From a virus, in IMG/VR virus record IMGVR_UViG_3300023174_000106, positions 1 through 64,000 of that record: a DNA stretch of 64,000 nucleotides; one strand, given 5' to 3'. The notes below the pieces were generated by a model. It saw only the letters and a list, made by a program, of their open reading frames with translations, had not been told where the DNA came from and did not search any database. The translations under genes were made by a program, and so were the position numbers. This document shows positions 1-64,000 of the stretch, in pieces (within the stretch, counting starts at the first letter, position 1; each line of letters starts with the position of its first letter).

Positions 1-1881
1 GATATTGGTCAACCAGCAAAAATGAAGGAGTCTGTTGACGATAAAACACCCGGACCATCTGGAGATCCTGAAGATCCCAGAAAGACTAAAGGATTTGGTT
101 TATTGGGAATTTACACCGATCCATTGGAACAACAATTGATTGTTGAAGACGGTAAAGGTCTGTATGATTTAACTTGTGGTATTATAAGTAATTTTGATTA
201 TTCTTTACAACCAGATGGTTCATACGACTGTACCACGGAGGTAAAGAGCAATAGCTTCATATATAGTGGCGTTCAAACTCGTAGTAACGCTATGGCATCA
301 ACGTCACCGGCTGATAGTAAAGGAAACAAAAAGCCAGAACCGGTTAAGACTCTCAAAGAATACATCCAGAATGACTTTAAATCGTTACCAAAGACCGTAT
401 TAACCGGTTTGAATGGTAATACTCCACTATTCCCTATTACGGGATGGCCGGGACCAGAAACCCGTGTATTTATTCCACGTAACTTGGATACTTCTAATGA
501 TCCACGTACAAAAATTGATAATGTAACAAAATACAGTTTTGACTCTGGTGCAAACGATGAGTTTTGGATTACTATGGGTTTATTTGTAGACTTGATTAAC
601 AAGTTCTGCACAGCAGAGTCACAGAAAACTGGCGCTACATTTAATCAAGTTGACATCAAATCATCGTGGATTGGCGGACATAAAAATCTAATAAGTACCG
701 ATGGTAAGGTATTGTTGATACCAAATTCTCAGGCACCTAATATTTCACCGTCTGTTGAAGATCGTGGAAACTCAAAAAACTATACAACACCTGACACGCA
801 AAAGGACGGTAAGGATCCATCTGCAATTAGCGAGGCGGATAAAACTCTACAATCGATATTCAATAGTACAACAAGACAAGATCTTAATGAAATTGTTAAC
901 TATTTTAGAATAAAGAACGGTGGTAAAAATCCTGCTGATGTGGAATTTCCATCAAAACAATACGATTATAATTTAGGCAAGTTGGAGAACTTGTATATTC
1001 ATAAAGATGTCGTTATAAAATCGGTTGAAAAATCAGAAACGATTACCGACATATTGAACTTCGTTTTGAATAAGATTTCCGAATCTGTCAACGGCCTTTG
1101 GAAGTTTAACCTTATTCAATTTGGACCTTCCAATTCGTTGTTATCAATTATTGATACCGATTGTTTTAGTTTGAAACGTTTACAAGAATTGAATTCGGAT
1201 AAGCGGCCGTATTTATATTTCTTCAAAAATAGAGCTAGTAGAAACAATATTCAGTCATTGAATTTTAGTGTTAAATTAAGTGATAAGGTTGCTACTTCGG
1301 TCATGTTTAATTCACCAAATGATAACAAAACATCTGTTCCTTTGAAAAATCCGTTTGGGTTTGTAATAAGAGATAGATTCTATAAGACTACAAATGACGC
1401 ATCGTATTTGTCTCCGAAAGATCAACAAACTTTAATTAAAGATAAACAAAATATTGAATTGGAACGTAAACGGTTGGATGAAAAACGTCAAGATGCTATT
1501 AAAAAGGAACGTGATGTAAAGGATGGCGCTTACATTTATGGTGTTGTTACCCGTGAAAATGGTGAAGAAAAGACTTATATTCGTAAGTTGGTACTGACTC
1601 AAAAAGACTTATTGACTTTATTGGTTAATGATAAAGATCCGTATAATGGTTCGATCAATTCGTTTCCACAACCGGGAATTAAAGCGGAAATTATGGTGAC
1701 AGGAATTGGGGGACTAAAAACATTTCAAATTTTTGGAATTGACAATTTGCCAGAACCATACGATAAAGACATATTGTTTCAGATAGAAGATGTAAAACAT
1801 AGTTTACAAAGTAATGGTCAATGGACTACTACTATTACTGCTGGTATACGTCCTACAAAAGGATTAAACGTTAAATCATGA
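1..1881 (+). CDS. Virion structural protein, probably baseplate hub-like (5' end cut by window edge)
   Basis: The frame is open from base 1, with seven codons before the first ATG at 22 and no stop, so the gene almost certainly begins upstream of the window. At least 626 residues are visible. An N-terminal Pro/Gly/Asp-rich stretch is followed by a segment containing GIISNFDYSL and Cys-containing beta-type sequence, then a long mixed domain, a charged helical stretch (about residues 475-500) and a C-terminal beta segment with FQIEDVKHSL and WTTTITAG. Those last motifs resemble tail hub/late-control-D type proteins of myophages, which is an inference from pattern only. It overlaps the next gene by ATGA, so the two are translationally linked. 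Confidence 0.5.
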   Translation, partial: DIGQPAKMKESVDDKTPGPSGDPEDPRKTKGFGLLGIYTDPLEQQLIVEDGKGLYDLTCGIISNFDYSLQPDGSYDCTTEVKSNSFIYSGVQTRSNAMASTSPADSKGNKKPEPVKTLKEYIQNDFKSLPKTVLTGLNGNTPLFPITGWPGPETRVFIPRNLDTSNDPRTKIDNVTKYSFDSGANDEFWITMGLFVDLINKFCTAESQKTGATFNQVDIKSSWIGGHKNLISTDGKVLLIPNSQAPNISPSVEDRGNSKNYTTPDTQKDGKDPSAISEADKTLQSIFNSTTRQDLNEIVNYFRIKNGGKNPADVEFPSKQYDYNLGKLENLYIHKDVVIKSVEKSETITDILNFVLNKISESVNGLWKFNLIQFGPSNSLLSIIDTDCFSLKRLQELNSDKRPYLYFFKNRASRNNIQSLNFSVKLSDKVATSVMFNSPNDNKTSVPLKNPFGFVIRDRFYKTTNDASYLSPKDQQTLIKDKQNIELERKRLDEKRQDAIKKERDVKDGAYIYGVVTRENGEEKTYIRKLVLTQKDLLTLLVNDKDPYNGSINSFPQPGIKAEIMVTGIGGLKTFQIFGIDNLPEPYDKDILFQIEDVKHSLQSNGQWTTTITAGIRPTKGLNVKS

Positions 1882-2255
1882 TTGAACTAAGTAAATATAT
1901 TAATTTGGCAGGCAACGTAATACCTCCAGTATTTCCACGTGCATATTTGTTTTCATCTTCTGACATTGATTATAGTATTCCATACACTCGTCGTTATTTT
2001 GTAAAAAAGGTCAACGATAACGATGTTATTGAGGTTGAGGGTGACAATTTTAAAAATGTACCAGATAATATCTATCAAAAAGTGAGTATCAACTGGCAAG
2101 TTTCAGGAATTCAACGTAGTGTCATTAATGATGGAAAGGTGATACAAGAAGGCGCTTACGAGTACAATCGTAAACAAGTTAAGTTGGCAGAAAAATACAT
2201 GCCGGGGTTAACAATGAGAATTAGTGAAAAATACTTGGCAGGATTTAAAAGTTGA
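1878..2255 (+). CDS. Small protein linked to the tail/baseplate gene
   Basis: This 125-residue protein starts inside the stop of the preceding structural gene (ATGA overlap), so it probably belongs to the same late operon and may be a tail or baseplate component. The sequence is soluble, mixed alpha/beta, with no signal peptide or membrane segment. I do not recognise a family. Its TGA stop lies inside the -35 hexamer of the next promoter. Confidence 0.6.
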   Translation: MIELSKYINLAGNVIPPVFPRAYLFSSSDIDYSIPYTRRYFVKKVNDNDVIEVEGDNFKNVPDNIYQKVSINWQVSGIQRSVINDGKVIQEGAYEYNRKQVKLAEKYMPGLTMRISEKYLAGFKS

Positions 2256-2280
2256 CTTTTTGAAAAGATCACGATATGTT
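2252..2280 (+). promoter_or_regulatory. Sigma70-like promoter for the family A-like polymerase gene
   Basis: TTGACT at 2252-2257, 17-bp spacer, TATGTT at 2275-2280. The predicted transcription start is about 2287. That is almost on the GTG at 2289, so either translation begins there on a nearly leaderless mRNA or the ATG at 2340 is used. The TGA of the -35 hexamer is the stop codon of the upstream gene. Confidence 0.6.
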
Positions 2281-2339
2281 ATTGTCAAGTGAACCAATTG
2301 ACAAAAATTTCATCTGAAATAGGAAAAAAAGATATTATT

Positions 2340-3629
2340 ATGGATGTTATTCCGTTATCGGAATCTACGCATCCTACGGTTACACAACCGTGTTTGGTTC
2401 TGATTAAGATAGTACTCACTGATCAATTTTACTGTCTTCATATCGACAGTTATGATGACTTTACATGCTACAAAAAAAGTGAAATTGAACAATTTTTGAA
2501 TAAACGTCGTGGACGTATTTTTTGTTTTTCAAAACGAAAGGTTTTGCATCAACTAAACGTCAACAATCTTTTGGATTTATCTCTGGTTTGTTTTATTGAA
2601 CAAGGTGACACTATTGAACAGGATGACTATGACACGTCATCACATTTGTTTTTTAAAAACAAATATCAAAACCACAATGAGATAAATAAAATTATTCCAG
2701 CCAACAATCACATATCACGGTTTCTGGATATGTGTGAAGACGTTAAAGTTTATGTCAAAAAGAAATATGACGATTCATACCATGTTGTAAATAGTGCAAT
2801 TATTGAAACTCTTCAATCAATTGAATCACACGGATTACAAATTGATTCGGAACAATTTGAGAAACACTTTCCAGAAAGGAAACACTTGGTTATAAATAAT
2901 AAAGTATATACTGAGTATAATATTTTTACATCAACTGGACGGCCAAGTAATCGATTTGGAGGTATCAACTATTCGGCACTCAATAAAGACAATGAATGTC
3001 GTAAAAGTTTTGTATCGCGACACGGCAATGATGGATTATTGGTGATGTTGGACTATAGTGCGTATCATCCACATATCATTGGAAAGTTGATTCGATACAA
3101 TTTTCCGGAAGGAGTAAATATTTATCGTTATTTGGGTCAATATTATTTCAAAACTGAAGATCTTTCTGAAGATCAGTTGAAGAAGTCGAAAACGTTAACG
3201 TTTCAACAATTATATGGGTCCATTTCAGAAGAATATGTTAAAATTCCTTATTTTGCGAAGATTCGTGAATATATTCAACATCGATGGGAATTTTTTAATG
3301 AATTTGGGTACATTGAAACGCCAATTTTCAAGAGACCGATTACCAAGAATCACTTGAAAGACGCAAATCCAAATAAATTGTTTAATTACATTCTACAAGC
3401 GTCTGAAACTGAGTTTTCAGTTCAAAGTTTGATGGATATCAATCGATATTTAACAGACAAACTGACAAAACCGGTTCTGTATACGTATGATTCAATTTTG
3501 TTTGACGTAAATAAGTTTGAAGGAACAACGGTGTTGATGGAAATTACAAGATTAATGCAAAATCAAGGATTTCCAACCAAGTGTTATTTTGGACAGAATT
3601 ATCATGACATGCAAACTGTAACTATTTAA
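2340..3629 (+). CDS. Short family A (Pol I-like) DNA polymerase domain protein
   Basis: The C-terminal half carries recognisable family A polymerase motifs: STGRPS (198-203) followed by an N-rich segment, motif A DYSAYHP (from D238), motif B K284-x3-F288-x3-YG (292-293), and motif C YDS (383-385). In ordinary Pol I motif C is HDE. Here the catalytic Asp (D384) is kept, but His and Glu are replaced by Tyr and Ser. The N-terminal ~190 residues show no clear exonuclease motifs. At about 430 residues it is much shorter than Pol I (~900). I chose ATG 2340, preceded by AGGA; an in-frame GTG at 2289 would add 17 residues. A separate full-length family B polymerase lies at 46529, so this is probably an accessory or repair polymerase. 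Confidence 0.7.
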   Translation: MDVIPLSESTHPTVTQPCLVLIKIVLTDQFYCLHIDSYDDFTCYKKSEIEQFLNKRRGRIFCFSKRKVLHQLNVNNLLDLSLVCFIEQGDTIEQDDYDTSSHLFFKNKYQNHNEINKIIPANNHISRFLDMCEDVKVYVKKKYDDSYHVVNSAIIETLQSIESHGLQIDSEQFEKHFPERKHLVINNKVYTEYNIFTSTGRPSNRFGGINYSALNKDNECRKSFVSRHGNDGLLVMLDYSAYHPHIIGKLIRYNFPEGVNIYRYLGQYYFKTEDLSEDQLKKSKTLTFQQLYGSISEEYVKIPYFAKIREYIQHRWEFFNEFGYIETPIFKRPITKNHLKDANPNKLFNYILQASETEFSVQSLMDINRYLTDKLTKPVLYTYDSILFDVNKFEGTTVLMEITRLMQNQGFPTKCYFGQNYHDMQTVTI

Positions 3630-3640
3630 AAAGTTCAGTT

Positions 3641-3675
3641 TTGGTAAGATACACAATATTTATTAGATATTGTGT
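3641..3675 (+). promoter_or_regulatory. Candidate promoter overlapped by an inverted repeat
   Basis: TTGGTA (3641-3646), 17-bp spacer, TAGATA (3664-3669). A perfect 9-bp inverted repeat, ACACAATAT (3651-3659) and ATATTGTGT (3667-3675) with a 7-nt loop, covers the spacer and -10 and ends 4 nt before the ATG at 3680. It could be an operator in DNA or a hairpin in RNA; the sequence cannot decide. Confidence 0.4.
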
Positions 3676-3679
3676 CGTC

Positions 3680-5293
3680 ATGAATAAAGCCAAAATTATA
3701 AATGATATCCTTCTTGAATATTCTCTTTTAGTAGAGGATGGTGGAATCTCCAAAGTTGATGCTGACAAGTTATTAACCGCTATTGAAAACTGTGGATATA
3801 GTGAGTATTTTTCACCAACAACTGTTCAGAAGATTGTTGAGGCTGACACAAAGATCGGTTCTTCGAAATATTTGACCGATGATGAAATTAAATCGTTCAA
3901 CGTCATGGTTGGACCATTGAGACGTGCTGGTGATTTCAATGACAATGATTTGAAGCAAGTTGATCTAAGTTTGGCTTATAACAAGCCAGCAGAACGTTTT
4001 CCGGGCGATGTTCATGTACCCAATGGTTTGACCTACGACGAAATGGTTGACTTGGTTTCAAATCCAGAAAAACGCAAAGAGTATGGAATCCCTGAAAACC
4101 TTGAATTAAATTTCACAAATTCAAACACAAAGTTAAGACTTAAGTTTGGACCCAAGTTGGTCTCAATGATCAACGTGCCACAGGGATTGAAAATTGGCAC
4201 TCCCGGTTGGAGATCTGTTTTGTTGTATTTGCAATTGTACCGTTCACTTGGTGATTTGTTGAAATCAAAGACAGTTAAGGCAAGTGGCATTGAACAAGAA
4301 AAGATCAAGGCTGATCAACTTAACGAGTGGCTCAAAGAAAACAATCCAGAGAAAGTTGTATTTGATCTTCATGTTTGGGACAAGGGAGAACACGTTAACA
4401 CTGGTGTAAAAGTTGATTCTGCTATACACCTACAATTGGGTACTGGAGAAAAGGCAGACATTGCCATGTTGGAACGTGGGCGTGAAGTATTTTGGATTTC
4501 CTTCAAGGGTGGTGATTTCAAGGAGGGAATGAGTACCAGTGAATTGGCAAATGTTGATTTTCCACAATATGGTGGATTCGTTGGATTGGATGACATTTAT
4601 AAGACTGACAAAGTATGGTTGAGTGTCAAATCAAAGATGGTATCTGGTATTGTTAAGAACTATCCAAATCGTATTGAAGTCAATCCAAAGACTACTACAT
4701 TTGATGAAAAGGGCAATCTTGTTAATTTTAACGGTGTTCCCGCCATTGAATCACTAAAGGGTCAAGGTGAAATGTACAATCTATTGATTGGTGCATTTAA
4801 GAAGGGATTTTATCGATTTGTTACAGATCCTAACACTAAACGTAAGTATCTGTACATGATGAACAACTTTGATGCTTATTTGGATTTCTTGGATGGATCA
4901 CCAAAGACCAAAGAAATTGCAGGAAAAGCAATTTATGGTACCGATTTCACTTTGGATAAGAGCAAGCCATTTAGTCGTCAAAATTGTAGTATTTTGATGC
5001 AATCAAGAACTCCTTTGATTATGTCGAGAATTCCTAGCAAGTCAAAGAAAAATATACAATTGTTGATTAGAACAGATGAAAACGGACACGTGTTGTTCAA
5101 TCCAAATCTTCCTTTGCCAAAGAACGCTCAAGATCCATTTCAAAAGTACAAACCGGTGATGTATTTTAGAAGTGGAACAAACGAACAGTTTACTACGAAT
5201 TACAATGGTGATGGATATATGTTCATGAGAGCCAGAATCGTAGTCATTCCAGCAGCTAAGATTGCTCCAAAGGCAATTAATCTTGCAAGTTAA
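3680..5293 (+). CDS. Unknown protein with packaged-protein-like N-terminus and possible nuclease-like core
   Basis: The frame extends upstream to a TTG at 3641, but ATG 3680 (537 aa) is the sensible start because the extra residues overlap the promoter/dyad. The N-terminus has ILLEYSLLVE, ending in an L-x-E type site like those cut by the T4 prohead protease. The body has no membrane segments. A segment in the middle, ADIAMLERG followed by WISFKGG, has the spacing D-x(n)-hydrophobic-S-x-K seen in some PD-(D/E)XK-type nucleases. This is a weak hint because the usual E/D before x-K is Ser. It is followed three bases later by the next gene. Confidence 0.7.
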   Translation: MNKAKIINDILLEYSLLVEDGGISKVDADKLLTAIENCGYSEYFSPTTVQKIVEADTKIGSSKYLTDDEIKSFNVMVGPLRRAGDFNDNDLKQVDLSLAYNKPAERFPGDVHVPNGLTYDEMVDLVSNPEKRKEYGIPENLELNFTNSNTKLRLKFGPKLVSMINVPQGLKIGTPGWRSVLLYLQLYRSLGDLLKSKTVKASGIEQEKIKADQLNEWLKENNPEKVVFDLHVWDKGEHVNTGVKVDSAIHLQLGTGEKADIAMLERGREVFWISFKGGDFKEGMSTSELANVDFPQYGGFVGLDDIYKTDKVWLSVKSKMVSGIVKNYPNRIEVNPKTTTFDEKGNLVNFNGVPAIESLKGQGEMYNLLIGAFKKGFYRFVTDPNTKRKYLYMMNNFDAYLDFLDGSPKTKEIAGKAIYGTDFTLDKSKPFSRQNCSILMQSRTPLIMSRIPSKSKKNIQLLIRTDENGHVLFNPNLPLPKNAQDPFQKYKPVMYFRSGTNEQFTTNYNGDGYMFMRARIVVIPAAKIAPKAINLAS

Positions 5294-5295
5294 AA

Positions 5296-5997
5296 ATGAA
5301 AAAGACTTACAAAAACATTTCAGACTTTTTGCTTTCTGAACTCTGTTTAGATAACAGAGTTGAGGATGGTATATTTGATATATTCAACAACGATCACATG
5401 GATGTTCTACGAGAAAAACTTGTAGAAATGGGAATTCCAAAAAGTGAAGTTGTTGAATTAGCAAATAAAGTTATTGAGGGTAAATATCCAGAAAGACAAG
5501 CATACAATGTTAAGGGTATTTTGGTTACATTCCCCAACGCGGAATATAAACAACGTGCAATACGTCGTGGAACTCATTTTGAGGAAGATCCAACCAAGGG
5601 TCAGACCAATTTAGATTTCGACACACCAGCACAACCAGTACAAGAACCTACATCATCAAATGAAAAACGTATTGAAATTGAGCCAGGTGTTCAAGAACCT
5701 AATCAACAAACTGTTCAACAAAACATCAGTACAACCGATCAGTCAACCAGTCAATCCACCAGTCAAGGTCAATCCGGAGTTGACACAACCGATCTCGAAA
5801 CCAGAAGTTTCGATCAAAAAGAAAAAGACGCCGAAGAAGTCGAAAAAATCCTAACGACAGAATTTACGTTGGAAGAGGCTGTAAATAACAACTGGATCAA
5901 AAACAAAGGTCGTTGGTATAATTCTGACGGACTATTAGTTGGTTACGAATGGTATAATGTAAATAGTCAAAAAACCACAATATTGTCCACAAGATGA
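5296..5997 (+). CDS. Unknown protein with LxE-type N-terminus and Gln/Ser/Thr-rich linker
   Basis: 233 residues. The N-terminus TYKNISDFLLSE resembles T4 capsid-targeting sequences (helical, ending in L-x-E). A folded N-terminal half contains a GILVTFPNAEYKQ segment and RRGTHFEEDP. It is followed by a low-complexity Gln/Ser/Thr-rich linker (about 120-175) and a C-terminal domain with WIKNKGRWYNSDG. It lies two bases after the preceding gene and overlaps the next by ATGA, so the three genes form one operon. No family is recognised. Confidence 0.65.
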   Translation: MKKTYKNISDFLLSELCLDNRVEDGIFDIFNNDHMDVLREKLVEMGIPKSEVVELANKVIEGKYPERQAYNVKGILVTFPNAEYKQRAIRRGTHFEEDPTKGQTNLDFDTPAQPVQEPTSSNEKRIEIEPGVQEPNQQTVQQNISTTDQSTSQSTSQGQSGVDTTDLETRSFDQKEKDAEEVEKILTTEFTLEEAVNNNWIKNKGRWYNSDGLLVGYEWYNVNSQKTTILSTR

Positions 5998-6386
5998 AAG
6001 ATACACAATTACTTTGTACGTTTTCTATACCTATTGAATATAAGTTGGTATTGGAACAGATCAAATCTTTTTATAAATTATCAAACAATAAGATTTTTAT
6101 TTTTAATAACGAAAAAAATAATAATGAGTTATATTTGACTTATAATATTGTTTACACAGAGTCCGGTTTAAAAAAACTGCCTAATACTATTTCTATACAT
6201 CGTAAAAAACAAACCAATACTTTGTATACGTTAAATGCCATGAATAAGTTGATTACTGAAGAAAACAATGGCGTTTTTGATAAGTCATATCAGTTAAATT
6301 GGGAGTATTATAAAAACTCATTAATTATAACAAATGAGGTATCGGTTAAAATAATTTCTTTGAAGATTTTTGACGTAATAAGTTGA
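5994..6386 (+). CDS. Small unknown protein
   Basis: 130 residues, Asn/Lys/Ile-rich, starting in an ATGA overlap with the previous gene and ending in a TGA that is part of the next promoter's -35 box. There is no signal peptide and no recognised motif. The composition is more AT-rich than the replication genes that follow. Confidence 0.55.
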   Translation: MKDTQLLCTFSIPIEYKLVLEQIKSFYKLSNNKIFIFNNEKNNNELYLTYNIVYTESGLKKLPNTISIHRKKQTNTLYTLNAMNKLITEENNGVFDKSYQLNWEYYKNSLIITNEVSVKIISLKIFDVIS

Positions 6387-6411
6387 CTTTTTCGAGTACG
6401 TTCACTATAGT
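6383..6411 (+). promoter_or_regulatory. Promoter of the ssDNA-binding protein gene
   Basis: TTGACT (6383-6388), 17-bp spacer, TATAGT (6406-6411). The element shares AGTTGACTTTTT with the promoter at 2252. The 9-bp direct repeat TAGTTATAC (6408-6416 and 6423-6431) straddles the predicted start of transcription (about 6418). Confidence 0.65.
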
Positions 6412-6432
6412 TATACCAGAATTAGTTATACT

Positions 6433-6498
6433 GTTTGATTTCGAGTGAAATTAAACAAATTAGCTAATTACTATTTAACAATTAATTAATAAATAATT
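6433..6498 (+). promoter_or_regulatory. Structured leader of the gp32-like gene, candidate autoregulatory site
   Basis: A 10-bp hairpin (6433-6442 with 6447-6456, GAGT loop, one G-U pair) is followed by about 40 nt of A/T-rich unstructured sequence reaching the ATG, with no Shine-Dalgarno. T4 gene 32 is known to be autoregulated by gp32 binding cooperatively from a leader structure across an unstructured AU-rich start region. The layout here is similar; function is inferred. Confidence 0.4.
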
Positions 6499-7368
6499 AT
6501 GGCAATCGACTTGTCTAAAATCAAGAGCCGTTTGAACTCTCTTTCAAACACAAATAATAAAACTCAAATTATTTGGAAACCAAAGCCTGGTAAGCAAACT
6601 ATTCGTATCGTACCTTATCGATATCAACCAGATTCACCGTTTATTGAACTCAAGTTTCATTACGGCATCAATAACAAGACGTATCTATCGCCTGATAGTT
6701 TTAATCGTCCTGATCCTATTGTCGAGTTTAGCAATAGACTCAAGAAGACTGGCTCCAAGGAAGATTGGCAGACCGGACGTAAGATGGAACCCAAGATGCG
6801 TACTTTCGCTCCAGTGATCGTTCGTGGTGAAGAACATGAAGGTGTCAAGTTCTGGGGATTCGGAAAGCAAGTATATCAAGAGATTCTATCGGTCATGGCT
6901 GATCCAGATTACGGTGATATTACTGATCTATTGTCAGGACGTGATATCGTGGTTGAGTTTCGTACTGCTGATGACAGTGGTAAGAGTTATCCAGAAACCT
7001 CAATTCGTGTAAAGCCTAACTCTACACCCGCTGTTGATCCTAAGGATACTAAGATGATTGAGGCAATCAAGAGTCAGCCAGATATTCTTGATTTGTTCCC
7101 AGAACCTAAGTATGATGAACTTAAGGAGGTTATGAATGCATGGCTAAATCCTGAGGAAGCTCAGTCTGAGACTGTCACCAACTCAGTTGTTGACGACGAG
7201 GATACTCAACCAGTCGCTGTAGCAGCTATTGCTCAGTCGGACGATGTGAGTACTAAGTCTCCAACTCCTAGTAAGCCCGCAAGTACTGGTAAGTCTCCAA
7301 GTGCTAGTTCAGCAAAGTCAAACACCGAAGACCTAACAAAGGCGTTTGATAATTTGTTCAGTAATTAA
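6499..7368 (+). CDS. gp32-like single-stranded DNA-binding protein
   Basis: 289 residues. The N-terminal basic region (MAIDLSKIKSRL) and core IIWKPKPGKQTIRIVPY, VKFWGFGKQVYQ and the following segment match the gp32 family of T4-like phages, which coats ssDNA during replication and recombination. T4 gp32 binds zinc, but this protein contains no cysteine, so that zinc site is absent. The C-terminus is a Ser/Thr/Pro-rich linker ending in an acidic/hydrophobic tail (LTKAFDNLF), equivalent to the partner-binding tail of gp32. A promoter and leader precede it and a terminator follows, so it can be expressed as a single-gene unit before uvsX. Confidence 0.88.
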   Translation: MAIDLSKIKSRLNSLSNTNNKTQIIWKPKPGKQTIRIVPYRYQPDSPFIELKFHYGINNKTYLSPDSFNRPDPIVEFSNRLKKTGSKEDWQTGRKMEPKMRTFAPVIVRGEEHEGVKFWGFGKQVYQEILSVMADPDYGDITDLLSGRDIVVEFRTADDSGKSYPETSIRVKPNSTPAVDPKDTKMIEAIKSQPDILDLFPEPKYDELKEVMNAWLNPEEAQSETVTNSVVDDEDTQPVAVAAIAQSDDVSTKSPTPSKPASTGKSPSASSAKSNTEDLTKAFDNLFSN

Positions 7369-7380
7369 TAAATCACAATA

Positions 7381-7416
7381 GGAGAGGTGATGGGCAAACT
7401 GTCACCTCTCCTTTTT
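7381..7416 (+). terminator. Rho-independent terminator after ssb
   Basis: A perfect stem GGAGAGGTGA (7381-7390) / TCACCTCTCC (7402-7411) with an 11-nt loop, then TTTTT. It lies 13 bases after the ssb stop and before uvsX. Confidence 0.9.
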
Positions 7417-7432
7417 AGTTTTGAAAAAAGTT

Positions 7433-8629
7433 ATGACAGAAGATACACAAAAAAAGAAAAAGAAATCAACTCATGTAACTCATGAAGTTGAATCACAACG
7501 AGATGAACTAGTTGAGTCTCTCGCTGATGTTCTAAACAAGGCCAATAAAGACGCAGGTAAGTGTGCGTTTTTTTTGGATCAAAAGGAAGATCCATCCACG
7601 ATAACGGATTGGATCAGCACAGGTTGCGACATATTGGATCTCGCAATTTCAAATCGTCCACATGCAGGTATTCCAGTTGGACGTATAACCGAAGTTACTG
7701 GACTTGAAGCATCGGGTAAGAGTTTGTTGGCAGCTCATTTGCTTGCGGAAACTCAAAAGAAGGGCGGACTTGCAGTGTTTATTGACACAGAACAATCAGT
7801 TTCACAAGACTTTTTGGCTGCAATCGGAGTTAACGTACCAAAGATGTTGTATGTTGATGCTCACACGGTAGAAGACATCTTTGAAAAGATTGAAACACTG
7901 ATTACTCATGTTCGCAAGTCAAATCGAGACCGTCTTGTTACAATCGTTGTTGATAGTGTTGCTGCGGCATCAACCAAGGGAGAATTGGAAGCAGATCATG
8001 GTAAGGATGGTTTTGCTACTGGTAAGGCAATTATCATTTCTAAGGCGATGCGTAAGATTAACGATATGATTGGTAGACAACGTATTGCGTTGATTTTCAC
8101 TAATCAGCTACGTGTAAATCTTCAGGCAGCAATGTTTGGAGACAAGTATACTACTAGTGGTGGTAAGGCTATTCAGTATCATGCTAGTGTTCGTCTTCGT
8201 TTGAAGGGTATGGGAGCACTGAAGGTTACTCAGAATGGTGAACCTGCCCATATTGGTGTCAAGACACGAGCAGTCGTTGTAAAGAATCGTATGGGTCCGC
8301 CTATGAGATTTGCTGACTTTAATATCTACTTTGATAGTGGCATTGATAATTATGGTAACTGGATTGAGGTGTTGAAGAAACACTCAATTATTACAGGAGC
8401 GAAATCACCATATTCTTATACTAAGAACAATGGTGAAATTGTTAAGATCGATACCAAGACGTTTGCTAAGGACGTAAAGGTTGATAACGAACTTCGTGAG
8501 GAGCTGTATCAAAAGATTGCTGATGTTACGATCATGAAGTATAAGTCACCTGACAGTGAAATTCGTGAGGATGTGGAAGTAGATTCTTCTGAAGATGCAG
8601 AAGAAGTTGGTGGAGAAGCTGAAGAATAA
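7433..8629 (+). CDS. uvsX: UvsX/RecA-like recombinase
   Basis: ATP-dependent strand-exchange protein for recombination-dependent replication and repair. Walker A GLEASGKS is at about residues 90-97, Walker B is in LVTIVVDSVAA, and RIALIFTNQLR, the DNA-binding loop region with TSGGKAIQYHASVRLRL follow. The C-terminus is acidic. An upstream in-frame TTG (7421) exists, but ATG 7433 is chosen; it sits in the context AAAAGTTATG seen at several genes here. At 398 residues it matches T4 UvsX (391). It is followed six bases later by the RNase H/exonuclease gene. Confidence 0.92.
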   Translation: MTEDTQKKKKKSTHVTHEVESQRDELVESLADVLNKANKDAGKCAFFLDQKEDPSTITDWISTGCDILDLAISNRPHAGIPVGRITEVTGLEASGKSLLAAHLLAETQKKGGLAVFIDTEQSVSQDFLAAIGVNVPKMLYVDAHTVEDIFEKIETLITHVRKSNRDRLVTIVVDSVAAASTKGELEADHGKDGFATGKAIIISKAMRKINDMIGRQRIALIFTNQLRVNLQAAMFGDKYTTSGGKAIQYHASVRLRLKGMGALKVTQNGEPAHIGVKTRAVVVKNRMGPPMRFADFNIYFDSGIDNYGNWIEVLKKHSIITGAKSPYSYTKNNGEIVKIDTKTFAKDVKVDNELREELYQKIADVTIMKYKSPDSEIREDVEVDSSEDAEEVGGEAEE

Positions 8630-8635
8630 TAATAT

Positions 8636-9700
8636 ATGAGTTTTAATCAAGACGAAAAAAAGAGATTGTTCTCTATCTTTGAAAATATTTCACAAGAAGA
8701 TAAGAATAAAGTATCTAATCGAAATCAAAATTCCGATATTCTCTTGATTGATGCGCTAAATACATTTATTCGCGCTTATTCGGTAATGCCATCCATGAAT
8801 GAAGATGGTCTTCATACGGGTGGCATTGCCGGATTTCTTAAAAGTATGGGATATGCAATTAAATTGCTTAACCCCACTCGATGTGTTGTTGTATTTGATG
8901 GTAATGGTGGGAGCATGAAACGTCGTAAGATTTATCCACAATACAAAGATAAACGACACACAAAAATTCGTCTTAACAGAGCATATTCAGAATTGTCTAC
9001 ATCTGACGTAGAAGAAAAGAATATGAAATCTCAACTGTTGAGGTCAGTTCATTATTTGGATTGTTTGCCAGTTTCAACTATGGCAATTGACCATATTGAA
9101 GCAGACGATACTATTGCTTATATTGCACAACAATACTGCAAGGACAGTAATGTTACTATAATGAGCGCTGACAAAGATTTTCTACAATTAGCCAGTGAAA
9201 AAGTCAAGATTTGGAGTCCTACTAAAAAGAAACTATATGGATGTGTTGAGATTTTAAATGAATACGGCGTTAGTTGTCAAAATTATATTTGGTATAGAGT
9301 TTTAGAAGGAGACGTATCCGATAATATCGACGGCATACAAGGCGCTGGCTTAAAAACGGTCATCAAGTGTTTTCCTTTTTTTGCTGAGAATCGACACGTA
9401 GAACTAGACGAGATTTATAATTACTGTGAAAATAATCAAAGTAAGTATAAATTGTATCGTACTATACTTGAAAACAAAGATGTTGTAGAACGTAACTATA
9501 CGTTGATGCAGTTGAAAGACACGGAGGTTCAAAGTTTCTCACAACTCCGTATTAATGAAATACTAGATAAGCCAACACAGAAGCTGGACCGAGTTGGTTT
9601 TTCTAAATTGGTCACTGAAGATAAAATGTGGAGTAACATTCCCAATTACCAAATATGGCTCAATGAATGTTTTGGTAAGTTGACCACGTTGGTGAGATAA
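8636..9700 (+). CDS. rnh: RNase H / 5'-3' exonuclease (FEN family)
   Basis: 354-residue flap-endonuclease-type nuclease expected to remove RNA primers and process lagging-strand fragments, as T4 RNase H does. Metal-binding acidic motifs are in order: LLIDALNTF, VVVFDGNGG, HIEADDTIAY, SADKDFLQL and GDVSDNIDG, followed by the helix-hairpin segment GIQGAGLKT. It follows uvsX closely and precedes the helicase gene in the same direction. It is slightly longer than T4 RNase H (305 aa) because of an extended C-terminus. Confidence 0.87.
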   Translation: MSFNQDEKKRLFSIFENISQEDKNKVSNRNQNSDILLIDALNTFIRAYSVMPSMNEDGLHTGGIAGFLKSMGYAIKLLNPTRCVVVFDGNGGSMKRRKIYPQYKDKRHTKIRLNRAYSELSTSDVEEKNMKSQLLRSVHYLDCLPVSTMAIDHIEADDTIAYIAQQYCKDSNVTIMSADKDFLQLASEKVKIWSPTKKKLYGCVEILNEYGVSCQNYIWYRVLEGDVSDNIDGIQGAGLKTVIKCFPFFAENRHVELDEIYNYCENNQSKYKLYRTILENKDVVERNYTLMQLKDTEVQSFSQLRINEILDKPTQKLDRVGFSKLVTEDKMWSNIPNYQIWLNECFGKLTTLVR

Positions 9701-9772
9701 TAAATCAATAAAATAAGTATACAAATAGGAAAATATAACCTACACTGGTTATGTAGTAAAATATTATTAATT

Positions 9773-11158
9773 ATGAGCGAAAATCACGTTATAGACAATT
9801 TGAAGAAGTTTGGATCTGAATTCCAAATCAAATGCATATCTGGAATTCTTAGCGATAAGACTTTCTTGGAGAGACTTTCTGATATCATTGATCCAACTTC
9901 ATTTGAATCAGATGCACATCAATGGATTGTAAAACAAACTGTATCGTACTTTATGCATTATAAAGATCTACCTACACTTAATGTATTTAAGATAAAGGTG
10001 GATGGAATTGAAAACAACGTATTGAAAGAAAGTGTTGTTTCACAACTTCGTAATGTGTATCAAAAAATCACAGATAGTGATTTAAAGTTTGTTAAAGAAC
10101 AGTATCTTGAATTTTGTAAGAGTCAAAAACTCAAGAGTGCAATTATGGACAGTGTTGGTTATCTGAAACAGGGTAATTATGAACAAGTCAAAGCATTGGT
10201 TGACAATGCAATGAAGGCTGGAATGGAACGTAATATTGGTCATGACTATATGACTGAAGTTGAAAAACGTATGAGTGTTATGGCTCGTAACACGGTAAAG
10301 ACCAACTGGAACGAGGTTGATACCATTATGGACGGTGGACTGGCGGCTGGTGAACTTGGAATTATCACGGCTTGTGCTGGTGCTGGAAAAAGTTGGGTTC
10401 TTGCCAAGATGGGAGCTGAGGCGATGAAACAAGGTAAGAACGTAGTTCATTTTACTCTTGAGTTGAATGAAAACTATGTGGGTCTTCGTTATGATAGTTG
10501 TTTTACAGGAATTGATTTCCAAAATATTCGTAACAATGTGGATATTGTCCGTAATAAGATTGAACAAGTGCCTGGCAAGTTGTTCATCAAGTATTTTCCA
10601 ATTAAGACTGTCAGTGCACATCATTTGAAGATGCATGTCGAACGTATTGCTATGTTGGGAAGTAAGATTGATATGATTGTCGTCGATTATGCTGATATTC
10701 TACGACCTTATCAGAGTGACCGTAATAGCAATAGTTACAGTGAAGCAGGTGGTATATATGAGGAACTTCGTAGTGTTGCGGGTGAATTGCAAGTACCTAT
10801 TTGGAGTGCTTCACAGAGTAATCGTGCTGCTATGGATGAAGATATTATTCAGGCAAACAATATTTCGGATTCATATCGTAAGATCATGACAGCTGACTTT
10901 GTTATGTCACTTAGTCGTAAAGTTACCGATAAAGTTGCTAATACTGCACGGTTTCATATTATTAAGAATCGTTTTGGTCCTGATGGAATGACATTTCCTG
11001 CCAGAATGAACGCTGGATGTGGTGATATTCAAATTTTTGCTGAAAATTCGAAGGATGGTATGGCTATTATTAACGAAATGGGAGACAGTGAGAATTTGGT
11101 TAAGAAGGCATTGTCAAACAAGTGGAATACTCACATGGGAGATGATGATGATGAATGA
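9773..11158 (+). CDS. Replicative DNA helicase (DnaB/gp41-like)
   Basis: 461 residues. An N-terminal helical domain (about 1-165) is followed by the RecA-fold motor: Walker A ACAGAGKS (200-207), ELNENYVGLRYDS, Walker B MIVVDYADIL, and SQSNRAA near the arginine-finger region. The length and layout match T4 gp41 (475 aa), the hexameric 5'-3' helicase. The C-terminus is acidic (DDDDE). The 72-base upstream gap contains only a 6-bp hairpin (9735-9752) and no Shine-Dalgarno. Confidence 0.9.
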   Translation: MSENHVIDNLKKFGSEFQIKCISGILSDKTFLERLSDIIDPTSFESDAHQWIVKQTVSYFMHYKDLPTLNVFKIKVDGIENNVLKESVVSQLRNVYQKITDSDLKFVKEQYLEFCKSQKLKSAIMDSVGYLKQGNYEQVKALVDNAMKAGMERNIGHDYMTEVEKRMSVMARNTVKTNWNEVDTIMDGGLAAGELGIITACAGAGKSWVLAKMGAEAMKQGKNVVHFTLELNENYVGLRYDSCFTGIDFQNIRNNVDIVRNKIEQVPGKLFIKYFPIKTVSAHHLKMHVERIAMLGSKIDMIVVDYADILRPYQSDRNSNSYSEAGGIYEELRSVAGELQVPIWSASQSNRAAMDEDIIQANNISDSYRKIMTADFVMSLSRKVTDKVANTARFHIIKNRFGPDGMTFPARMNAGCGDIQIFAENSKDGMAIINEMGDSENLVKKALSNKWNTHMGDDDDE

Positions 11159-11255
11159 TAGTATGTAACAGTCGGAAAACATTAAAAAAATTATAAAAAA
11201 TCAACATCAACATATAAAATTTAGAGTGAAAGTATCATAGTTATTTTTTGTCTAT

Positions 11256-13595
11256 ATGAAAAAAGAAATCTTTATTAAAAAAAGAAGCGGATTATTGGAA
11301 AAATTCAATGCTGATAAAATCAACAAGGTTTTACAATGGGCAACTGAAGGTATTAAGAATGTCTCGTTTGAAGAAGTCGCAATGAACGCACATTTGTCGT
11401 TCTTTGATGGAATGTCATCTGGTGCAATTCATGCAATGTTGATTGAAGCTGCCTCAAATTTGATTTCAATCGAAAAGCCAAATTATCAATTTGTGGCATC
11501 AAGGTTGATGAACTACCAACTTCGTAAAAAGGTGTGGGGAGGAAAGAATCCTCCTAAGTTGTATGATCTTTTAAAGACCAATATTGATAAGTTGGTGTAC
11601 GATGACGCTATCTTGGATTGGTATTCCAAAAAGGATTTTGACAAATTGGATGAATATTTGAAGCATGATCGTGACTTTGATTTTTCTTATGCTGGAATCA
11701 AACAGTTGTGTGACAAGTATCTGATTCAAAACCGTAGTACTAAGGAGATCTACGAGACTCCGCAATTCGCTTATATGCTAATTGCAATGACTTTCTTCAA
11801 GGACTATAGTGATAACCGTATTGAGTACGTCAAGAAGGCCTATAACTACTTCAGCAAACATAAGATCAACCTTCCAACTCCAATTATGGCAGGTGTTCGA
11901 TCAGTTATGAAGAGTTATGCTTCATGCAGTTTGTTTACCGTTGATGATACACTCAAAAGTATCTTCAGCAACAACACTGCTGTTGGATTTGCAACCGCTA
12001 GTCGTTATGGAATCGGACTCAATTTGAGTCGTTTGCGTGCTACAAACGCCCCAATCCGTAATGGTGAAGTGATTCATACCGGCCCAATTCCTTTTGCCAA
12101 GGCTTTTGAGTCTACTGTGAAGTGTTGTCACCAGAATGGTATTCGTGGCGGTAGTGCAACAGTCAATTTTGCATGGTTTCACTACGACATCATGGATATT
12201 TTGGTATTGAAGAACAACGCTGGAACGGATGATAACCGTGTTCGTAAGTTGGATTACTGTATTGGTCTTGATAAGTTGATCTTTGAACGCTTCTTGGAGA
12301 ACAAGGACGTGACATTGTTCAGTTATCATGAGTGTGCAAGTCTCTGGAACACATTTGGATATCCCGAATTTAAGGAGAAGTATGAAAAGGCTGAAGCTAA
12401 CAAGAACATCAAGTTCAAGAAGACGGTCAAAGCTCGTGAATTGATGGGTCTTCTTGCTAAGGAACGTATTGAAACCGGGCGTATTTACACAATGTTCGTG
12501 GATCATGCAAATGAACACGGTAGTTGGTTAGATCAAGTTGATACGAGCAATCTTTGCCTTGAGGTGAATCATCCTTTGATTCCTATTGAGGATGTGAATG
12601 ATCCTAATGGTGAGATTGGAGTGTGTATTTTGGCCGCTGTAAATTGGTTGGAGATCAAGGATGACGATGAAATGAAGAACGTTTGTGACGTTATCGTTCG
12701 TATGTTGGATTCTTTGATTGAACACCAGAACTATTTCGTTCCTGCTGCTGAAAACTTCGCTAAAAAGCGTCGTAGTCTTGGTGTTGGAGTGAGTAACTTG
12801 GCTGCTCTACTTGCTAGAGAGGGTTTGAAGTATTGGGATAAGGATGCTCCAAACTTTGTTGCCAAGTGGATGGAGAAGATGAGTTACTACTTGATTGAAG
12901 CGAGTGTTGAAATGGCTAAGGAACGTGGTGTATGTGAAAAGTTTGATCGTACTAAGTTCAGTAAAGGTATTTTGCCAATCGATACATACAAGAAGGACAT
13001 TAATGAATTCATTACTGAACCATTACACATGGATTGGGAAGGATTGCGTGTTAAGATTAAACAACATGGAATGCGTCATAGTACATTGACTGCTTGTATG
13101 CCTGTTGAATCCAGCAGTGTTATTCAGAGTAGTACCAATGGAATCGAACCTCCACGTAGTTTGATTAGTTACAAGGGCAGTAAGGCTAACATTTTGCCGG
13201 TAGTGGTACCTGGCATCGATAAGTATAGTGAAAATTATACGTTTGCGTTTGACATGCCGGATAATAGTGGGTACCTTAAGGTAGCAGCTGCTATTCAGAA
13301 GTTTACTGATATGAGCATCAGCACCAATACGTACTATGTTCCGTCACGTTATTCTCAAAACAAAGTTCCTGTTCAAGAGGTAATTAAGGATATTTTGTTG
13401 GCATACAAGTATGGTATCAAAAATCTGTATTATGCTAATACAGATGACGGTGACAAACAGACTGCAATGGAAGATAATACAGATGACGGTGACAAACAGA
13501 CTGCAATGGAAGATAATAAACAAAACGTTAAAGTTATTGAACCTAAAATTGAAGAAGAGTCAACTGGGTGTTCCAGTGGGGCTTGTGCTATGTAA
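11256..13595 (+). CDS. nrdA: Ribonucleoside-diphosphate reductase alpha chain (class Ia)
   Basis: Reduces NDPs to dNDPs. An N-terminal ATP-cone (about 1-90) precedes the catalytic barrel. Active-site cysteines are C224 (YASCSLF), C434 (SNLCLEV, with N and E around it) and C457 (GVCILAAVNW). The radical-transfer tyrosine pair is Y725-Y726 (NLYYANT), and the C-terminal CSSGAC shuttle pair matches E. coli CESGAC. The protein is therefore complete and looks active. A 39-bp exact tandem duplication near the 3' end (13437-13514) doubles a 13-residue acidic linker before the C-terminal cysteines. The beta subunit gene starts four bases after the stop. Confidence 0.95.
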   Translation: MKKEIFIKKRSGLLEKFNADKINKVLQWATEGIKNVSFEEVAMNAHLSFFDGMSSGAIHAMLIEAASNLISIEKPNYQFVASRLMNYQLRKKVWGGKNPPKLYDLLKTNIDKLVYDDAILDWYSKKDFDKLDEYLKHDRDFDFSYAGIKQLCDKYLIQNRSTKEIYETPQFAYMLIAMTFFKDYSDNRIEYVKKAYNYFSKHKINLPTPIMAGVRSVMKSYASCSLFTVDDTLKSIFSNNTAVGFATASRYGIGLNLSRLRATNAPIRNGEVIHTGPIPFAKAFESTVKCCHQNGIRGGSATVNFAWFHYDIMDILVLKNNAGTDDNRVRKLDYCIGLDKLIFERFLENKDVTLFSYHECASLWNTFGYPEFKEKYEKAEANKNIKFKKTVKARELMGLLAKERIETGRIYTMFVDHANEHGSWLDQVDTSNLCLEVNHPLIPIEDVNDPNGEIGVCILAAVNWLEIKDDDEMKNVCDVIVRMLDSLIEHQNYFVPAAENFAKKRRSLGVGVSNLAALLAREGLKYWDKDAPNFVAKWMEKMSYYLIEASVEMAKERGVCEKFDRTKFSKGILPIDTYKKDINEFITEPLHMDWEGLRVKIKQHGMRHSTLTACMPVESSSVIQSSTNGIEPPRSLISYKGSKANILPVVVPGIDKYSENYTFAFDMPDNSGYLKVAAAIQKFTDMSISTNTYYVPSRYSQNKVPVQEVIKDILLAYKYGIKNLYYANTDDGDKQTAMEDNTDDGDKQTAMEDNKQNVKVIEPKIEEESTGCSSGACAM
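13437..13514 (+). repeat. Exact 39-bp in-frame tandem duplication inside nrdA
   Basis: 13437-13475 and 13476-13514 are identical. Each encodes the 13 residues NTDDGDKQTAMED. The duplicate lengthens the flexible tail that carries the C-terminal redox cysteines and leaves the frame intact. Perfect identity suggests a recent slippage event or an assembly artefact. Confidence 0.95.
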
Positions 13596-13598
13596 AAT

Positions 13599-14657
13599 AT
13601 GAAAACTGTATTGAATAAAAAGAATATCGACCAACTGAGAAACCCAATGTTTTTCGGTGAAGATCTATCTCTTCAGAGATATGATAAAATTAAGTATCAA
13701 AAGTTCTATGAACTTTATGATCAACAACTCAACTTTTTTTGGCGTCCTCAAGAAGTGAACCTTGTAAAGGACATTAGTGACTACAAGGTGTTGTCTGATG
13801 AGGAACGGTTTGTGTTTGATAGCAATCTTAAGTTTCAGACCATGACCGACAGTATGTTGAGTCGTAGTATTCACGAATTGATGAAGCATTGTACAAATCC
13901 AGAACTGGAAATTTGTATGAATACTTGGTCGTTTTTTGAAACTATCCACAGTAACAGTTATACATACATTCTTAACAATGTTTATCCAGATGCTACCAAG
14001 TTCTTTGATAGTGTATTAGAAGACGAAGAAATTGTAAAACGCGCTAAAGCTATTAGTAAGAAGTATGACGAACTATTGGCACCATCAGATGACGTTAAAC
14101 AACAGTTGTTTGATGCTATTCTTGCTACGCAGATCACTGAGGGATTGATTTTCTATGTGAGTTTTGCTTGTAGTTTCTATTTTGGATTTCGTGGAAAGAT
14201 GGAGGGTAATAGTAAGATTATTAAGTTTATTAGCCGCGATGAAAATCTACACGTGGCTATTACCCAAAATATTATGAAGAACTGGATTAATAACCCAGAA
14301 GAAGGATTCCAAGATATTGTTAAGAAGAACGAAGACAAAATCTATGCTGCATATGAAATGGCAGTTAATGCAGAAAAAGACTGGGCTGATTATCTTTTCA
14401 GTAAAGGTAATCTAGTAGGTTTGACCAGTGAAAGTCTAAAACACTATATTGAATGGTTGGCAAACAATCGTTTATCTAGTATGGGATACAAAAAGATTTA
14501 CAGTAATGCTAAGGTAAATCCTCTATCTGGATGGTTGGATAGTTATTATGATAGTAAAAAGTTACAAGTTGCTCCTCAAGAAACAGAATTGAGTAGTTAT
14601 GTCAAAGGAGTGGATAATACCATCAATGATGATGCTTTTGATGGATTTAAACTCTAA
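13599..14657 (+). CDS. nrdB: Ribonucleoside-diphosphate reductase beta chain (class Ia)
   Basis: 352-residue di-iron radical subunit. Metal ligands align with E. coli NrdB: D84 (MTDS), E114 and H117 (ETIHSNSY, with the radical tyrosine Y121), E181 (TEGLIFY), E215 and H218 (RDENLHVA). The C-terminal tail that docks on NrdA is present. It is directly downstream of nrdA and followed by a strong terminator, giving a nrdAB unit. Confidence 0.95.
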   Translation: MKTVLNKKNIDQLRNPMFFGEDLSLQRYDKIKYQKFYELYDQQLNFFWRPQEVNLVKDISDYKVLSDEERFVFDSNLKFQTMTDSMLSRSIHELMKHCTNPELEICMNTWSFFETIHSNSYTYILNNVYPDATKFFDSVLEDEEIVKRAKAISKKYDELLAPSDDVKQQLFDAILATQITEGLIFYVSFACSFYFGFRGKMEGNSKIIKFISRDENLHVAITQNIMKNWINNPEEGFQDIVKKNEDKIYAAYEMAVNAEKDWADYLFSKGNLVGLTSESLKHYIEWLANNRLSSMGYKKIYSNAKVNPLSGWLDSYYDSKKLQVAPQETELSSYVKGVDNTINDDAFDGFKL

Positions 14658-14676
14658 TTGAGGTCAATTGTCAAAA

Positions 14677-14707
14677 AGAACACCCTCTAAAAGGGTGTTC
14701 TTTTTTT
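14677..14707 (+). terminator. Rho-independent terminator after nrdB
   Basis: Stem AGAACACCCT (14677-14686) / AGGGTGTTCT (14692-14701), 5-nt loop, then a run of seven T. It closes the nrdAB unit. Confidence 0.92.
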
Positions 14708-14745
14708 GTTATTATATGTAAACTTCGTATATTTATAGGTATAAT

Positions 14746-15429
14746 ATGAAAATTGACCAATTCCGCCAACTTATTTCTGAGAGTATTAAGGAAGTTCTTG
14801 TAGAACGTGCTGAAAAAAAGAAACGTTTAAATGAAAACAAAAAACTTTCTGTATTGTTAAAGAGTTTGATTGCTGAAATAATTGAAGAAAAAACAATAGA
14901 GTTTGATAAAACATGTGTCCAGATGGAAGAAGAATTGAATAGATTGGCACAAGGCATCAATAAAACATACAGTGTTAAGAAAAACGATGCTGGAAACTTT
15001 GAATTATGTGGATGTGAACCATATCACATTCATATTAGACCACGTTGGAACAACAATTTTGAAATTTTGGCATACAAAGACAAAATTGATAGAACTAAGA
15101 AGATTGGATGTGATTATGACGAAGTAAAAGACTTTCTAAAGTCGTTTTTGACTAGCGATAAAGAAAATTATATTAATGCTGCATATAACAAATCAGCAGA
15201 AAATAGCGTTGATAAGGAAAAAAAGAAGAATCAAGGAGATAAACCGCAAGAAACTGATGAAAAAGTGGTGGATGCTGTTAAAAAGGAAGAAGATTTGCCA
15301 GATAAACCAATGCAAGATGTGAATCTTAAGAAGGTTGAAAAGCAATCTGATCACTCTTTGAAGGGCGAAAAGGCCAAATACAAGTATCCTAAACAAAAGG
15401 ATGACAACTTGACTGTTAAGTTTAAGTGA
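14746..15429 (+). CDS. Lys/Glu-rich protein with packaged-protein-like N-terminus
   Basis: 227 residues, no recognised family. The N-terminal 60 residues are strongly helical and charged, beginning MKIDQFRQLISE and reaching EVLVE, both L/I-x-E sites of the kind cut by T4-type prohead protease. A small central domain (about 70-135) contains CGCEPYHIHIRPRW. The last 70 residues are Lys-rich and disordered, as expected of DNA-contacting internal head proteins. It is a free-standing gene after a terminator. An ATATTTATA element (14729-14737) lies upstream, as at 60781. A head-cargo role is inference. Confidence 0.6.
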   Translation: MKIDQFRQLISESIKEVLVERAEKKKRLNENKKLSVLLKSLIAEIIEEKTIEFDKTCVQMEEELNRLAQGINKTYSVKKNDAGNFELCGCEPYHIHIRPRWNNNFEILAYKDKIDRTKKIGCDYDEVKDFLKSFLTSDKENYINAAYNKSAENSVDKEKKKNQGDKPQETDEKVVDAVKKEEDLPDKPMQDVNLKKVEKQSDHSLKGEKAKYKYPKQKDDNLTVKFK

Positions 15430-15483
15430 GTTGATCGAATATGGGTACAGTCTGTATGGTCAAACCACTGTCGGATAAAACCT

Positions 15484-15786
15484 ATGAAAAAAATTATTAC
15501 TAAATCATTGTTAGTTGCCGCATTACTCAGTACTTTTTCTGTTAATGCCGGTCACTTCAGTTGGGGAGTTTCCATTGGATTTGGTGGACCAGTATATTGT
15601 CCACCACCAGTTGTTTATGCTCCCGTGGTTTATCAGCCACAAGTGGTCGTAGTCCAACAACCGGTGGTTCAACATGTAGTGTATCCACAACCAGTGGTTA
15701 TAGTTGCTCCACCGCCGGTAGTTTATTATCCATCTCCTACGATCTGGATTGGTGGTGGTCACCATCATCATGGACATAGACGTTAA
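15484..15786 (+). CDS. Small exported Pro/Val/His-rich protein
   Basis: 100 residues. A textbook signal peptide (KK, hydrophobic LLVAALLSTFSVNA) has a likely cleavage site after VNA (about residue 22). The mature part is repetitive, with PPPVVYAPVVY-type and VVQQPVVQ repeats, and ends GGGHHHHGHRR, which could bind metal. It resembles small bacterial periplasmic or surface proteins more than phage proteins and may have come from a host. A possible promoter lies upstream (TTGATC-N18-TATGGT, about 15435-15464) and a terminator follows, so it is its own unit. Confidence 0.75.
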   Translation: MKKIITKSLLVAALLSTFSVNAGHFSWGVSIGFGGPVYCPPPVVYAPVVYQPQVVVVQQPVVQHVVYPQPVVIVAPPPVVYYPSPTIWIGGGHHHHGHRR

Positions 15787-15810
15787 ATTTGATTCAAAAA
15801 ACTACTTTGA

Positions 15811-15839
15811 AAGCCGCTGAAAAAAACAGCGGCTTTTTT
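15811..15839 (+). terminator. Rho-independent terminator after the exported protein gene
   Basis: Stem AAGCCGCTG (15811-15819) / CAGCGGCTT (15827-15835), A-rich 7-nt loop, then TTTT. It lies just upstream of the promoter for the AAA+ gene. Confidence 0.9.
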
Positions 15840-15840
15840 G

Positions 15841-15868
15841 TTGACTTCTTTTAAAGTTGGTGTAGGAT
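15841..15868 (+). promoter_or_regulatory. Promoter of the AAA+ ATPase gene
   Basis: TTGACT (15841-15846), 16-bp spacer, TAGGAT (15863-15868). The stretch TTGGTGTAGGATA is nearly identical to the promoter at 16842, so the two genes are probably co-regulated. Confidence 0.6.
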
Positions 15869-15884
15869 AAAGAAAATTAAGTTT

Positions 15885-16832
15885 ATGAAAAACACTAACA
15901 AGTCATTCAATCAAATCCTCGATTCCGCTCTTTCTAAGAAGCCGGATAATGTTATTATTTCGGACATCAAGTGGAAGTATCTCGTTCGATCCGTTCTTTA
16001 TGGAAAGAACGTGTTGATGGTTGGACCTACCGGATGTGGCAAGACGCTTGCTGCCCAAACAGTTGCCAAGACATTTAACCGTCCATTCTTTTACTTCAAC
16101 ATGGGGTCTACCCAAGATGCTCGTAGTGCTCTTATTGGTAATACTCACTTTGAAAAGGAAACGGGAACAATTTTCAGTGAATCTACTTTTGTAAAGGCAA
16201 TTCAAACTCCAAACGCTGTTATTCTGTTGGATGAAATTAGTCGTGCTCATCACGACGCTGCAAACATCATGATGACTGTACTTGATACTCTTCAACGATA
16301 TCTTCGATTGGATGAAAAGAAGGACAGTGAAGTTGTTAATGTTGCATCTGGTGTATGTTTCATTGGAACGGCTAATATTGGCAATCAATATACTGCTACC
16401 CGTGTTATGGACCGTGCTCTTATGGATCGATTCTCTGTTAAGATTGAAATGGACTTTCTTGACAAACAGTCCGAATTCACTTTGATGATCAATCGATTTG
16501 GAATTGATACAAATGATACGAATTTGGTTAATACGATTACTTCTATCTGTGATATTTCCGCTCATACCCGTGATCAATATCGCCAGGAAGATGGCAAGAT
16601 TACCAACTTTGTTTCAACTCGAGCGGTTTGTGAAATGGTTGAACTTGCCAAGGATGGATTTAGTCTTAAGGAAATTGCTGAAAGCGTAATCTATCCGGAG
16701 TTTTCTTCTGATGGTGGAGTTGATAGTGAACGTACTTACATCAAACAAGTTGTTCAAAAGTATGTTCCAAGTGAAGCTACAAATGATCCGTTGATGAACG
16801 ATCCGTTGAAGAAGAATCAACCTCCTTTCTAA
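15885..16832 (+). CDS. MoxR/CobS-type AAA+ ATPase
   Basis: 315 residues. Walker A GPTGCGKT (47-54), Walker B VILLDEISRAH (about 112-122) and sensor 1 GTANIG are followed by the RALMDRF arginine-finger region. Many T4-like phages of aquatic bacteria encode such a protein, usually named CobS after the cobaltochelatase subunit. The family more generally remodels protein partners together with a VWA-domain protein. That partner is next door (16880), each gene having its own near-identical promoter. Metal chelation, protein remodelling or host takeover cannot be told apart from sequence. Confidence 0.85.
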   Translation: MKNTNKSFNQILDSALSKKPDNVIISDIKWKYLVRSVLYGKNVLMVGPTGCGKTLAAQTVAKTFNRPFFYFNMGSTQDARSALIGNTHFEKETGTIFSESTFVKAIQTPNAVILLDEISRAHHDAANIMMTVLDTLQRYLRLDEKKDSEVVNVASGVCFIGTANIGNQYTATRVMDRALMDRFSVKIEMDFLDKQSEFTLMINRFGIDTNDTNLVNTITSICDISAHTRDQYRQEDGKITNFVSTRAVCEMVELAKDGFSLKEIAESVIYPEFSSDGGVDSERTYIKQVVQKYVPSEATNDPLMNDPLKKNQPPF

Positions 16833-16841
16833 AAAAAGTCA

Positions 16842-16870
16842 TTGACTTTGTTATAATGCTGGTGTAGGAT
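16842..16870 (+). promoter_or_regulatory. Promoter of the VWA protein gene
   Basis: TTGACT (16842-16847), 17-bp spacer, TAGGAT (16865-16870). It shares TGGTGTAGGATA with the promoter at 15841. The predicted transcript begins only a few bases before the ATG at 16880. Confidence 0.6.
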
Positions 16871-16879
16871 ATTAACACA

Positions 16880-18931
16880 ATGAAAAACAAATCTACTATT
16901 CACTCTGACTTTTGGTTGGATGAGTTTGATGACTTTGATGATTCCGTTACGATGGACGATACTACTCGTCTGATTCGTCTCAACATGAATCGTCGTGCTG
17001 TTTCAAATTTTGTTAGTATTCTCACCAGCAAGTCTATTCCTGTCGTTTTTAACGACGAAAACGTAAATGCAACCAATGGAAATATTGTTCATCTATCCGC
17101 TGATATTGAAAAGGCTGAAGACTTTGACAGTACGGTTGGACTTGCCCTACATGAGGGATCTCATATTTTGCTCAGTGATTTTCGATTGATTGCTGATATT
17201 TGGCAGAACGTTCCTCGTAGTCTATATAATATTGCTGAGACTAAAGGTTTCAGCAAAACGGAAGTTGCTTCATATATTAAGACTATATTGAATATTATTG
17301 AAGATAGGTATATTGATAACTTTGTTTACAATTCTGCTCCGGGATATCGTGGTTATTATTTGGCATTGTACGAAAAGTACTTTAATAGTCCACATGTTAA
17401 GACACTGTTGACTACTGATTTGTATCGGTCTACCACGGTTCAGTCGTATGAAGCGAGACTGATCAATCTAATGAATCCTCATACTGATTTGGATGCATTG
17501 CCTGCTTTTAGAAAGATTGCTGAGTGCATTGATGTTGCTAATATCAGCAGACTTAAGACTCCTAAGGACCGTTACGAAGTGGCGTTGCAAGTTTGTGAAA
17601 TGATTTATGAGAATGTTAGTATTGATGACCAACAAAAAGAGAATGAGTCTGCTCAATTGGAAATGAGTGGCAGTGGCAGCAGTAATGAATCTCAAGTTGT
17701 GGTTGTAGTCAATTCCGGATCAGATGATGGTTTTGGTGGAATTGAAACAGAAACAAATCCAGTTGGTACTGACAAGTCTGAAGAAAAGACAAAGAAAGAC
17801 AATGATAAGACGTGCATTTCCAAGAGCAAATTGAAAGCAATTGAGAAGGCTCTTAATAAACAACGTGACTTTTTGTCTGGTAAAATCAAGAAGAAGAAGG
17901 TTAACAGCCGTGAAAATTGTATTCTTGAAGACTTGGAGAAGGCAGGTGTAACTATTGTGAATGTAGGAGCCAATCTAGATGATACTACAGTTATTACTAA
18001 CGGTGTTGACTGTGTAGTCGTGAAGAATTTTACCAAGGAATTTGCTTTGTCAGATAGTTGTCCTTGTGTATTGGTTGATAGGGATAAAAATCCATTTCCA
18101 AAGAATGTTGATGCTGTAAATCGTGGCATTCAACTTGGTAACCTTTTGGGAAAACGTCTTAGTATTCGCAGTGAAATTAACACTACTAAGTATATGAGAA
18201 AGTCTACTGGTAAGATTGATCGTCGTGTACTTTCTGATTTGGGTATTGATAATGAGAATGTTTTTTATCGTATTGACACAGATCAGTATAAGAAAGGATT
18301 CATTCATATTTCAATGGATGCTAGTGGAAGTATGCAACACGCTAATAAGTGGACTAATACAATTACCAGCGTCACTGCTATTTGTAAGGCAGCATCCATG
18401 ATCAGTAACATTCGGGTTAGTGTTAGTATGAGAACTACTGGACAGAATGGTCTTCCATATATTGCTATGGTATATGATTCTGCCAAGGATTCGTTTAACA
18501 AGGTTCGTACTATTTTTCCGTATCTTTATTGTAACGGAAGTACCCCCGAAGGATTGTGTTATGAAGCCATTATGGATCTACTCAAGGAATGTGGCGAATA
18601 CGAAGACTGTTATTTCCTAAATTTTTCAGATGGCGAACCCACATATAGTTATAATAAACGTGGTAACTACATGTCTTATGGTCCCAAAAATGGAGGTATT
18701 CATACTCGTAAACAGGTGAATAAGATTCGTGGAAAGGGATATAAGGTGTTGTCATATTTTATTGCAGAAACAGCAATTAATAAAATAAAGGTTGACAGTG
18801 CTAGTTATGGACCGTATGTTTGTTTCAAAACAATGTATGGTGCTGATGCAAGATTTATTGATGTGACTAACATCATTAGTGTTGCTAAGACAATGAATGA
18901 AATGTTTTTGAGCAGTAATAGTAAAATTTAA
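16880..18931 (+). CDS. CobT-like protein with HExxH motif and C-terminal VWA domain
   Basis: 683 residues. The N-terminal part contains ALHEGSHILLSD (H91, E92, H95), a zinc-metalloprotease-like HExxH, with a further acidic helix NIIEDRYID that could supply a third ligand. A low-complexity acidic/Ser/Lys linker occupies about 245-320. The C-terminal VWA domain has a complete MIDAS: DASGS (480-484), TPEG, and SDGEP. This architecture (HExxH region, linker, VWA) is that of CobT-like partners of MoxR/CobS AAA+ ATPases, matching the neighbour at 15885. The pair probably forms one chaperone-like machine. The substrate is unknown. Confidence 0.82.
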   Translation: MKNKSTIHSDFWLDEFDDFDDSVTMDDTTRLIRLNMNRRAVSNFVSILTSKSIPVVFNDENVNATNGNIVHLSADIEKAEDFDSTVGLALHEGSHILLSDFRLIADIWQNVPRSLYNIAETKGFSKTEVASYIKTILNIIEDRYIDNFVYNSAPGYRGYYLALYEKYFNSPHVKTLLTTDLYRSTTVQSYEARLINLMNPHTDLDALPAFRKIAECIDVANISRLKTPKDRYEVALQVCEMIYENVSIDDQQKENESAQLEMSGSGSSNESQVVVVVNSGSDDGFGGIETETNPVGTDKSEEKTKKDNDKTCISKSKLKAIEKALNKQRDFLSGKIKKKKVNSRENCILEDLEKAGVTIVNVGANLDDTTVITNGVDCVVVKNFTKEFALSDSCPCVLVDRDKNPFPKNVDAVNRGIQLGNLLGKRLSIRSEINTTKYMRKSTGKIDRRVLSDLGIDNENVFYRIDTDQYKKGFIHISMDASGSMQHANKWTNTITSVTAICKAASMISNIRVSVSMRTTGQNGLPYIAMVYDSAKDSFNKVRTIFPYLYCNGSTPEGLCYEAIMDLLKECGEYEDCYFLNFSDGEPTYSYNKRGNYMSYGPKNGGIHTRKQVNKIRGKGYKVLSYFIAETAINKIKVDSASYGPYVCFKTMYGADARFIDVTNIISVAKTMNEMFLSSNSKI

Positions 18932-18960
18932 CAAAAAAAATAGAAAGGTAAATATATAAC

Positions 18961-19371
18961 ATGAAAAAGACAAATCGACAGAATAAGACAGGACTCAACG
19001 TTAACTGGCCTAATGGTTTTTATACCATGGATATCAGTGAGTCTCACCCCAACATTACAAATCTCTGGGATCAGAACCGGCATTTTGCCGCTTTGATTAC
19101 GCTTCGGGTTCGTCTCACAAATGCACTTGAGAATAATCAAGTTGTTAAGTTGGGTACAATCAAGGGAAGTAAGGGTCGTCCCAAGTTGGTTTTTGCCAAC
19201 GTTCCTGTTTCTCAAGAAACTATTGATGCAGCTCGTACTGCAGGAGTTATCCTTGAGGATAACATTCCTAATGTAGTGAATGTTGTTAATGTTAAGCCAA
19301 CTGAGATTGAGACTACTGAGAGTGTTGAAACCACGGTTCATACAGAAAACGACGTTCCTCAGACTGTTTAA
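18961..19371 (+). CDS. Small unknown protein
   Basis: 136 residues, following the VWA gene by 29 bases. The leader contains GAAAGG about 12 bases before the ATG. The N-terminal 100 residues look folded (LWDQNRHFAALITLRVRLTNAL, then GTIKGSKGRPKLVFANVPVS) and the C-terminus is a Val/Thr/Glu-rich tail. No family is recognised. It is probably co-transcribed with the AAA+/VWA genes. Confidence 0.6.
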   Translation: MKKTNRQNKTGLNVNWPNGFYTMDISESHPNITNLWDQNRHFAALITLRVRLTNALENNQVVKLGTIKGSKGRPKLVFANVPVSQETIDAARTAGVILEDNIPNVVNVVNVKPTEIETTESVETTVHTENDVPQTV

Positions 19372-19405
19372 AATAAAGATGGTGGTGTCATTCTCTTCTA
19401 TGTAT

Positions 19406-19424
19406 ATGAGTTGTAAAAACTCAT
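19406..19424 (+). promoter_or_regulatory. Hairpin ending 4 nt before a start codon
   Basis: ATGAGTT (19406-19412) / AACTCAT (19418-19424), 5-nt loop, ending 4 nt before the ATG at 19429. It occupies the position of a Shine-Dalgarno, which is absent. It may control translation. Confidence 0.35.
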
Positions 19425-19428
19425 TATT

Positions 19429-19710
19429 ATGAAGAGAAAACATTATTATTATTTTGAATTAGCTAAGGGAGATGGTTATCTTTTATATGATGGGGAGAAT
19501 CTAATAGAATTAGATTCTCCTCTTTCTATTGGCGATGAACGTGAAGTTAAGAATGCAGTAACTAAACTTCCTAAAGATAAAAACGGTAAAATGCCAATTG
19601 TGACTTATTCTGAACTAACAGATGTTAAGATATCATCATCTAAGATAGTGTTTGACTTTAAGCGTGGTACTACTATAGACTTTGAAGAACGAAATAAAAA
19701 GAAAACCTAA
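19429..19710 (+). CDS. Small unknown protein with an internal RNA hairpin
   Basis: 93 residues, charged, beginning MKRKHYYYFELAKGDG. No family is recognised. The coding sequence contains a perfect 12-bp inverted repeat (19494-19520) early in the gene. Its stop codon overlaps the start of the DUF4338 gene by one base, so the two are translated together. Confidence 0.55.
   Translation: MKRKHYYYFELAKGDGYLLYDGENLIELDSPLSIGDEREVKNAVTKLPKDKNGKMPIVTYSELTDVKISSSKIVFDFKRGTTIDFEERNKKKT
19494..19520 (+). other. Perfect 12-bp inverted repeat inside a coding sequence
   Basis: GGAGAATCTAAT (19494-19505) / ATTAGATTCTCC (19509-19520) with an AGA loop. The stem is too long and perfect to be expected by chance in a 280-bp gene. 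No uridine run follows, so it is not a clear terminator. Confidence 0.6.
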
Positions 19711-20885
19711 TGAATCAATTTTTCCAAATAGACGATTTTCCATATGACTTAGAAAAACAAAAGTTCATAGACAATATGAACTATTTGAAGTCTATGAGCG
19801 TAGAAGAAGCTACGTTTTATAAGAAATGGGAAGAGGTTAGAGAGTATCGTGATTTTGCGTCCCGATCAGATGATGTTAAGTACAAAATCTGGAAGCCAAC
19901 TGATATTTACAATGAAGAATTGACGTTGAAAGAATTGGATGAATTGAATCCCACTATGGTTCATGTTGAAACGGAACAACAAGAATTGGATTGGTTGATG
20001 TTGCGTGTATTTTGTCATACGATGGAGTTTAGTCAAACTCCGGGTAGGTTTTTGAAGTTTCTCATCACAGATGGTAACAGTGAGCGCACACGGTACCTAG
20101 GAGCGGTTTCTGTATCAAGTGACGTTATTACCATTACGGATCGTGACAAGTATATTGGATGGACTCCAAAGAACAAGTTGGAAGAGGGCAAATTGACGCA
20201 TAGTGCGATTGGAAGTTGTATTATGAGCACTCAACCGTTTGGATATAACTTTTTAGGTGGTAAGTTGGTTGCGTGTTTGGTCACATCATCTGTTGTTAGA
20301 GATGTTTGGAAGAAACTTTATAATCAAACCTTGGTTGGCATGACTACCACCAGTTTGTATGGTAGTTATAGTATGTATAATAGTTTGAAATGGTGGCACA
20401 AGTGTGGTACAAGCACTGGTAAAATACCTATTAAGCCAGACGACCATGTATATCAGATTTGGCACGATTGGATCAAAGAGAACAAATCCGAGGAATATAC
20501 CAAGAAAATGACACAAAAGGATGATGTATCTGGACCAGTAACAGGTGCTAAACAGCGAGTTATAAGCATGATATTTCAGGAATTGAATATTAAAACTCAA
20601 AATTATGTTCATGGATATGAACGTGGTGTTTACTACAGTAGTTTTTATGAAAATACCAAGGAATTCTTACAAAATAAGGTAAATGAAGACCAACTGGTGA
20701 TGAAAAAGTTGTTTTTTGATGATAAAAAGGCTATTTTGGACTGGTGGAAAGTAAAAGCCAAAGATCGATATTTGAAATTGAAGTCGGAAAATAACCTTAA
20801 GAAGGACATATTGTACTATAACTCTATAATGGATATGTCATATAACACAGCTAAGAGTAATTTTTTTCAAGAGGTTGGTAGATAA
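19710..20885 (+). CDS. DUF4338 (DruA-like) family protein
   Basis: 391 residues. The core (about residues 110-240) follows the layout of DUF4338 proteins: ERTRYLGAVSVS, then DRDKYIGW, a conserved Lys/Leu segment, a CIMSTQPFGYNFLGGKLVA block, and a later TTSLYGSYSMYN segment that fits the usual Phe/Thr-rich motif. In bacteria DUF4338 includes DruA of the Druantia antiphage system, and free-standing relatives occur in phages. The biochemical role is not established to my knowledge. It starts one base inside the preceding gene's stop. Confidence 0.6.
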   Translation: MNQFFQIDDFPYDLEKQKFIDNMNYLKSMSVEEATFYKKWEEVREYRDFASRSDDVKYKIWKPTDIYNEELTLKELDELNPTMVHVETEQQELDWLMLRVFCHTMEFSQTPGRFLKFLITDGNSERTRYLGAVSVSSDVITITDRDKYIGWTPKNKLEEGKLTHSAIGSCIMSTQPFGYNFLGGKLVACLVTSSVVRDVWKKLYNQTLVGMTTTSLYGSYSMYNSLKWWHKCGTSTGKIPIKPDDHVYQIWHDWIKENKSEEYTKKMTQKDDVSGPVTGAKQRVISMIFQELNIKTQNYVHGYERGVYYSSFYENTKEFLQNKVNEDQLVMKKLFFDDKKAILDWWKVKAKDRYLKLKSENNLKKDILYYNSIMDMSYNTAKSNFFQEVGR

Positions 20886-20922
20886 GTTTATATTTATATA
20901 GCACAAGAAACAGGATTTTTTT

Positions 20923-21537
20923 GTGTTAGACTTTATTTCTTATAACAGATTCAATACGTTTATTGATCGTTTAGTCACAGTACGTACTACTGTGACTTCT
21001 ACGTCTTACGTAGATAACTCTCCAAATAATTTGTTTACCAGTCCAACTGGTACAATTCTTCAAAAGAGAGGAAATGTATTTTCATATAAATATCCAGGCG
21101 ATTCTGACTTTACTACTATCAATTATGCCAATAATTCGATAGAAAAACTGTGTAAGAAATATGAGGTGTTATTAAGTGGCGGGGTTAATAGAAATGTAAC
21201 TTGGATTAAAACGGATAATAGTCCTAATAAAACGTGGGCAAATCGTGGTGTTAGTGTACAAGAGTGTATTATTTGTGAAATAGCACCTTCAGCACCATGT
21301 GCAACACCTATTGTTACATATATAATTCCAACATATCCATTGCCAAATTGTTGTGGTGATTTGGGTGATTCTGTGACAATCAATACATTGAGAGTTACTA
21401 CGTTGATTGTAGACAGCACTACAGATTGTCCTCCATCAACGGCTGGAACGTATGGACAAATCTCAGTTTGTGAAAATTATTTATATATTTACGACAGTGC
21501 TGGATGGAAACGCTTTGAACTTTCTAATTATTATTGA
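20923..21537 (+). CDS. Fibre-like or virion-associated protein with Thr/Pro/Cys-rich C-terminus
   Basis: 204 residues from a GTG start. The N-terminal half is Asn/Thr/Ser-rich beta-type sequence. The C-terminal ~45 residues (TTLIVDSTTDCPPSTAG, then TYGQISVCENYLYIYD and WKRFELS) recur almost unchanged in the next gene. That suggests a repeated tip or attachment module of a tail-fibre-like or decoration protein. An ATATTTATA element lies at 20890-20898. Function is inferred only from composition and the repeat. Confidence 0.55.
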   Translation: MLDFISYNRFNTFIDRLVTVRTTVTSTSYVDNSPNNLFTSPTGTILQKRGNVFSYKYPGDSDFTTINYANNSIEKLCKKYEVLLSGGVNRNVTWIKTDNSPNKTWANRGVSVQECIICEIAPSAPCATPIVTYIIPTYPLPNCCGDLGDSVTINTLRVTTLIVDSTTDCPPSTAGTYGQISVCENYLYIYDSAGWKRFELSNYY

Positions 21538-21539
21538 TT

Positions 21540-21731
21540 ATGGCAGACACATGTGATGAAATTATAGCGGGAACTGCGACAATCACAACATTAATTGTGA
21601 ATGATCCGGGTTCTTGTACACCTACACCAAGTACTGCTGGTACGTTTGGACAGATTATTGTTTGTGAAAATTACATTTATGTCTACGACGGCGTTCAATG
21701 GAAACGTGGTGAGTTGAGCGTATTTTCATAA
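21540..21731 (+). CDS. Small paralogue of the preceding fibre-like C-terminal module
   Basis: 63 residues starting at ATG 21540; a TTG at 21534 would overlap the previous stop. It consists almost entirely of the module found at the C-terminus of the preceding protein: TTLIVNDPGSC, then a Pro/Thr linker, STAGTFGQIIVCENYIYVYD and WKRGELS. The two conserved cysteines are shared. It is a stand-alone copy made by duplication. Confidence 0.6.
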   Translation: MADTCDEIIAGTATITTLIVNDPGSCTPTPSTAGTFGQIIVCENYIYVYDGVQWKRGELSVFS

Positions 21732-21738
21732 AAAATAC

Positions 21739-21767
21739 TTTACATAGAACTTTACGCATGATAAAGT
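21739..21767 (+). promoter_or_regulatory. Promoter placing transcription start on the uvdE ATG
   Basis: TTTACA (21739-21744), 17-bp spacer, TAAAGT (21762-21767), then exactly six bases before the ATG at 21774. The +1 is expected on the A of the start codon, giving a leaderless mRNA. Confidence 0.5.
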
Positions 21768-21773
21768 ATTGTC

Positions 21774-22721
21774 ATGCGTAATTTACGTTTCGGACTTTGT
21801 TGTATTTCCCTCAAACTTCAAGAACAGGGAATTCAATCATCTACCATGACTAAAACTCGTTTCCTTCAATTGGAACGAGTCAACGCCGAACGTAGTGTTG
21901 CGGATCGGACCCTAAACAACGTAGTTGTAACACGTAAAACCCTAGAGTATTGTGTGTCTCGTAAGTGGAATTACCGTATCAGTAGCGGTATGATGCCGTT
22001 GGAAACACTTCCAGAAGCAAATCTTTCAATTGAAACCACTTACAACTTTGACAAAATCAAACGTGAGTTTGAATTGTGTGCATCTGTAATCAAACAAAAT
22101 AACATTCGTTGTTCGACACATCCCGATCAATTTGTGGTTCCTGCTAGCGCAAATCCCAATGTAGTTCAAAAATCTGTTATTGAGTTGAAAGCTCATGGAA
22201 AAATGATGGATTATCTAGGACTTCCACAATCTTATGATGCACCTATCAATATTCATATGAATTGTTTCAAAGGTGCTGATATAAAAGACATCGCAAAGCG
22301 TTTTATTGACGTATACAACGATCTTCCTGTGAATGTGAAGAGTAGATTGGTTTTGGAAAACGAAGACAAGCCTAACAGTTGGAATGTGGAACAACTGTAT
22401 GAACATGTTTATCAACAGACTGGAATTCCCATTACTTACGACAATTTGCACTTTCGGTGTAATCCGGGTCGTCAAACTGCCGACGAAGCAATTTCTATGG
22501 CAAAAAACACATGGCAACAATATGTTCCGTTGTTTCATTTTAGTGATAACGACCCCACTGAAAAAAACGTGCGTGCTCATGGATATTATGTCACGTCATT
22601 TCCCGAAGAATTTCATAATGCCAATTGTCCGTTAGATTTGGAAATGGAGTTTAAAGCCAAAGATTACGCTATTGAAAAGTTTCAAATCGAATTCAATAAA
22701 AAAATGAATTTAGTTGACTAA
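21774..22721 (+). CDS. uvsE: UV damage endonuclease (UvdE/UvsE family)
   Basis: 315-residue TIM-barrel endonuclease expected to nick DNA 5' of UV photoproducts and so repair phage or host DNA. Family features in order: LRFGLCCISL at the N-terminus, STHPDQFVVP, NIHMNCFKG, LVLENEDK, GIPITYDNLHF and PLFHFSDN, which carry the metal-binding His, Glu and Asp residues. The length is typical. No Shine-Dalgarno is present and the promoter position suggests leaderless expression. The gene ends inside the next promoter. Confidence 0.9.
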   Translation: MRNLRFGLCCISLKLQEQGIQSSTMTKTRFLQLERVNAERSVADRTLNNVVVTRKTLEYCVSRKWNYRISSGMMPLETLPEANLSIETTYNFDKIKREFELCASVIKQNNIRCSTHPDQFVVPASANPNVVQKSVIELKAHGKMMDYLGLPQSYDAPINIHMNCFKGADIKDIAKRFIDVYNDLPVNVKSRLVLENEDKPNSWNVEQLYEHVYQQTGIPITYDNLHFRCNPGRQTADEAISMAKNTWQQYVPLFHFSDNDPTEKNVRAHGYYVTSFPEEFHNANCPLDLEMEFKAKDYAIEKFQIEFNKKMNLVD

Positions 22722-22742
22722 GACAATAGTTATGATATGATA
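22715..22742 (+). promoter_or_regulatory. Promoter downstream of uvdE
   Basis: TTGACT (22715-22720), 16-bp spacer, TATGAT (22737-22742). It drives the small basic protein gene at 22795 through a ~46-nt leader that contains a weak 6-bp hairpin (TTAGTT/AACTAA, 22752-22767). Confidence 0.6.
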
Positions 22743-22794
22743 GAGGTAAGTTAGTTCTAAAACTAATGAAATAAATAAAAAATATAAAAGTTAT

Positions 22795-23031
22795 ATGAAG
22801 ATTATTAATGATTCACGTCGTAAGACGTATTTTGTTCAACGAAAGAATACAACAATTAACACTTATATTGCTGGCCCAACGAATGGCGCACATCGTGCGA
22901 CTCGTATGACTATTCAGTCGGGAAAGACTCGATTGGATCTTAACGGTCGTCAGATTCGAGCAATTCGTGAAGTACTTGATGCAAGTAAGAATGTTGCTGG
23001 TGTTCGTACTCGTAAGAACGTTAAGAAGTAA
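22795..23031 (+). CDS. Small basic unknown protein
   Basis: 78 residues, highly Arg/Lys-rich (RRKTYFVQRK; GRQIRAIREVL; TRKNVKK), consistent with nucleic-acid binding. No recognised fold. It has its own promoter and leader. The start has the AGTTATATG context seen elsewhere in this phage. Confidence 0.55.
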   Translation: MKIINDSRRKTYFVQRKNTTINTYIAGPTNGAHRATRMTIQSGKTRLDLNGRQIRAIREVLDASKNVAGVRTRKNVKK

Positions 23032-23050
23032 ACACTAAATTATAGAGAGT

Positions 23051-23197
23051 ATGGGAAAGACTTATAGACGCAATTCGGATTCTTTTGAACGTAAGCGTAA
23101 GAATAAAAATCGGATGGAAAACTTCAAAGGAAAGTCTAAACCGATGAAATTTGACAAAAATCGTATTTCTGGAAAAGACGACGAAGAATATGCTTAA
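23051..23197 (+). CDS. Very small basic protein (48 aa)
   Basis: ATG 23051 to TAA 23197. The sequence begins MGKTYRRNSDSFERKRKNK and is about one third Lys/Arg, with an acidic C-terminal end. GAGAG lies just before the ATG. It overlaps the next gene's ATG (23190). Small basic proteins of this type are common in T4-like genomes. No function known. Confidence 0.5.
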   Translation: MGKTYRRNSDSFERKRKNKNRMENFKGKSKPMKFDKNRISGKDDEEYA

Positions 23198-23507
23198 AAA
23201 GATTATAATTACACTATTAGTAATATTATCTTTGTTAACCTATAAGTTTCAATCACTGATACCACTGGGATTTATTCTGGTGGTATTTTATTTGACACAG
23301 GTCGATAAGATGTTACTGATCAATAAAAATATTATTGATGAAAATACAGTTCACACTAATAAGGTTATAACAACTTTACTAAACAATCAAAAAGTGTTAT
23401 TGTCAGATCTTAAACTGTTAAGAAACGAAATCAATAAAAACCATAAGAATGGCAACAAAAAAATCATCAGTAAAGAAGTCAAAAAAGGAATTGACAGACA
23501 ACAGTAA
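23190..23507 (+). CDS. Small membrane protein
   Basis: 105 residues from ATG 23190; an upstream TTG in the same frame is ignored. Residues 3-37 form one or two hydrophobic segments (KKIIITLLVILSLLTYKF, then LIPLGFILVVFYL). The rest is a helical, Lys/Asn-rich soluble tail that may form a coiled coil. It overlaps the gp62-like gene by 59 bases in another frame. Confidence 0.6.
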   Translation: MLKKIIITLLVILSLLTYKFQSLIPLGFILVVFYLTQVDKMLLINKNIIDENTVHTNKVITTLLNNQKVLLSDLKLLRNEINKNHKNGNKKIISKEVKKGIDRQQ

Positions 23508-23964
23508 TGTACCAAAAGCATTAGGTTTGTTTGATCATGTCAATCACATTCGTGGTGTACAAAACCCAAAATATTTTTCAACACTGAGTGATGCTGATAA
23601 AAAGAGTTTTACTCATGTGATGTTGATGAAGTTTTTGTCAATGGATCGTAATGCTCTTGATTCACTTTCTTATATTGGAAAGTATCAAGATAGTATGCCC
23701 TCTGAAAATTTTTATACTGTATTGACGGCTATAGTACCTCGTACCAATCAGTTTCATAAGTATATTAAAGCGGCTAAGAACAATTACGATGACGAGTTTT
23801 ACAAACTATTGGCGAGGTGGTATGAATGTTCATCATCAGAAGCAGAAGAATATTCTGAGATTCTTGGACAAACGGATGATGGAATCAAAGAAATGATCAA
23901 TATATGTAAAGCATATGGTTTGACGGATGGTGAAGTAGAAAAGTTAATGACTAATGAAAAATAA
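23449..23964 (+). CDS. Clamp loader small subunit (gp62-like)
   Basis: 171 residues. The core matches the pattern of T4 gp62, the non-ATPase subunit that works with gp44 to load the gp45 clamp: a helix with FTHVMLMKFLS, then MPSENFYTVLTAIVPRTNQFHKYIK (in gp62 the MAAVPRGKRYGKW region), then LLARWYECSSSEAEEYSEIL (gp62 LLAKRY...NYKSIL). The N-terminal 20 residues are Lys/Ser-rich. The gp44- and gp45-like genes are 30 kb away (53204-54921), unlike T4, where 45-44-62 are adjacent. Assignment is by eye. Confidence 0.65.
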   Translation: MATKKSSVKKSKKELTDNSNVPKALGLFDHVNHIRGVQNPKYFSTLSDADKKSFTHVMLMKFLSMDRNALDSLSYIGKYQDSMPSENFYTVLTAIVPRTNQFHKYIKAAKNNYDDEFYKLLARWYECSSSEAEEYSEILGQTDDGIKEMINICKAYGLTDGEVEKLMTNEK

Positions 23965-24619
23965 ACTTTATATTGGAATATCAGGAGTAGCAAGATCTGG
24001 AAAAAATCTGTTTTGCGACATTTCTAAGAAAATTATATCTGAAAAATATGGATTGACATGTAGTTCATATGCACTTGCATTTTCTTTAAAGAACGATTGT
24101 AAAGAGTTTGTCAAAGATAAATTGGGATTGGATGTATTTACAGAAGAGACTGAAGAAAAAAAGATCTTTAGAGAAATGCTTGTTTGGTATGGTGATGTCA
24201 AACGTAAACAATCACATGGACGGTATTGGACTGAAAAGCTTCAATCTGAAATGGAAAAGGATGATTCTGATGTTATTTTTATAACTGACATACGTTATAA
24301 CTTTTATCCTAAAGATGAGGTATATTGGATCAACAATGATTTGAACGGTAAGTTGATTCACATATCAAAATACACATATGGTTTCCCTACTGATGGTAGA
24401 CGTATTCGTGGTGATATTGCTAATACAAATCAAAAGATTTGGGTAGAACCTGTCAATGATCATGAACGATGGAACGATCCGAAGGTTAAGGCTGAAGCTG
24501 ATTATGTTGTCGAATGGCCTCATGTAAAATCAGAAGGTAAAACTTATCAAGATATAATTAATGATGATCAATTAAATAAGATAATATCACCTATATATGA
24601 ACGTATATTTTCCGTATGA
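23954..24619 (+). CDS. Deoxynucleoside monophosphate kinase (T4 gp1-like)
   Basis: 221-residue P-loop kinase. Walker A GVARSGKN (11-18), a LID/substrate segment with GDVKRKQSHGRYW, and DVIFITDIRYNF follow the pattern of phage dNMP kinases that supply dNDPs for replication. It overlaps the gp62-like gene by 11 bases and the sugar gene rfbA by ATGA, linking the nucleotide genes to the sugar pathway in one operon. Confidence 0.75.
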   Translation: MKNKLYIGISGVARSGKNLFCDISKKIISEKYGLTCSSYALAFSLKNDCKEFVKDKLGLDVFTEETEEKKIFREMLVWYGDVKRKQSHGRYWTEKLQSEMEKDDSDVIFITDIRYNFYPKDEVYWINNDLNGKLIHISKYTYGFPTDGRRIRGDIANTNQKIWVEPVNDHERWNDPKVKAEADYVVEWPHVKSEGKTYQDIINDDQLNKIISPIYERIFSV

Positions 24620-25458
24620 AAGGTATTATTTTATCAGGCGGTACAGGATCTAGGTTATATCCATTGACAACAGTTGTTAATAAACAATTGTTGCCGGTAT
24701 ATGATAAACCGATGATTTATTATCCACTATCAACATTAATTTCTTGTGGAATCAAAGATATTTGCATCATATCATCATATGATTTTCTTCCATTGTACCA
24801 AAAGTTATTTGGTGATGGTGAACATTTAGGATTGAATCTGACCTACAAGGTACAACCAAAACCGGATGGTATTGCACAATCGTTTTTGATTGCTGAAGAC
24901 TTTATTGGTAACGACAGTGTTTGTTTGATTTTGGGTGACAATGTGTTTCACGGATTCAACCGTATGAAGGTCGATTTCACCGGTGCGGTAATATTTGCTT
25001 ATAAAGTAAACAATCCTCAAGAATATGGTGTAATTGAGTTTGATTCTAACGGCAAAGCGTTGTCTATTGAAGAGAAACCAAAGATGCCTAAAAGCAAATA
25101 TGCGGTTCCTGGCCTATATTTTTACGACAATAATGTAATTGAATATTCTAGAATATTGAAACCTTCCAAACGTGGTGAATATGAGATCACCGATATCAAC
25201 CGTAGATATATGGAAGAGGGGAATTTGAATGTAGTAAAAATGCCAAAAGGTACGGTTTGGTTGGATGCAGGGTCACCAACAACATTGGGACAAGCAAGTA
25301 ATTATGTACAGACTGTACAAGACCGTCAAGGATGTAAAATTGCATGTATTGAAGAAGAGTGTTTAAATCAAAAATTTATCGATCAAACACAATTTGTTAA
25401 ATTGATAGAAAAAACGCCAAAATCGGAATATAGAAATTATTTAGAATCTGTCATATGA
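24616..25458 (+). CDS. rfbA: Glucose-1-phosphate thymidylyltransferase (RmlA)
   Basis: Makes dTDP-glucose from dTTP and glucose-1-phosphate. The signature GGTGSRLYPLT (8-18), NKQLLPVYDKPMIYYPLS and the metal-binding LGDNVFHG are complete. At 280 residues it is close to the bacterial enzyme (about 290). It is the first step of the dTDP-sugar cluster (rfbA, reductase, C-methyltransferase, rfbB). Confidence 0.95.
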   Translation: MKGIILSGGTGSRLYPLTTVVNKQLLPVYDKPMIYYPLSTLISCGIKDICIISSYDFLPLYQKLFGDGEHLGLNLTYKVQPKPDGIAQSFLIAEDFIGNDSVCLILGDNVFHGFNRMKVDFTGAVIFAYKVNNPQEYGVIEFDSNGKALSIEEKPKMPKSKYAVPGLYFYDNNVIEYSRILKPSKRGEYEITDINRRYMEEGNLNVVKMPKGTVWLDAGSPTTLGQASNYVQTVQDRQGCKIACIEEECLNQKFIDQTQFVKLIEKTPKSEYRNYLESVI

Positions 25459-25473
25459 TATATATGAACAGTT

Positions 25474-26340
25474 ATGATTTTACTATTAGGCGCATCTGGT
25501 TATATTGGCCACGAATTCAATAAACAATTATTTCAAAACGGTTTTCCAGTTAGAACGTGTTCAACTCCTACCAAGGAGTTGACGTATACTCATTTGGATC
25601 TGTTACATAAAACATTAAAGTTAACGACTATAGTTAACTGTGCTGGATATACAGGCAAACCAAATGTGGATGCTTGTGAAACTGATAAACACAATACCAT
25701 TTATGGAAACGTTGTAGTTCCAGAGATGTTATCAATATTTTGCCGTAACAACGGAATTTTACTTGGACATGTATCGTCTGGGTGTATTTATACAGGACGT
25801 AGATCAGATGGTACGCCATTCACTGAAAACGACCGTCCAAACTTTAGTTTTGAACAAAACAATTGTAGTTTTTATAGCGGAACTAAAGCACTTGCTGAGG
25901 ATGTCATTCGACACAATTGGGGCAATCATTATATTTGGAGACTACGTATTCCATTTGAAGAAAAACACAATCCTCGAAACTATTTGTCCAAGATGTTGAA
26001 TTATAAGAAACTTTTGGATGCTGAAAACTCTATATCTAATAAACAAGATTTTGTTAACGCTTGTGTACAAACTCTTGTTAAAAAGGTTCCATACGGAACA
26101 TATAATGTTACAAATACTGGTTTTGTGACTACTAAACAAGTTATTGAAAAGATGCAAAAAACAATTGCTAAAGACAAGATCTTTGAGTTTTTTGACAATG
26201 AAGATGACTTTTATAAAACGGCTGCAAAAACACCACGTTCAAACTGTGTGATGAGTAATCAAAAGTTGTTGAATGTGGGAATTAAAATGAGAACCGTGGA
26301 TGAAGCATTGGATAATTGTTTAGAAAATTGGAAAGAATAA
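25474..26340 (+). CDS. NAD(P)-dependent sugar reductase/epimerase, RmlD-like
   Basis: 288 residues, short-chain dehydrogenase fold. The N-terminal nucleotide-binding GASGYIG (6-12), IVNCAGYTG, VSSGCIYTG and the catalytic Y-x3-K in YSGTKALAE are present. The closest pattern is RmlD, the dTDP-4-keto sugar reductase, but general NAD-dependent epimerases look alike. With no RmlC epimerase nearby, it may act on the C-methylated 4-keto intermediate made by the next gene. The start has the CAGTTATG context. Confidence 0.75.
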   Translation: MILLLGASGYIGHEFNKQLFQNGFPVRTCSTPTKELTYTHLDLLHKTLKLTTIVNCAGYTGKPNVDACETDKHNTIYGNVVVPEMLSIFCRNNGILLGHVSSGCIYTGRRSDGTPFTENDRPNFSFEQNNCSFYSGTKALAEDVIRHNWGNHYIWRLRIPFEEKHNPRNYLSKMLNYKKLLDAENSISNKQDFVNACVQTLVKKVPYGTYNVTNTGFVTTKQVIEKMQKTIAKDKIFEFFDNEDDFYKTAAKTPRSNCVMSNQKLLNVGIKMRTVDEALDNCLENWKE

Positions 26341-26341
26341 T

Positions 26342-27601
26342 ATGAAATACACTGAAAAAGTTAAAAGTTGTAGAGTATCAAATGACCCATTGGTTTCATT
26401 GTTTACTTTAGGCGATTTGTTTATATCAAACTTTGTCAAGGACCAACCATCGGATGACTATAGGTCGGAAATGAAATTGATGTATTCTCCTACATCAAAG
26501 TTGGTTCAGTTGGAACAAGGCGCAGATCCTAACAAAATGTATGGCCAATATTGGTACCGTTCCGGTACGAATCAGACGATGCGTAATCAACTTAAGAACG
26601 TGGTTGATAGTTGTATGATGGTTCATACTCCAACTGATAATCCACTATGGTTAGATATTGCGTGTAATGATGGAACATTGTTGAGTTATGTACCATCACC
26701 ATATTCACGTTTGGGTATTGATCCCGCCGACGATTCTTATACCAAAGAAAGTGTTAAATTTGCTGATCAAGTAGTTCAGGAGTATTTTTCAAAGAATACG
26801 TTTGATCGAAGTATTTTTAAAGGACGAAAGTGTGATGTGATTACATGTATCGCAATGTTTTATGATCTTCCGGATCCAGTTGCTTTTCTAAATGATGTAT
26901 ATGATGTGTTACACGATGAAGGTTTGTTTGTAGTACAAATGAGTTATACGCCGTTGATGGTTCAACAAATGGCATTTGACAATATTTGTCATGAACATTT
27001 GATGTATTACTCGTTACATTCATTTAAACATGTTATAGAAAAAGCCAAGTTTAAGATTGTAGATTGTGAGTTGAATGATGTTAATGGTGGATCTTTCCGA
27101 GTATACTTACAGAAAGATATTGCTAAGGTTACATCATTTGCAACTGCTCCATACCGTGATGTTGCACGTTATCGTATTAACTCTACTTTGGAGTATGAAA
27201 ACAAGATTGGAGCAAATACAGTTGAGTTTTATATGAATTTCTATAAGAAACTTCAGGAGTTGAAGGAAAAAACATATAACTTTATCAAACAAGAAAAAGA
27301 AAAGGGTAAGAGCATTTGGGTCTATGGCGCATCAACCAAGGGAAATACTCTTCTTCAATATTTTGGATTGGATAAGACTTTGATTGATGGTGCAGCAGAA
27401 CGTAGTCCATATAAGTTTGGACTAAAGACTGTGGGAACTGATATTACAATTTATTCCGAACAAGATATGAGAAAGGCTAACCCAGATTATCTTTTGATAT
27501 TGCCATGGCATTTCATTGATGAATTCAAGAGACGTGAGGCTCCATATCTAATGAGTGGAGGTCATTTTATTGTACCTTGTCCTGTATTTGAAATTGTATG
27601 A
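26342..27601 (+). CDS. NDP-sugar C-methyltransferase with degenerate zinc site
   Basis: 419 residues with the three-part layout of TylC3/NovU-type sugar C-methyltransferases: an N-terminal small domain with LGDLFISNF and LVQL, a central SAM-binding domain (WLDIACNDGTLL, about 102-113, and FYDLPDPVAFLNDV), and a C-terminal domain with IWVYGASTKGNTLLQYF and the final LPWHF segment. In family members the N-terminal domain binds zinc through C-x2-C pairs. Here CRVS and YSPTS stand where C-x2-C is expected, so most zinc ligands are lost. It overlaps rfbB by ATGA. Confidence 0.82.
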   Translation: MKYTEKVKSCRVSNDPLVSLFTLGDLFISNFVKDQPSDDYRSEMKLMYSPTSKLVQLEQGADPNKMYGQYWYRSGTNQTMRNQLKNVVDSCMMVHTPTDNPLWLDIACNDGTLLSYVPSPYSRLGIDPADDSYTKESVKFADQVVQEYFSKNTFDRSIFKGRKCDVITCIAMFYDLPDPVAFLNDVYDVLHDEGLFVVQMSYTPLMVQQMAFDNICHEHLMYYSLHSFKHVIEKAKFKIVDCELNDVNGGSFRVYLQKDIAKVTSFATAPYRDVARYRINSTLEYENKIGANTVEFYMNFYKKLQELKEKTYNFIKQEKEKGKSIWVYGASTKGNTLLQYFGLDKTLIDGAAERSPYKFGLKTVGTDITIYSEQDMRKANPDYLLILPWHFIDEFKRREAPYLMSGGHFIVPCPVFEIV

Positions 27602-28560
27602 CTAAAAAAAACATATTAGTCACAGGTGGATGTGGTTTTATTGGATCACATTTTGTTGAAAAGTTAATAAACAACCCAGACATTGGGTGTATTGTTAATT
27701 TTGATAAAATGACATATGCTGCTAATCGTGAATTGGAATTTCATAAAGACGAACGATACAAACATTACATTGTTGATATCAACGACAGTGTTGCTGTTTA
27801 TAATGCGTTAAAGGAACATCAAATTACACATGTAGTACACTTTGCTGCTGAAAGTCACGTTGATAATTCAATTTACTCTCCTGATGCTTTCGTTGAAACA
27901 AACGTTGTTGGGACATTTAATTTGATGAAAGCTGCATTTGATTATGATAAACTTGAAAAGTTTATTCATATTTCAACTGATGAAGTATATGGATCTTTGA
28001 ATACAAAAGAATCTGCGTTTACTGTGGATAGTCCATATAGACCCAACAGTCCATATTCTGCTACAAAGGCTGGAAGTGATTTGTTGGTTCGTAGTTATTA
28101 TCATACATACAAGTTTCCAACCATCATTACAAATTGTAGCAACAATTTTGGACCAAGACAACACTTTGAAAAGTTGATTCCAACGTGTATTAGAAAGTTG
28201 AAAAACAATGAATCAATTCCAGTTTATGGAAATGGGTCCAATATACGTGATTGGATTTACGTTAAAGATCATGTAAATTGTATTTGGAATGTTCTTGAAA
28301 ACGGAGATGTTGGAAATCAATACTTGATTGGCGGAAATAATGAAATGACCAATCTTGAATTGATTGAAAACATTAAGATTGCATATGAAGAAGTTACTAA
28401 TACAAAAGTAGATTATGATTACATTCAATATGTAACAGATCGTAAAGGTCACGATTTACGTTATGCCATTGATATGTTTGACTATGAACAAAAGTTTGGT
28501 AAATTACAATATTATAACTTTACAGAATCATTGAAACAGACTATTATCAGTTATCTATGA
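27598..28560 (+). CDS. rfbB: dTDP-glucose 4,6-dehydratase (RmlB)
   Basis: Converts dTDP-glucose to dTDP-4-keto-6-deoxyglucose. NAD-binding GGCGFIGSH (10-18), catalytic STDEVYG (126-132) with the Thr-Asp-Glu triad, and YSATK (153-157) are intact. At 320 residues it is slightly shorter than bacterial RmlB (about 355). ATGA overlaps on both sides tie it to the methyltransferase and to the glycosyltransferase. Confidence 0.95.
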
Positions 28561-29882
28561 GTGAATTTTTTGAAACGACGTGGGACGAAAAGGAATATAA
28601 ACACAAAATTTTGGTTTGGCCTAATATCACATACTCTGATGATCTTGAAAAGGATTCATATGTAATTGTATTATCCAATATTATTCGTAGTTTAAATTCG
28701 ATACGGAATGATATATTCTGGACTATTGTTACACCCGGTCCCGTTAAATTGCTACAACATGAAAATACTGAACAGATCTTTTATAAATTGCCTACGTATC
28801 CGAATTCAATGCGAATTCATTTTGATGTGGCTAAAGTGGCAGATATTCTTGATTTATATAACCAAGACTATGATGTAATTTATTCACATCTTCCCGAACA
28901 TACTCTTCAACTTTCAAATTTTGTGTACAACAATGCTGGTATTAAGCCAAAGATTGTTGGATATTGTCATTGGTATGAAGTGGCTGAAAATACTGGATAT
29001 CCTAAGAATGTATTTGATTTGAATGTTTTGGGAACTCTTGAAATGGAACAATGTGGAGTAAACTCACAATGGCTTAAAAATCTGGTTCTTGAAAGAGCTG
29101 AAGAACGATTTAATATTTCGGTTGTAAAGAAGCTGAATCAGATAATTCAACCTCATTATCTTGGCACCGATAGTGACTTTGACGGATTGAGTCTAATTAA
29201 CAAATCTATTTTCTTCAATCATCGTCCAAATGAATATACTGGATGGAATGACTTTTTGAAAGTTATGGACAAGTTGTATGAAAAACGTCAGGATTTTACT
29301 GTATATGTAACATTGGCAGATGAATGTCGTCCATATATCAAGAGAGTCGAATTGGAACGTAACAAATACTATGACTTCATCAAACAAATGCATGTGGGTG
29401 TGGGATACTTTCAAACATATTCCGCGTGGTCATTGTCAGTTACAGATGGTTTGAGTCGTGGCCTACCTTATTTGTTGCCAAAGAAATTGTGTTACCCAGA
29501 AATGGTTGGTCATGATTATCCATTATTTTATGAAAACGAAGCTGAGTTTTTGAATAAGTTAGAAGCAGCTTTGGATGACAAGTCATTCAAGAACAATTAT
29601 TTGCCACTTTTGAAGAAGATTGTAAATGATCTTCAGTGGAAGAATACCGTGAGTTCTTGGTTTAATAACTGGGACATTCTCAATGAGTATGAAGGCATTA
29701 AACGTAGCAAATCGTATACTGATATTGTAAATTACATCAAGTCAAAACGTAGTGTATCAAAGAGAGAAATCTTGAATCATCTCAACTGGGGACGACAAAT
29801 ATCATTTACGCCATATCGTAATGCACTAAGAGAAGATCCCAGAATTATATTGACCAAAGACAGGTATATTTACAAGGGATAA
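28557..29882 (+). CDS. GT-B-like glycosyltransferase with C-terminal extra domain
   Basis: 441 residues. The middle and C-terminal half look like a GT-B fold: [45 protein letters not shown], then [28 protein letters not shown], where a donor-binding segment is expected. The last ~65 residues ([19 protein letters not shown] to the end) read like a separate winged-helix-type module. As the last gene of the dTDP-sugar operon it is the candidate for using the sugar made upstream. It overlaps the convergent minus-strand gene by 13 bases. Confidence 0.65.
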
Positions 29883-30169
29883 AACTCTTTGATAATTGAC
29901 TGATTGTTTTGAATGAATTTTAAGTGTTGATCATTCAATGATGTTTTGAATAGGTTAATATTATTCAACACGTCTGTATTTACCAATGTTCTATAACGGC
30001 TTTCACATTCTAGTTTAAGCCGTTGTTTTTCACTGTTGCGGCAACTACAAGTATTTTTAAACCGTTCAACCAAAAAAATAAATTCTGATAAACTGGAAAT
30101 TGTTTGCGTTATATTTGGATGAGTTTTAAGTAGAGTATAAAACTCAGTAAAATTTTGAATGGTCACCAT
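29870..30169 (-). CDS. Small unknown protein, last gene of the minus-strand block
   Basis: 99 residues, helical and charged, with a CSC motif near residue 43 and no recognised family. It is the 3'-most gene of the minus-strand sugar block and converges on, and overlaps by 13 bases, the plus-strand glycosyltransferase gene. No terminator hairpin is seen at the junction. Confidence 0.5.
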
Positions 30170-30170
30170 A

Positions 30171-30515
30171 TTATCTAAAAAATTGTTTTACTATTTGTAG
30201 ATATATAACAAGAGTTGCCACATAAATTACTGGAAAAATATAAATAGTATATAAAAATAGTGAGACTGTTAGTGTAAACCAAAAACCAATACACCATGGA
30301 CAGTTAATTAGTTTTGTAAAAAAGTTTGGATATGACGATTTTAACCACGGTAAATACTCCAATGTAAAATCTTTGTTGTGTGCTGTTTCAAATTCATTTA
30401 TCTTTAGAATTTTAGATAGTTTGAATAACTTTCCGTATTCAATAAATGCTTCAGTATGAAACCATACAATTAAAAATGCCACGCCCATGAAAATTGAGTT
30501 TAATAAGTCTATCAT
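30171..30515 (-). CDS. Small membrane protein with CPWCIGFW motif
   Basis: 114 residues. An N-terminal hydrophobic segment (about 5-20) and a C-terminal membrane stretch (about 75-107) flank a soluble loop. CPWCIGFWFTLTVS resembles the C-x2-C-x-G-x-W motif at the membrane edge of DUF1360-type small membrane proteins. It overlaps the upstream glycosyltransferase gene by ATGA. The function is unknown. Confidence 0.55.
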   Translation of the reverse strand: MIDLLNSIFMGVAFLIVWFHTEAFIEYGKLFKLSKILKINEFETAHNKDFTLEYLPWLKSSYPNFFTKLINCPWCIGFWFTLTVSLFLYTIYIFPVIYVATLVIYLQIVKQFFR

Positions 30516-31417
30516 ATTGATTTGAATGAGTATTGGTTTTTGTTAACAAAGTCTCTCAGGCAGTCGCCTAACGCTGCCTCTGCATTGCTCTTAAAGTTGT
30601 TTCTGTCTTCAAAATATGTAATGTAGTTTTTATATGGATTGTGTCTCAATAAATAGTTCTCAGCTACAATAATATTCTCCATCAAGTATTGTTGAAAATC
30701 TACTCTATTGAGTTTCATTATTTGAGCCGCAAACATAACATAGGTATCATCAACACCATACGGTCCCAGAACGTCTGGAATATCCGTAAACGTCAACAGA
30801 TTGGAACTTATAAGGTTAAACCACCCACCACCAAATTTGGTAGGATCACAGTTAATTAAGTTGACATTACCACTATATGACTTACGGTTAACTTCAAAAT
30901 ATGGATTGATAATGCGTTCACTTCCATATTTGTTGTTAATAAATTGGTGATTTACTAAATGATCCCACGTTTGATCCCAAATCTTGGTGATCTGAGGTGA
31001 AATAATATAATATTTGTTCTTTACCTGAGTAGCACAGTGTATCGAATATGACAAAGTTGCTGGAGGGAATACCAAGTCTGAATCCAAGTATATAAATGCG
31101 TCTACATCTTTACCGTATTTACGTATGCTATTACGACGTTTGTCGTTGATACCTCTACAGGTACCATGATCATCTATATCAAAGATATAGTTTCTTGCCC
31201 AACTGGTATGAGTAACGTACTTTGACAATGATTCGAACTTCTCAATAAAGAAATCCTTTGGAATTTTTGTTTTGTTCCAATCAACTGTGTTCAAATTCAA
31301 TGTAACATCCAAGGTAACTTCATGACAATCAATCATTTCTTGACTCAATACGGTCAACTGACGTTCAAATTCATCTAATTCGTGGGGAAGAAGGTGTGTA
31401 ACAATTTGTATTTTCAT
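30512..31417 (-). CDS. GT-A-type glycosyltransferase
   Basis: 301 residues. The nucleotide-sugar fold is suggested by IQIVTHLLPHELDEFERQL at the start, the DxD-type metal motif in DAFIYLDSDLVFPP, and a later GPYGVDDTYVMF acceptor-side segment. It has the layout of GT2-like enzymes but I cannot assign a donor. It is part of the continuous minus-strand glycan block. Confidence 0.65.
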   Translation of the reverse strand: MKIQIVTHLLPHELDEFERQLTVLSQEMIDCHEVTLDVTLNLNTVDWNKTKIPKDFFIEKFESLSKYVTHTSWARNYIFDIDDHGTCRGINDKRRNSIRKYGKDVDAFIYLDSDLVFPPATLSYSIHCATQVKNKYYIISPQITKIWDQTWDHLVNHQFINNKYGSERIINPYFEVNRKSYSGNVNLINCDPTKFGGGWFNLISSNLLTFTDIPDVLGPYGVDDTYVMFAAQIMKLNRVDFQQYLMENIIVAENYLLRHNPYKNYITYFEDRNNFKSNAEAALGDCLRDFVNKNQYSFKSI

Positions 31418-31440
31418 AGTTTTTACAGGTGTGTGATTAC

Positions 31441-32388
31441 TTACTGTGAGATAATTTGATTAACCACGTTCATATATTGTTTTACGACGTTTTCCCATGC
31501 AAATTTTGTGATTCCATATTCACGAATTACGTCACGGTGTAACAAAGATTGTTGTCTATTTGTTTCAATTACACCTCGGATATAATTCAAATCATAAATT
31601 TTATTTTCTGGTATTACACTAATATATGGTTTTGACAAATCCAAATTGGCAATAGAACATTCTGAAATAACCACACCTAAACCTGCAATCAACGCTTCTT
31701 TAGTTACAAGTGGATCTGCTTCACCGTCACTTAACAATATTAAGTTGGCATAATTGGTGAGATTGTCATACAATGTAGACTTATCCCATTCTCCAATATA
31801 GTTTGGACGAGAGAAATTAAATCGGTTATCATCTTTATTACCAATAAAGTCAATGTTATTGATGTTTTGATACATCCACTGACGTTTTCTATCTGTAATT
31901 TTAGCGAGATAAACACTCTTTTCGGGTTTAGATGGCGTTGATGTATATCGGAACATGTCTTGTCTTGCACCGTTACACACTACGTACAATCTATTTTCAT
32001 TTGCACCATATTGTTTATACACGTTTTTGATACCTTCTGACAAACAGATGACGTTGAAGTCTCCACGAAGGAATGCGTCAAAGATTCGAGCATATCCGCC
32101 GTAACGATGTGGTTGTTCTAGGTAGCCATAATGGGTGGTTGCTGCTTTGTGTTTACATTTGATATACGGCAATACATCAAACAAGTCGTCGTATTGAAGA
32201 TGTACAAAGTCAGGATTATATTGATTAACTTGATTAATAATATCTTGACGATTTTGTGTGTTGACAATTTGTACATCGTGACCAAGTTTTTTTAATTCGA
32301 TATTATAATCCCATATCAGAGATTCTACAGCACCCCATCCTTTAGGAGGAATGGGCATAATTCCGGGTCCAATAATTGAAATTTTCAT
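31441..32388 (-). CDS. GT4-type glycosyltransferase
   Basis: 315 residues, GT-B fold. The start MKISIIGPGIMPIPPKGWGAVESL is the typical GT4 acceptor-side glycine/tryptophan loop. The C-terminal half has SVYLAKITDRKRQ and LLSDGEADPLVTKEALIAGL, a variant of the E-x7-E donor-binding motif. It overlaps the FkbM methyltransferase gene by ATGA. Confidence 0.8.
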   Translation of the reverse strand: MKISIIGPGIMPIPPKGWGAVESLIWDYNIELKKLGHDVQIVNTQNRQDIINQVNQYNPDFVHLQYDDLFDVLPYIKCKHKAATTHYGYLEQPHRYGGYARIFDAFLRGDFNVICLSEGIKNVYKQYGANENRLYVVCNGARQDMFRYTSTPSKPEKSVYLAKITDRKRQWMYQNINNIDFIGNKDDNRFNFSRPNYIGEWDKSTLYDNLTNYANLILLSDGEADPLVTKEALIAGLGVVISECSIANLDLSKPYISVIPENKIYDLNYIRGVIETNRQQSLLHRDVIREYGITKFAWENVVKQYMNVVNQIISQ

Positions 32389-33005
32389 ATATAAATGTCA
32401 CAGTCGTTAATTCTTATATCAAACTTATAACCTCTTTCGGTCATATATTCACGATATGAGTTTTCATTAAAGATATTTTCCAACATAACTACTTTTGGTT
32501 TGAGTAAACAAAGTCCTTTCATGACTTCTATCTCCCAACCTTCAGTATCAACTGAAAGAATATCGAGTTGTTTGATATTCGCTTCTTTAATTATTGTATC
32601 TAAACGACGTTGTTTAACTTTAATTTGGGTTTTATTTAATTTATTTACCCATCCATTCGATATTGACTGGTATGATTCTTTGATTTTTAATGATGAAAAT
32701 GCGTGATCGGTAACACTACCACCAGTGATGTGAACAATCGTAAAATCTACATTATCTTCATCAGTTTCAGACGCTGCGTATTCATATATTTCATTTCCAA
32801 TATCACGATGCATTTTAGCAAATGTCGGATTTGGTTCTACAATAACAGTTCTCCATTTGTTTAATGTAAAGTGACGAGATACAGATATAAACTCAGGAGT
32901 TGCACCACCGACTTCAATCATAGTACCCTTGTAACTATAATCAGGAAAGTATTTTACTCTTAAAAATTGATCTTCTTTATGTTCTGCAAAAAATGATTCG
33001 TTCAT
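32385..33005 (-). CDS. FkbM-type SAM methyltransferase
   Basis: 206 residues. The SAM-binding motif is TMIEVGGATPEFISVSRHF, followed by RTVIVEPNP (acidic residue ending strand 2) and the FkbM hallmark LDILSVDTEGWEIEVMKGL. FkbM enzymes O-methylate sugars or similar hydroxyls. A second member is at 35321. ATGA links it to the GT4 gene. Confidence 0.85.
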   Translation of the reverse strand: MNESFFAEHKEDQFLRVKYFPDYSYKGTMIEVGGATPEFISVSRHFTLNKWRTVIVEPNPTFAKMHRDIGNEIYEYAASETDEDNVDFTIVHITGGSVTDHAFSSLKIKESYQSISNGWVNKLNKTQIKVKQRRLDTIIKEANIKQLDILSVDTEGWEIEVMKGLCLLKPKVVMLENIFNENSYREYMTERGYKFDIRINDCDIYI

Positions 33006-33040
33006 ATAACTATTTTTTATTATCTGTTGTAAATTATATT

Positions 33041-33817
33041 TTAATGTATTTTAAATTGATTTTTGTCAATTCTATGAGTGAACAATAATTTCCAAAATCT
33101 TAACAGTTCGTCATGATAATGACGACCCATTTCATCCATAATTTGTTTTTCAGTAGCACAATTTCCATATTTTTCTGGCCATTGACTTTTTGCAAGTTCA
33201 TGATCCCATGACATTGATTTTGGATGAAATCTTTCTAATAGATATTGATAAACCGATATAGGACGTTGATATATTAATTTTTTTGAAACGCTGAATGTTG
33301 GACCATGATCGTTGGTATATATTTTTCCCGGAAAACTACCTTTACCAAATATATGATTGTACCAATCGATATTTGAATCAGAATTAGATTTGTACCATCC
33401 TTTACGAACGCCTTTGACATTATTAATGTTTACATCGATACATAACTTTTCTGGGACCGTACCATCGTGCCAATTATAACATCTTGAATCTCTCCCTATT
33501 TCTATATAATCATATTCGACGCAATTTTTTATTATATACGAAAAATTAAATCTAGGCGGTGGATTATACCAGTGAATTTTTGTAAAAACAGTTACATCAT
33601 TCAATGTATAGTAGTTGTTGATAATGTGTAACAAAAATGCATAATCACAACGTCCAATATTTGGAATATTAATATAACCATCCTTGACAAATGATTCGTC
33701 TATGTTTAAATCGTCGTTCTTTTTATAAATTATTAAATTACAGTTTTCAACATAATTTTTCCAAGTGAGGTTGTGAATGTCATTATAAAAAGAAGTTACT
33801 ACATCTATTTTTTTCAT
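33041..33817 (-). CDS. Probable glycosyltransferase, DUF3431-like
   Basis: 258 residues. MKKIDVVTSFYND at the start, INIPNIGRCDYAFLLHIINNYY and VTVFTKIHWYNPPPRF fit the DUF3431 pattern found in putative glycosyltransferases. The C-terminal half carries GPTFSVSKKLI. No obvious DxD. It is embedded in the minus-strand sugar block and overlaps the next upstream gene by ATGA. The composition is very AT-rich. Confidence 0.6.
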   Translation of the reverse strand: MKKIDVVTSFYNDIHNLTWKNYVENCNLIIYKKNDDLNIDESFVKDGYINIPNIGRCDYAFLLHIINNYYTLNDVTVFTKIHWYNPPPRFNFSYIIKNCVEYDYIEIGRDSRCYNWHDGTVPEKLCIDVNINNVKGVRKGWYKSNSDSNIDWYNHIFGKGSFPGKIYTNDHGPTFSVSKKLIYQRPISVYQYLLERFHPKSMSWDHELAKSQWPEKYGNCATEKQIMDEMGRHYHDELLRFWKLLFTHRIDKNQFKIH

Positions 33818-34563
33818 ATTAAAGATTTCAATATTGGTAAATGTTTACTGTTCAATCTTACATAAATGTTAAATAAATAGGGATTACGTTTAAATATATA
33901 TGCTAATGCAATTTGTTCATTGTTAATCATATTTTGATCCAACATTTCTTCTTGTAAAAATTTAAGTGTTAAATCTGATACTTGAATGACATATTCACGT
34001 GGCCCACCGAAGAAAGTGCCAACTAAAATACAATCTGATATCCATTTGTAGGTTTCGTCAATTGGAATACGGTTAGTATTCATATTCCCTTGAATTAAGA
34101 ACTTTGAGGGTAGTTTATTTGAATTCGGAAACGTTAATGGTAATCCGTCAAAGAATCTGCTGCAACCAGCGTCCATCCAAAAAAAATAGTCTGAATTAAA
34201 TGGATTTTCTTCGATGGTACGTTTTAACCATTCAAACTTAGAATATTGAATGACACTGTACATTGGTAATACACATTCAACTCTATTAGGATCTTTGATT
34301 TTTTGTAGATACTCTGAATTTTTTAATATACTTTGAATCATTGTACATTTATTGTACAATGGAATTTGTTTTGTTGTAGTAACAATAACTTTAATGTTAG
34401 GTTTTTGAGGAATGTAAGGAACTACACCTTGTTCTGTATATATGACATAATTACACGACAATGATAAAGTTTCTGGAAGCCATTTTAGATAATCTTGAAA
34501 TGACCTACCATCACCATTTTTTTCACGATTAATGTCATACAACGCTGTTACGATTGTTGTCAT
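33814..34563 (-). CDS. HtrL/WlaTC-like glycosyltransferase
   Basis: 249 residues from the ATG at 34563; an in-frame ATG 111 bases upstream is unlikely because it would lie deep inside the neighbouring gene. MTTIVTALYDINRE and DYLKWLPETL match the beginning of HtrL/YibB and WlaTC-type glycosyltransferases, with FFWMDAGCSRFF as the expected metal/donor segment. The start still overlaps the upstream gene by 29 bases. Confidence 0.7.
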   Translation of the reverse strand: MTTIVTALYDINREKNGDGRSFQDYLKWLPETLSLSCNYVIYTEQGVVPYIPQKPNIKVIVTTTKQIPLYNKCTMIQSILKNSEYLQKIKDPNRVECVLPMYSVIQYSKFEWLKRTIEENPFNSDYFFWMDAGCSRFFDGLPLTFPNSNKLPSKFLIQGNMNTNRIPIDETYKWISDCILVGTFFGGPREYVIQVSDLTLKFLQEEMLDQNMINNEQIALAYIFKRNPYLFNIYVRLNSKHLPILKSLI

Positions 34564-35281
34564 AGAAATATTTAAATTGATGTACGAGTGGATGTGATGT
34601 TTTTTGCCAATATGGATTTCGATTACATTCAACGATCTCACTATTAAATACTTCTTGTTCTCCTTGCAATGCAAATAAAATTGGGAGAATCACATCATGC
34701 GCAAAAATAGCGTAAAAAGTTTTTGCAATACGTGGTAAAAAAGTTGGATCTTGTTCCATCACATACTTATATGATTTCAAAAATGTTTCACAATGAATTA
34801 TTGCGGGAGTTGCTCCCCAACAATCAATATCAATTGCGCCCGGTGTTTCTTGAAGTATTTTTCTTAGTGCCCATGGTAATCCACCGTTTATTCTTGATCC
34901 TAACAATTTGGCACCGTCTGGAAAAGACAATTCGCCACGAACAAGAGTATCAGGATCCATCAACAATAAATAATCAGATTGACAATATTCTATGGCTTGT
35001 TTTACACGATTTAAAAAAGCGTTAGTTGCTACTAATATTTTTTCCTGAAAATGATATTCTAAAAAATTTTCGTGAGTTATTTTAGGAATGAAATACATTG
35101 TATCTTCTACATGATTGATACTAATATGGTTTAATTTAAGTAAATTACTATAATCCGAAGTTTTACTTTCGGTAGTAAGATAAATCTTTGTTGTCGGATA
35201 TATTTCTCTAAAAGATTTTAAAGAATATTCTACCGCACGTACTTCATTATAACATGTAACTAAAACTCCAAACATGGTCAT
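34535..35281 (-). CDS. GT-A-type glycosyltransferase
   Basis: 248 residues. FGVLVTCYNEVRAVEYSLKSF is the GT2-like N-terminal strand and helix, and LLLMDPDTLV is a DxD-type motif. GATPAIIHCETFLKSY and the AHDVILPILF segment complete the fold. Two starts are possible six bases apart (35281 and 35275). Confidence 0.65.
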   Translation of the reverse strand: MTMFGVLVTCYNEVRAVEYSLKSFREIYPTTKIYLTTESKTSDYSNLLKLNHISINHVEDTMYFIPKITHENFLEYHFQEKILVATNAFLNRVKQAIEYCQSDYLLLMDPDTLVRGELSFPDGAKLLGSRINGGLPWALRKILQETPGAIDIDCWGATPAIIHCETFLKSYKYVMEQDPTFLPRIAKTFYAIFAHDVILPILFALQGEQEVFNSEIVECNRNPYWQKTSHPLVHQFKYFYDNNRNSVV

Positions 35282-35320
35282 ATCACGATATTATGAATAA
35301 CGTTTTTAAATGAAGTAGTT

Positions 35321-35911
35321 TCATAGATTGGAAATAATATCCTCAGGAAATAAATTATCAAAATAATAATGATTTTTTTCAAGAGATGGATGTATCCACC
35401 AATCTTCAAATCCAACATTTTCTTCTTTTCTACCATTTTTACCTCTTGGAACTTTTACGTTGGATCCAACCAAATGATATCCCTTAGACAATAGAAATTC
35501 TCGTTGTCTCTTTTTATATTTATCCCCATATATATAAAAATCGTGTTCTATAGTAATTACATTAAAAGTATAATCGTTGTGGGGAAGAATCAAAAGAGCG
35601 TCCAAACTTAATTCATCAATATCTAAAGACAAATAATCAATTGTTTTTGGAAAATTTTCTTGTTCAAAAACATTTTTGTAGTTTATCTTCAATGCGTCTT
35701 GATTGATAAATTTACATGCTCTCGAAACATAACTTTGTGTGTATGATGGGTTAATTTCTACACAAATACCTTTCCATCCAAGAGACTCAAAGAAGTATGT
35801 ATTGTTGGATTTAATTGCACTACAACTTCCAATATCTAAGAAATAACCATTACGTTTTCCGTTTAGAATTTTGTGTACAAATTGATCTTGAAATGCGTCT
35901 GATTTAAACAT
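35321..35911 (-). CDS. FkbM-type SAM methyltransferase
   Basis: 196 residues. FLDIGSCSAIKSNNTYFFE is the SAM-binding loop, KGICVEINP follows, and TIDYLSLDIDELSLDALLIL is the FkbM hallmark (variant D-I-D in place of D-x-E-G). The C-terminus is divergent from the FkbM protein at 32385, so they are not recent copies. It probably O-methylates a sugar. The start has the AAGTTATG context. Confidence 0.8.
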   Translation of the reverse strand: MFKSDAFQDQFVHKILNGKRNGYFLDIGSCSAIKSNNTYFFESLGWKGICVEINPSYTQSYVSRACKFINQDALKINYKNVFEQENFPKTIDYLSLDIDELSLDALLILPHNDYTFNVITIEHDFYIYGDKYKKRQREFLLSKGYHLVGSNVKVPRGKNGRKEENVGFEDWWIHPSLEKNHYYFDNLFPEDIISNL

Positions 35912-35914
35912 AAC

Positions 35915-36877
35915 TTATAAAATTGAAAATAAACTATTGATTCTGTTTATATATGTATGATTTTCTTTTACGTACAACATTGATTTTTTGATAAAATCAT
36001 AATTTTTACGATTTTGCATACCTATACTAAAAAGTTCGGTAGGATCGGAATTGTATAAACAATTTCCTTCCATTTCATTGTATATTTCTTGAGAATTAGT
36101 TAATCCAATATGTCCATAACTGACGTTTTTGAATATTCTGCACGTAATTATGCCGGTCTTAACGTGTTCCGGTCCACGAATATCGATACCCAACAATGAT
36201 TTTTGAACAAGTTCTTTTACTTTGTCGTCTGATATTGGATTTTTCCATGGATCGTTGTGATAGAACGTAATGTTATTGTGTTTACATTGTTGTATAAATG
36301 GAAACCAATTACTCATATTTTCACATACGCCTGAATTTGAAAGACTTCCGCAGAAATAAATTGCGTTTTCTCTAGGGAGATAAACATCATCAAGATTAAA
36401 TTCTTGTGGTAATAGATTTGTTGCCCAACTCAAATAAAATTTGTCAAAATCATCAATGGTATAATCAACATAATCGTTTTTGATACGTACTTTGTCGTTG
36501 GTTTTTGGAATAAAATAACATGATGGTCCAACTTTTTGAGTTGTATTTTTGTCAACTGAATATTCATGAATGTGATCTTTGTGATTTTTTGCTACACATC
36601 TAACATCAATATATCGTTTAACACCTGCATCTAAATACTTCTTTGGAGACGGACAATACATCACAAAGTATGTACTTGTATTATTTAGAGGAATGTTCTG
36701 ATCAGCAAATCCTTCAGTGATAAAAATACAATTGGAATAGTCAAAATCTTTGGGATAATCTTTGTCATGAAACCAATGTACTTCGTGACCCATATGAGAC
36801 GCTGCTTTGTAGTATGAAGAATGAACATACGAATGAGTATGTGAATAAAGAGGATGACCCCAAATAACTATTTTCAT
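35915..36877 (-). CDS. GT-B-like glycosyltransferase, donor unknown
   Basis: 320 residues. MKIVIWGHPLYSHTHSYVHSSYYKAASHMG resembles the first Rossmann half of GT-B enzymes (only the first ten residues, IVIWGHPLYS, are diagnostic). YFCGSLSNSG begins the second half, and YGHIGLTNSQEIYNEM could be donor contact. It is AT-rich and overlaps the GT6 gene by ATGA. Assignment is by layout and neighbours. Confidence 0.55.
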   Translation of the reverse strand: MKIVIWGHPLYSHTHSYVHSSYYKAASHMGHEVHWFHDKDYPKDFDYSNCIFITEGFADQNIPLNNTSTYFVMYCPSPKKYLDAGVKRYIDVRCVAKNHKDHIHEYSVDKNTTQKVGPSCYFIPKTNDKVRIKNDYVDYTIDDFDKFYLSWATNLLPQEFNLDDVYLPRENAIYFCGSLSNSGVCENMSNWFPFIQQCKHNNITFYHNDPWKNPISDDKVKELVQKSLLGIDIRGPEHVKTGIITCRIFKNVSYGHIGLTNSQEIYNEMEGNCLYNSDPTELFSIGMQNRKNYDFIKKSMLYVKENHTYINRINSLFSIL

Positions 36878-37584
36878 GTGAGTGACGCTCCTTTAAATCG
36901 TGGATATTCCACCATATTTTTATCTTTATGAACCATTAGTTTGTTAACAGGCAAATCCCAATGTTCTGGATATGACATACTAGGACTTAAAATAGCCGTA
37001 TCGGTTCGATGATCAACTATAAATTTGTTTAGGTGAGATTCATCATGCCATACTGCAATGATATTGTTTTGAAGATCCGTACTGATGTTATTCTTCATTA
37101 AATTGACCATATATTCGATGTGACTTCCTTTTGCACCCCATACACATCCTTGAACGTATACACAATTATGTTTTTCTGGAATATATGCGGTTGAATTAAC
37201 ATTAGTCTCGACTGGCCAGAACTTTTGATTTAAAACCACAGACGGATGACAAACCGCAAAATACTTCTTTTGTCCAACATCAAAATTACTCAATGTATCT
37301 ACAAATTCCATATCACTATCAATATAGAAAATATAATCATATTGAGACAACTCTTTTAAACATTCGGATATAAATTCAAATCGTTTGAGAGTAATATATG
37401 GCCATGGTTCATGATTGATCTTGTACCACTTTATAGAATCATCAAACCAGTTTAATTTTCCATCAGTAAAGAAGTAAAAGTCTTTTTGAACATGTGGAAT
37501 AAAATATTTTTGGATAGAAGTCCACAATGGGTGTAGAAACGTTTTATATTTGTTTGTAGCCAACGTAATAACGGCAATTTTCAT
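36874..37584 (-). CDS. GT6-family glycosyltransferase (ABO/alpha-Gal transferase type)
   Basis: 236 residues. Diagnostic GT6 segments are all present: WPYITLKRFEF (61-71), DYIFYIDSDMEF with the D-x-D metal motif (D89, D91), CHPSVVL, YVQGCVWGAKG, and WHDESHLNKF (179-188) near the catalytic region. GT6 enzymes add alpha-1,3 Gal or GalNAc with retention. They are best known from vertebrates, with scattered bacterial members and at least one reported cyanophage member. As in bacterial GT6 proteins, there is no membrane anchor, so this is only the catalytic domain. The acceptor may be the fucosylated glycan built by the nearby GT11 enzyme. Confidence 0.88.
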   Translation of the reverse strand: MKIAVITLATNKYKTFLHPLWTSIQKYFIPHVQKDFYFFTDGKLNWFDDSIKWYKINHEPWPYITLKRFEFISECLKELSQYDYIFYIDSDMEFVDTLSNFDVGQKKYFAVCHPSVVLNQKFWPVETNVNSTAYIPEKHNCVYVQGCVWGAKGSHIEYMVNLMKNNISTDLQNNIIAVWHDESHLNKFIVDHRTDTAILSPSMSYPEHWDLPVNKLMVHKDKNMVEYPRFKGASLT

Positions 37585-37587
37585 AAC

Positions 37588-38418
37588 TTAATAATTGGTC
37601 AGATACTTGACATCTGTATAATAGGTATTTAACTGATCTTGATTCATATCACTCAGTTGTTTATATAAATCGTTGTTAGATTTAAAGTATGGGTTTTTGT
37701 CGCTGGAATCAGATCCACGACAATGTTCAACATGATATACAAATCCTTTATCAAGATGGGTAACCATAGTATCAAATTTTATGAATCGTTCATATCGTTC
37801 ACGATCTTCTGGACCATATGAGATAAAATGTTCATTTTCCCAACCATACTTTTTATATGTGGAAGTATTAAAGAACTGACAGTGACCGTATTCCGCAATA
37901 CAATCCGAATAATCGTGAGAGGTAAGTTCCACAAGTGACCCTTGGTTTAATAACTTTTCTCTACCAGATGTGTTAACTTTCTTTTGAAACTTGCCTATTG
38001 CAAATGGATAAACTAAATCATGATTTTGTCGGATGATCTTTTTGTACGCTTGTAGATATGATTCTATTGGAAGAATTACATCTGCATCATAATTAACTGT
38101 TATTGTTGTGTTTGATAACGATAACATTCGGTTTAAGTATCTTGTTCTATGAAACGAGTTATCTGGTACGTTTTGATGAATGTATGTTACGTCATCTTTG
38201 ATTACCGATGGTATAACCGCTTCTTTTGAACATTCATATACGATGATATTTGTTTCAAAATTACGACGTAAATATTCATATACAATAGTGAAGTTTTTCT
38301 TTCGGTCTTCACTTTCAATACAAACGGGTATAATAAATGTACAATCTTGTAATGGAATTAAACCATCTGTGATTGTTTTCGCTTTTTGTATTGTTTGAAT
38401 TTCTTTCGGAATTTTCAT
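37588..38418 (-). CDS. GT-A glycosyltransferase, galactosyltransferase-like C-terminus
   Basis: 276 residues from ATG 38418, which gives a clean ATGA overlap with the upstream gene; a longer frame to 38481 would run into it. CTFIIPVCIESEDRKKNF begins a GT2-like fold. VNYDADVILP is the metal motif. SYGPEDRERYERF, then VYHVEH, match the C-terminal domain of N-acetylgalactosaminyl/galactosyltransferase-like proteins. Confidence 0.75.
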   Translation of the reverse strand: MKIPKEIQTIQKAKTITDGLIPLQDCTFIIPVCIESEDRKKNFTIVYEYLRRNFETNIIVYECSKEAVIPSVIKDDVTYIHQNVPDNSFHRTRYLNRMLSLSNTTITVNYDADVILPIESYLQAYKKIIRQNHDLVYPFAIGKFQKKVNTSGREKLLNQGSLVELTSHDYSDCIAEYGHCQFFNTSTYKKYGWENEHFISYGPEDRERYERFIKFDTMVTHLDKGFVYHVEHCRGSDSSDKNPYFKSNNDLYKQLSDMNQDQLNTYYTDVKYLTNY

Positions 38419-39230
38419 ATTACAATCCAACCGGGAACATATAAATCTTTTGTGTTTAACGGAACATTTGGACCAAACCATCGTGATGGAGCAATAACTT
38501 TTTTATTTGTATTTACATTTAACCACGCACCCCACCAACTAAATGTACTGTTAGCAATAATATTATGATTACATAGTGTCATAAGACACATATCAACAAA
38601 CTGATTGTGAGATTCTGATATAAAAAAGTTATCACTTCCTACAAATGTAGACTTTGCCCATTCAATATCATCAGATACAACAATGAAATTGTACGATTTA
38701 TCCGTGAAATGACTTAATGCATTTGTATAATAGTTTAAATCACATGTGCCGTGATGTTTATATTTTAAATAATCGCCTCGACGAACATGGATTGCAACCG
38801 TTTCATATTCTTGTTTATCCTTGAGATATGACTTTGCAGTATTAATGATTTCTGGTCTAAACGTGAATTCTGAACGTACCGATGATTCAATGTGTTTAAA
38901 ATACTTTTCCGTTTGAAAGTATCCATTTAAATGTACATTATCTCCCGTGTTAAAAAATTTGGGAATAAAATGATAGTTAGAATATTCTTCATTGATAATA
39001 TTATAATTTTCATCACAATGTAAGGCCGACAATTGAAATGGCTTTGTTAAAACCAATGTATTTTTATTGATTTCTTCGTCGTCTGTAAAATTATTCCATG
39101 AAATTTTATTACCATTATAGTAGTTAATTCCATATAAACAGTTTTGTTTAGTTGCAATACCCATTAATGATGCGTATTGAAACATTTGATTACCAAACCG
39201 TCCATTCGTTCCAATAGTTATTGTGATCAT
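38415..39230 (-). CDS. Alpha-1,2-fucosyltransferase (GT11)
   Basis: 271 residues. The N-terminal NGRFGNQMFQYA (9-20) and the GDP-fucose-binding HVRRGDY (148-154) are signature motifs of GT11. FSWWGAWLN near residue 230 is the third conserved block. It transfers fucose from GDP-fucose in alpha-1,2 linkage, often to galactose. No GDP-fucose synthesis genes are seen here, so the host would supply the donor. Confidence 0.9.
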   Translation of the reverse strand: MITITIGTNGRFGNQMFQYASLMGIATKQNCLYGINYYNGNKISWNNFTDDEEINKNTLVLTKPFQLSALHCDENYNIINEEYSNYHFIPKFFNTGDNVHLNGYFQTEKYFKHIESSVRSEFTFRPEIINTAKSYLKDKQEYETVAIHVRRGDYLKYKHHGTCDLNYYTNALSHFTDKSYNFIVVSDDIEWAKSTFVGSDNFFISESHNQFVDMCLMTLCNHNIIANSTFSWWGAWLNVNTNKKVIAPSRWFGPNVPLNTKDLYVPGWIVI

Positions 39231-39880
39231 GTTGCTCTATAATTGTCTTCTGTTGAGAATTCATTATTATATCGTTTATTATCTTCTCTCTGTTTTTTAA
39301 TTGTTTTATTATGAAACAATGACAACTCTTCTATCGCCGGAATACGAGTAAATTCTTTAAATCCTACAATTGTTTCATGTAATTTACGATCCCACTTAAT
39401 ATTAGGTAAGTTTTTGTAAATACGTGATTGATAGTCTGGCCAATTAATACGACCATTGTCATCAACTCGCCATCCGTAATTTCTAACATCTTCTTGAGTA
39501 ACTCCATAAAATGCATTAACTCTAGGAACCCAAAACATTTCACATGATGGATTTGATTTTAATAATGTGTATAAGTTTACTAACAATATTTCATTAGGAA
39601 GTTCATCTGCATCTATTTGAAATACATATTCACCATCACATTGTCGTGTTCCATAAGTTTTGTGTGCACCATAATCTTTATTGAGATGGTGTGCAACCAA
39701 TTTAACACCAACTACTGATTGATATTCATGTAATACTTCTAAAGTAATTGGATCGGTAGAATAATCATCTAATACTACAATTTGATTTCCGTCTGAGTAC
39801 TTTAATAATAGAGATAAAAGGGTGCGCAATTGTGCACCCTCATTATGACATGTAACTAAATAAGATATAAATGGTATCAT
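39227..39880 (-). CDS. GT2-family glycosyltransferase
   Basis: 217 residues. FISYLVTCHNEGAQLRTLL, IVVLDDYSTDP and VFQIDADELPNE are the classical GT2 motifs (donor loop, first Asp, DxD). The C-terminal part has WDRKLHETIVG, typical of LPS-core-type GT2 enzymes. ATGA overlaps on both sides. Confidence 0.85.
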   Translation of the reverse strand: MIPFISYLVTCHNEGAQLRTLLSLLLKYSDGNQIVVLDDYSTDPITLEVLHEYQSVVGVKLVAHHLNKDYGAHKTYGTRQCDGEYVFQIDADELPNEILLVNLYTLLKSNPSCEMFWVPRVNAFYGVTQEDVRNYGWRVDDNGRINWPDYQSRIYKNLPNIKWDRKLHETIVGFKEFTRIPAIEELSLFHNKTIKKQREDNKRYNNEFSTEDNYRAT

Positions 39881-41196
39881 ACCGATATCTTAGAAACTGG
39901 TGGAAGTGATGGAAGTTTTAATTGTGGAATCACAATTTTTTGTTCAATTGCAAATTGAGGAACGTATTTGTCAAGAATTCCATGTAGTACTTTATCCATA
40001 GATTGTGTAGAAAAAGATTCAGCATTTCGTTTAGCAAGTTCCAATGCGTTTGTTTTCGTTTTGTGATTCAGACTAAAATAAATCTGTTTCATACGTTCTT
40101 CTGCCAAACTATATGATACTGTAAACCATGCTGATTCTTTGATTAACCATTGATTTACAGATGCCGGATTGATTGTATCAACTTTACCCGGCAATAAACA
40201 TTCTTTATTGGAATTCAAGAAATCCAAATGTCCACTCCAATCAGATGCAAGAATTGGTTTACCACTGAGCGAGGCTAACAACAGAGGATGCCCAAATCCT
40301 TCACCGTGTGTAAAATTTATATGACACTTCACTTTTTCATGATTGAAAAGTGCATTCATTTCAGTGTCAGTAAGTTCTCCATGAATCAAATATATGTTAG
40401 GCTTATCACCTTTAATTTGTGATTCAATTGATTTGATTTTATTTAATATTTCATTTTTATCTATCTTGGAATAATTAACACCACTTGTTTTTAAGATCAA
40501 ACATGGTTTTTGAATACGATCTTTAAATACATTAATAAAGGTTTTAATCAAGTTGCCAATATCTTTGCGGTCATGATATGGATTTGAATGTGTCCATTGA
40601 CCAACAAACAAAAATGCAAATGACTCTGGAATTGTTGACATAATTTGTTCAACCGATTGAACCTTTTCATTCGTAATTTTATATAGATCGGTATTGGCTC
40701 CCCAGAAACACACTTCCATGGGTTTTAGGTTACGTAGTTGTTCTTTACGTCCACTTCCGTCTTTATATTCCTTAGTATAGTCTGCATCATCAAATACCTT
40801 CTTGGAATGACGAGATGTAACAATGTTCATGTCCATTTTGTTTAGACCTTCAATCCATTCTCCTGCAGCTGCCGTGGTTTCAATTCCAGCCGTCATTCCA
40901 ATATTGTACTTGCCAATAGGTTTAAACTCATTTGGAATTGATATTTGAATAAACAGATCTGGTTGACGGTTAATAGGTTCTTTCAACATCTTATCAAATA
41001 ACGCAAGGTTGAGTGGATCGTTATAATCCAAATCATCTTGAAAACGTTTCACGGGATTTGCACCCCACTTGGTGTTTGCAATTCTTAAATCGTACTTATC
41101 GTAACGAAGAATACTTTTAGCAACATCTTTTGCCCAGTCACCGTAGCCACTTCGACTAAAGACTGGTCCTTGTATAACACATAACGGTTTACTCAT
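39877..41196 (-). CDS. GT4-type glycosyltransferase
   Basis: 439 residues from ATG 41196. An ATG four codons upstream would overlap dut, so the later start is preferred. The GT-B fold has VIQGPVFSRSGYGDWAKDV at the acceptor side, and FTHGEGFGHPLLLASLSGKP, the glycine-rich/E-x7 donor motif near residue 330. The C-terminal tail is Pro-rich (LKLPSLPPVSK). It sits next to dut in the minus-strand block. Confidence 0.8.
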   Translation of the reverse strand: MSKPLCVIQGPVFSRSGYGDWAKDVAKSILRYDKYDLRIANTKWGANPVKRFQDDLDYNDPLNLALFDKMLKEPINRQPDLFIQISIPNEFKPIGKYNIGMTAGIETTAAAGEWIEGLNKMDMNIVTSRHSKKVFDDADYTKEYKDGSGRKEQLRNLKPMEVCFWGANTDLYKITNEKVQSVEQIMSTIPESFAFLFVGQWTHSNPYHDRKDIGNLIKTFINVFKDRIQKPCLILKTSGVNYSKIDKNEILNKIKSIESQIKGDKPNIYLIHGELTDTEMNALFNHEKVKCHINFTHGEGFGHPLLLASLSGKPILASDWSGHLDFLNSNKECLLPGKVDTINPASVNQWLIKESAWFTVSYSLAEERMKQIYFSLNHKTKTNALELAKRNAESFSTQSMDKVLHGILDKYVPQFAIEQKIVIPQLKLPSLPPVSKISV

Positions 41197-41197
41197 A

Positions 41198-41773
41198 TTA
41201 ATTTCCAAAAAGTTTGTTGTCTCTTTCTTTAATCACTTCACTATATTTTTTAATGTTAGTATCAAAATTTGCTTCTTTTATTTTAAGCAAATCTTCAATA
41301 GTTTTTCCTGATGTAGTTGGTGTTGTAGTTGACTTGTTTATGTCAGTACTTCCAAATCCACCAACACCACGTTGAGTCGAATTCAAATCATCAACCTCGA
41401 TAAAACCTCCTACTGCGGTGCCACATCCTTCTATAATAATTTGAGCAATAGCGGTTTCTTTATCATCCTTAATAATTGGTAATTTAACGGGTTTATCACC
41501 TAGATTGATAAGGGCAACTAGTATTTCTCCACGATAGTCACTATCAATAACTCCTGCGAGAACGTCAATACCATATTTCACAGCAAGTCCACTACGAGGT
41601 GCGACTCGACCATAAAAACCTTCTGGAATAGCCAATGCAATATCGGTCTTAAAAGCCTTACGTTCACCCGGCTTTAGTTCGTATGATTCTGTAGTGTACA
41701 AATCATAACCAGCAGCACCAACGCTTCCTTTGTTAGGAATAACCGCTTTATCAGATAGTTTTTTTATATTCAT
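41198..41773 (-). CDS. dut: dUTP diphosphatase
   Basis: Hydrolyses dUTP to dUMP and keeps uracil out of phage DNA. All five trimeric dUTPase motifs are present: AGYDLY (21-26), PRSGLA (59-64), GVIDSDYRGE (74-83, with the catalytic Asp), the motif 4 region near residue 108, and QRGVGGFGS (134-142). The last 45 residues are an extra Thr-rich then charged helical tail not needed for the fold. It is unusual in being inserted among glycosyltransferase genes. ATGA overlaps the next gene. Confidence 0.93.
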   Translation of the reverse strand: MNIKKLSDKAVIPNKGSVGAAGYDLYTTESYELKPGERKAFKTDIALAIPEGFYGRVAPRSGLAVKYGIDVLAGVIDSDYRGEILVALINLGDKPVKLPIIKDDKETAIAQIIIEGCGTAVGGFIEVDDLNSTQRGVGGFGSTDINKSTTTPTTSGKTIEDLLKIKEANFDTNIKKYSEVIKERDNKLFGN

Positions 41774-42741
41774 TCTATTTCCTTTTTTACTTTTTCAATA
41801 TCTATTTTTCCAAAATTAACTCCCATACAATTATCAGGTTGTGAGTGTCCAACGTATTCTTTAGTGGTATGAATACTAAATGGATTACATGGAATAAAGT
41901 TTTGTAATGTATAGTCCATTGCTTTAATCAATTCATTACACATATGTTTTGAATTTAATCCACCTTCGTTCATGGCCCATTTACGACCTTCTTCACCACG
42001 TCGTATACGTTCTTCATTTGGGATTAGATACCAATACATCATTGCTTCAGCGATATCACGACAATCTACCATGTCGTCAAAAATATATGGAGTTTGATTA
42101 CTTCCATGAGTATCCAATACCTTTGGCCAAATTGGCTTTGCCCAAACACCATGCTTCTTATACTTTCCAATGTTATTGGTAGCAAATTCCTTAGTAAATT
42201 CTACTGGGTTTCCATCATCATCCATTTGACCGATTTGATCTTGAAGTCCACCTGTTACATTAACAATTACAGGTGTTCCCGCCATAATTGATTCTGCAAT
42301 ACTCAGACCAAATCCCTCATTACTTGAAACATTAATTGTAACATCTGCCATATTGTACATTAAGTTCATGTCATTTGAACTAATTTTTTGGTTTGAAAAA
42401 TAAACATCATAATCGTAACAAAGTGATTCTTTAACCGCTGGAAGATCTGTACCATGTCCAGCTTGACCAATAACTTCTGTATGAAGAACCAAACAAACTT
42501 TTTTAGACTCTTCTTTTGGAAGACTATCGCAGAATATACGATATGCCAAAATTACATTTGATACTTGTTTGCGTTTGACATTACGACTATTAAAAAATAT
42601 AATGTAGTTATATTCATTACCCTTAAAGAATTTCTTTACACCTTCTGAAAAGATTTTATCTGTTTTTTCAATGGGTTTGAATACCTGACTATTAATTCCA
42701 TGAGGTACATAATGTAAAAGTGTTTTTCCTTTAACTGACAT
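41770..42741 (-). CDS. C-terminal (donor-binding) half of a split GT4 glycosyltransferase
   Basis: 323 residues. It begins with LLHYVPHGINSQVFKPI, the usual interdomain junction of GT4 proteins. It continues through the second Rossmann domain: IIFFNSRNVKRKQ, and SSNEGFGLSIAESIMAGTPV with the E-x7-E motif. The first Rossmann domain is the separate gene just upstream (42743). A Shine-Dalgarno (AAAGGAG) lies about nine bases before this ATG, so it is translated on its own. Probably the two halves assemble. Confidence 0.82.
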   Translation of the reverse strand: MSVKGKTLLHYVPHGINSQVFKPIEKTDKIFSEGVKKFFKGNEYNYIIFFNSRNVKRKQVSNVILAYRIFCDSLPKEESKKVCLVLHTEVIGQAGHGTDLPAVKESLCYDYDVYFSNQKISSNDMNLMYNMADVTINVSSNEGFGLSIAESIMAGTPVIVNVTGGLQDQIGQMDDDGNPVEFTKEFATNNIGKYKKHGVWAKPIWPKVLDTHGSNQTPYIFDDMVDCRDIAEAMMYWYLIPNEERIRRGEEGRKWAMNEGGLNSKHMCNELIKAMDYTLQNFIPCNPFSIHTTKEYVGHSQPDNCMGVNFGKIDIEKVKKEIE

Positions 42742-42742
42742 A

Positions 42743-43294
42743 TTAAGCGTTCTCCTTTATGATATTACCGTTGTTATCTAGATCACCATAAATTGTGGTA
42801 CAATTGTTTGGTCCTAATACCCACTTGTTAATATTGTATGTTTGTTTGCTAATGCTAAATAATGTATCACAACTTTCATAAAATGGTTTATTCCACATAG
42901 GATATGGTAGATCATCCCAGATGTTTAAATATGTAAGAGGAATCTTCTTTCTAATTTCACGTTCAATCGCATACAACCATGTCCAATAACGTGGATCGGT
43001 AAAATGCATTATTGCATCGGGATTTTCACGTGCCATAACAGCGTATAGAAAATCTTCATTACCATAACCGGCTACTGGATACAAAACAAGAGATGCATCT
43101 TTGACGTTTGTACTTTTTTGCATTTCCTCACTTGCGTTAATTGATTTACCTTGATCCGGGTGATTTACTGCCCCTGCGATTTGTACCCAATCATAATGGT
43201 GAATAGTTCCCATGATCAATTCACGACTCATAGTAGATACACCACTATGCATACGCATATCATCGCTCAATAATAAAATTTTCTTTTTTGCCAT
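42743..43294 (-). CDS. N-terminal half of a split GT4 glycosyltransferase
   Basis: 183 residues. ILLLSDDMRMHSGVSTMSREL is the acceptor-domain start of a GT4 enzyme, followed by PDAIMHFTDPRYW and YLNIWDDLPYP. It ends after GPNNCTTIYGDLDN where the second domain should begin. One base separates its stop from the ATG of the C-terminal half, which is in another frame. The start has the AAAAGTTATG context. Confidence 0.75.
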   Translation of the reverse strand: MAKKKILLLSDDMRMHSGVSTMSRELIMGTIHHYDWVQIAGAVNHPDQGKSINASEEMQKSTNVKDASLVLYPVAGYGNEDFLYAVMARENPDAIMHFTDPRYWTWLYAIEREIRKKIPLTYLNIWDDLPYPMWNKPFYESCDTLFSISKQTYNINKWVLGPNNCTTIYGDLDNNGNIIKENA

Positions 43295-43308
43295 AACTTT
43301 TAATAAAT

Positions 43309-43536
43309 TTAATCGGTTGTACGTTTTATACTTGGTAGTATCGTTTTTTGACTTTCTTGTGATAACGAAGAAATGTTATAGTTATATACTGTGTTTCTAA
43401 AAGAATCATCTTGAAGATACAAATATAACGAACGATTTACCAACTCTTGAAAATTAAATTTTTGGTTTATATTTAATTCTTTAAATTTAATGTAAGCGTC
43501 ATTATCAACTTTAACGCTAGTTAGTACTTTTGACAT
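43309..43536 (-). CDS. Small ribbon-helix-helix-type DNA-binding protein
   Basis: 75 residues from ATG 43536; longer frames upstream run through the palindrome and the neighbouring gene and are rejected. LTSVKVDNDAYIKFKEL gives a short strand and helix and FNFQELVNRSLYLYLQ a second helix, the pattern of Arc/MetJ-type regulators. A 28-bp palindrome ends one base before the start codon, an arrangement fitting autoregulation. Confidence 0.6.
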   Translation of the reverse strand: MSKVLTSVKVDNDAYIKFKELNINQKFNFQELVNRSLYLYLQDDSFRNTVYNYNISSLSQESQKTILPSIKRTTD

Positions 43537-43537
43537 A

Positions 43538-43565
43538 GTTTTGTATATACGTATATATACAAAAC
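43538..43565. promoter_or_regulatory. 28-bp palindrome next to the ribbon-helix-helix gene, candidate operator
   Basis: Arms GTTTTGTATATA (43538-43549) and TATATACAAAAC (43554-43565) around CGTA. It lies between the nuclease stop codon and the regulator's ATG. There is no U-run on either side, so a terminator is unlikely. Confidence 0.6.
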
Positions 43566-43579
43566 AAAAAACTTTATTT

Positions 43580-44497
43580 TTAATTGTCTTCGTTTTCGTC
43601 TTTAGTTTCTTTAGCGTCACAATTGGTTTTGTAATGAGTACAATACTTACAATTTTTCTTTGCCTTACCCGGAACCTTTGGATAATAACCATCTTCCTTA
43701 TATGTTCCTTCAGAGGTAAAACATTCGTCGATAAACGATGTAAATGTCACTAATGATTTGGCAACATAATTTTTGGAGTTTGATGGTTCAAATATTTGAA
43801 TTCGACTTTGTGGAAAATTTGAATTTTCATACAACTTGCGTTTCAAAATGAAGAACTCAACATCAATTGCATCAAGAGGAACATTAAACTGTTTTGAGTA
43901 AAATGCCTTATATAACAACAATTGAGAATATTTGCTTTCATCTGCGGTTTGATATTTGTTCCAACCCATTGCACTTGTTTTAAAATCCCAAATTTTATAT
44001 TTGCCGGTGGTTTTGTCACGTAGAATCAAATCAACATACGCAATAAACCGAATATTATTCTTGATAGGAACATCCAATGGAAGTTCAACCCCAATGAATT
44101 CATATTTTCTACTGGGGAAATACTTGATTCGATTTGCGGAACTACTAAACGTTTTCAAGATATCTTCACCGTCAAATAGAAATTCAGTAATATCATCATC
44201 TGTAAATGGATCTTTGATAGTATGTTTTTCTTCGGCCAGAATTTGATTAAATTCGTCACGAAACTTTTTAATCAAATCAATTTTATCAGAGATTTCAGGC
44301 CCTTCTGTATAAAGTGATTTGATATACTCTTGAATTGTATTATGAATTGCGGTGCCAAAACAAGTACTTAAACTTGCTTCATATACCCGTAAACCCTTTA
44401 AATAATTCAGATACCAACTGTGTGGACACTTGAACCACCCAGAATATTGTGAAAAGCTTACGGTTTTTTTATTTTTTTCTTCTATAATCTCAGACAT
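43580..44497 (-). CDS. Cas4/RecB-type PD-(D/E)XK nuclease with probable iron-sulfur cluster
   Basis: 305 residues. The RecB-family nuclease core is complete: FSQYSGWFKCPHSWYL, H52, YVDLIL with D156, DFKTS (D171, K173), and QLLLYK (192-197). Four cysteines, C24 near the N-terminus and C283, C286, C293 near the C-terminus, match the 4Fe-4S arrangement of Cas4 and AddB nucleases. A role in DNA end processing, recombination or host DNA degradation is likely. It is the first gene of the minus-strand block, with a promoter placed for leaderless expression. Confidence 0.85.
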   Translation of the reverse strand: MSEIIEEKNKKTVSFSQYSGWFKCPHSWYLNYLKGLRVYEASLSTCFGTAIHNTIQEYIKSLYTEGPEISDKIDLIKKFRDEFNQILAEEKHTIKDPFTDDDITEFLFDGEDILKTFSSSANRIKYFPSRKYEFIGVELPLDVPIKNNIRFIAYVDLILRDKTTGKYKIWDFKTSAMGWNKYQTADESKYSQLLLYKAFYSKQFNVPLDAIDVEFFILKRKLYENSNFPQSRIQIFEPSNSKNYVAKSLVTFTSFIDECFTSEGTYKEDGYYPKVPGKAKKNCKYCTHYKTNCDAKETKDENEDN

Positions 44498-44503
44498 ACT
44501 TAT

Positions 44504-44532
44504 ATAGTATCAGACAATCTATTCAAAGTCTA
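44504..44532 (-). promoter_or_regulatory. Candidate promoter of the minus-strand block
   Basis: On the minus strand: TAGACT (44532-44527), 17-bp spacer, TACTAT (44509-44504), then six bases to the ATG at 44497. The -35 is imperfect, but the position relative to the start codon equals that at 21774 and 45334. Confidence 0.4.
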
Positions 44533-44546
44533 TATCTTATAACTTT

Positions 44547-45302
44547 ATGAAAAATATAATATTCACGCTCTTGTTTGGCTTTAATGTTTATGCTAATGGT
44601 GTTTTTTATGTTCAAAAAACAACAGGTGATGTTGTTTTAGAAAATGTGACAAATAATGTACTTTCAACGAATGCGCCGACCATTGGACAAACCTTTATGG
44701 TCAACGGTCAAAACTATGCATTTAAAACATCAACAAATTCGGATGTAACTGTGGCATTTTCAAATGATGTCTTTGTTAAAATTAAAGAATCAACTCATAT
44801 TACCGTTGATAACTTTGATCAAAGTTTCATTAATACAAATTCATTGCCCGAAAAGGCCAAGTATGAAACCTATTCCAAATCGGTATCGTTAATTGAAGGT
44901 GAACTTGATGTTTATTCCAATCAAGAAGGTAATTCTGAATCTATTGATAATATTAATACTAAACTTGCATCAATAATATTGTCAAAAGGTAAATTTGTAA
45001 TACAGGCTGATGATCGAACCACCGTTATTATTATTCTTGATGGATCCGCTGTTATTTTAGACAATTCTTCCAAACGAAAAGAAAATGTTAAAGCTGGTCA
45101 AACCGTGGTAATTGTTCCTGCTCCAAAGTTTCAAGGTCGTGGTGTTGAAACTATGAGACATGGCAATATTTTTTCAATTAAAGAAACTGTAAATGGTGAT
45201 GCTGAATCATATCTATTAGGTGTAAATTCGGTTGTTGATGCTTCTAAAAATGTTAGATTTTGTATAATAGATAAAACCATCCGTGGTATTAAAATTAATT
45301 GA
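44547..45302 (+). CDS. Exported FecR-like protein
   Basis: 251 residues. A short signal peptide (KNIIFTLLFGFNVYA) has a likely cleavage site after residue 16. The mature protein resembles the periplasmic FecR domain: GDVVLENVTNN, GQTFMVNGQ, a DVTVAFSNDVFVKIKEST beta segment, SVSLIEGELDVYS, KGKFVIQADDRTTV and GQTVVIVPAP. FecR-like beta domains sense or relay signals at the cell envelope. No transmembrane anchor is seen, so it would be free in the periplasm. Divergent from the nuclease gene. Confidence 0.65.
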   Translation: MKNIIFTLLFGFNVYANGVFYVQKTTGDVVLENVTNNVLSTNAPTIGQTFMVNGQNYAFKTSTNSDVTVAFSNDVFVKIKESTHITVDNFDQSFINTNSLPEKAKYETYSKSVSLIEGELDVYSNQEGNSESIDNINTKLASIILSKGKFVIQADDRTTVIIILDGSAVILDNSSKRKENVKAGQTVVIVPAPKFQGRGVETMRHGNIFSIKETVNGDAESYLLGVNSVVDASKNVRFCIIDKTIRGIKIN

Positions 45303-45327
45303 CATTTCGACCATCTTAGAATAAAGT
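45299..45327 (+). promoter_or_regulatory. Promoter placing transcription start on an ATG
   Basis: TTGACA (45299-45304), 17-bp spacer, TAAAGT (45322-45327), then six bases to the ATG at 45334. The TGA in the -35 hexamer is the stop codon of the FecR-like gene. Confidence 0.55.
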
Positions 45328-45333
45328 TATAAA

Positions 45334-45567
45334 ATGACATTGGAAGAATTGTACTCACTTAATGATGATGAAACGTCAATGTTGTGGTATATCGTAAATA
45401 AAATTGATAGACCCGCAATATATGGCATAGAATTAGAACCATCTTTGTTTCCATCAATTAATCGTCATTGGTTGACAGAACGGGTATTGTCAACACAAAC
45501 TGCTATTAAGGAAGAACACCTTTCCATCTATGAAAGTTTGAAGTCAAAGTTGGGTTATATCAAATAA
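45334..45567 (+). CDS. Small unknown protein
   Basis: 77 residues, mostly helical and acidic (LEELYSLNDDETSMLWYIV; SIYESLKSKLGY), no recognised family. It is placed immediately downstream of a strong promoter with no leader, and it is the gene just before the homing endonuclease and DNA polymerase, so polymerase transcripts may begin here. Confidence 0.55.
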   Translation: MTLEELYSLNDDETSMLWYIVNKIDRPAIYGIELEPSLFPSINRHWLTERVLSTQTAIKEEHLSIYESLKSKLGYIK

Positions 45568-45608
45568 AATGTTCAGTCGTTTTATGTTCCGTCGTAATAT
45601 ATATTAAC

Positions 45609-46502
45609 GTGATAAACCCATGGGACGAAAAAAAGCCAATAGAACACAAGATGAATTACGAGAACAAAAACGCATCCGAGATAAACGATATTACGAAAAA
45701 CATAAATCAAAACTTTTACAAAAAAGAATGCAACGATACTGGAAATCAATGGAAGAAAAATTGTCCGAAATGTAATCATTTAATTTTTTATTCAGATAAA
45801 TATAAGTTAAAAACAGCAATTATAAAAAATACAAAATGTAAAATGTGTTGGAGGTTTTATAAAAATAAAACAAATATTTCAAATTTTTTCAAAAAATGTC
45901 CATGTTGTAATTGTGAAGTTTATTACAAAACGAAATACAAACTAATTTCAAGTATTAAAAATAATAGTTTATGTATAAAATGTTCTAAAATCGGAGAAAA
46001 TTCTCCCGTAAAAGGACGTATTCATACAGAAGAAGAGAAAGAAAAGAGAAATAGTAAACTTCGAGGAAAAATTAGAACATTAGAATCTCGCAAAAAATAC
46101 TCTGTTTCTAAATCTGGAAAAAATAATCCCCATTATGGTAAACATATACCGAAATCAATAGAACACAAAAAAAGAATACGTTTATCATGTATAAAAGTTG
46201 TAAATGAAAAATTAAAGTTATGCGGAAAAAAGATGCGACCAAATTTTAATCCTATAGCATGCAAATTAATAGATGAATATGGTAAACAGAACGGTTATAA
46301 TTTTCAACATGCTTTAAATGGTGGTGAATTTTATATTAAAGAGTTGGGGTATTGGTTAGATGGGTATGATAAAGAAAAGAATGTTGTAATAGAATATTAT
46401 GAAAATAATCATTGGCACAGAAATAGAATTGAACATGATGAAAATAGAAAAAAAGAAATTATTGACTTTTTACACTGTGAGTTTATAATTCTTAGAGAAT
46501 AA
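45609..46502 (+). CDS. Homing endonuclease (zinc-finger, NUMOD3, EDxHD/Vsr-like), probably frameshifted near the N-terminus
   Basis: In this frame residues 49-115 contain two C-x2-C...C-x2-C zinc-finger-like repeats (NCPKCNHLIFY with KCKMC; KCPCCNCEVYY with LCIKC). NUMOD3-type DNA-binding repeats follow (SPVKGRIHTEEEKEKR; NPHYGKHIPKSIEHKKR). The C-terminal nuclease segment has LGYWLDGYD, VIEYYENNHWH, and ENRKKEIIDFL, as in EDxHD/Vsr-like homing endonucleases. The first ~47 residues of this frame look non-coding, whereas another frame (45620-45775) encodes a convincing N-terminus, so a +1 shift around 45750-45765 is suspected. The gene is A-rich and sits directly before DNA polymerase, a classical homing target. 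Confidence 0.7.
   Translation: MINPWDEKKPIEHKMNYENKNASEINDITKNINQNFYKKECNDTGNQWKKNCPKCNHLIFYSDKYKLKTAIIKNTKCKMCWRFYKNKTNISNFFKKCPCCNCEVYYKTKYKLISSIKNNSLCIKCSKIGENSPVKGRIHTEEEKEKRNSKLRGKIRTLESRKKYSVSKSGKNNPHYGKHIPKSIEHKKRIRLSCIKVVNEKLKLCGKKMRPNFNPIACKLIDEYGKQNGYNFQHALNGGEFYIKELGYWLDGYDKEKNVVIEYYENNHWHRNRIEHDENRKKEIIDFLHCEFIILRE
45620..45775 (+). CDS. N-terminal fragment of the homing endonuclease in a second frame
   Basis: ATG 45620 to TAA 45775, 51 residues beginning MGRKKANRTQDELREQKRIR and continuing DKRYYEKHKSKLLQKRMQRYW. This Arg/Lys/Tyr-rich helical pattern is typical of the N-terminus of phage HNH and related homing nucleases. It stops just where the zinc-finger segment begins in the frame of the main ORF. 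A one-base slip at the A-run in GAAAAATTG would join them. Confidence 0.55.
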   Translation: MGRKKANRTQDELREQKRIRDKRYYEKHKSKLLQKRMQRYWKSMEEKLSEM

Positions 46503-46528
46503 TTTAACACCTAAAATAAGGAGGATTT

Positions 46529-49072
46529 ATTTATCAAAATATTTATATCGACAAGAAAACTGAAACCGTCCACCTTTGGGATGACCAGAAGGGACATGTT
46601 ACATTTCCAGTTCCTAAGTATGCGTATCGTAAGAAGTCTGGTGGACGTTATCGTTCTGTTTACGGTGATGAACTAGAAAAGGTTATAAACTTTAACCGTA
46701 ATGATCCTTCAATCTTTGAAGGTGATGTTCCTCCCGAAACACGGGTGTTGATTGACGCGTACGAAAACAGTGATGAACCGTCCAAAGGACATCGTATTGT
46801 CTTTTTTGACATTGAGGTTAGTTCCGAAGGTGGATTTCCCGTTATTGAGGAGGGTGATAAGGAACTCACCGCTATTGCTTTGTACGATAGTGCTACATCC
46901 AAGTACACGGCGTTTATTTTGGATAAAGATGGCAAACTTCAAGACAGTGAAACAACAGATACAAGTATTCAAAGTTTTGACAATGAGGAATCATTAATTA
47001 GTCATTTTATGAATAAGTGGGAGGAAATCCAACCCACGATTATTACTGGATGGAATATTGATGGGTTCGACGTTCCATATCTGTATAATCGTATCAAGAG
47101 AGTGATGGGTGCCAATTTTGCTAAAAGATTGAGTCCGATTCGGGAATGTTATTATAATAACTTTGCAAAACGAATGGTTTTAGCTGGTATTTCATGTATG
47201 GACTATATTACATTGTATCAGAAGTTTAGTGGAAAAAATGAACCAAGTTATACTCTTGGTGCTATCGGTAAGAAGGTGGTCAATATCGACAAGATCACTT
47301 ATACCGGAAGCCTTAATGATTTGTATCGTGATGACATTCAAAAGTATATTGAATACAACCTTAATGACGTTAAGATTGTGGTTGCTCTTGATAAGAAGTT
47401 ACAATTCATTGATCTTGCTCGTCGTATCTGTCACACCGGGCATGTTGGTTATGAACAATTTGGAACTTCATCACGATACCTTGAAGGTGCCATATTGATG
47501 TATTTGCGTCGTCAAGGACGTGTTGCTCCGAATAAACCATTAGATGGACGTGAAGAATATGAACAACAATTGGAAGACGGAGAAGAAGGATTTGAAGGTG
47601 CGTTTGTTAAACCTCCTGTGCCTGGTAGGTATGATTGGGTGTTTGATTTGGATCTTACATCAATGTATCCGAATATCATTATTAGTCTTAACATTAGTCC
47701 TGAAACTAAAATAGCTAAAGTTGAAAACTGGAATGCAGAAGACTTTGTTCGTGGCAAGTTGACAGATGTAGTATTAAGCGGACAAAAGTATTCATCACAA
47801 GAATTCAGTGACATGTTGATTCAAAATAATCTTAGTGTCGCTAGTAATGGAGCTGTCTATAAACTTCCAAAAGGAGACGGACAAGAAGGTACGATTCCTA
47901 GTATTTTGATCAAGTGGTTTAATGAACGTAAAGAAATGCGTAAGTTGGCCAAGAAGCACGCTGATGCAAAGGAATGGGAATTGTATGAGTTTTATGATCA
48001 ACGTCAGAAAGTTCAAAAGATTTTGCTAAACTCCATTTATGGTTGTTTGGGTCTGCCAGTATTTCGATTTTATGATAAGGATAATGCTGAAGCAGTAACA
48101 TTGAGTGGTGTCAGTATCATTAAGACTGCAAATATGGCCATCAACCAATATTATAAGAATGTTCTTGGTGATGAAGCAAAAGGTAAGGATTATGTTATTT
48201 ACGTTGATACCGATTCTTGTTTTACTAGTGCTTTGCCTATTATTAAGAAAACGATGCCTGACATTGATGTAAATGACGAAAAACAAATGACCGAAGCTAT
48301 TCTGAAAGTTACTGCAGAAGCTCAAACATATGTTAACCAAATGTTTGATATTATGGCTCTTCGATTATTTAACGTAAAACAACATCGTTTTGATGCAAAA
48401 CAAGAAGTAATCGCCAAGTCGTCGTTTTGGTTGGCTAAGAAACGTTATTGTCAGTTCATTATTAATAAGGGTGGGGTTGAATGTGATGAACTTGAGGTCA
48501 AGGGAATTGACGTGGTGAGAACATCCTTTCCTGCCAAGTTTAGAACTTTCATGAAACAATTCTTGATTGATTTGTTGAAAAACGTTGATCAAGAAACTAT
48601 CAACAACAATATTCTTCAGTTTACAGAAGATATGAAGAACTTTGGAGTGATTGAACTTGCTAAAAATACAAGTGTGAAGTTCAAGAGCGAAAAGACTAAA
48701 GCTGATTATAATCCAAAGAGTCGTCAACCATTTCAGATTGTTTCTGGAACTCCTGCCCAAGTTAAGGCAGCGTTGTATTACAACGATTTGTTGGCACAGT
48801 TTAATTTGACCAAGATTATTCCTCCGATATTTCATGGTCAGAAAATTAAGTGGGTATATCTTAAACAGAATGAATATGGAATTGAATGTTTGGCGATGAA
48901 AGCAGATGGAACTGATCCTCAACAAATTATGGATATTATTACAAAATATATGGATCGTGATACTATGTATGAACAAGAGTTGAAGAGTAAACTTGTTGAT
49001 TTCTATAAAGTCTTGAACTGGGAATATCCTAATTCAAACTGGAAAGCTGCATCTGCGTTTTTTGAATTTTAA
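46529..49072 (+). CDS. Replicative DNA polymerase, family B (gp43-like), apparent ATT start
   Basis: About 847 residues. 3'-5' exonuclease motifs: FFDIEV (D94, E96), NIDGFD (176-181), Y276-x3-D280. Polymerase motifs: A DLTSMYPN (from D375), B K497-x3-NSIYG (501-505), C DTDS (560-563). All catalytic residues are intact. The first ATG/GTG/TTG in frame is the GTG at 46745, but clear polymerase N-terminal sequence (YIDKKTETVHLWDDQKGH) runs upstream of it to a TAA at 46517. Within that stretch there is a perfect AAGGAGG (46518-46524), and ATT at 46529, four bases later, is the best start. The same Shine-Dalgarno and spacing occur at 50495. Confidence 0.9.
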   Translation: MYQNIYIDKKTETVHLWDDQKGHVTFPVPKYAYRKKSGGRYRSVYGDELEKVINFNRNDPSIFEGDVPPETRVLIDAYENSDEPSKGHRIVFFDIEVSSEGGFPVIEEGDKELTAIALYDSATSKYTAFILDKDGKLQDSETTDTSIQSFDNEESLISHFMNKWEEIQPTIITGWNIDGFDVPYLYNRIKRVMGANFAKRLSPIRECYYNNFAKRMVLAGISCMDYITLYQKFSGKNEPSYTLGAIGKKVVNIDKITYTGSLNDLYRDDIQKYIEYNLNDVKIVVALDKKLQFIDLARRICHTGHVGYEQFGTSSRYLEGAILMYLRRQGRVAPNKPLDGREEYEQQLEDGEEGFEGAFVKPPVPGRYDWVFDLDLTSMYPNIIISLNISPETKIAKVENWNAEDFVRGKLTDVVLSGQKYSSQEFSDMLIQNNLSVASNGAVYKLPKGDGQEGTIPSILIKWFNERKEMRKLAKKHADAKEWELYEFYDQRQKVQKILLNSIYGCLGLPVFRFYDKDNAEAVTLSGVSIIKTANMAINQYYKNVLGDEAKGKDYVIYVDTDSCFTSALPIIKKTMPDIDVNDEKQMTEAILKVTAEAQTYVNQMFDIMALRLFNVKQHRFDAKQEVIAKSSFWLAKKRYCQFIINKGGVECDELEVKGIDVVRTSFPAKFRTFMKQFLIDLLKNVDQETINNNILQFTEDMKNFGVIELAKNTSVKFKSEKTKADYNPKSRQPFQIVSGTPAQVKAALYYNDLLAQFNLTKIIPPIFHGQKIKWVYLKQNEYGIECLAMKADGTDPQQIMDIITKYMDRDTMYEQELKSKLVDFYKVLNWEYPNSNWKAASAFFEF

Positions 49073-49074
49073 TT

Positions 49075-49836
49075 ATGAATATAGCAATTATCATTTCGGG
49101 AAGAATAGATTTGTTTGAACAATCAGTTATGGAAAATTATAACAATATAATTAATCCATTAATTTATAACGGACACACTGTAAATATTTTCATGTCCATA
49201 TGGAATCATCGTGATCAAGACATGTTGTTAAGAGCATATCAACCATATGTAAAAGTTTTTGATACCGAAACGTTTACTGATTATACATCTGGATTGATAA
49301 AGGACATGGTTCCGTATGAAACTCTTGTAAAGTTATTTGGTCACTCTGTAGAAAATAAAGTGTCTAATACACTATATTGGATGTATAAGTTAAAACGTGC
49401 GTATAAATTTGTAAAGGAATATGAACGTGTTAATAATATTGAACATGATTTGTACATTCGATTAAGACCCGATGTAACATGTTGTGATCCTATTGATATA
49501 CATCAACTTACTACGTTGAATGATTCATCAATTATAGTTCATGTAGATCACATTTTGGTAAAAGATGATAAATTTTATGGATGTGGAGAAGGTTGGATCG
49601 ATGATAATTTATGTATTGCAAAACAACGACCATTTGAAACATTTTGTAATACATATGACGATATAATAAATTTATGTTTAATGACCGGATCTTGTATATC
49701 ACATATATTGTTAAAAAAACAGTTTGAATTAAATAATATAAAAACTATAAAACCAAATTCACCACTAATTATTTACCGAAAAGGTGATGATAATAATCCT
49801 ATTTTAAAGTTTTATCATTTCGAATATTGTTATTGA
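49075..49836 (+). CDS. Putative glycosyltransferase-like protein of the sugar block
   Basis: 253 residues. AIIISGRIDLFEQSVMENY, FMSIWNHRD and DLYIRLRPDVTCCDPI resemble a group of poorly described surface-polysaccharide proteins with a GT-A-like first half. No certain DxD. It starts three bases after the DNA polymerase stop and precedes the sugar nucleotidyltransferase gene. Its base composition is much more AT-rich than the polymerase. Confidence 0.5.
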   Translation: MNIAIIISGRIDLFEQSVMENYNNIINPLIYNGHTVNIFMSIWNHRDQDMLLRAYQPYVKVFDTETFTDYTSGLIKDMVPYETLVKLFGHSVENKVSNTLYWMYKLKRAYKFVKEYERVNNIEHDLYIRLRPDVTCCDPIDIHQLTTLNDSSIIVHVDHILVKDDKFYGCGEGWIDDNLCIAKQRPFETFCNTYDDIINLCLMTGSCISHILLKKQFELNNIKTIKPNSPLIIYRKGDDNNPILKFYHFEYCY

Positions 49837-49848
49837 TAAATCTATTTT

Positions 49849-51222
49849 ATGATAAAATTAATTGTTTTTGATTTGGATGGCGTTTTGGTTGAAACTAAAA
49901 AACTTCACTATGATGCTTTAAATAAAGCACTACGTGATGTTGATCCTAAATATGAGATATCATATGACGAACATCTTTCCAAATACGATGGATTGAGTAC
50001 TCATAAGAAATTGGATTTACTTGGTCGTGAGAAGGGATTATCTGGAATGGAGTTTCAATGTATATGGCAACGTAAACAAGCATATACTTATCAAATGTTG
50101 AAAGAGTTATCATCTGATAATAGACTCGTTGAAGTTCTTAAAAAGTTAAAAAATGAACATCGTTATACAATTGCTGTTGCTAGTAATAGCATTCGTGATA
50201 GTGTTAAGATTACACTTTTGAAATTGGGAGTATTGGAATATGTAGATTTTTACCTATCAAATGAAGACGTAAAATATCCAAAACCCCATCCGGAAATTTA
50301 TCTACGGGCAATGATTAATGCTGGCGTAACACCAAAAGAAACTCTTATTTTAGAAGACAGCGTTATTGGACGTAATGCTGCGAATAATAGTGGTGCTTAT
50401 TTACTGGGAGTAAATAATCCAACAGATGTAACGTATGAAAATATTACGAAACATATAGATTGTATCAATAAAAATATTAAAAGACCTAAATGGCAAGGAG
50501 GAAAAATGAATGTTTTAATACCAATGGCAGGCGCAGGCAGTCGATTTGAAAAGGCAGGATATACATTTCCAAAGCCACTAATTGATGTTCGTGGAAAACC
50601 TATGATTCAATGGGTTGTTGATAATTTGAACGTTGATGCAAAGTATATCTTTATTGTTCAAAAGAGTCACTTTGAAAAGTATAACCTTAAAGATACACTT
50701 GATAATTTCTGTCCAAATAATGAAATTGTTCAGATTGAAGGAATTACCGAAGGTGCTGCTTGTACGACATTATTGGCAAAACAATATATTGACACAGACG
50801 AACCTTTGATTATTGCCAATAGTGATCAATTTGTTGAATGGAATAACGAAGAGTTTATTTATACATCTACCACTGGGGATTTAGATGGTAATATTCTTAC
50901 GTTTAAATCTACACACCCCAAGTGGAGTTATGCAAAAATCAATGAATTAGGATATGTAACTGAAGTTGCTGAAAAACGTCCTATAAGTGACGTGGCAACG
51001 GTAGGCATATACTATTGGAGACGTGGTAGTGACTACGTTAAGTATACGGAACAAATGATTGACAAGAATATTCGCGTTAATAATGAGTTTTATGTGTGTC
51101 CAGTATTCAATGAAGCTATTGCTGACGGTAAAAAGATTCGAACATTTAATATTGAAAAGATGTGGGGACTAGGAACGCCAGAAGATTTGGAACACTTTTT
51201 AAAAAATTATGAAAAATACTGA
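49849..51222 (+). CDS. Bifunctional HAD phosphatase and sugar nucleotidyltransferase
   Basis: 457 residues, two enzymes in one chain. Residues 1-205 are a HAD hydrolase of the beta-phosphoglucomutase/GPH type: FDLDGVLVE (D8, D10), VASNSI, KPHPEIY and LILEDSVIG. Residues 220-457 are a nucleotidyltransferase: LIPMAGAGSRF, FPKPLIDVRGKPMI, and IIANSDQFVEW as the metal segment. An internal AAGGAGG followed four bases later by ATG 50506 stands exactly at the domain junction, so the second enzyme may also be made alone. It overlaps the next gene by 14 bases. Confidence 0.85.
   Translation: MIKLIVFDLDGVLVETKKLHYDALNKALRDVDPKYEISYDEHLSKYDGLSTHKKLDLLGREKGLSGMEFQCIWQRKQAYTYQMLKELSSDNRLVEVLKKLKNEHRYTIAVASNSIRDSVKITLLKLGVLEYVDFYLSNEDVKYPKPHPEIYLRAMINAGVTPKETLILEDSVIGRNAANNSGAYLLGVNNPTDVTYENITKHIDCINKNIKRPKWQGGKMNVLIPMAGAGSRFEKAGYTFPKPLIDVRGKPMIQWVVDNLNVDAKYIFIVQKSHFEKYNLKDTLDNFCPNNEIVQIEGITEGAACTTLLAKQYIDTDEPLIIANSDQFVEWNNEEFIYTSTTGDLDGNILTFKSTHPKWSYAKINELGYVTEVAEKRPISDVATVGIYYWRRGSDYVKYTEQMIDKNIRVNNEFYVCPVFNEAIADGKKIRTFNIEKMWGLGTPEDLEHFLKNYEKY
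50495..50508 (+). promoter_or_regulatory. Internal Shine-Dalgarno and ATG at a domain boundary
   Basis: AAGGAGG (50495-50501), AAAA, ATG (50506-50508), in frame with the nucleotidyltransferase domain of the surrounding gene. Strong Shine-Dalgarno sequences are rare in this window, which makes chance less likely. Confidence 0.5.
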
Positions 51223-51853
51223 ATATCACAGTGATTGGCAAAATAATCGTATCAAATTTTTAATTGATACATACGGACATTCCTTTTTTGAGAATAAAAA
51301 GATTTTAGAATTAGGATCACATAATGGTTATATAGGAAATTATTTTATAGAAAAGTGTGGCGCAAATGTTCTTAGTGTCGAAGGTCGTAAAGAAAATGTT
51401 AAAAAAATAAATGATGACTATCCAAATCTTCCTGTAATTGTATCTAATTTAGATGTGAATGAATGGATATTTGGAAAGTGGGATATTATAATCAACTTTG
51501 GATTGTTTTATCATTTGGAAAAATGTCATACGCAACATTTGGTTAATTGTATAAATAATTGTAACATAATGTTTTTTGAATCAGTTATATTTGATTCAAA
51601 ATATAATGAAATATTTTTTACGAATGAAAATGGAAGTGATCAATCATTAACTAATATTGGTGGTAATCCCTCAACAAGTTTCGTAGAAAACATATTTCAA
51701 ATTCATAATTGTAAATATGAAAAAAATTGTAGTGCATCATTTAATGGAGATCTACATTGTTATGATTGGGTAGACTCTAATTCGAGAAAACTAGATAGAT
51801 ACAACAGAAGATTTTGGACTGTATATTGTAATGATAAACTCAATAATGTTTAA
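51209..51853 (+). CDS. Class I SAM methyltransferase
   Basis: 214 residues. KKILELGSHNGYIGNYF is the SAM-binding motif I, VLSVEGRKENV carries the acidic residue of motif II, and WDIIINFGLFYHLE is motif IV. The start resembles small methyltransferases of polysaccharide clusters. It overlaps the nucleotidyltransferase gene by 14 bases. Substrate not known. Confidence 0.75.
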   Translation: MKNTEYHSDWQNNRIKFLIDTYGHSFFENKKILELGSHNGYIGNYFIEKCGANVLSVEGRKENVKKINDDYPNLPVIVSNLDVNEWIFGKWDIIINFGLFYHLEKCHTQHLVNCINNCNIMFFESVIFDSKYNEIFFTNENGSDQSLTNIGGNPSTSFVENIFQIHNCKYEKNCSASFNGDLHCYDWVDSNSRKLDRYNRRFWTVYCNDKLNNV

Positions 51854-51885
51854 CATAACGATATTTCCAATAAAAATATTATAAT

Positions 51886-52674
51886 ATGTTCGGTGATTTT
51901 ACATTTATAATTCATGGAAATTATGATGAAACGCACATTCCTATGTGTGCCGAATTAAAACGATTTGGTAAAGTCATATTATCGACCAATAAAAAATATA
52001 TGGACCATGTTTCACAACATGCAAATCATTATGATAAAATAATATGTGAATCGGATATAGATGTTACCAATATATACAATCATCAGAATATCTATCTTCA
52101 TATCAACTCAGTATTAAATGGATTGCGTCAGTGTGATACTCAATATGTTGTAAAAGTTAGAACAAATCATTGTTATTCAAATATTCAATATCTTGTAAAT
52201 AAAGTAAGATCAAATATAAATGATAAATATTTGTGTAGTAATATTACTGTAAATCCAGAATTTCCATATCATCCATGTGATAATATTATTGCTGGAACTA
52301 AAGAATTGGTTTTTTCTATATACAAAACAGCTTATAGTAGTATATTAGCTGAAGATTTTATATATCAAGACAATGATATACGAATGTGTGCTGAAGTTTT
52401 ATTGTTCATTTCATATCTTAAATATAAAAACATTAAAATAAATAAAATCAATGGAAACTCATATTTTTATGTTGACGGTGCGAGAAATGATATGGTAATT
52501 CATGGTTACATCAGTGATCAATACAGATCTATAATGAAAGAAAATTTAGAATTAATTGACGTTGAGAATTTAGCACCATATGTTATAAATTTTAATAGTC
52601 ATACATTTGATGTTCTTTTTAGAAATATTAAAAATGTGGATGAACTATTAAGTAAAACAAATTTGAACTTTTAA
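51886..52674 (+). CDS. WavE-like LPS synthesis protein
   Basis: 262 residues. FTFIIHGNYDETHIPMCAEL, YVVKVRTNHCYSN and YHPCDNIIAGTKELV follow the pattern of the WavE family involved in lipopolysaccharide core synthesis. The protein is strongly AT-biased in codon use (many Asn, Ile, Lys, Tyr). It follows the methyltransferase gene by 32 bases. Confidence 0.6.
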   Translation: MFGDFTFIIHGNYDETHIPMCAELKRFGKVILSTNKKYMDHVSQHANHYDKIICESDIDVTNIYNHQNIYLHINSVLNGLRQCDTQYVVKVRTNHCYSNIQYLVNKVRSNINDKYLCSNITVNPEFPYHPCDNIIAGTKELVFSIYKTAYSSILAEDFIYQDNDIRMCAEVLLFISYLKYKNIKINKINGNSYFYVDGARNDMVIHGYISDQYRSIMKENLELIDVENLAPYVINFNSHTFDVLFRNIKNVDELLSKTNLNF

Positions 52675-52690
52675 GTAAAACGAATTGTGT

Positions 52691-53152
52691 ATGAAATACA
52701 TCTCTCATAGAGGCAATCTAAGTGGTCCAAATTCAGACAAAGAAAATCATCCCGATTATATTAAAAAAGCATTAAAATTGGATTATGATGTTGAAATTGA
52801 CGTGTGGTATACTGATGAAAAGTGGTATTTGGGACACGATAGTCCAACGTATCAAGTAAAATATGATTTTCTAACAGATCGAAGATTTTGGTTACATGCC
52901 AAAAATGGTGATGCATTTAATTTGTTGGTACAAGACTATACAGTAAATGTATTTTGGCATACCACTGAAGATTGGGTTTTAACCAGCAAGAGATTTATAT
53001 GGACGTATCCTGGCAAGCAATTATATCCTGAAAGTGTGTGTGTTTTGCCAGAACACTCATGGGTGGGAGATCTTACAAAATGCCACGCAGTATGTACTGA
53101 CTTTGTAAAAGAATTTCCAGAACAGTTTGAGGAAGAATACTGGATAAATTAA
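52691..53152 (+). CDS. GDPD-like phosphodiesterase domain protein
   Basis: 153 residues from ATG 52691; a TTG six bases earlier is rejected. KYISHRGNLSGP, DVEIDVWYTDEKWYLGHDSP, and WLHAKNGDAFNLLV follow the first half of glycerophosphodiester phosphodiesterase-like barrels, with the His-Arg and Glu-x-Asp metal residues and a conserved GHD. It is shorter than the ~250-residue bacterial enzyme; FWHTTEDWVLTS and IWTYPG follow. Possibly acts on a phosphodiester in a surface polymer. Confidence 0.65.
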   Translation: MKYISHRGNLSGPNSDKENHPDYIKKALKLDYDVEIDVWYTDEKWYLGHDSPTYQVKYDFLTDRRFWLHAKNGDAFNLLVQDYTVNVFWHTTEDWVLTSKRFIWTYPGKQLYPESVCVLPEHSWVGDLTKCHAVCTDFVKEFPEQFEEEYWIN

Positions 53153-53153
53153 G

Positions 53154-53182
53154 TGGACAAATCAAGGTAGGTAGAATATAGT
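53154..53182 (+). promoter_or_regulatory. Promoter of the sliding clamp gene
   Basis: TGGACA (53154-53159), 17-bp spacer, TATAGT (53177-53182). A short leader containing GAGGAA and AAAAAGTT then leads to the ATG at 53204. Confidence 0.55.
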
Positions 53183-53203
53183 GTGAGGAACAATTAAAAA
53201 GTT

Positions 53204-53947
53204 ATGACAAAGACAAATCTACAAAAATTCATTAACAAATACTCTCTTAATGGAGAGGTACCATCAGTCAAGTGGAACGTTTCCGCTAAAAACAAGCAAC
53301 TCAGTTTGAGTGCTATTACTAACGATAAGAGTTTGATTTATGACGTTACTTGGAAGAACGTTGAAGAATTGAACGCCGAATATGAGATCGGTGTTTATGA
53401 CACTGACAAGTTGCAGAAGATGTTGAAGGCTCTAGGTGAAGAAATTACCATGACCGTCAATGAAACTGATGGACGGGTTACATCTCTTTCATTCTCCGAT
53501 GGAACATCTGAAATTCAGTTTATGACCGCTGAATTGACAGTAATTCCCAAGTCTTCTCGTCTCAAGTCTACACCTCCATATCATTTTGAAATTGATCTTA
53601 CAGAGGAATTTATCGCTAAGTATCGTAGTGCGAAGGATGCTCTTTCTGAAGAGAGTAAGTTTACATTGTTGATGAACAAGAAGAGTAAGAAGGTTCAGTT
53701 GGTTCTTGGCTATGCTTCAATCAATAGTAACCGTGTTACTTTGGATGTTCCTATCAAGGATGGAACAGCTAAGTTGGAAAAGCCTTTGAATTTCAACGCT
53801 GATTTCTTCAAGTCGGTGTTGGATGCAAACAACGAGTGTGAAAATGCTGTGTTGAAGGTGTCTGAAGCCGGATTGGCGTCAGTTGAATTTAATACTGATA
53901 CATTTTCTGCTACGTATCACTTTGGTCCGGTCCAACCTAACGAATAA
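53204..53947 (+). CDS. Sliding clamp (gp45-like)
   Basis: 247-residue processivity clamp, about the size of T4 gp45 (228). It shows a two-domain beta-clamp layout (first half to about residue 115, second from FEIDLTEEFIAKY). LQKMLKALGEE and MTAELTVIPK are typical of this family. The next gene encodes its loader, which secures the identification. It should tether the polymerase to DNA and, by analogy with T4, may also serve late transcription. Confidence 0.85.
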   Translation: MTKTNLQKFINKYSLNGEVPSVKWNVSAKNKQLSLSAITNDKSLIYDVTWKNVEELNAEYEIGVYDTDKLQKMLKALGEEITMTVNETDGRVTSLSFSDGTSEIQFMTAELTVIPKSSRLKSTPPYHFEIDLTEEFIAKYRSAKDALSEESKFTLLMNKKSKKVQLVLGYASINSNRVTLDVPIKDGTAKLEKPLNFNADFFKSVLDANNECENAVLKVSEAGLASVEFNTDTFSATYHFGPVQPNE

Positions 53948-53952
53948 TTCAT

Positions 53953-54921
53953 ATGGATGCCTTTTTTGAAGAGGTGAGTCATACCGACGATAAGAAGGTT
54001 CATAGTTTGTGGGTTGAAAAGTATCGACCCACAATTATTGAAGATTATATCGGAAATGAAAACATCATAACCACAATTAAGAGTTATATTGACCAGCAGA
54101 ACATTCCACATTTGATGTTGTATGGCGGTGCTGGTACTGGAAAGACAACGTTGGCTAAACTGTTGACTAAACAGATCAACTGTGATGTATTGTATATCAA
54201 CGCATCTGATGAAAATAAGGTTGAGAATGTTCGAACCAAGATTAAGAGTTTTGCATCATGTGTGGGTATCAAACCGCTGAAGATTATTATTCTGGACGAG
54301 TGTGATTATATGTCACCAGAGGCACAAGCGGCTCTTCGTAACCTTATGGAGACGTTTAGTATGTCTACGAGGTTTATTCTGACATGTAACTATCATGAGA
54401 AGATGATTCTTCCCATTGTATCACGTTGTATGACATTTGAGATTGCTCCGATGACTAAGGTTTCGGTTGCGGTACATTTGACTAAGATTCTTAAGTCAGA
54501 AAATGTTGAATATCAGAATGATGATTTGGCGTATATAGTAAACACATATTATCCGGATATTCGTAAGATTATCAATGTGGCACAACAATCTACTTTTGAA
54601 GGTAAGTTGAAGGTTAATAAGGAGTCTTCGTTGAAGACTGACACACATCAAAAGTTGGTGGACATGATTAAGAATGGTATTGGTAAGCCAAATGCATTTA
54701 ATGATATTCGACAATTTGTTGTGGATCAGCGTATCAAAGTATATGATGATTATTTCTCTATGCTGTATCAGAAGGTTGATGATTATGCTAATGGTAAGCA
54801 GGCAATAGCTACGATTATTATCTCTGAGTATATGTATCAATGTAGTTTGTTGATTCCTCCATTGAAAGAAATTGCTTTGATGGCATGTATTAGTAAACTT
54901 TTAACAGATTTGAGAAAATGA
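53953..54921 (+). CDS. Clamp loader ATPase subunit (gp44/RFC-like)
   Basis: 322 residues, the size of T4 gp44 (319). KYRPTIIEDYIGNE at the N-terminus, Walker A GGAGTGKT (58-65), Walker B LDECDYM (about 112-118), and the SRC motif in VSRCMTFE. It loads the clamp from the gene five bases upstream. The small partner subunit (gp62-like) is encoded at 23449. It overlaps the next small gene by ATGA. Confidence 0.92.
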   Translation: MDAFFEEVSHTDDKKVHSLWVEKYRPTIIEDYIGNENIITTIKSYIDQQNIPHLMLYGGAGTGKTTLAKLLTKQINCDVLYINASDENKVENVRTKIKSFASCVGIKPLKIIILDECDYMSPEAQAALRNLMETFSMSTRFILTCNYHEKMILPIVSRCMTFEIAPMTKVSVAVHLTKILKSENVEYQNDDLAYIVNTYYPDIRKIINVAQQSTFEGKLKVNKESSLKTDTHQKLVDMIKNGIGKPNAFNDIRQFVVDQRIKVYDDYFSMLYQKVDDYANGKQAIATIIISEYMYQCSLLIPPLKEIALMACISKLLTDLRK

Positions 54922-55106
54922 AACTAACAGAAAAAATCTCAAATAAATTTAGAAAAAGTTTATGGTATAACCGTTTGGAAACGGGCTTCAATAAACGTGA
55001 GTTTATTATTTATTGCAATTATTATCCTTACACCGAGGATGGTGTCGTGTATGATTTTGCTAAAAAAAATAAAATTAAAATAATTATACGTCCAATTGGA
55101 ACGTAA
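54918..55106 (+). CDS. Small unknown protein
   Basis: 62 residues, starting in an ATGA overlap with the clamp loader. The pattern W-Y..., IIYCNYYPY, and a final IIIRPIG resembles the protein at 55489 (W-F..., VIQASYYP, VTYPKG), so the two may be distant duplicates. No known family. Confidence 0.55.
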   Translation: MKLTEKISNKFRKSLWYNRLETGFNKREFIIYCNYYPYTEDGVVYDFAKKNKIKIIIRPIGT

Positions 55107-55124
55107 TATATATTCACATAAATT

Positions 55125-55496
55125 ATGGTAAAAATAAGTGTTGATGAAGGTTATGCGTTTGATATTTTGAGTATTTTTCAAGTAAAGATAGACAATTGTG
55201 CAGACGCAAGTAAAATTAAAATTAGTGAAAAGGCTTTTGATATACTTTATAGTGAATTGAAAGATCAACTTGGATCTGGTAAAATTTTAGAAATTATAAA
55301 TTCCGAAGAATATCGTGACCTATATAGGGAAAATAAAAAAACATTTTTATTGGTAGATCAAATTCGTGCTAGCAACGAGGTTTCACTTGGAAAAGATATT
55401 GATAAAAATAATCTAAGTCGTTTTGAGTGTAAACGTAAATTGCAGAATAAATTCTTTGATTCTCAAATGTTAGAAACTAAAACAAAATATGAATAA
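55125..55496 (+). CDS. Small unknown protein
   Basis: 123 residues, helical, charged. ISVDEGYAFDILSIFQVKID begins a compact N-terminal domain. The last third is Lys/Asn-rich. It starts 18 bases after the previous gene and overlaps the next one by 8 bases. It probably belongs to the clamp/clamp-loader transcript. No family is recognised. Confidence 0.55.
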   Translation: MVKISVDEGYAFDILSIFQVKIDNCADASKIKISEKAFDILYSELKDQLGSGKILEIINSEEYRDLYRENKKTFLLVDQIRASNEVSLGKDIDKNNLSRFECKRKLQNKFFDSQMLETKTKYE

Positions 55497-55692
55497 ACGT
55501 CAAATTTTAAAAGATATCTGGGATACTTGGGCTACAAAAGAGTGGTTTAAATATGCTAACTACGAAAATGAACAATCCAACAAAATTGTGATTCAAGCCA
55601 GTTATTATCCTACATTGGAAATGGCTCAATTCAGAATGTTTATGGGTAAGTATACTGATGTTCAATACGAAGTGACATATCCAAAGGGATGA
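55489..55692 (+). CDS. Small unknown protein, possible paralogue of 54918
   Basis: 67 residues. TWATKEWFKYANYEN precedes IVIQASYYPTLEMAQFRMF and ends VTYPKG, matching the strand-YYP-helix-strand-P-G layout of the protein at 54918. It overlaps the preceding gene by eight bases. Function unknown. Confidence 0.5.
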   Translation: MNKRQILKDIWDTWATKEWFKYANYENEQSNKIVIQASYYPTLEMAQFRMFMGKYTDVQYEVTYPKG

Positions 55693-55699
55693 ATAAATT

Positions 55700-55939
55700 A
55701 TGGAAATAGAACTAACCATGAAAGATAAGGTAGTCAACAAAATCATTATTCAACATGATGATTTGAAGTTTGATGGCAAAACTATTACTATCCCAAGTTA
55801 TTATGACAGTATTATTTATGATTATCTAAAGTATGTGGATACTAAAAATATGAATGATGCAGATAAACAAGATTATCTAGCATTCTGTAAATTTTTTGAA
55901 GATGTTATGGATTATAAGTCAGATAAAGTTATTAACTAG
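55700..55939 (+). CDS. Small acidic unknown protein
   Basis: 79 residues, acidic, predicted alpha/beta, beginning MEIELTMKDKVVNKI. No recognised motif. It is packed seven bases after one small gene and three bases before the next, within the operon downstream of the clamp loader. Confidence 0.5.
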   Translation: MEIELTMKDKVVNKIIIQHDDLKFDGKTITIPSYYDSIIYDYLKYVDTKNMNDADKQDYLAFCKFFEDVMDYKSDKVIN

Positions 55940-55942
55940 TTT

Positions 55943-56527
55943 ATGGGAATGTATGATGACATAGTATGTAAATACCCTCTTCCTTTACCAGAAGATACTA
56001 AAGGATTTCACCCATGTGGATTTCAAACCAAAGATTTAGATAATGCTTTAGATTGTTATGAAATCCGTGAAGATGGCACACTATGGTTGCGTGAATGTGA
56101 ACGTGAATATACTGAAGGCAATCCGGATGGTAAAACATGGTCAGAAAAGTTTGGTATTGTAAAAGAAATCAAAGTTTGGTGGACTCATGTAAAAACAACC
56201 AGAACCATACGTATCTATGATTATAACAATTATAATGATGGACCATATGACTATTGGGTTGAATTTGAAATTGAATTTGTTGACGGCGTTATTAACAAGA
56301 TTAACCTTGTAAAGTTTGAAGCCACTGATAACGCTAAAAGAAAAGAAAATGATAGACGATTCATTGAAGAACTTAAAAAGAACAAAGAGTTTGAATCTAC
56401 TAATCTTTATAAATTAGTTATAAAACCATATAACAAAGTAGTTAGATTTTGGACAAGACAAGTGAGTAAATTTGCCAATCTTTTGTTAAGTGTTTGTTAT
56501 AAGATTGAAAGAAAACTGGTTATATGA
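55943..56527 (+). CDS. Phage protein of the MGMYDDI family, unknown function
   Basis: 194 residues. The N-terminal MGMYDDIVCKYPLPLP and a FQTKDL segment are features I recognise from a common phage protein group of unknown role. The central part is a beta domain rich in aromatic residues (IKVWWTHVKTTRTIRIYDY). The C-terminal 50 residues are a basic helix. It overlaps the next gene by ATGA. Confidence 0.6.
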   Translation: MGMYDDIVCKYPLPLPEDTKGFHPCGFQTKDLDNALDCYEIREDGTLWLRECEREYTEGNPDGKTWSEKFGIVKEIKVWWTHVKTTRTIRIYDYNNYNDGPYDYWVEFEIEFVDGVINKINLVKFEATDNAKRKENDRRFIEELKKNKEFESTNLYKLVIKPYNKVVRFWTRQVSKFANLLLSVCYKIERKLVI

Positions 56528-57999
56528 ATTTGAAAATGTTTGATATTTTGCCAAGCATTGTGGCAAAATTAAATCGACAAATAAAACATGAGATTAAAAC
56601 CTTGGATCGATTAAACGACAAGGTTACTTTTGTATTTGTAGACGACATGTATCCAGAAATATGTCTTGAAATTATTAAAATTTATGAAAATAACGGAATT
56701 CGTAACATCAAGTTGTTTACATCTAAAGATATTACATCACCATATTTAGTAAAAATAGACTCTATTGTGTCTTCTTCACAATATAGCCGATTTGTATTAC
56801 ATGAACTTCATAAATATGTTAATACACATCATGTATTAATAAGTCAGTGGGATGGTTTTATAATTAATTTCGATAAGTGGTCTGATAGTTTTTTAGACTA
56901 TGATTATATTGGAGCACCGTGGTGGTGGAAATCTGATAGTGTGTACGGTGGAAACGGTGGGTTTTCTTTACGATCTAAACGACTCTTAGATAAAACAAAA
57001 GACTTAGAATATGATGAATCTATACCGGAAGATGAATTTATTTGCGTAAAAAATTTAAATAACCTGATTCAACAAGGTATTAAATTTGCTGTTAAAGATG
57101 TATCACGTTCGTTTTCTGTTGAAAATGAACTGTGTGATTCATCATTTGGATTTCATAGTTACTCGACACAAAATATAGGAATCGCCAAATCTTTATACAC
57201 GCAGAAGTTTTATCACTCCGGTGATTTGGGTGATATTATTTATTCTCTGCCTTTTATCAAATCACTAGGTGGAGGTGTTTTGATTTTATCAAGTGATTAT
57301 CACAACATGGAAATACGATCTCCAATGACCTTGCACAAAGCTGAAATGATAAATTCATTGTTGATGGGTCAGGATTATATTTTTGATGTTAGATGTACAC
57401 CCGTTAAACCTAATGACATTGATGTGGATCTAAATCAATTTAGAAAAATATTTATTGATTGGGGCAACCAAAAGTTCACAGAAGATGATGTTGTAGTTAT
57501 CAGAAAGAAAACATTAACACAACTATATCGTGAAATGTTAAATCCAAATATACCATCCGATTTTGATAAAACTAAATGGTTGAATTATAAAGAAAAGATA
57601 GTTATTGATGATAAGCCAATAATAGTAAATAAAACGGAAAGATATCCACGTGAGGGATTTCCATGGAAACATCTGGTTAATGATTATGGGAAAAAGATGT
57701 TATTCGTTGGATCGCAACACGAATATAACTTGTTTATAAAAAAGTATGGATACATAGACTTTTATCCAACAAAGTCATATATTACATTAGCACACATTAT
57801 AAATGGATCCAAACTTTTTATAGGAAATCAAAGTTTTCCGTATTCGTTGGCTGAAGGTATGAAGATAAACACAATTCAGGAAACTAACAATACAGTTGCG
57901 CCGAATTGTATGTATGTAAGAGATAACGCATATCTTACATATGATGATTATTCTTTAGAGTTTGATAAAATTAAACAGTTCGTAGAAATACATATATGA
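56524..57999 (+). CDS. Fusion of a DUF5672-type and a heptosyltransferase-like domain
   Basis: 491 residues, two sugar-transfer domains. Residues ~30-215 match DUF5672-type proteins: VTFVFVDDMYP, HVLISQWDGFI, YDYIGAPWWWK and GGNGGFSLRSKRLL. From about residue 230 the sequence FYHSGDLGDIIYSLPFIKSL begins a GT9/heptosyltransferase-like Rossmann fold, ending with HIINGSKLFIGNQSFPYSLAEG. A stand-alone relative of this second domain is at 59852. It overlaps the next gene by ATGA. Confidence 0.75.
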   Translation: MNLKMFDILPSIVAKLNRQIKHEIKTLDRLNDKVTFVFVDDMYPEICLEIIKIYENNGIRNIKLFTSKDITSPYLVKIDSIVSSSQYSRFVLHELHKYVNTHHVLISQWDGFIINFDKWSDSFLDYDYIGAPWWWKSDSVYGGNGGFSLRSKRLLDKTKDLEYDESIPEDEFICVKNLNNLIQQGIKFAVKDVSRSFSVENELCDSSFGFHSYSTQNIGIAKSLYTQKFYHSGDLGDIIYSLPFIKSLGGGVLILSSDYHNMEIRSPMTLHKAEMINSLLMGQDYIFDVRCTPVKPNDIDVDLNQFRKIFIDWGNQKFTEDDVVVIRKKTLTQLYREMLNPNIPSDFDKTKWLNYKEKIVIDDKPIIVNKTERYPREGFPWKHLVNDYGKKMLFVGSQHEYNLFIKKYGYIDFYPTKSYITLAHIINGSKLFIGNQSFPYSLAEGMKINTIQETNNTVAPNCMYVRDNAYLTYDDYSLEFDKIKQFVEIHI

Positions 58000-58997
58000 A
58001 AACAAAATTTATAGAGTTATACAATAATTTTTATAATAAAATTAACTTTAATGTCTCGATAGAAGATATCAAAGATATAGCAAATAAAAATAACTTAGCT
58101 ATTACACACTTTAAAATTAAAGATAACCAAGTAAGATTTGTTGGCGAAGTCAAAGAGAGTTTTATTTCAAATAACGTTATGATGTTGTTGAAATTAGTTG
58201 TAGAAAAGTATCCAGATTTAGATATTGAATTTTTACTTTCACCACCGGATCTTTTACCTGCATATTTTTATAATCTTCCGGTATTTTGTATATGTAATGA
58301 ACCATCACAAAATATTCATAATCCCTTTATATATCATGACTGTGTATCCACTATGTTTGAAAATATATCAAATACACAATCTAATTTTTCAGAAAAGAAA
58401 AAAATAGTATTTGGAAGATATGGCATTAGTGGATTTCAAGGTATTAATATTAACAATTGGACTACTTATTATAAAATACAATTTGCGTTGGCAACATTAA
58501 TATGTCCGGAACTGATTGACATTAAATTTCTAAACTATACACCTGATTCAAAAAGTTGGGATGAATTTTTTTCACCAAATTTGAAAGAGATTATGTTGTC
58601 TATGCCTGTATATGATAGGGTTAATACTAATGTTTGGACTCAAACTATTTATCAAGTATTTGATTCTAAAGTGTGTATATTTAATGATGGTAATTCTCAT
58701 GCTTCAATTCCACGTATTTTAAATGTAATACACAACGATGGAGTTGTATTAAGAATAGGAAGAAATAAATATCAATCTATTTTGGATCTAATTATAGATA
58801 GCATTGATGAAAAAATTGTATACGCACATCACGAAAAGCCAGATAATAAATTTTACGATTCAATTGAAAATAGTTTGATTGATGATAAATATAGGATTAA
58901 TAAAAATCGGGTTGCGAAAGAATATTTCAATCTAAATACTATGATTGATTTAACATACGAAACATTAAAATTATACAGCGTATTGGTCAAGAAGTAA
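57996..58997 (+). CDS. Putative glycosyltransferase, GT90/CAP10-like
   Basis: 333 residues. LEFLLSPPDLLP-type text (here IEFLLSPPDLLPAYF) with VFCICNEPS, GRYGISGF, and a C-terminal RIPRILNVIHNDGVVLRIG-like segment (here IPRILNVIHNDGVVLRI) recall the CAP10/GT90 group, where a lipid- or glycan-linked sugar is transferred. The match is by eye and incomplete. Its 3' end overlaps the opposing gene by 27 bases. Confidence 0.5.
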   Translation: MKTKFIELYNNFYNKINFNVSIEDIKDIANKNNLAITHFKIKDNQVRFVGEVKESFISNNVMMLLKLVVEKYPDLDIEFLLSPPDLLPAYFYNLPVFCICNEPSQNIHNPFIYHDCVSTMFENISNTQSNFSEKKKIVFGRYGISGFQGININNWTTYYKIQFALATLICPELIDIKFLNYTPDSKSWDEFFSPNLKEIMLSMPVYDRVNTNVWTQTIYQVFDSKVCIFNDGNSHASIPRILNVIHNDGVVLRIGRNKYQSILDLIIDSIDEKIVYAHHEKPDNKFYDSIENSLIDDKYRINKNRVAKEYFNLNTMIDLTYETLKLYSVLVKK

Positions 58998-59816
58998 TTT
59001 CAACATATCAGGAGTACGGTCATATTGATGTACAATGCTAACTGGTTTATTATTCACACAGACTTTGTTATCAACATATGTAAATGAACCGTCTAGTAGA
59101 TAATTAATCACAAAGTTATTTTGATGCGGTAGAACGTTACAGTAAGTTAGTTTGTTGATTATCAACAATTTATTGATAATAATTTGATCGCATACGGGTA
59201 TTTTTGTGATTACACGGGATATATTACTTTTAACATACAGATGATCTTTGGTAACATCATCAATTAAGTTCAAATAATTTTTTATTGATCCCATAAAAAC
59301 TCCGGTATTGATAGCATATCCTTTATGTGACATTATAGAATTGTATAACGGTTCATCGAATTTGTACATTTCAAACTGTGCAGCTGACCAATCATTAATA
59401 TATGGCAAACATTCTTCGCCAAAAGTCAATTTTGATGTTGGTGTAGAGTTAAATGGATCCGTTTGAAATATTGCGTCACGACTATCTATGAATAAAAGAT
59501 TATCATTAATGTCAATTTTATTTTCTTTAATATATAGGTTTTTAGTATGTAATCGTTCAATACTGTAATCTTGAAGGCCCGGTATTAGTGGATAATCATC
59601 GTTATGAAACCGTTCGTATATGTCTTGAATTGGTACAAGTGTAGCATCCAGTCCTTTAACAAATGGTTTTAATCTATCTGTTGATTCTGTAAATAAAATT
59701 AATTTATCTTTAAATTCAATTCGACGTAATGACTCACAAAACGCACTAATATAATTTCGTGACAAAAAATCTGAGTTCGGATTGTAATTAACATTATAAG
59801 AAAAAATATAATTCAT
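58971..59816 (-). CDS. GT-A-type glycosyltransferase, lone minus-strand gene
   Basis: 281 residues from ATG 59816; a longer frame starting at 59852 would collide with the divergent gene. NYIFSYNVNYNPNSDFLSRN, LLFIDSRDAIFQ (D-x-R-D metal motif) and a C-terminal VSIVHQYDR fit a GT-A fold. It is inverted relative to its neighbours, converging with the GT90-like gene and diverging from the GT9-like gene. A (TA)n run lies in the 35-base divergent gap. Confidence 0.6.
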   Translation of the reverse strand: MNYIFSYNVNYNPNSDFLSRNYISAFCESLRRIEFKDKLILFTESTDRLKPFVKGLDATLVPIQDIYERFHNDDYPLIPGLQDYSIERLHTKNLYIKENKIDINDNLLFIDSRDAIFQTDPFNSTPTSKLTFGEECLPYINDWSAAQFEMYKFDEPLYNSIMSHKGYAINTGVFMGSIKNYLNLIDDVTKDHLYVKSNISRVITKIPVCDQIIINKLLIINKLTYCNVLPHQNNFVINYLLDGSFTYVDNKVCVNNKPVSIVHQYDRTPDMLKLLLDQYAV

Positions 59817-59851
59817 TCGTATATATATATATAACAAAACGAATATACCCA

Positions 59852-60715
59852 TTGAAAACTATTGAAATACGTCGTCACGGATCTTTAGGTGATGTAGTTA
59901 TAGCTTTATGTATCGCAAAACATTTGGCACAGCATAATTACAGAGTCACATTTAGTACCACATACAAGTTATTACAGTTTGTTGAATACCAATATTATAT
60001 TTCAAATGTTACATATGAACATACTAGTGCCGCTATAGATTTAAATGAAGTCGAATGGTTAATTGAATTTAATGGAAATCGACAAAAGATTGCAACAACC
60101 GATTATGGGACTGATATTTTTATTAGGTTTGTTAATAGTAAACTAAATAACGAATTGGTTATTGATCGAAACAATTTAAGTTACGATATCTCATATCCAT
60201 CTGCATATAAACGTAGTGTCTACAATTATTTAAGACATTTTCCTAAACCGTGGATTGTTTTGAATACGACAGCAACAGTATCAAATCGTAGTATTCCCAT
60301 AAATATTGCACAAAATATTCAAGATGAATATAATGGAACTGGAACGGTATTTTGGTTGGGCATGAACTCTAAATTGAAAAAAAATAATTTGATTGATATA
60401 TTTGGTACCGATTTGTTTTATTTCATAGCAATATTAGACTGTAGTGATATTGTTGTAACTACAAACACAAGCAGTTTACAGTTTTCAGCAGCATTCAATA
60501 AAAAAACTGTGTCAATAGAACAATCATGGAAAACGTCGGAATGGTTATATAACAACAATAGTAATATAATCAATGTAAATTCCCAACTGTCGTGTTTATA
60601 TTGCAATCGTCATGGAGGGTGTGATATCGATGCGTATATTGATAATACTAAATTTCCAATGTGTAGTAATATATCGGTGGAAAAAGTTATTGATGCCATC
60701 AATCGGTTATCTTAA
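59852..60715 (+). CDS. GT9/heptosyltransferase-like protein
   Basis: 287 residues from a TTG start; no ATG fits. IEIRRHGSLGDVVIALCIAK is the GT9 N-terminal motif. IVLNTTATVSNRSIP starts the second domain, and CSDIVVTTNTSSLQFSAAF is the conserved donor-side loop. The closing region holds three cysteines (CLYCNRHGGCDI) that could bind metal. It is related to the C-terminal domain of the fusion at 56524. Confidence 0.75.
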   Translation: MKTIEIRRHGSLGDVVIALCIAKHLAQHNYRVTFSTTYKLLQFVEYQYYISNVTYEHTSAAIDLNEVEWLIEFNGNRQKIATTDYGTDIFIRFVNSKLNNELVIDRNNLSYDISYPSAYKRSVYNYLRHFPKPWIVLNTTATVSNRSIPINIAQNIQDEYNGTGTVFWLGMNSKLKKNNLIDIFGTDLFYFIAILDCSDIVVTTNTSSLQFSAAFNKKTVSIEQSWKTSEWLYNNNSNIINVNSQLSCLYCNRHGGCDIDAYIDNTKFPMCSNISVEKVIDAINRLS

Positions 60716-60793
60716 AAAAGAAAGTACAATATTCATACATTTATATATATCAATATCTGATGTGATTTGATATTTTTGTAATATTTATACTTT

Positions 60794-62617
60794 ATGACCT
60801 ATAAAGACTTCTTCAAAGAATATAACATGAGTCAGATTTCGGTAGGTGGACAACCATCAATTTCCGGACAATCTGGTACATATGCATCACCAGATGTTAC
60901 TCAAAACCCCGGTTCTTTTCCAGCTGACAGTTCAAACGTTAACGTTGTACCTCCTGTAGATCAAGACATTAAGTCCAAAATTGACCCAGAACAGTATAAA
61001 AAAGATGTTGAAGACGTTAAAACTAAGGTCACTCCTGATGATATCATTCAGGGAATGCAATATGAACTCAAGAAACAGATTTATAAGAACAAGATGGTTG
61101 CTAAGGAAACCGTTGTTCAAAATTTGAAAGAAAACCCACGTTATTATCGTGATCTTGGTATGATGGGAATGACTCCTGATATGATGAATGAGTCAACTGA
61201 ACCATTATTGCTTGAAGAAGAAGATCTCAATGAAAAGTTGGATCTTCGTGCTGATCGTACAAACAACAAAATTATAGTAATATCCACGTTGGAAAATGCA
61301 AGAGAAGCTGGAAATGAAACATATCGTAATAAAGATGCGTTAAAAGGAAATGGTTTTAGATGGGATCCAACTATTACTGCGTGGACGATTGACGCTGACA
61401 AGTTTGGTGTAGCCACATCAGTTATTAGATATATCAATTCGGGATACAAGTGGGATGTAAAAAAGAATACATGGATCGCACCAGCTGGGGATTCTAAGTT
61501 AGAAGATTTAATTCAAAAGATAGAAGATCTTCCTGATTTTGTGATGGGTGATGCTAATATTAGCAGAAGTCAAGAACTTGCCATTAAGATTGAAAACTTC
61601 ATTAAACAACTTGCAGATGCGGTTCAAGGAGCATCTACAAGTGGTCAGATTGCAGAATATTTAGCATTTAGTAAGAGATTTAGAAAGTACAGTTTCAATA
61701 ACACATTGTTAATTTTCATTCAAAAACCTAATGCAACTCACGTTGCTGGATTCAATGCGTGGAAAAAGATGGGCGTAACAGTAAACAAAGGTGCTAAGGC
61801 TATTTATATTTACGCTCCTATTACCAAGAAGGAAGATGATATTAAATCTGGGGATGAAGGACTTGATACCGAAATTACAAAGAAGAATTTAATGTTTTTC
61901 AGAGCCGTTCCAGTTTTTGACATTAGTGATACGGACGCTGATGAAAAAGGTGTAAGACCACAAAAGCCAGAATGGCATGATCCAAATACTCCAAGCGAAG
62001 TTGCGGATAGAATATTTGAATATGCATTGGAGTTTTGTAAAGACAAGGGTATCAAGATTACTCATGAAGATGCAAAAGGCGGAGAAATGGGATGGGCAAT
62101 GGGAGATCACATCAATTTGACAAGTAATATAGCAGGTGTTAATAAACTTGCTACGTTAATACATGAAATTGCTCACTCACTATTACATTTTAAAGATAGT
62201 TCTGTATTTTTCGGAGATGAATATACATTGAACTTGACACGGGCTCAAGCCGAACTTCAAGCCGAATCAATTTCATATACAGTATTGAAGAACTATGATC
62301 TTCCAGTGACCCACCAAGCAACATATCTTGCTTTATGGAAAGCTGATAAAGATGCCGTCATTAAGAACATGACTATCATCAAGAAGGTAGCCAATTTTAT
62401 TATCGATGGTATTGACGCTGTTGCTAATGATAAACAGAAAGAACAACCAATGAACGAAAATCAAAAGGAGAAGATTGGGGATATTATCCGTGATATGGCC
62501 AATCAATCCAAAACACGTGAACGTGTTGAACAAAAATATGGAAACTTTGAAGCTATTAAGAAGTTGATGGAAGAAAAGTGGGAAGAAAAGAAAAAGAGAC
62601 GTAATTATGGACTCTAA
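60794..62617 (+). CDS. ArdC-like antirestriction metalloprotein with capsid-targeting-like N-terminus
   Basis: 607 residues. Domains in order: MTYKDFFKEY at the start, like the T4 capsid-targeting sequence MKTYQEFIAE; a disordered Ser/Gly/Pro stretch (15-70); a DUF5661-like helical module (DDIIQGMQYELK to NPRYYRDLGM, about 77-120) shared with the protein at 62801; two G-x-W-D repeats (GFRWDPTITAWTI; GYKWDVKKNTW); an ArdC N-terminal domain (YSFNNTLLIFIQKPN, FNAWKKMGVTVNKGAKAIYI); and a zincin with HEIAH (457-461). ArdC proteins bind ssDNA and block restriction. Delivery with the genome would protect entering phage DNA; this is inference. Confidence 0.8.
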   Translation: MTYKDFFKEYNMSQISVGGQPSISGQSGTYASPDVTQNPGSFPADSSNVNVVPPVDQDIKSKIDPEQYKKDVEDVKTKVTPDDIIQGMQYELKKQIYKNKMVAKETVVQNLKENPRYYRDLGMMGMTPDMMNESTEPLLLEEEDLNEKLDLRADRTNNKIIVISTLENAREAGNETYRNKDALKGNGFRWDPTITAWTIDADKFGVATSVIRYINSGYKWDVKKNTWIAPAGDSKLEDLIQKIEDLPDFVMGDANISRSQELAIKIENFIKQLADAVQGASTSGQIAEYLAFSKRFRKYSFNNTLLIFIQKPNATHVAGFNAWKKMGVTVNKGAKAIYIYAPITKKEDDIKSGDEGLDTEITKKNLMFFRAVPVFDISDTDADEKGVRPQKPEWHDPNTPSEVADRIFEYALEFCKDKGIKITHEDAKGGEMGWAMGDHINLTSNIAGVNKLATLIHEIAHSLLHFKDSSVFFGDEYTLNLTRAQAELQAESISYTVLKNYDLPVTHQATYLALWKADKDAVIKNMTIIKKVANFIIDGIDAVANDKQKEQPMNENQKEKIGDIIRDMANQSKTRERVEQKYGNFEAIKKLMEEKWEEKKKRRNYGL

Positions 62618-62804
62618 ACCACCGGGGGATTGGTATATTATCGGTTCCCAAAAGAAAATTCAAGATCCATTGATTGGTCATCCTGCAATGAAAGGTCGTA
62701 GATGGCAAATTGATTATGCATATCCATCCAATGGTTACAGTAAAATGCAGCAAGCAGAAAGAGAAGCGTCACAACACAAACATAAAGGTAATAACCGACC
62801 ATGA
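62607..62804 (+). CDS. Small basic unknown protein
   Basis: 65 residues, overlapping the ArdC-like gene by 11 bases and the next gene by ATGA. Gly/Pro-rich start (PPGDWYIIGSQKK), a central GRRWQIDYAYPSNGYSK, and a Lys/His/Arg-rich end. It could be DNA-associated cargo like its neighbours, but no family is recognised. Confidence 0.5.
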   Translation: MDSKPPGDWYIIGSQKKIQDPLIGHPAMKGRRWQIDYAYPSNGYSKMQQAEREASQHKHKGNNRP

Positions 62805-63427
62805 AGTATAAAGATTTTTTTATTAACGAAGATGAACAACTTAAAGGTGGAGTTGGTGATGCAACCGCACCTTCAACTGTAAATCCAGCACAACTTGCAA
62901 TGGGTGTTCAAATTGAAATGGAACATACCAATGATGAAAAGATTGCAACCGAAATTGCATTGGATCATTTAACTGAAGATCCTGAATATTATACCAAGTT
63001 GGTTGCTTCTGGACTTGCAAAGGAATTTAAACCCCAAGCTAACTCTGGTTTTGGCGATCCTAAACAAAGTTTTAATGATAAAGCCAGATTAGGAACAGAT
63101 GTAACATGTACTCCCGGAAATAATATTGTGGGAAAAATTGGTACAACTCCACAAGGTCAAGTTAAAGACAGTGAACCGGTTGGTCCAAGTAAAAATGTAA
63201 GTGTTGAACTAGATATTGACGAACCACAACTCAATGAGTATATTCAGATATTTAGAGAACATCTGTTATCTGAGAAAAACGTACCTACCAACAAAAAACT
63301 TTGGGCAAGAGCTAAAGCTGCTGCTAAACGTAAGTATAAAGTATATCCAAGTGCGTATGCAAATGGATGGGCTGTTAAATGGTATAAAAAACACGGTGGT
63401 AGTTGGTATAAATCAAAAAAGAAATGA
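62801..63427 (+). CDS. DUF5661-containing protein with capsid-targeting-like start and basic C-terminal domain
   Basis: 208 residues. MKYKDFFINE closely fits the T4 packaging signal MKTYQEFIAE. Residues ~28-70 (MGVQIEMEHTNDEKIATEIA, then LTEDPEYYTKL) are a DUF5661-type module shared with the ArdC-like protein two genes upstream. The C-terminal 50 residues (LWARAKAAAKRKYKVYPSAY, then ANGWAVKWYKKHGGSW) form a basic aromatic domain found at the end of many phage proteins, probably for DNA binding. Confidence 0.7.
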   Translation: MKYKDFFINEDEQLKGGVGDATAPSTVNPAQLAMGVQIEMEHTNDEKIATEIALDHLTEDPEYYTKLVASGLAKEFKPQANSGFGDPKQSFNDKARLGTDVTCTPGNNIVGKIGTTPQGQVKDSEPVGPSKNVSVELDIDEPQLNEYIQIFREHLLSEKNVPTNKKLWARAKAAAKRKYKVYPSAYANGWAVKWYKKHGGSWYKSKKK

Positions 63428-64000
63428 TCAAATTATCTGAAATAGCAAGAGAAATTCTTTCTGGTGGAAATACAAAAAATTTATTTGGATCATTATCAAA
63501 TAGAGTAACCACCGAAGAAATGCATGGTGTATTTGGTGAGTTAAAAAAGAAACTCGCCAAGAAGTTTTCCAGCTTCAATAATACAACCAAGTTGTCAAGT
63601 CGTCAAGATCATGGCGATATTGATATTGTTGTTGTACCACCAGCCGGACAATCAACAAAAGATATTATAATTAATGCGGTAGGAACCAATATTGTTCGAA
63701 ATACTGAACCTAATCCTATTGTAACATCAAATGGCAATGTATATCAACCAAAACAAATGTACGTTACCACCAATGGTAATATTTTTTCGATTCTTTATCG
63801 TCCAGACAAGTTGGATAAACAAGTTCATATTGATTTTATTGTTGCAAAAGACGAAGAAGATGCTCGTAACAAACAAGATTATCTAGCATACAACGATTTT
63901 TCAGGTATTGTTGGAGTTATATCTAGAAAACTTGGATTCAAGTATGGTAGTGACGGTTTCTTTAAGATCTTTGTTGATAAAAAAGGTCAAAACAGATTTA
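63424..64000 (+). CDS. Nucleotidyltransferase-like protein (3' end cut by window edge)
   Basis: ATG 63424 overlaps the preceding stop (ATGA), and the frame is open to the last base, giving 192 visible residues. IKLSEIAREILSGG starts the protein. SSRQDHGDIDIVVVPP carries the G-x-x-D-x-D-like signature (GDIDIV) of the nucleotidyltransferase superfamily, and a third acidic residue may lie in VHIDFIVAKDEED. Targets could be a nucleotide, RNA or protein. Its linkage to the head-cargo genes raises the idea that it, too, modifies something on infection. Confidence 0.6.
   Translation, partial: MIKLSEIAREILSGGNTKNLFGSLSNRVTTEEMHGVFGELKKKLAKKFSSFNNTTKLSSRQDHGDIDIVVVPPAGQSTKDIIINAVGTNIVRNTEPNPIVTSNGNVYQPKQMYVTTNGNIFSILYRPDKLDKQVHIDFIVAKDEEDARNKQDYLAYNDFSGIVGVISRKLGFKYGSDGFFKIFVDKKGQNRF

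Follow-up and report, generated by a model that had tools for sequence, protein, structure and literature searches.

A DruA-like protein of predicted GNAT fold in a phage replication operon, a candidate DNA-modifying counterpart of the Dam methyltransferase

The window, by which we mean the whole stretch of 64,000 bases analysed here, belongs to a virus record of 95,820 bases (G000). Inside a block of T4-type replication genes it carries an open reading frame on the plus strand that opens with ATG, encodes 391 amino acids and lies exactly where a reading of the sequence alone had placed it, at 19710-20885; the phage setting which that reading gave to the gene holds as well. All genes of the block lie on the plus strand and follow the order listed below as far as the kinase, with a gene for a 204-aa protein between the DruA-like gene and UvdE.

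6499..14657, plus strand: replication and nucleotide block upstream of DruA, comprising gp32-like, RecA/UvsX, 5'-3' exonuclease, DnaB helicase, NrdA and NrdB genes
15885..16832, plus strand: AAA+ ATPase, CobS/MoxR-like (AAA_5, E 4.4e-19)
16880..18931, plus strand: 683-aa protein, VWA-like by the sequence-only reading and a MIDAS-like motif (no family match)
18961..19371, plus strand: 136-aa conserved protein (family consensus)
19429..19710, plus strand: 93-aa protein, whose stop codon overlaps the DruA start (TAATG)
19710..20885, plus strand: DruA-like (DUF4338) protein, 391 aa, predicted GNAT fold (PF14236, AlphaFold2, VIA-align)
21774..22721, plus strand: UvdE UV-damage endonuclease (PF03851, E 6.7e-42)
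23449..23964, plus strand: gp62-like clamp-loader small subunit (phrog_225, E 1e-10)
23954..24619, plus strand: deoxynucleoside monophosphate kinase-like protein (phrog_139, E 4.7e-13)
46745..49072, plus strand: T4-type DNA polymerase, gp43-like (phrog_262, E 6.4e-169)
53953..54921, plus strand: gp44-like clamp loader (phrog_168, E 1.7e-74)

In this phage the gp44-like gene does not adjoin DruA but lies 33 kb away. The neighbours named earlier, an AAA+/VWA pair and two small genes (136 and 93 aa), do stand directly upstream. The 683-aa product has no Pfam match, so its 'VWA' label goes back to the sequence-only reading and to a MIDAS-like motif, which we take to mark it as VWA-like.

The assignment to DUF4338, the family of DruA, is borne out by the HMM search that had been proposed as its check: PF14236 matches residues 77-321 at E 8.1e-23, scoring 81.4 bits against a Pfam gathering score of 27. 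The protein is also matched by the PADLOC profile for DruA (E 1e-20) and by PHROG 19197 (E 1.2e-30), a family labelled as of unknown function; it found no match in NCBIfam or, in a sequence search, among solved structures. Comparison of the window gene with its relatives gave omega values of 0.03-0.09 in five of six pairs, the sixth being saturated; these values are rough, since four of the five usable pairs have a dS above 1. The gene is under purifying selection and is not a chance reading frame.

Neighbouring genes were counted at the 65 of 110 IMG/VR loci that extend at least 5.5 kb upstream and at least 5 kb downstream. Near the relatives of DruA stand gp62 and the 136-aa gene (55/65 loci each), the 683-aa gene (53/65), the AAA+ gene (52/65), the dNMP kinase (48/65), UvdE (38/65) and the 93-aa gene (11/65). 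A scan on the AAA+ family returned 80 loci, 67 of them with at least 6 kb downstream; DruA is present at 50 of these 67 and absent from 17, and is thus near-constant in the window's operon yet dispensable. At 16 of the 17 a VWA-like gene lies upstream, in a different order, with no DruA within 9 kb, and one locus, L501, has the operon order of the window without DruA. The 16 reordered loci and L501 speak against a single obligate system made up of the AAA+/VWA pair and DruA, an idea that was therefore rejected. At the place in L501 where DruA would be expected (L501:12612-12908) lies a 98-aa open reading frame on the minus strand. The 136-aa protein (18961-19371) has the conserved motifs WP, FT, ITLRVR and KGRP, and it matched none of nine small DruA neighbours in cyanophages and pelagiphages.

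The gene has relatives in aquatic phages. A tblastn search of 50,697 phage records detected it in 31, several of them duplicate deposits: 25 Synechococcus phages, three Pelagibacter phage records, two SAG records of marine viruses and one cyanophage. The cyanophage proteins (of S-PRM1 and others) are homologous to the window protein but just about 23-27% identical to it. In IMG/VR, 54 of 55 candidate stretches found with the window protein were confirmed (52 loci), as were 278 of 289 with a cyanophage form of DruA as query and at least 566 of at least 599 candidates with the family alignment. One scan of a species-genome collection, on one peptide pattern, returned 11 relatives, all in MAGs; in the tree described below most of these group with phage sequences and may derive from stray contigs of phage origin. 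In two phyla, 16 of 349 and 24 of 240 genomes contain PF14236, counts of the domain rather than of Druantia systems. Short contigs of a Thermoplasmata MAG (L221 and L222) carry two different DruA-like genes in tandem.

An AlphaFold2 model of the 391-aa protein, built from 62 sequences, has a pLDDT of 91.3 and a pTM of 0.86. Foldseek alone gave weak matches in the PDB, the best being MYST acetyltransferases at E 1.1e-3, and VIA-align provided a second look. Over 993 chains, VIA-align placed Mom of phage Mu (8bv8) first, at Z 9.9 and rmsd 3.9 with 183 of 222 residues aligned, followed by KKT23 (Z 9.3), SpeG (Z 9.2) and other GNATs. As rows within 1 Z count as ties, the fold to be read from this comparison is that of a GNAT, with Mom one among the closest. 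A model of a cyanophage form that shares about 27% identity with the window protein has a lower pLDDT (74.1) and again has GNATs on top, Mom being tied at Z 8.8, so that the top rows for both models are GNATs at Z 8-10. By its predicted structure the window protein is a member of the GNAT fold. Models of giant-virus proteins in BFVD also resemble the phage DruA model in Foldseek, at E 4.6e-19 to 9.8e-10: A0A3G4ZXG3, A0A5K0UAJ3 and A0A3G4ZRA1, of Faunusvirus (E 4.6e-19), Yasminevirus and Dasosvirus.

Three short segments of the protein hold conserved residues.

20142..20162, plus strand: RD-x3-GW motif, residues 145-151 (R145 in 68/68 phage and 6/6 Druantia-type rows)
20229..20267, plus strand: TQPFGYNFLGGKL, residues 174-186, loop between strand 4 and helix 3 (conservation and model secondary structure)
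20346..20378, plus strand: TTSLYGSYSMY, residues 213-223, after strand 5 and near the presumed active site (residues in common with E. coli DruA)

Across the 68 phage proteins, conservation reaches 97% or more at 26 positions, most of which lie in the cofactor and catalytic region of the GNAT fold. Eighteen positions are common to at least 94% of the 68 phage rows and to five of the six Druantia rows, among them R145, P176, LGGKL 182-186, T213, S215, G218, S221, Y223 and G233; all of these, and G112, are present in both the phage protein and the DruA of the type I Druantia system (druABCDE) of E. coli. Within the loop of residues 174-186, P176 and K185 occur in 68/68 phage and 6/6 Druantia-type rows, G183 in 68/68 and 5/6, and G184 in 67/68 and 6/6. 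The loop lies at what we take to be the place where GNATs bind the pyrophosphate of CoA, and it would probably bind CoA here. The canonical GNAT loop motif is Q/R-x-x-G-x-G/A; the window protein has N-x-x-G-G-K at the right place, differing from the full motif.

Profile comparison ties the family to Mom through a chain of intermediates. The phage family (68 rows) matches Druantia-type DruA (six rows: E. coli, three plasmid-borne and two others) at a probability of 99.8 and E 2.3e-29; Druantia-type DruA matches transposon-type DUF4338 (27 rows, named for a transposase fusion found in the three members scanned) at 96.9 and E 1.4e-10; and the transposon type matches Mom (nine proteins) at 92.6 and E 4.4e-7 over 184 columns, where 60 column-shuffled Mom alignments gave at most 0.8 and a reversed alignment 0.5. 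Two of the three transposase-fused members scanned also match PF25680, the Mom family, one at 8e-6 and 26.1 bits, just under the cut-off of 27.1, and the other at 0.0056. Set directly against Mom in hhalign, the phage family and Druantia DruA reach 0.2-0.4%, no better than shuffles, and a Pfam scan of the window protein up to E 1 gave no match to PF25680. Aligned by eye, S124 of Mom falls on the invariant Gly183 and D149 on Thr214, positions occupied by Gly and Thr in the phage rows and in most of the Druantia-type rows, so that Mom's own chemistry is unlikely to have been kept; the transposon-type clade retains NLAS and ETFVD, again by eye, and a PDB title calls the S124A mutant of Mom inactive. 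The phage protein, at 391 aa, is also longer than Mom (241 aa). In a DUF4338 tree of 87 rows and 152 columns, with two long-branched MAG rows, the transposon type (100/100) and the six Druantia-type rows (100/99) form clades apart from the phage rows (85/92); the sequence-only reading had asked for such a phylogeny, and phage and Druantia members separate in it. It is the transposon-type clade that resembles Mom, and in three of its members (L276, L262 and L265) DUF4338 is N-terminal to three kinds of transposase: DDE_Tnp_1 with an associated domain, DDE_5 and a Tn5 type.

Among cyanophages, ten of 11 records read have DruA between the clamp-loader genes, arranged gp45-gp44-DruA-gp62-regA and in some cases interrupted by small genes; in the eleventh (S-B68) it lies beside gp46/47. 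It likewise follows a clamp-loader gene in S-PRM1, Sf-FS3 and SynMITS9220M01, and in two pelagiphages it is found near gp46/47 and CobS. In Syn33, which is without DruA there, dam lies in the interval between gp44 and gp62. Relatives of Dam occur in 421 phage records, of which 413 bear the name Synechococcus, Cyanophage or Prochlorococcus. Two IMG/VR scans with the gp44 proteins of Syn33 and S-SM2, one of them a DruA phage, yielded 160 loci from the best 80 matches to each query. After 44 without gp44 or gp62 were left out, the 116 complete slots among these best matches held Dam in 92 cases, DruA in 21, neither in three and both in none. Searching through DruA gave 80 loci; the 58 of these with complete slots all have DruA and none has Dam. 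Dam and DruA occurred together at none of the 239 distinct loci, 66 of which had incomplete slots and were left out of the slot counts. The mutual exclusion of the two genes has a Fisher p of 3e-20 when kinship is ignored. On a gp44 tree of 105 rows, made by a quick method with 27 of its 102 inner branches starred, at least 14 switches between Dam and DruA are required, at least six of them on starred branches. The cyanophage relatives of DruA have thus been swapped many times with an adenine methyltransferase.

In whole records, the D12 methyltransferase domain PF02086 is absent from 15 of 16 DruA phages and present in all six Dam controls; the exception, S-SCSM2R, has both DruA and Dam, the latter at another place. 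No D12 methyltransferase was found in the window's record, which may be a fragment. Other genes, too, occupy the gp44-gp62 slot, and the exchange is a finding about cyanophages, not about the clade of the window. Frequent replacement in one slot, with the two never there together, is best explained by jobs that are either redundant or incompatible. Dam has a Rossmann-like methyltransferase fold and uses SAM, and is unrelated to the GNATs in fold and cofactor; what the exchange shows is a shared locus together with incompatibility or redundancy, not shared chemistry.

We consider it somewhat better than an even bet (a probability of about 0.56) that the DruA-like protein is an enzyme of GNAT fold which, during replication, modifies the DNA of the phage itself and stands in for Dam. 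A donor of the acyl-CoA type would be bound at the LGGKL loop and adenine would be the first guess for the modified base. The modification would do the job of Dam methylation in the sister phages, masking sites from host nucleases, or alternatively might tell new from old DNA strands. That a DNA base should be the natural substrate is suggested by the distant link to Mom, and the trading of places with a DNA-methylating enzyme probably points to an enzyme that marks DNA rather than to a weapon or a decoy. Among the roles offered by the sequence-only reading, that of a DNA-handling enzyme is the one favoured by the GNAT site, the replication operon and the alternation with Dam, from which we infer a modifying activity. 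Since the exchange with Dam is one-for-one and natural, phages with DruA in place of Dam are predicted to carry a different base modification. Against a DNA modifier counts the failure of the phage and Druantia profiles to match Mom directly, and against a replacement of Dam in the window's own clade counts L501, which lacks DruA and has no Dam-type gene within its 18.9-kb stretch.

GNATs, moreover, mostly modify proteins and small molecules, which also counts against a DNA target. An enzyme that acylates a protein of the replisome, of the sliding-clamp system or of the host RNA polymerase, and thereby adjusts replication or transcription, would agree with the GNAT fold of both models and with the gp44-DruA-gp62 arrangement inside the cyanophage clamp-loader operon, and a phage GNAT acetylating host RNA polymerase is described in PMC7824862. 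We nevertheless think it unlikely, as it leaves unexplained both the one-for-one exchange with a DNA methyltransferase and the link to transposases and, via them, to Mom. A lower probability still attaches to a catalytically dead GNAT that binds DNA or senses its structure in replication or repair. The Mom-type Ser and Asp are indeed not kept (by eye), and the gene adjoins UvdE at 38 of 65 loci and gp46/47 in pelagiphages and S-B68, but a plain DNA binder would not need the strongly conserved positions of the cofactor and catalytic region.

The competition and decoy readings proposed from the sequence found no support. Type I Druantia DruA is of the same Pfam family, but the phage protein stands alone, in a clade of its own and in a replication operon. 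Druantia DruAs are its nearest cellular relatives, which would suit a factor of competition between phages, modifying or otherwise acting on the DNA of rivals or of the host so that self is marked and others are attacked. Such a weapon lacks an attack partner, however: DruE was not found in seven of eight records searched (G000, G602, G603 and four phage records), in the eighth (G604) the sole match scored 16 bits and lay in a frame interrupted by five stops, and PADLOC found no match for nine further window proteins. With the place in the replication operon and the cyanophage alternation with Dam also against it, we regard this role as very improbable. Hardest of all to credit is a role as a decoy, or as a dominant-negative copy, that would jam the type I Druantia of the host: homology to DruA does extend over about 240-270 columns, but the clade is separate from the Druantia DruAs, and the conserved residues, common with E. 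coli DruA, lie in a GNAT cofactor and catalytic region. The hosts of cultured carriers are Synechococcus and Pelagibacter.

Parts of this picture are already known. Going by the available portions of the texts, the DruA-likeness has been published for six Synechococcus phages (PMC12774648) and DUF4338 has been stated to be a GNAT and to occur in DndF fusions (PMC10853773), where it is a fused domain within a defence protein, in contrast to the free-standing phage protein. The portion of PMC12774648 available makes no mention of an exchange with Dam, and that of a transcriptome paper (PMC12753301) treats other pelagiphages; the word DruA was not found in the accessible text of a 2026 preprint on Druantia III or of a preprint on YprA. 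One database deposit names its cyanophage copy 'methylcarbamoylase mom', and among open papers none was found that joins DruA with Mom. The open literature covered, some of it in part, assigns no activity to DruA. Extracts of a review (PMC12904381) state, in a table, that Druantia recognises DNA modification and, in the text, that Druad1 promotes phage DNA methylation and thereby evades type I Druantia; these statements would fit DruA as the writer of a mark, short of demonstrating it.

A wider and distinctly more tentative proposal, which we hold to be possible but doubtful, is that DUF4338 proteins, E. coli DruA included, are GNATs related to Mom that modify DNA bases: in phages as a free-standing enzyme that takes the place of Dam at the replication fork with a mark other than methyl, in transposons as a fusion with the transposase, and in Druantia as the writer of a mark that separates self from foreign. 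If true, these proposals would add a new class to the DNA hypermodifications of marine phages, help to explain the resistance of such phages to host nucleases and give an enzymatic role to the first gene of type I Druantia.

The palindromes AGCT, GGCC and TGCA have observed/expected ratios of 0.29, 0.27 and 0.62 at 58 cyanophage Dam loci and of 0.96, 1.08 and 0.99 at 40 cyanophage DruA loci, a markedly weaker avoidance at the latter. The difference was not significant when 13 genomes were compared with six (p 0.087) or in kin-controlled pairs (median p 0.125), and S-B68, S-SRM01 and S-CREM1 run opposite to the trend; as the words were picked post hoc from 16 and the tests are non-significant, the result is not used as support. 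Further along the window, at 60794-62617, lies a gene for a 607-aa protein that matches phrog_7245, labelled 'anti-restriction protein', at E 3.2e-21.
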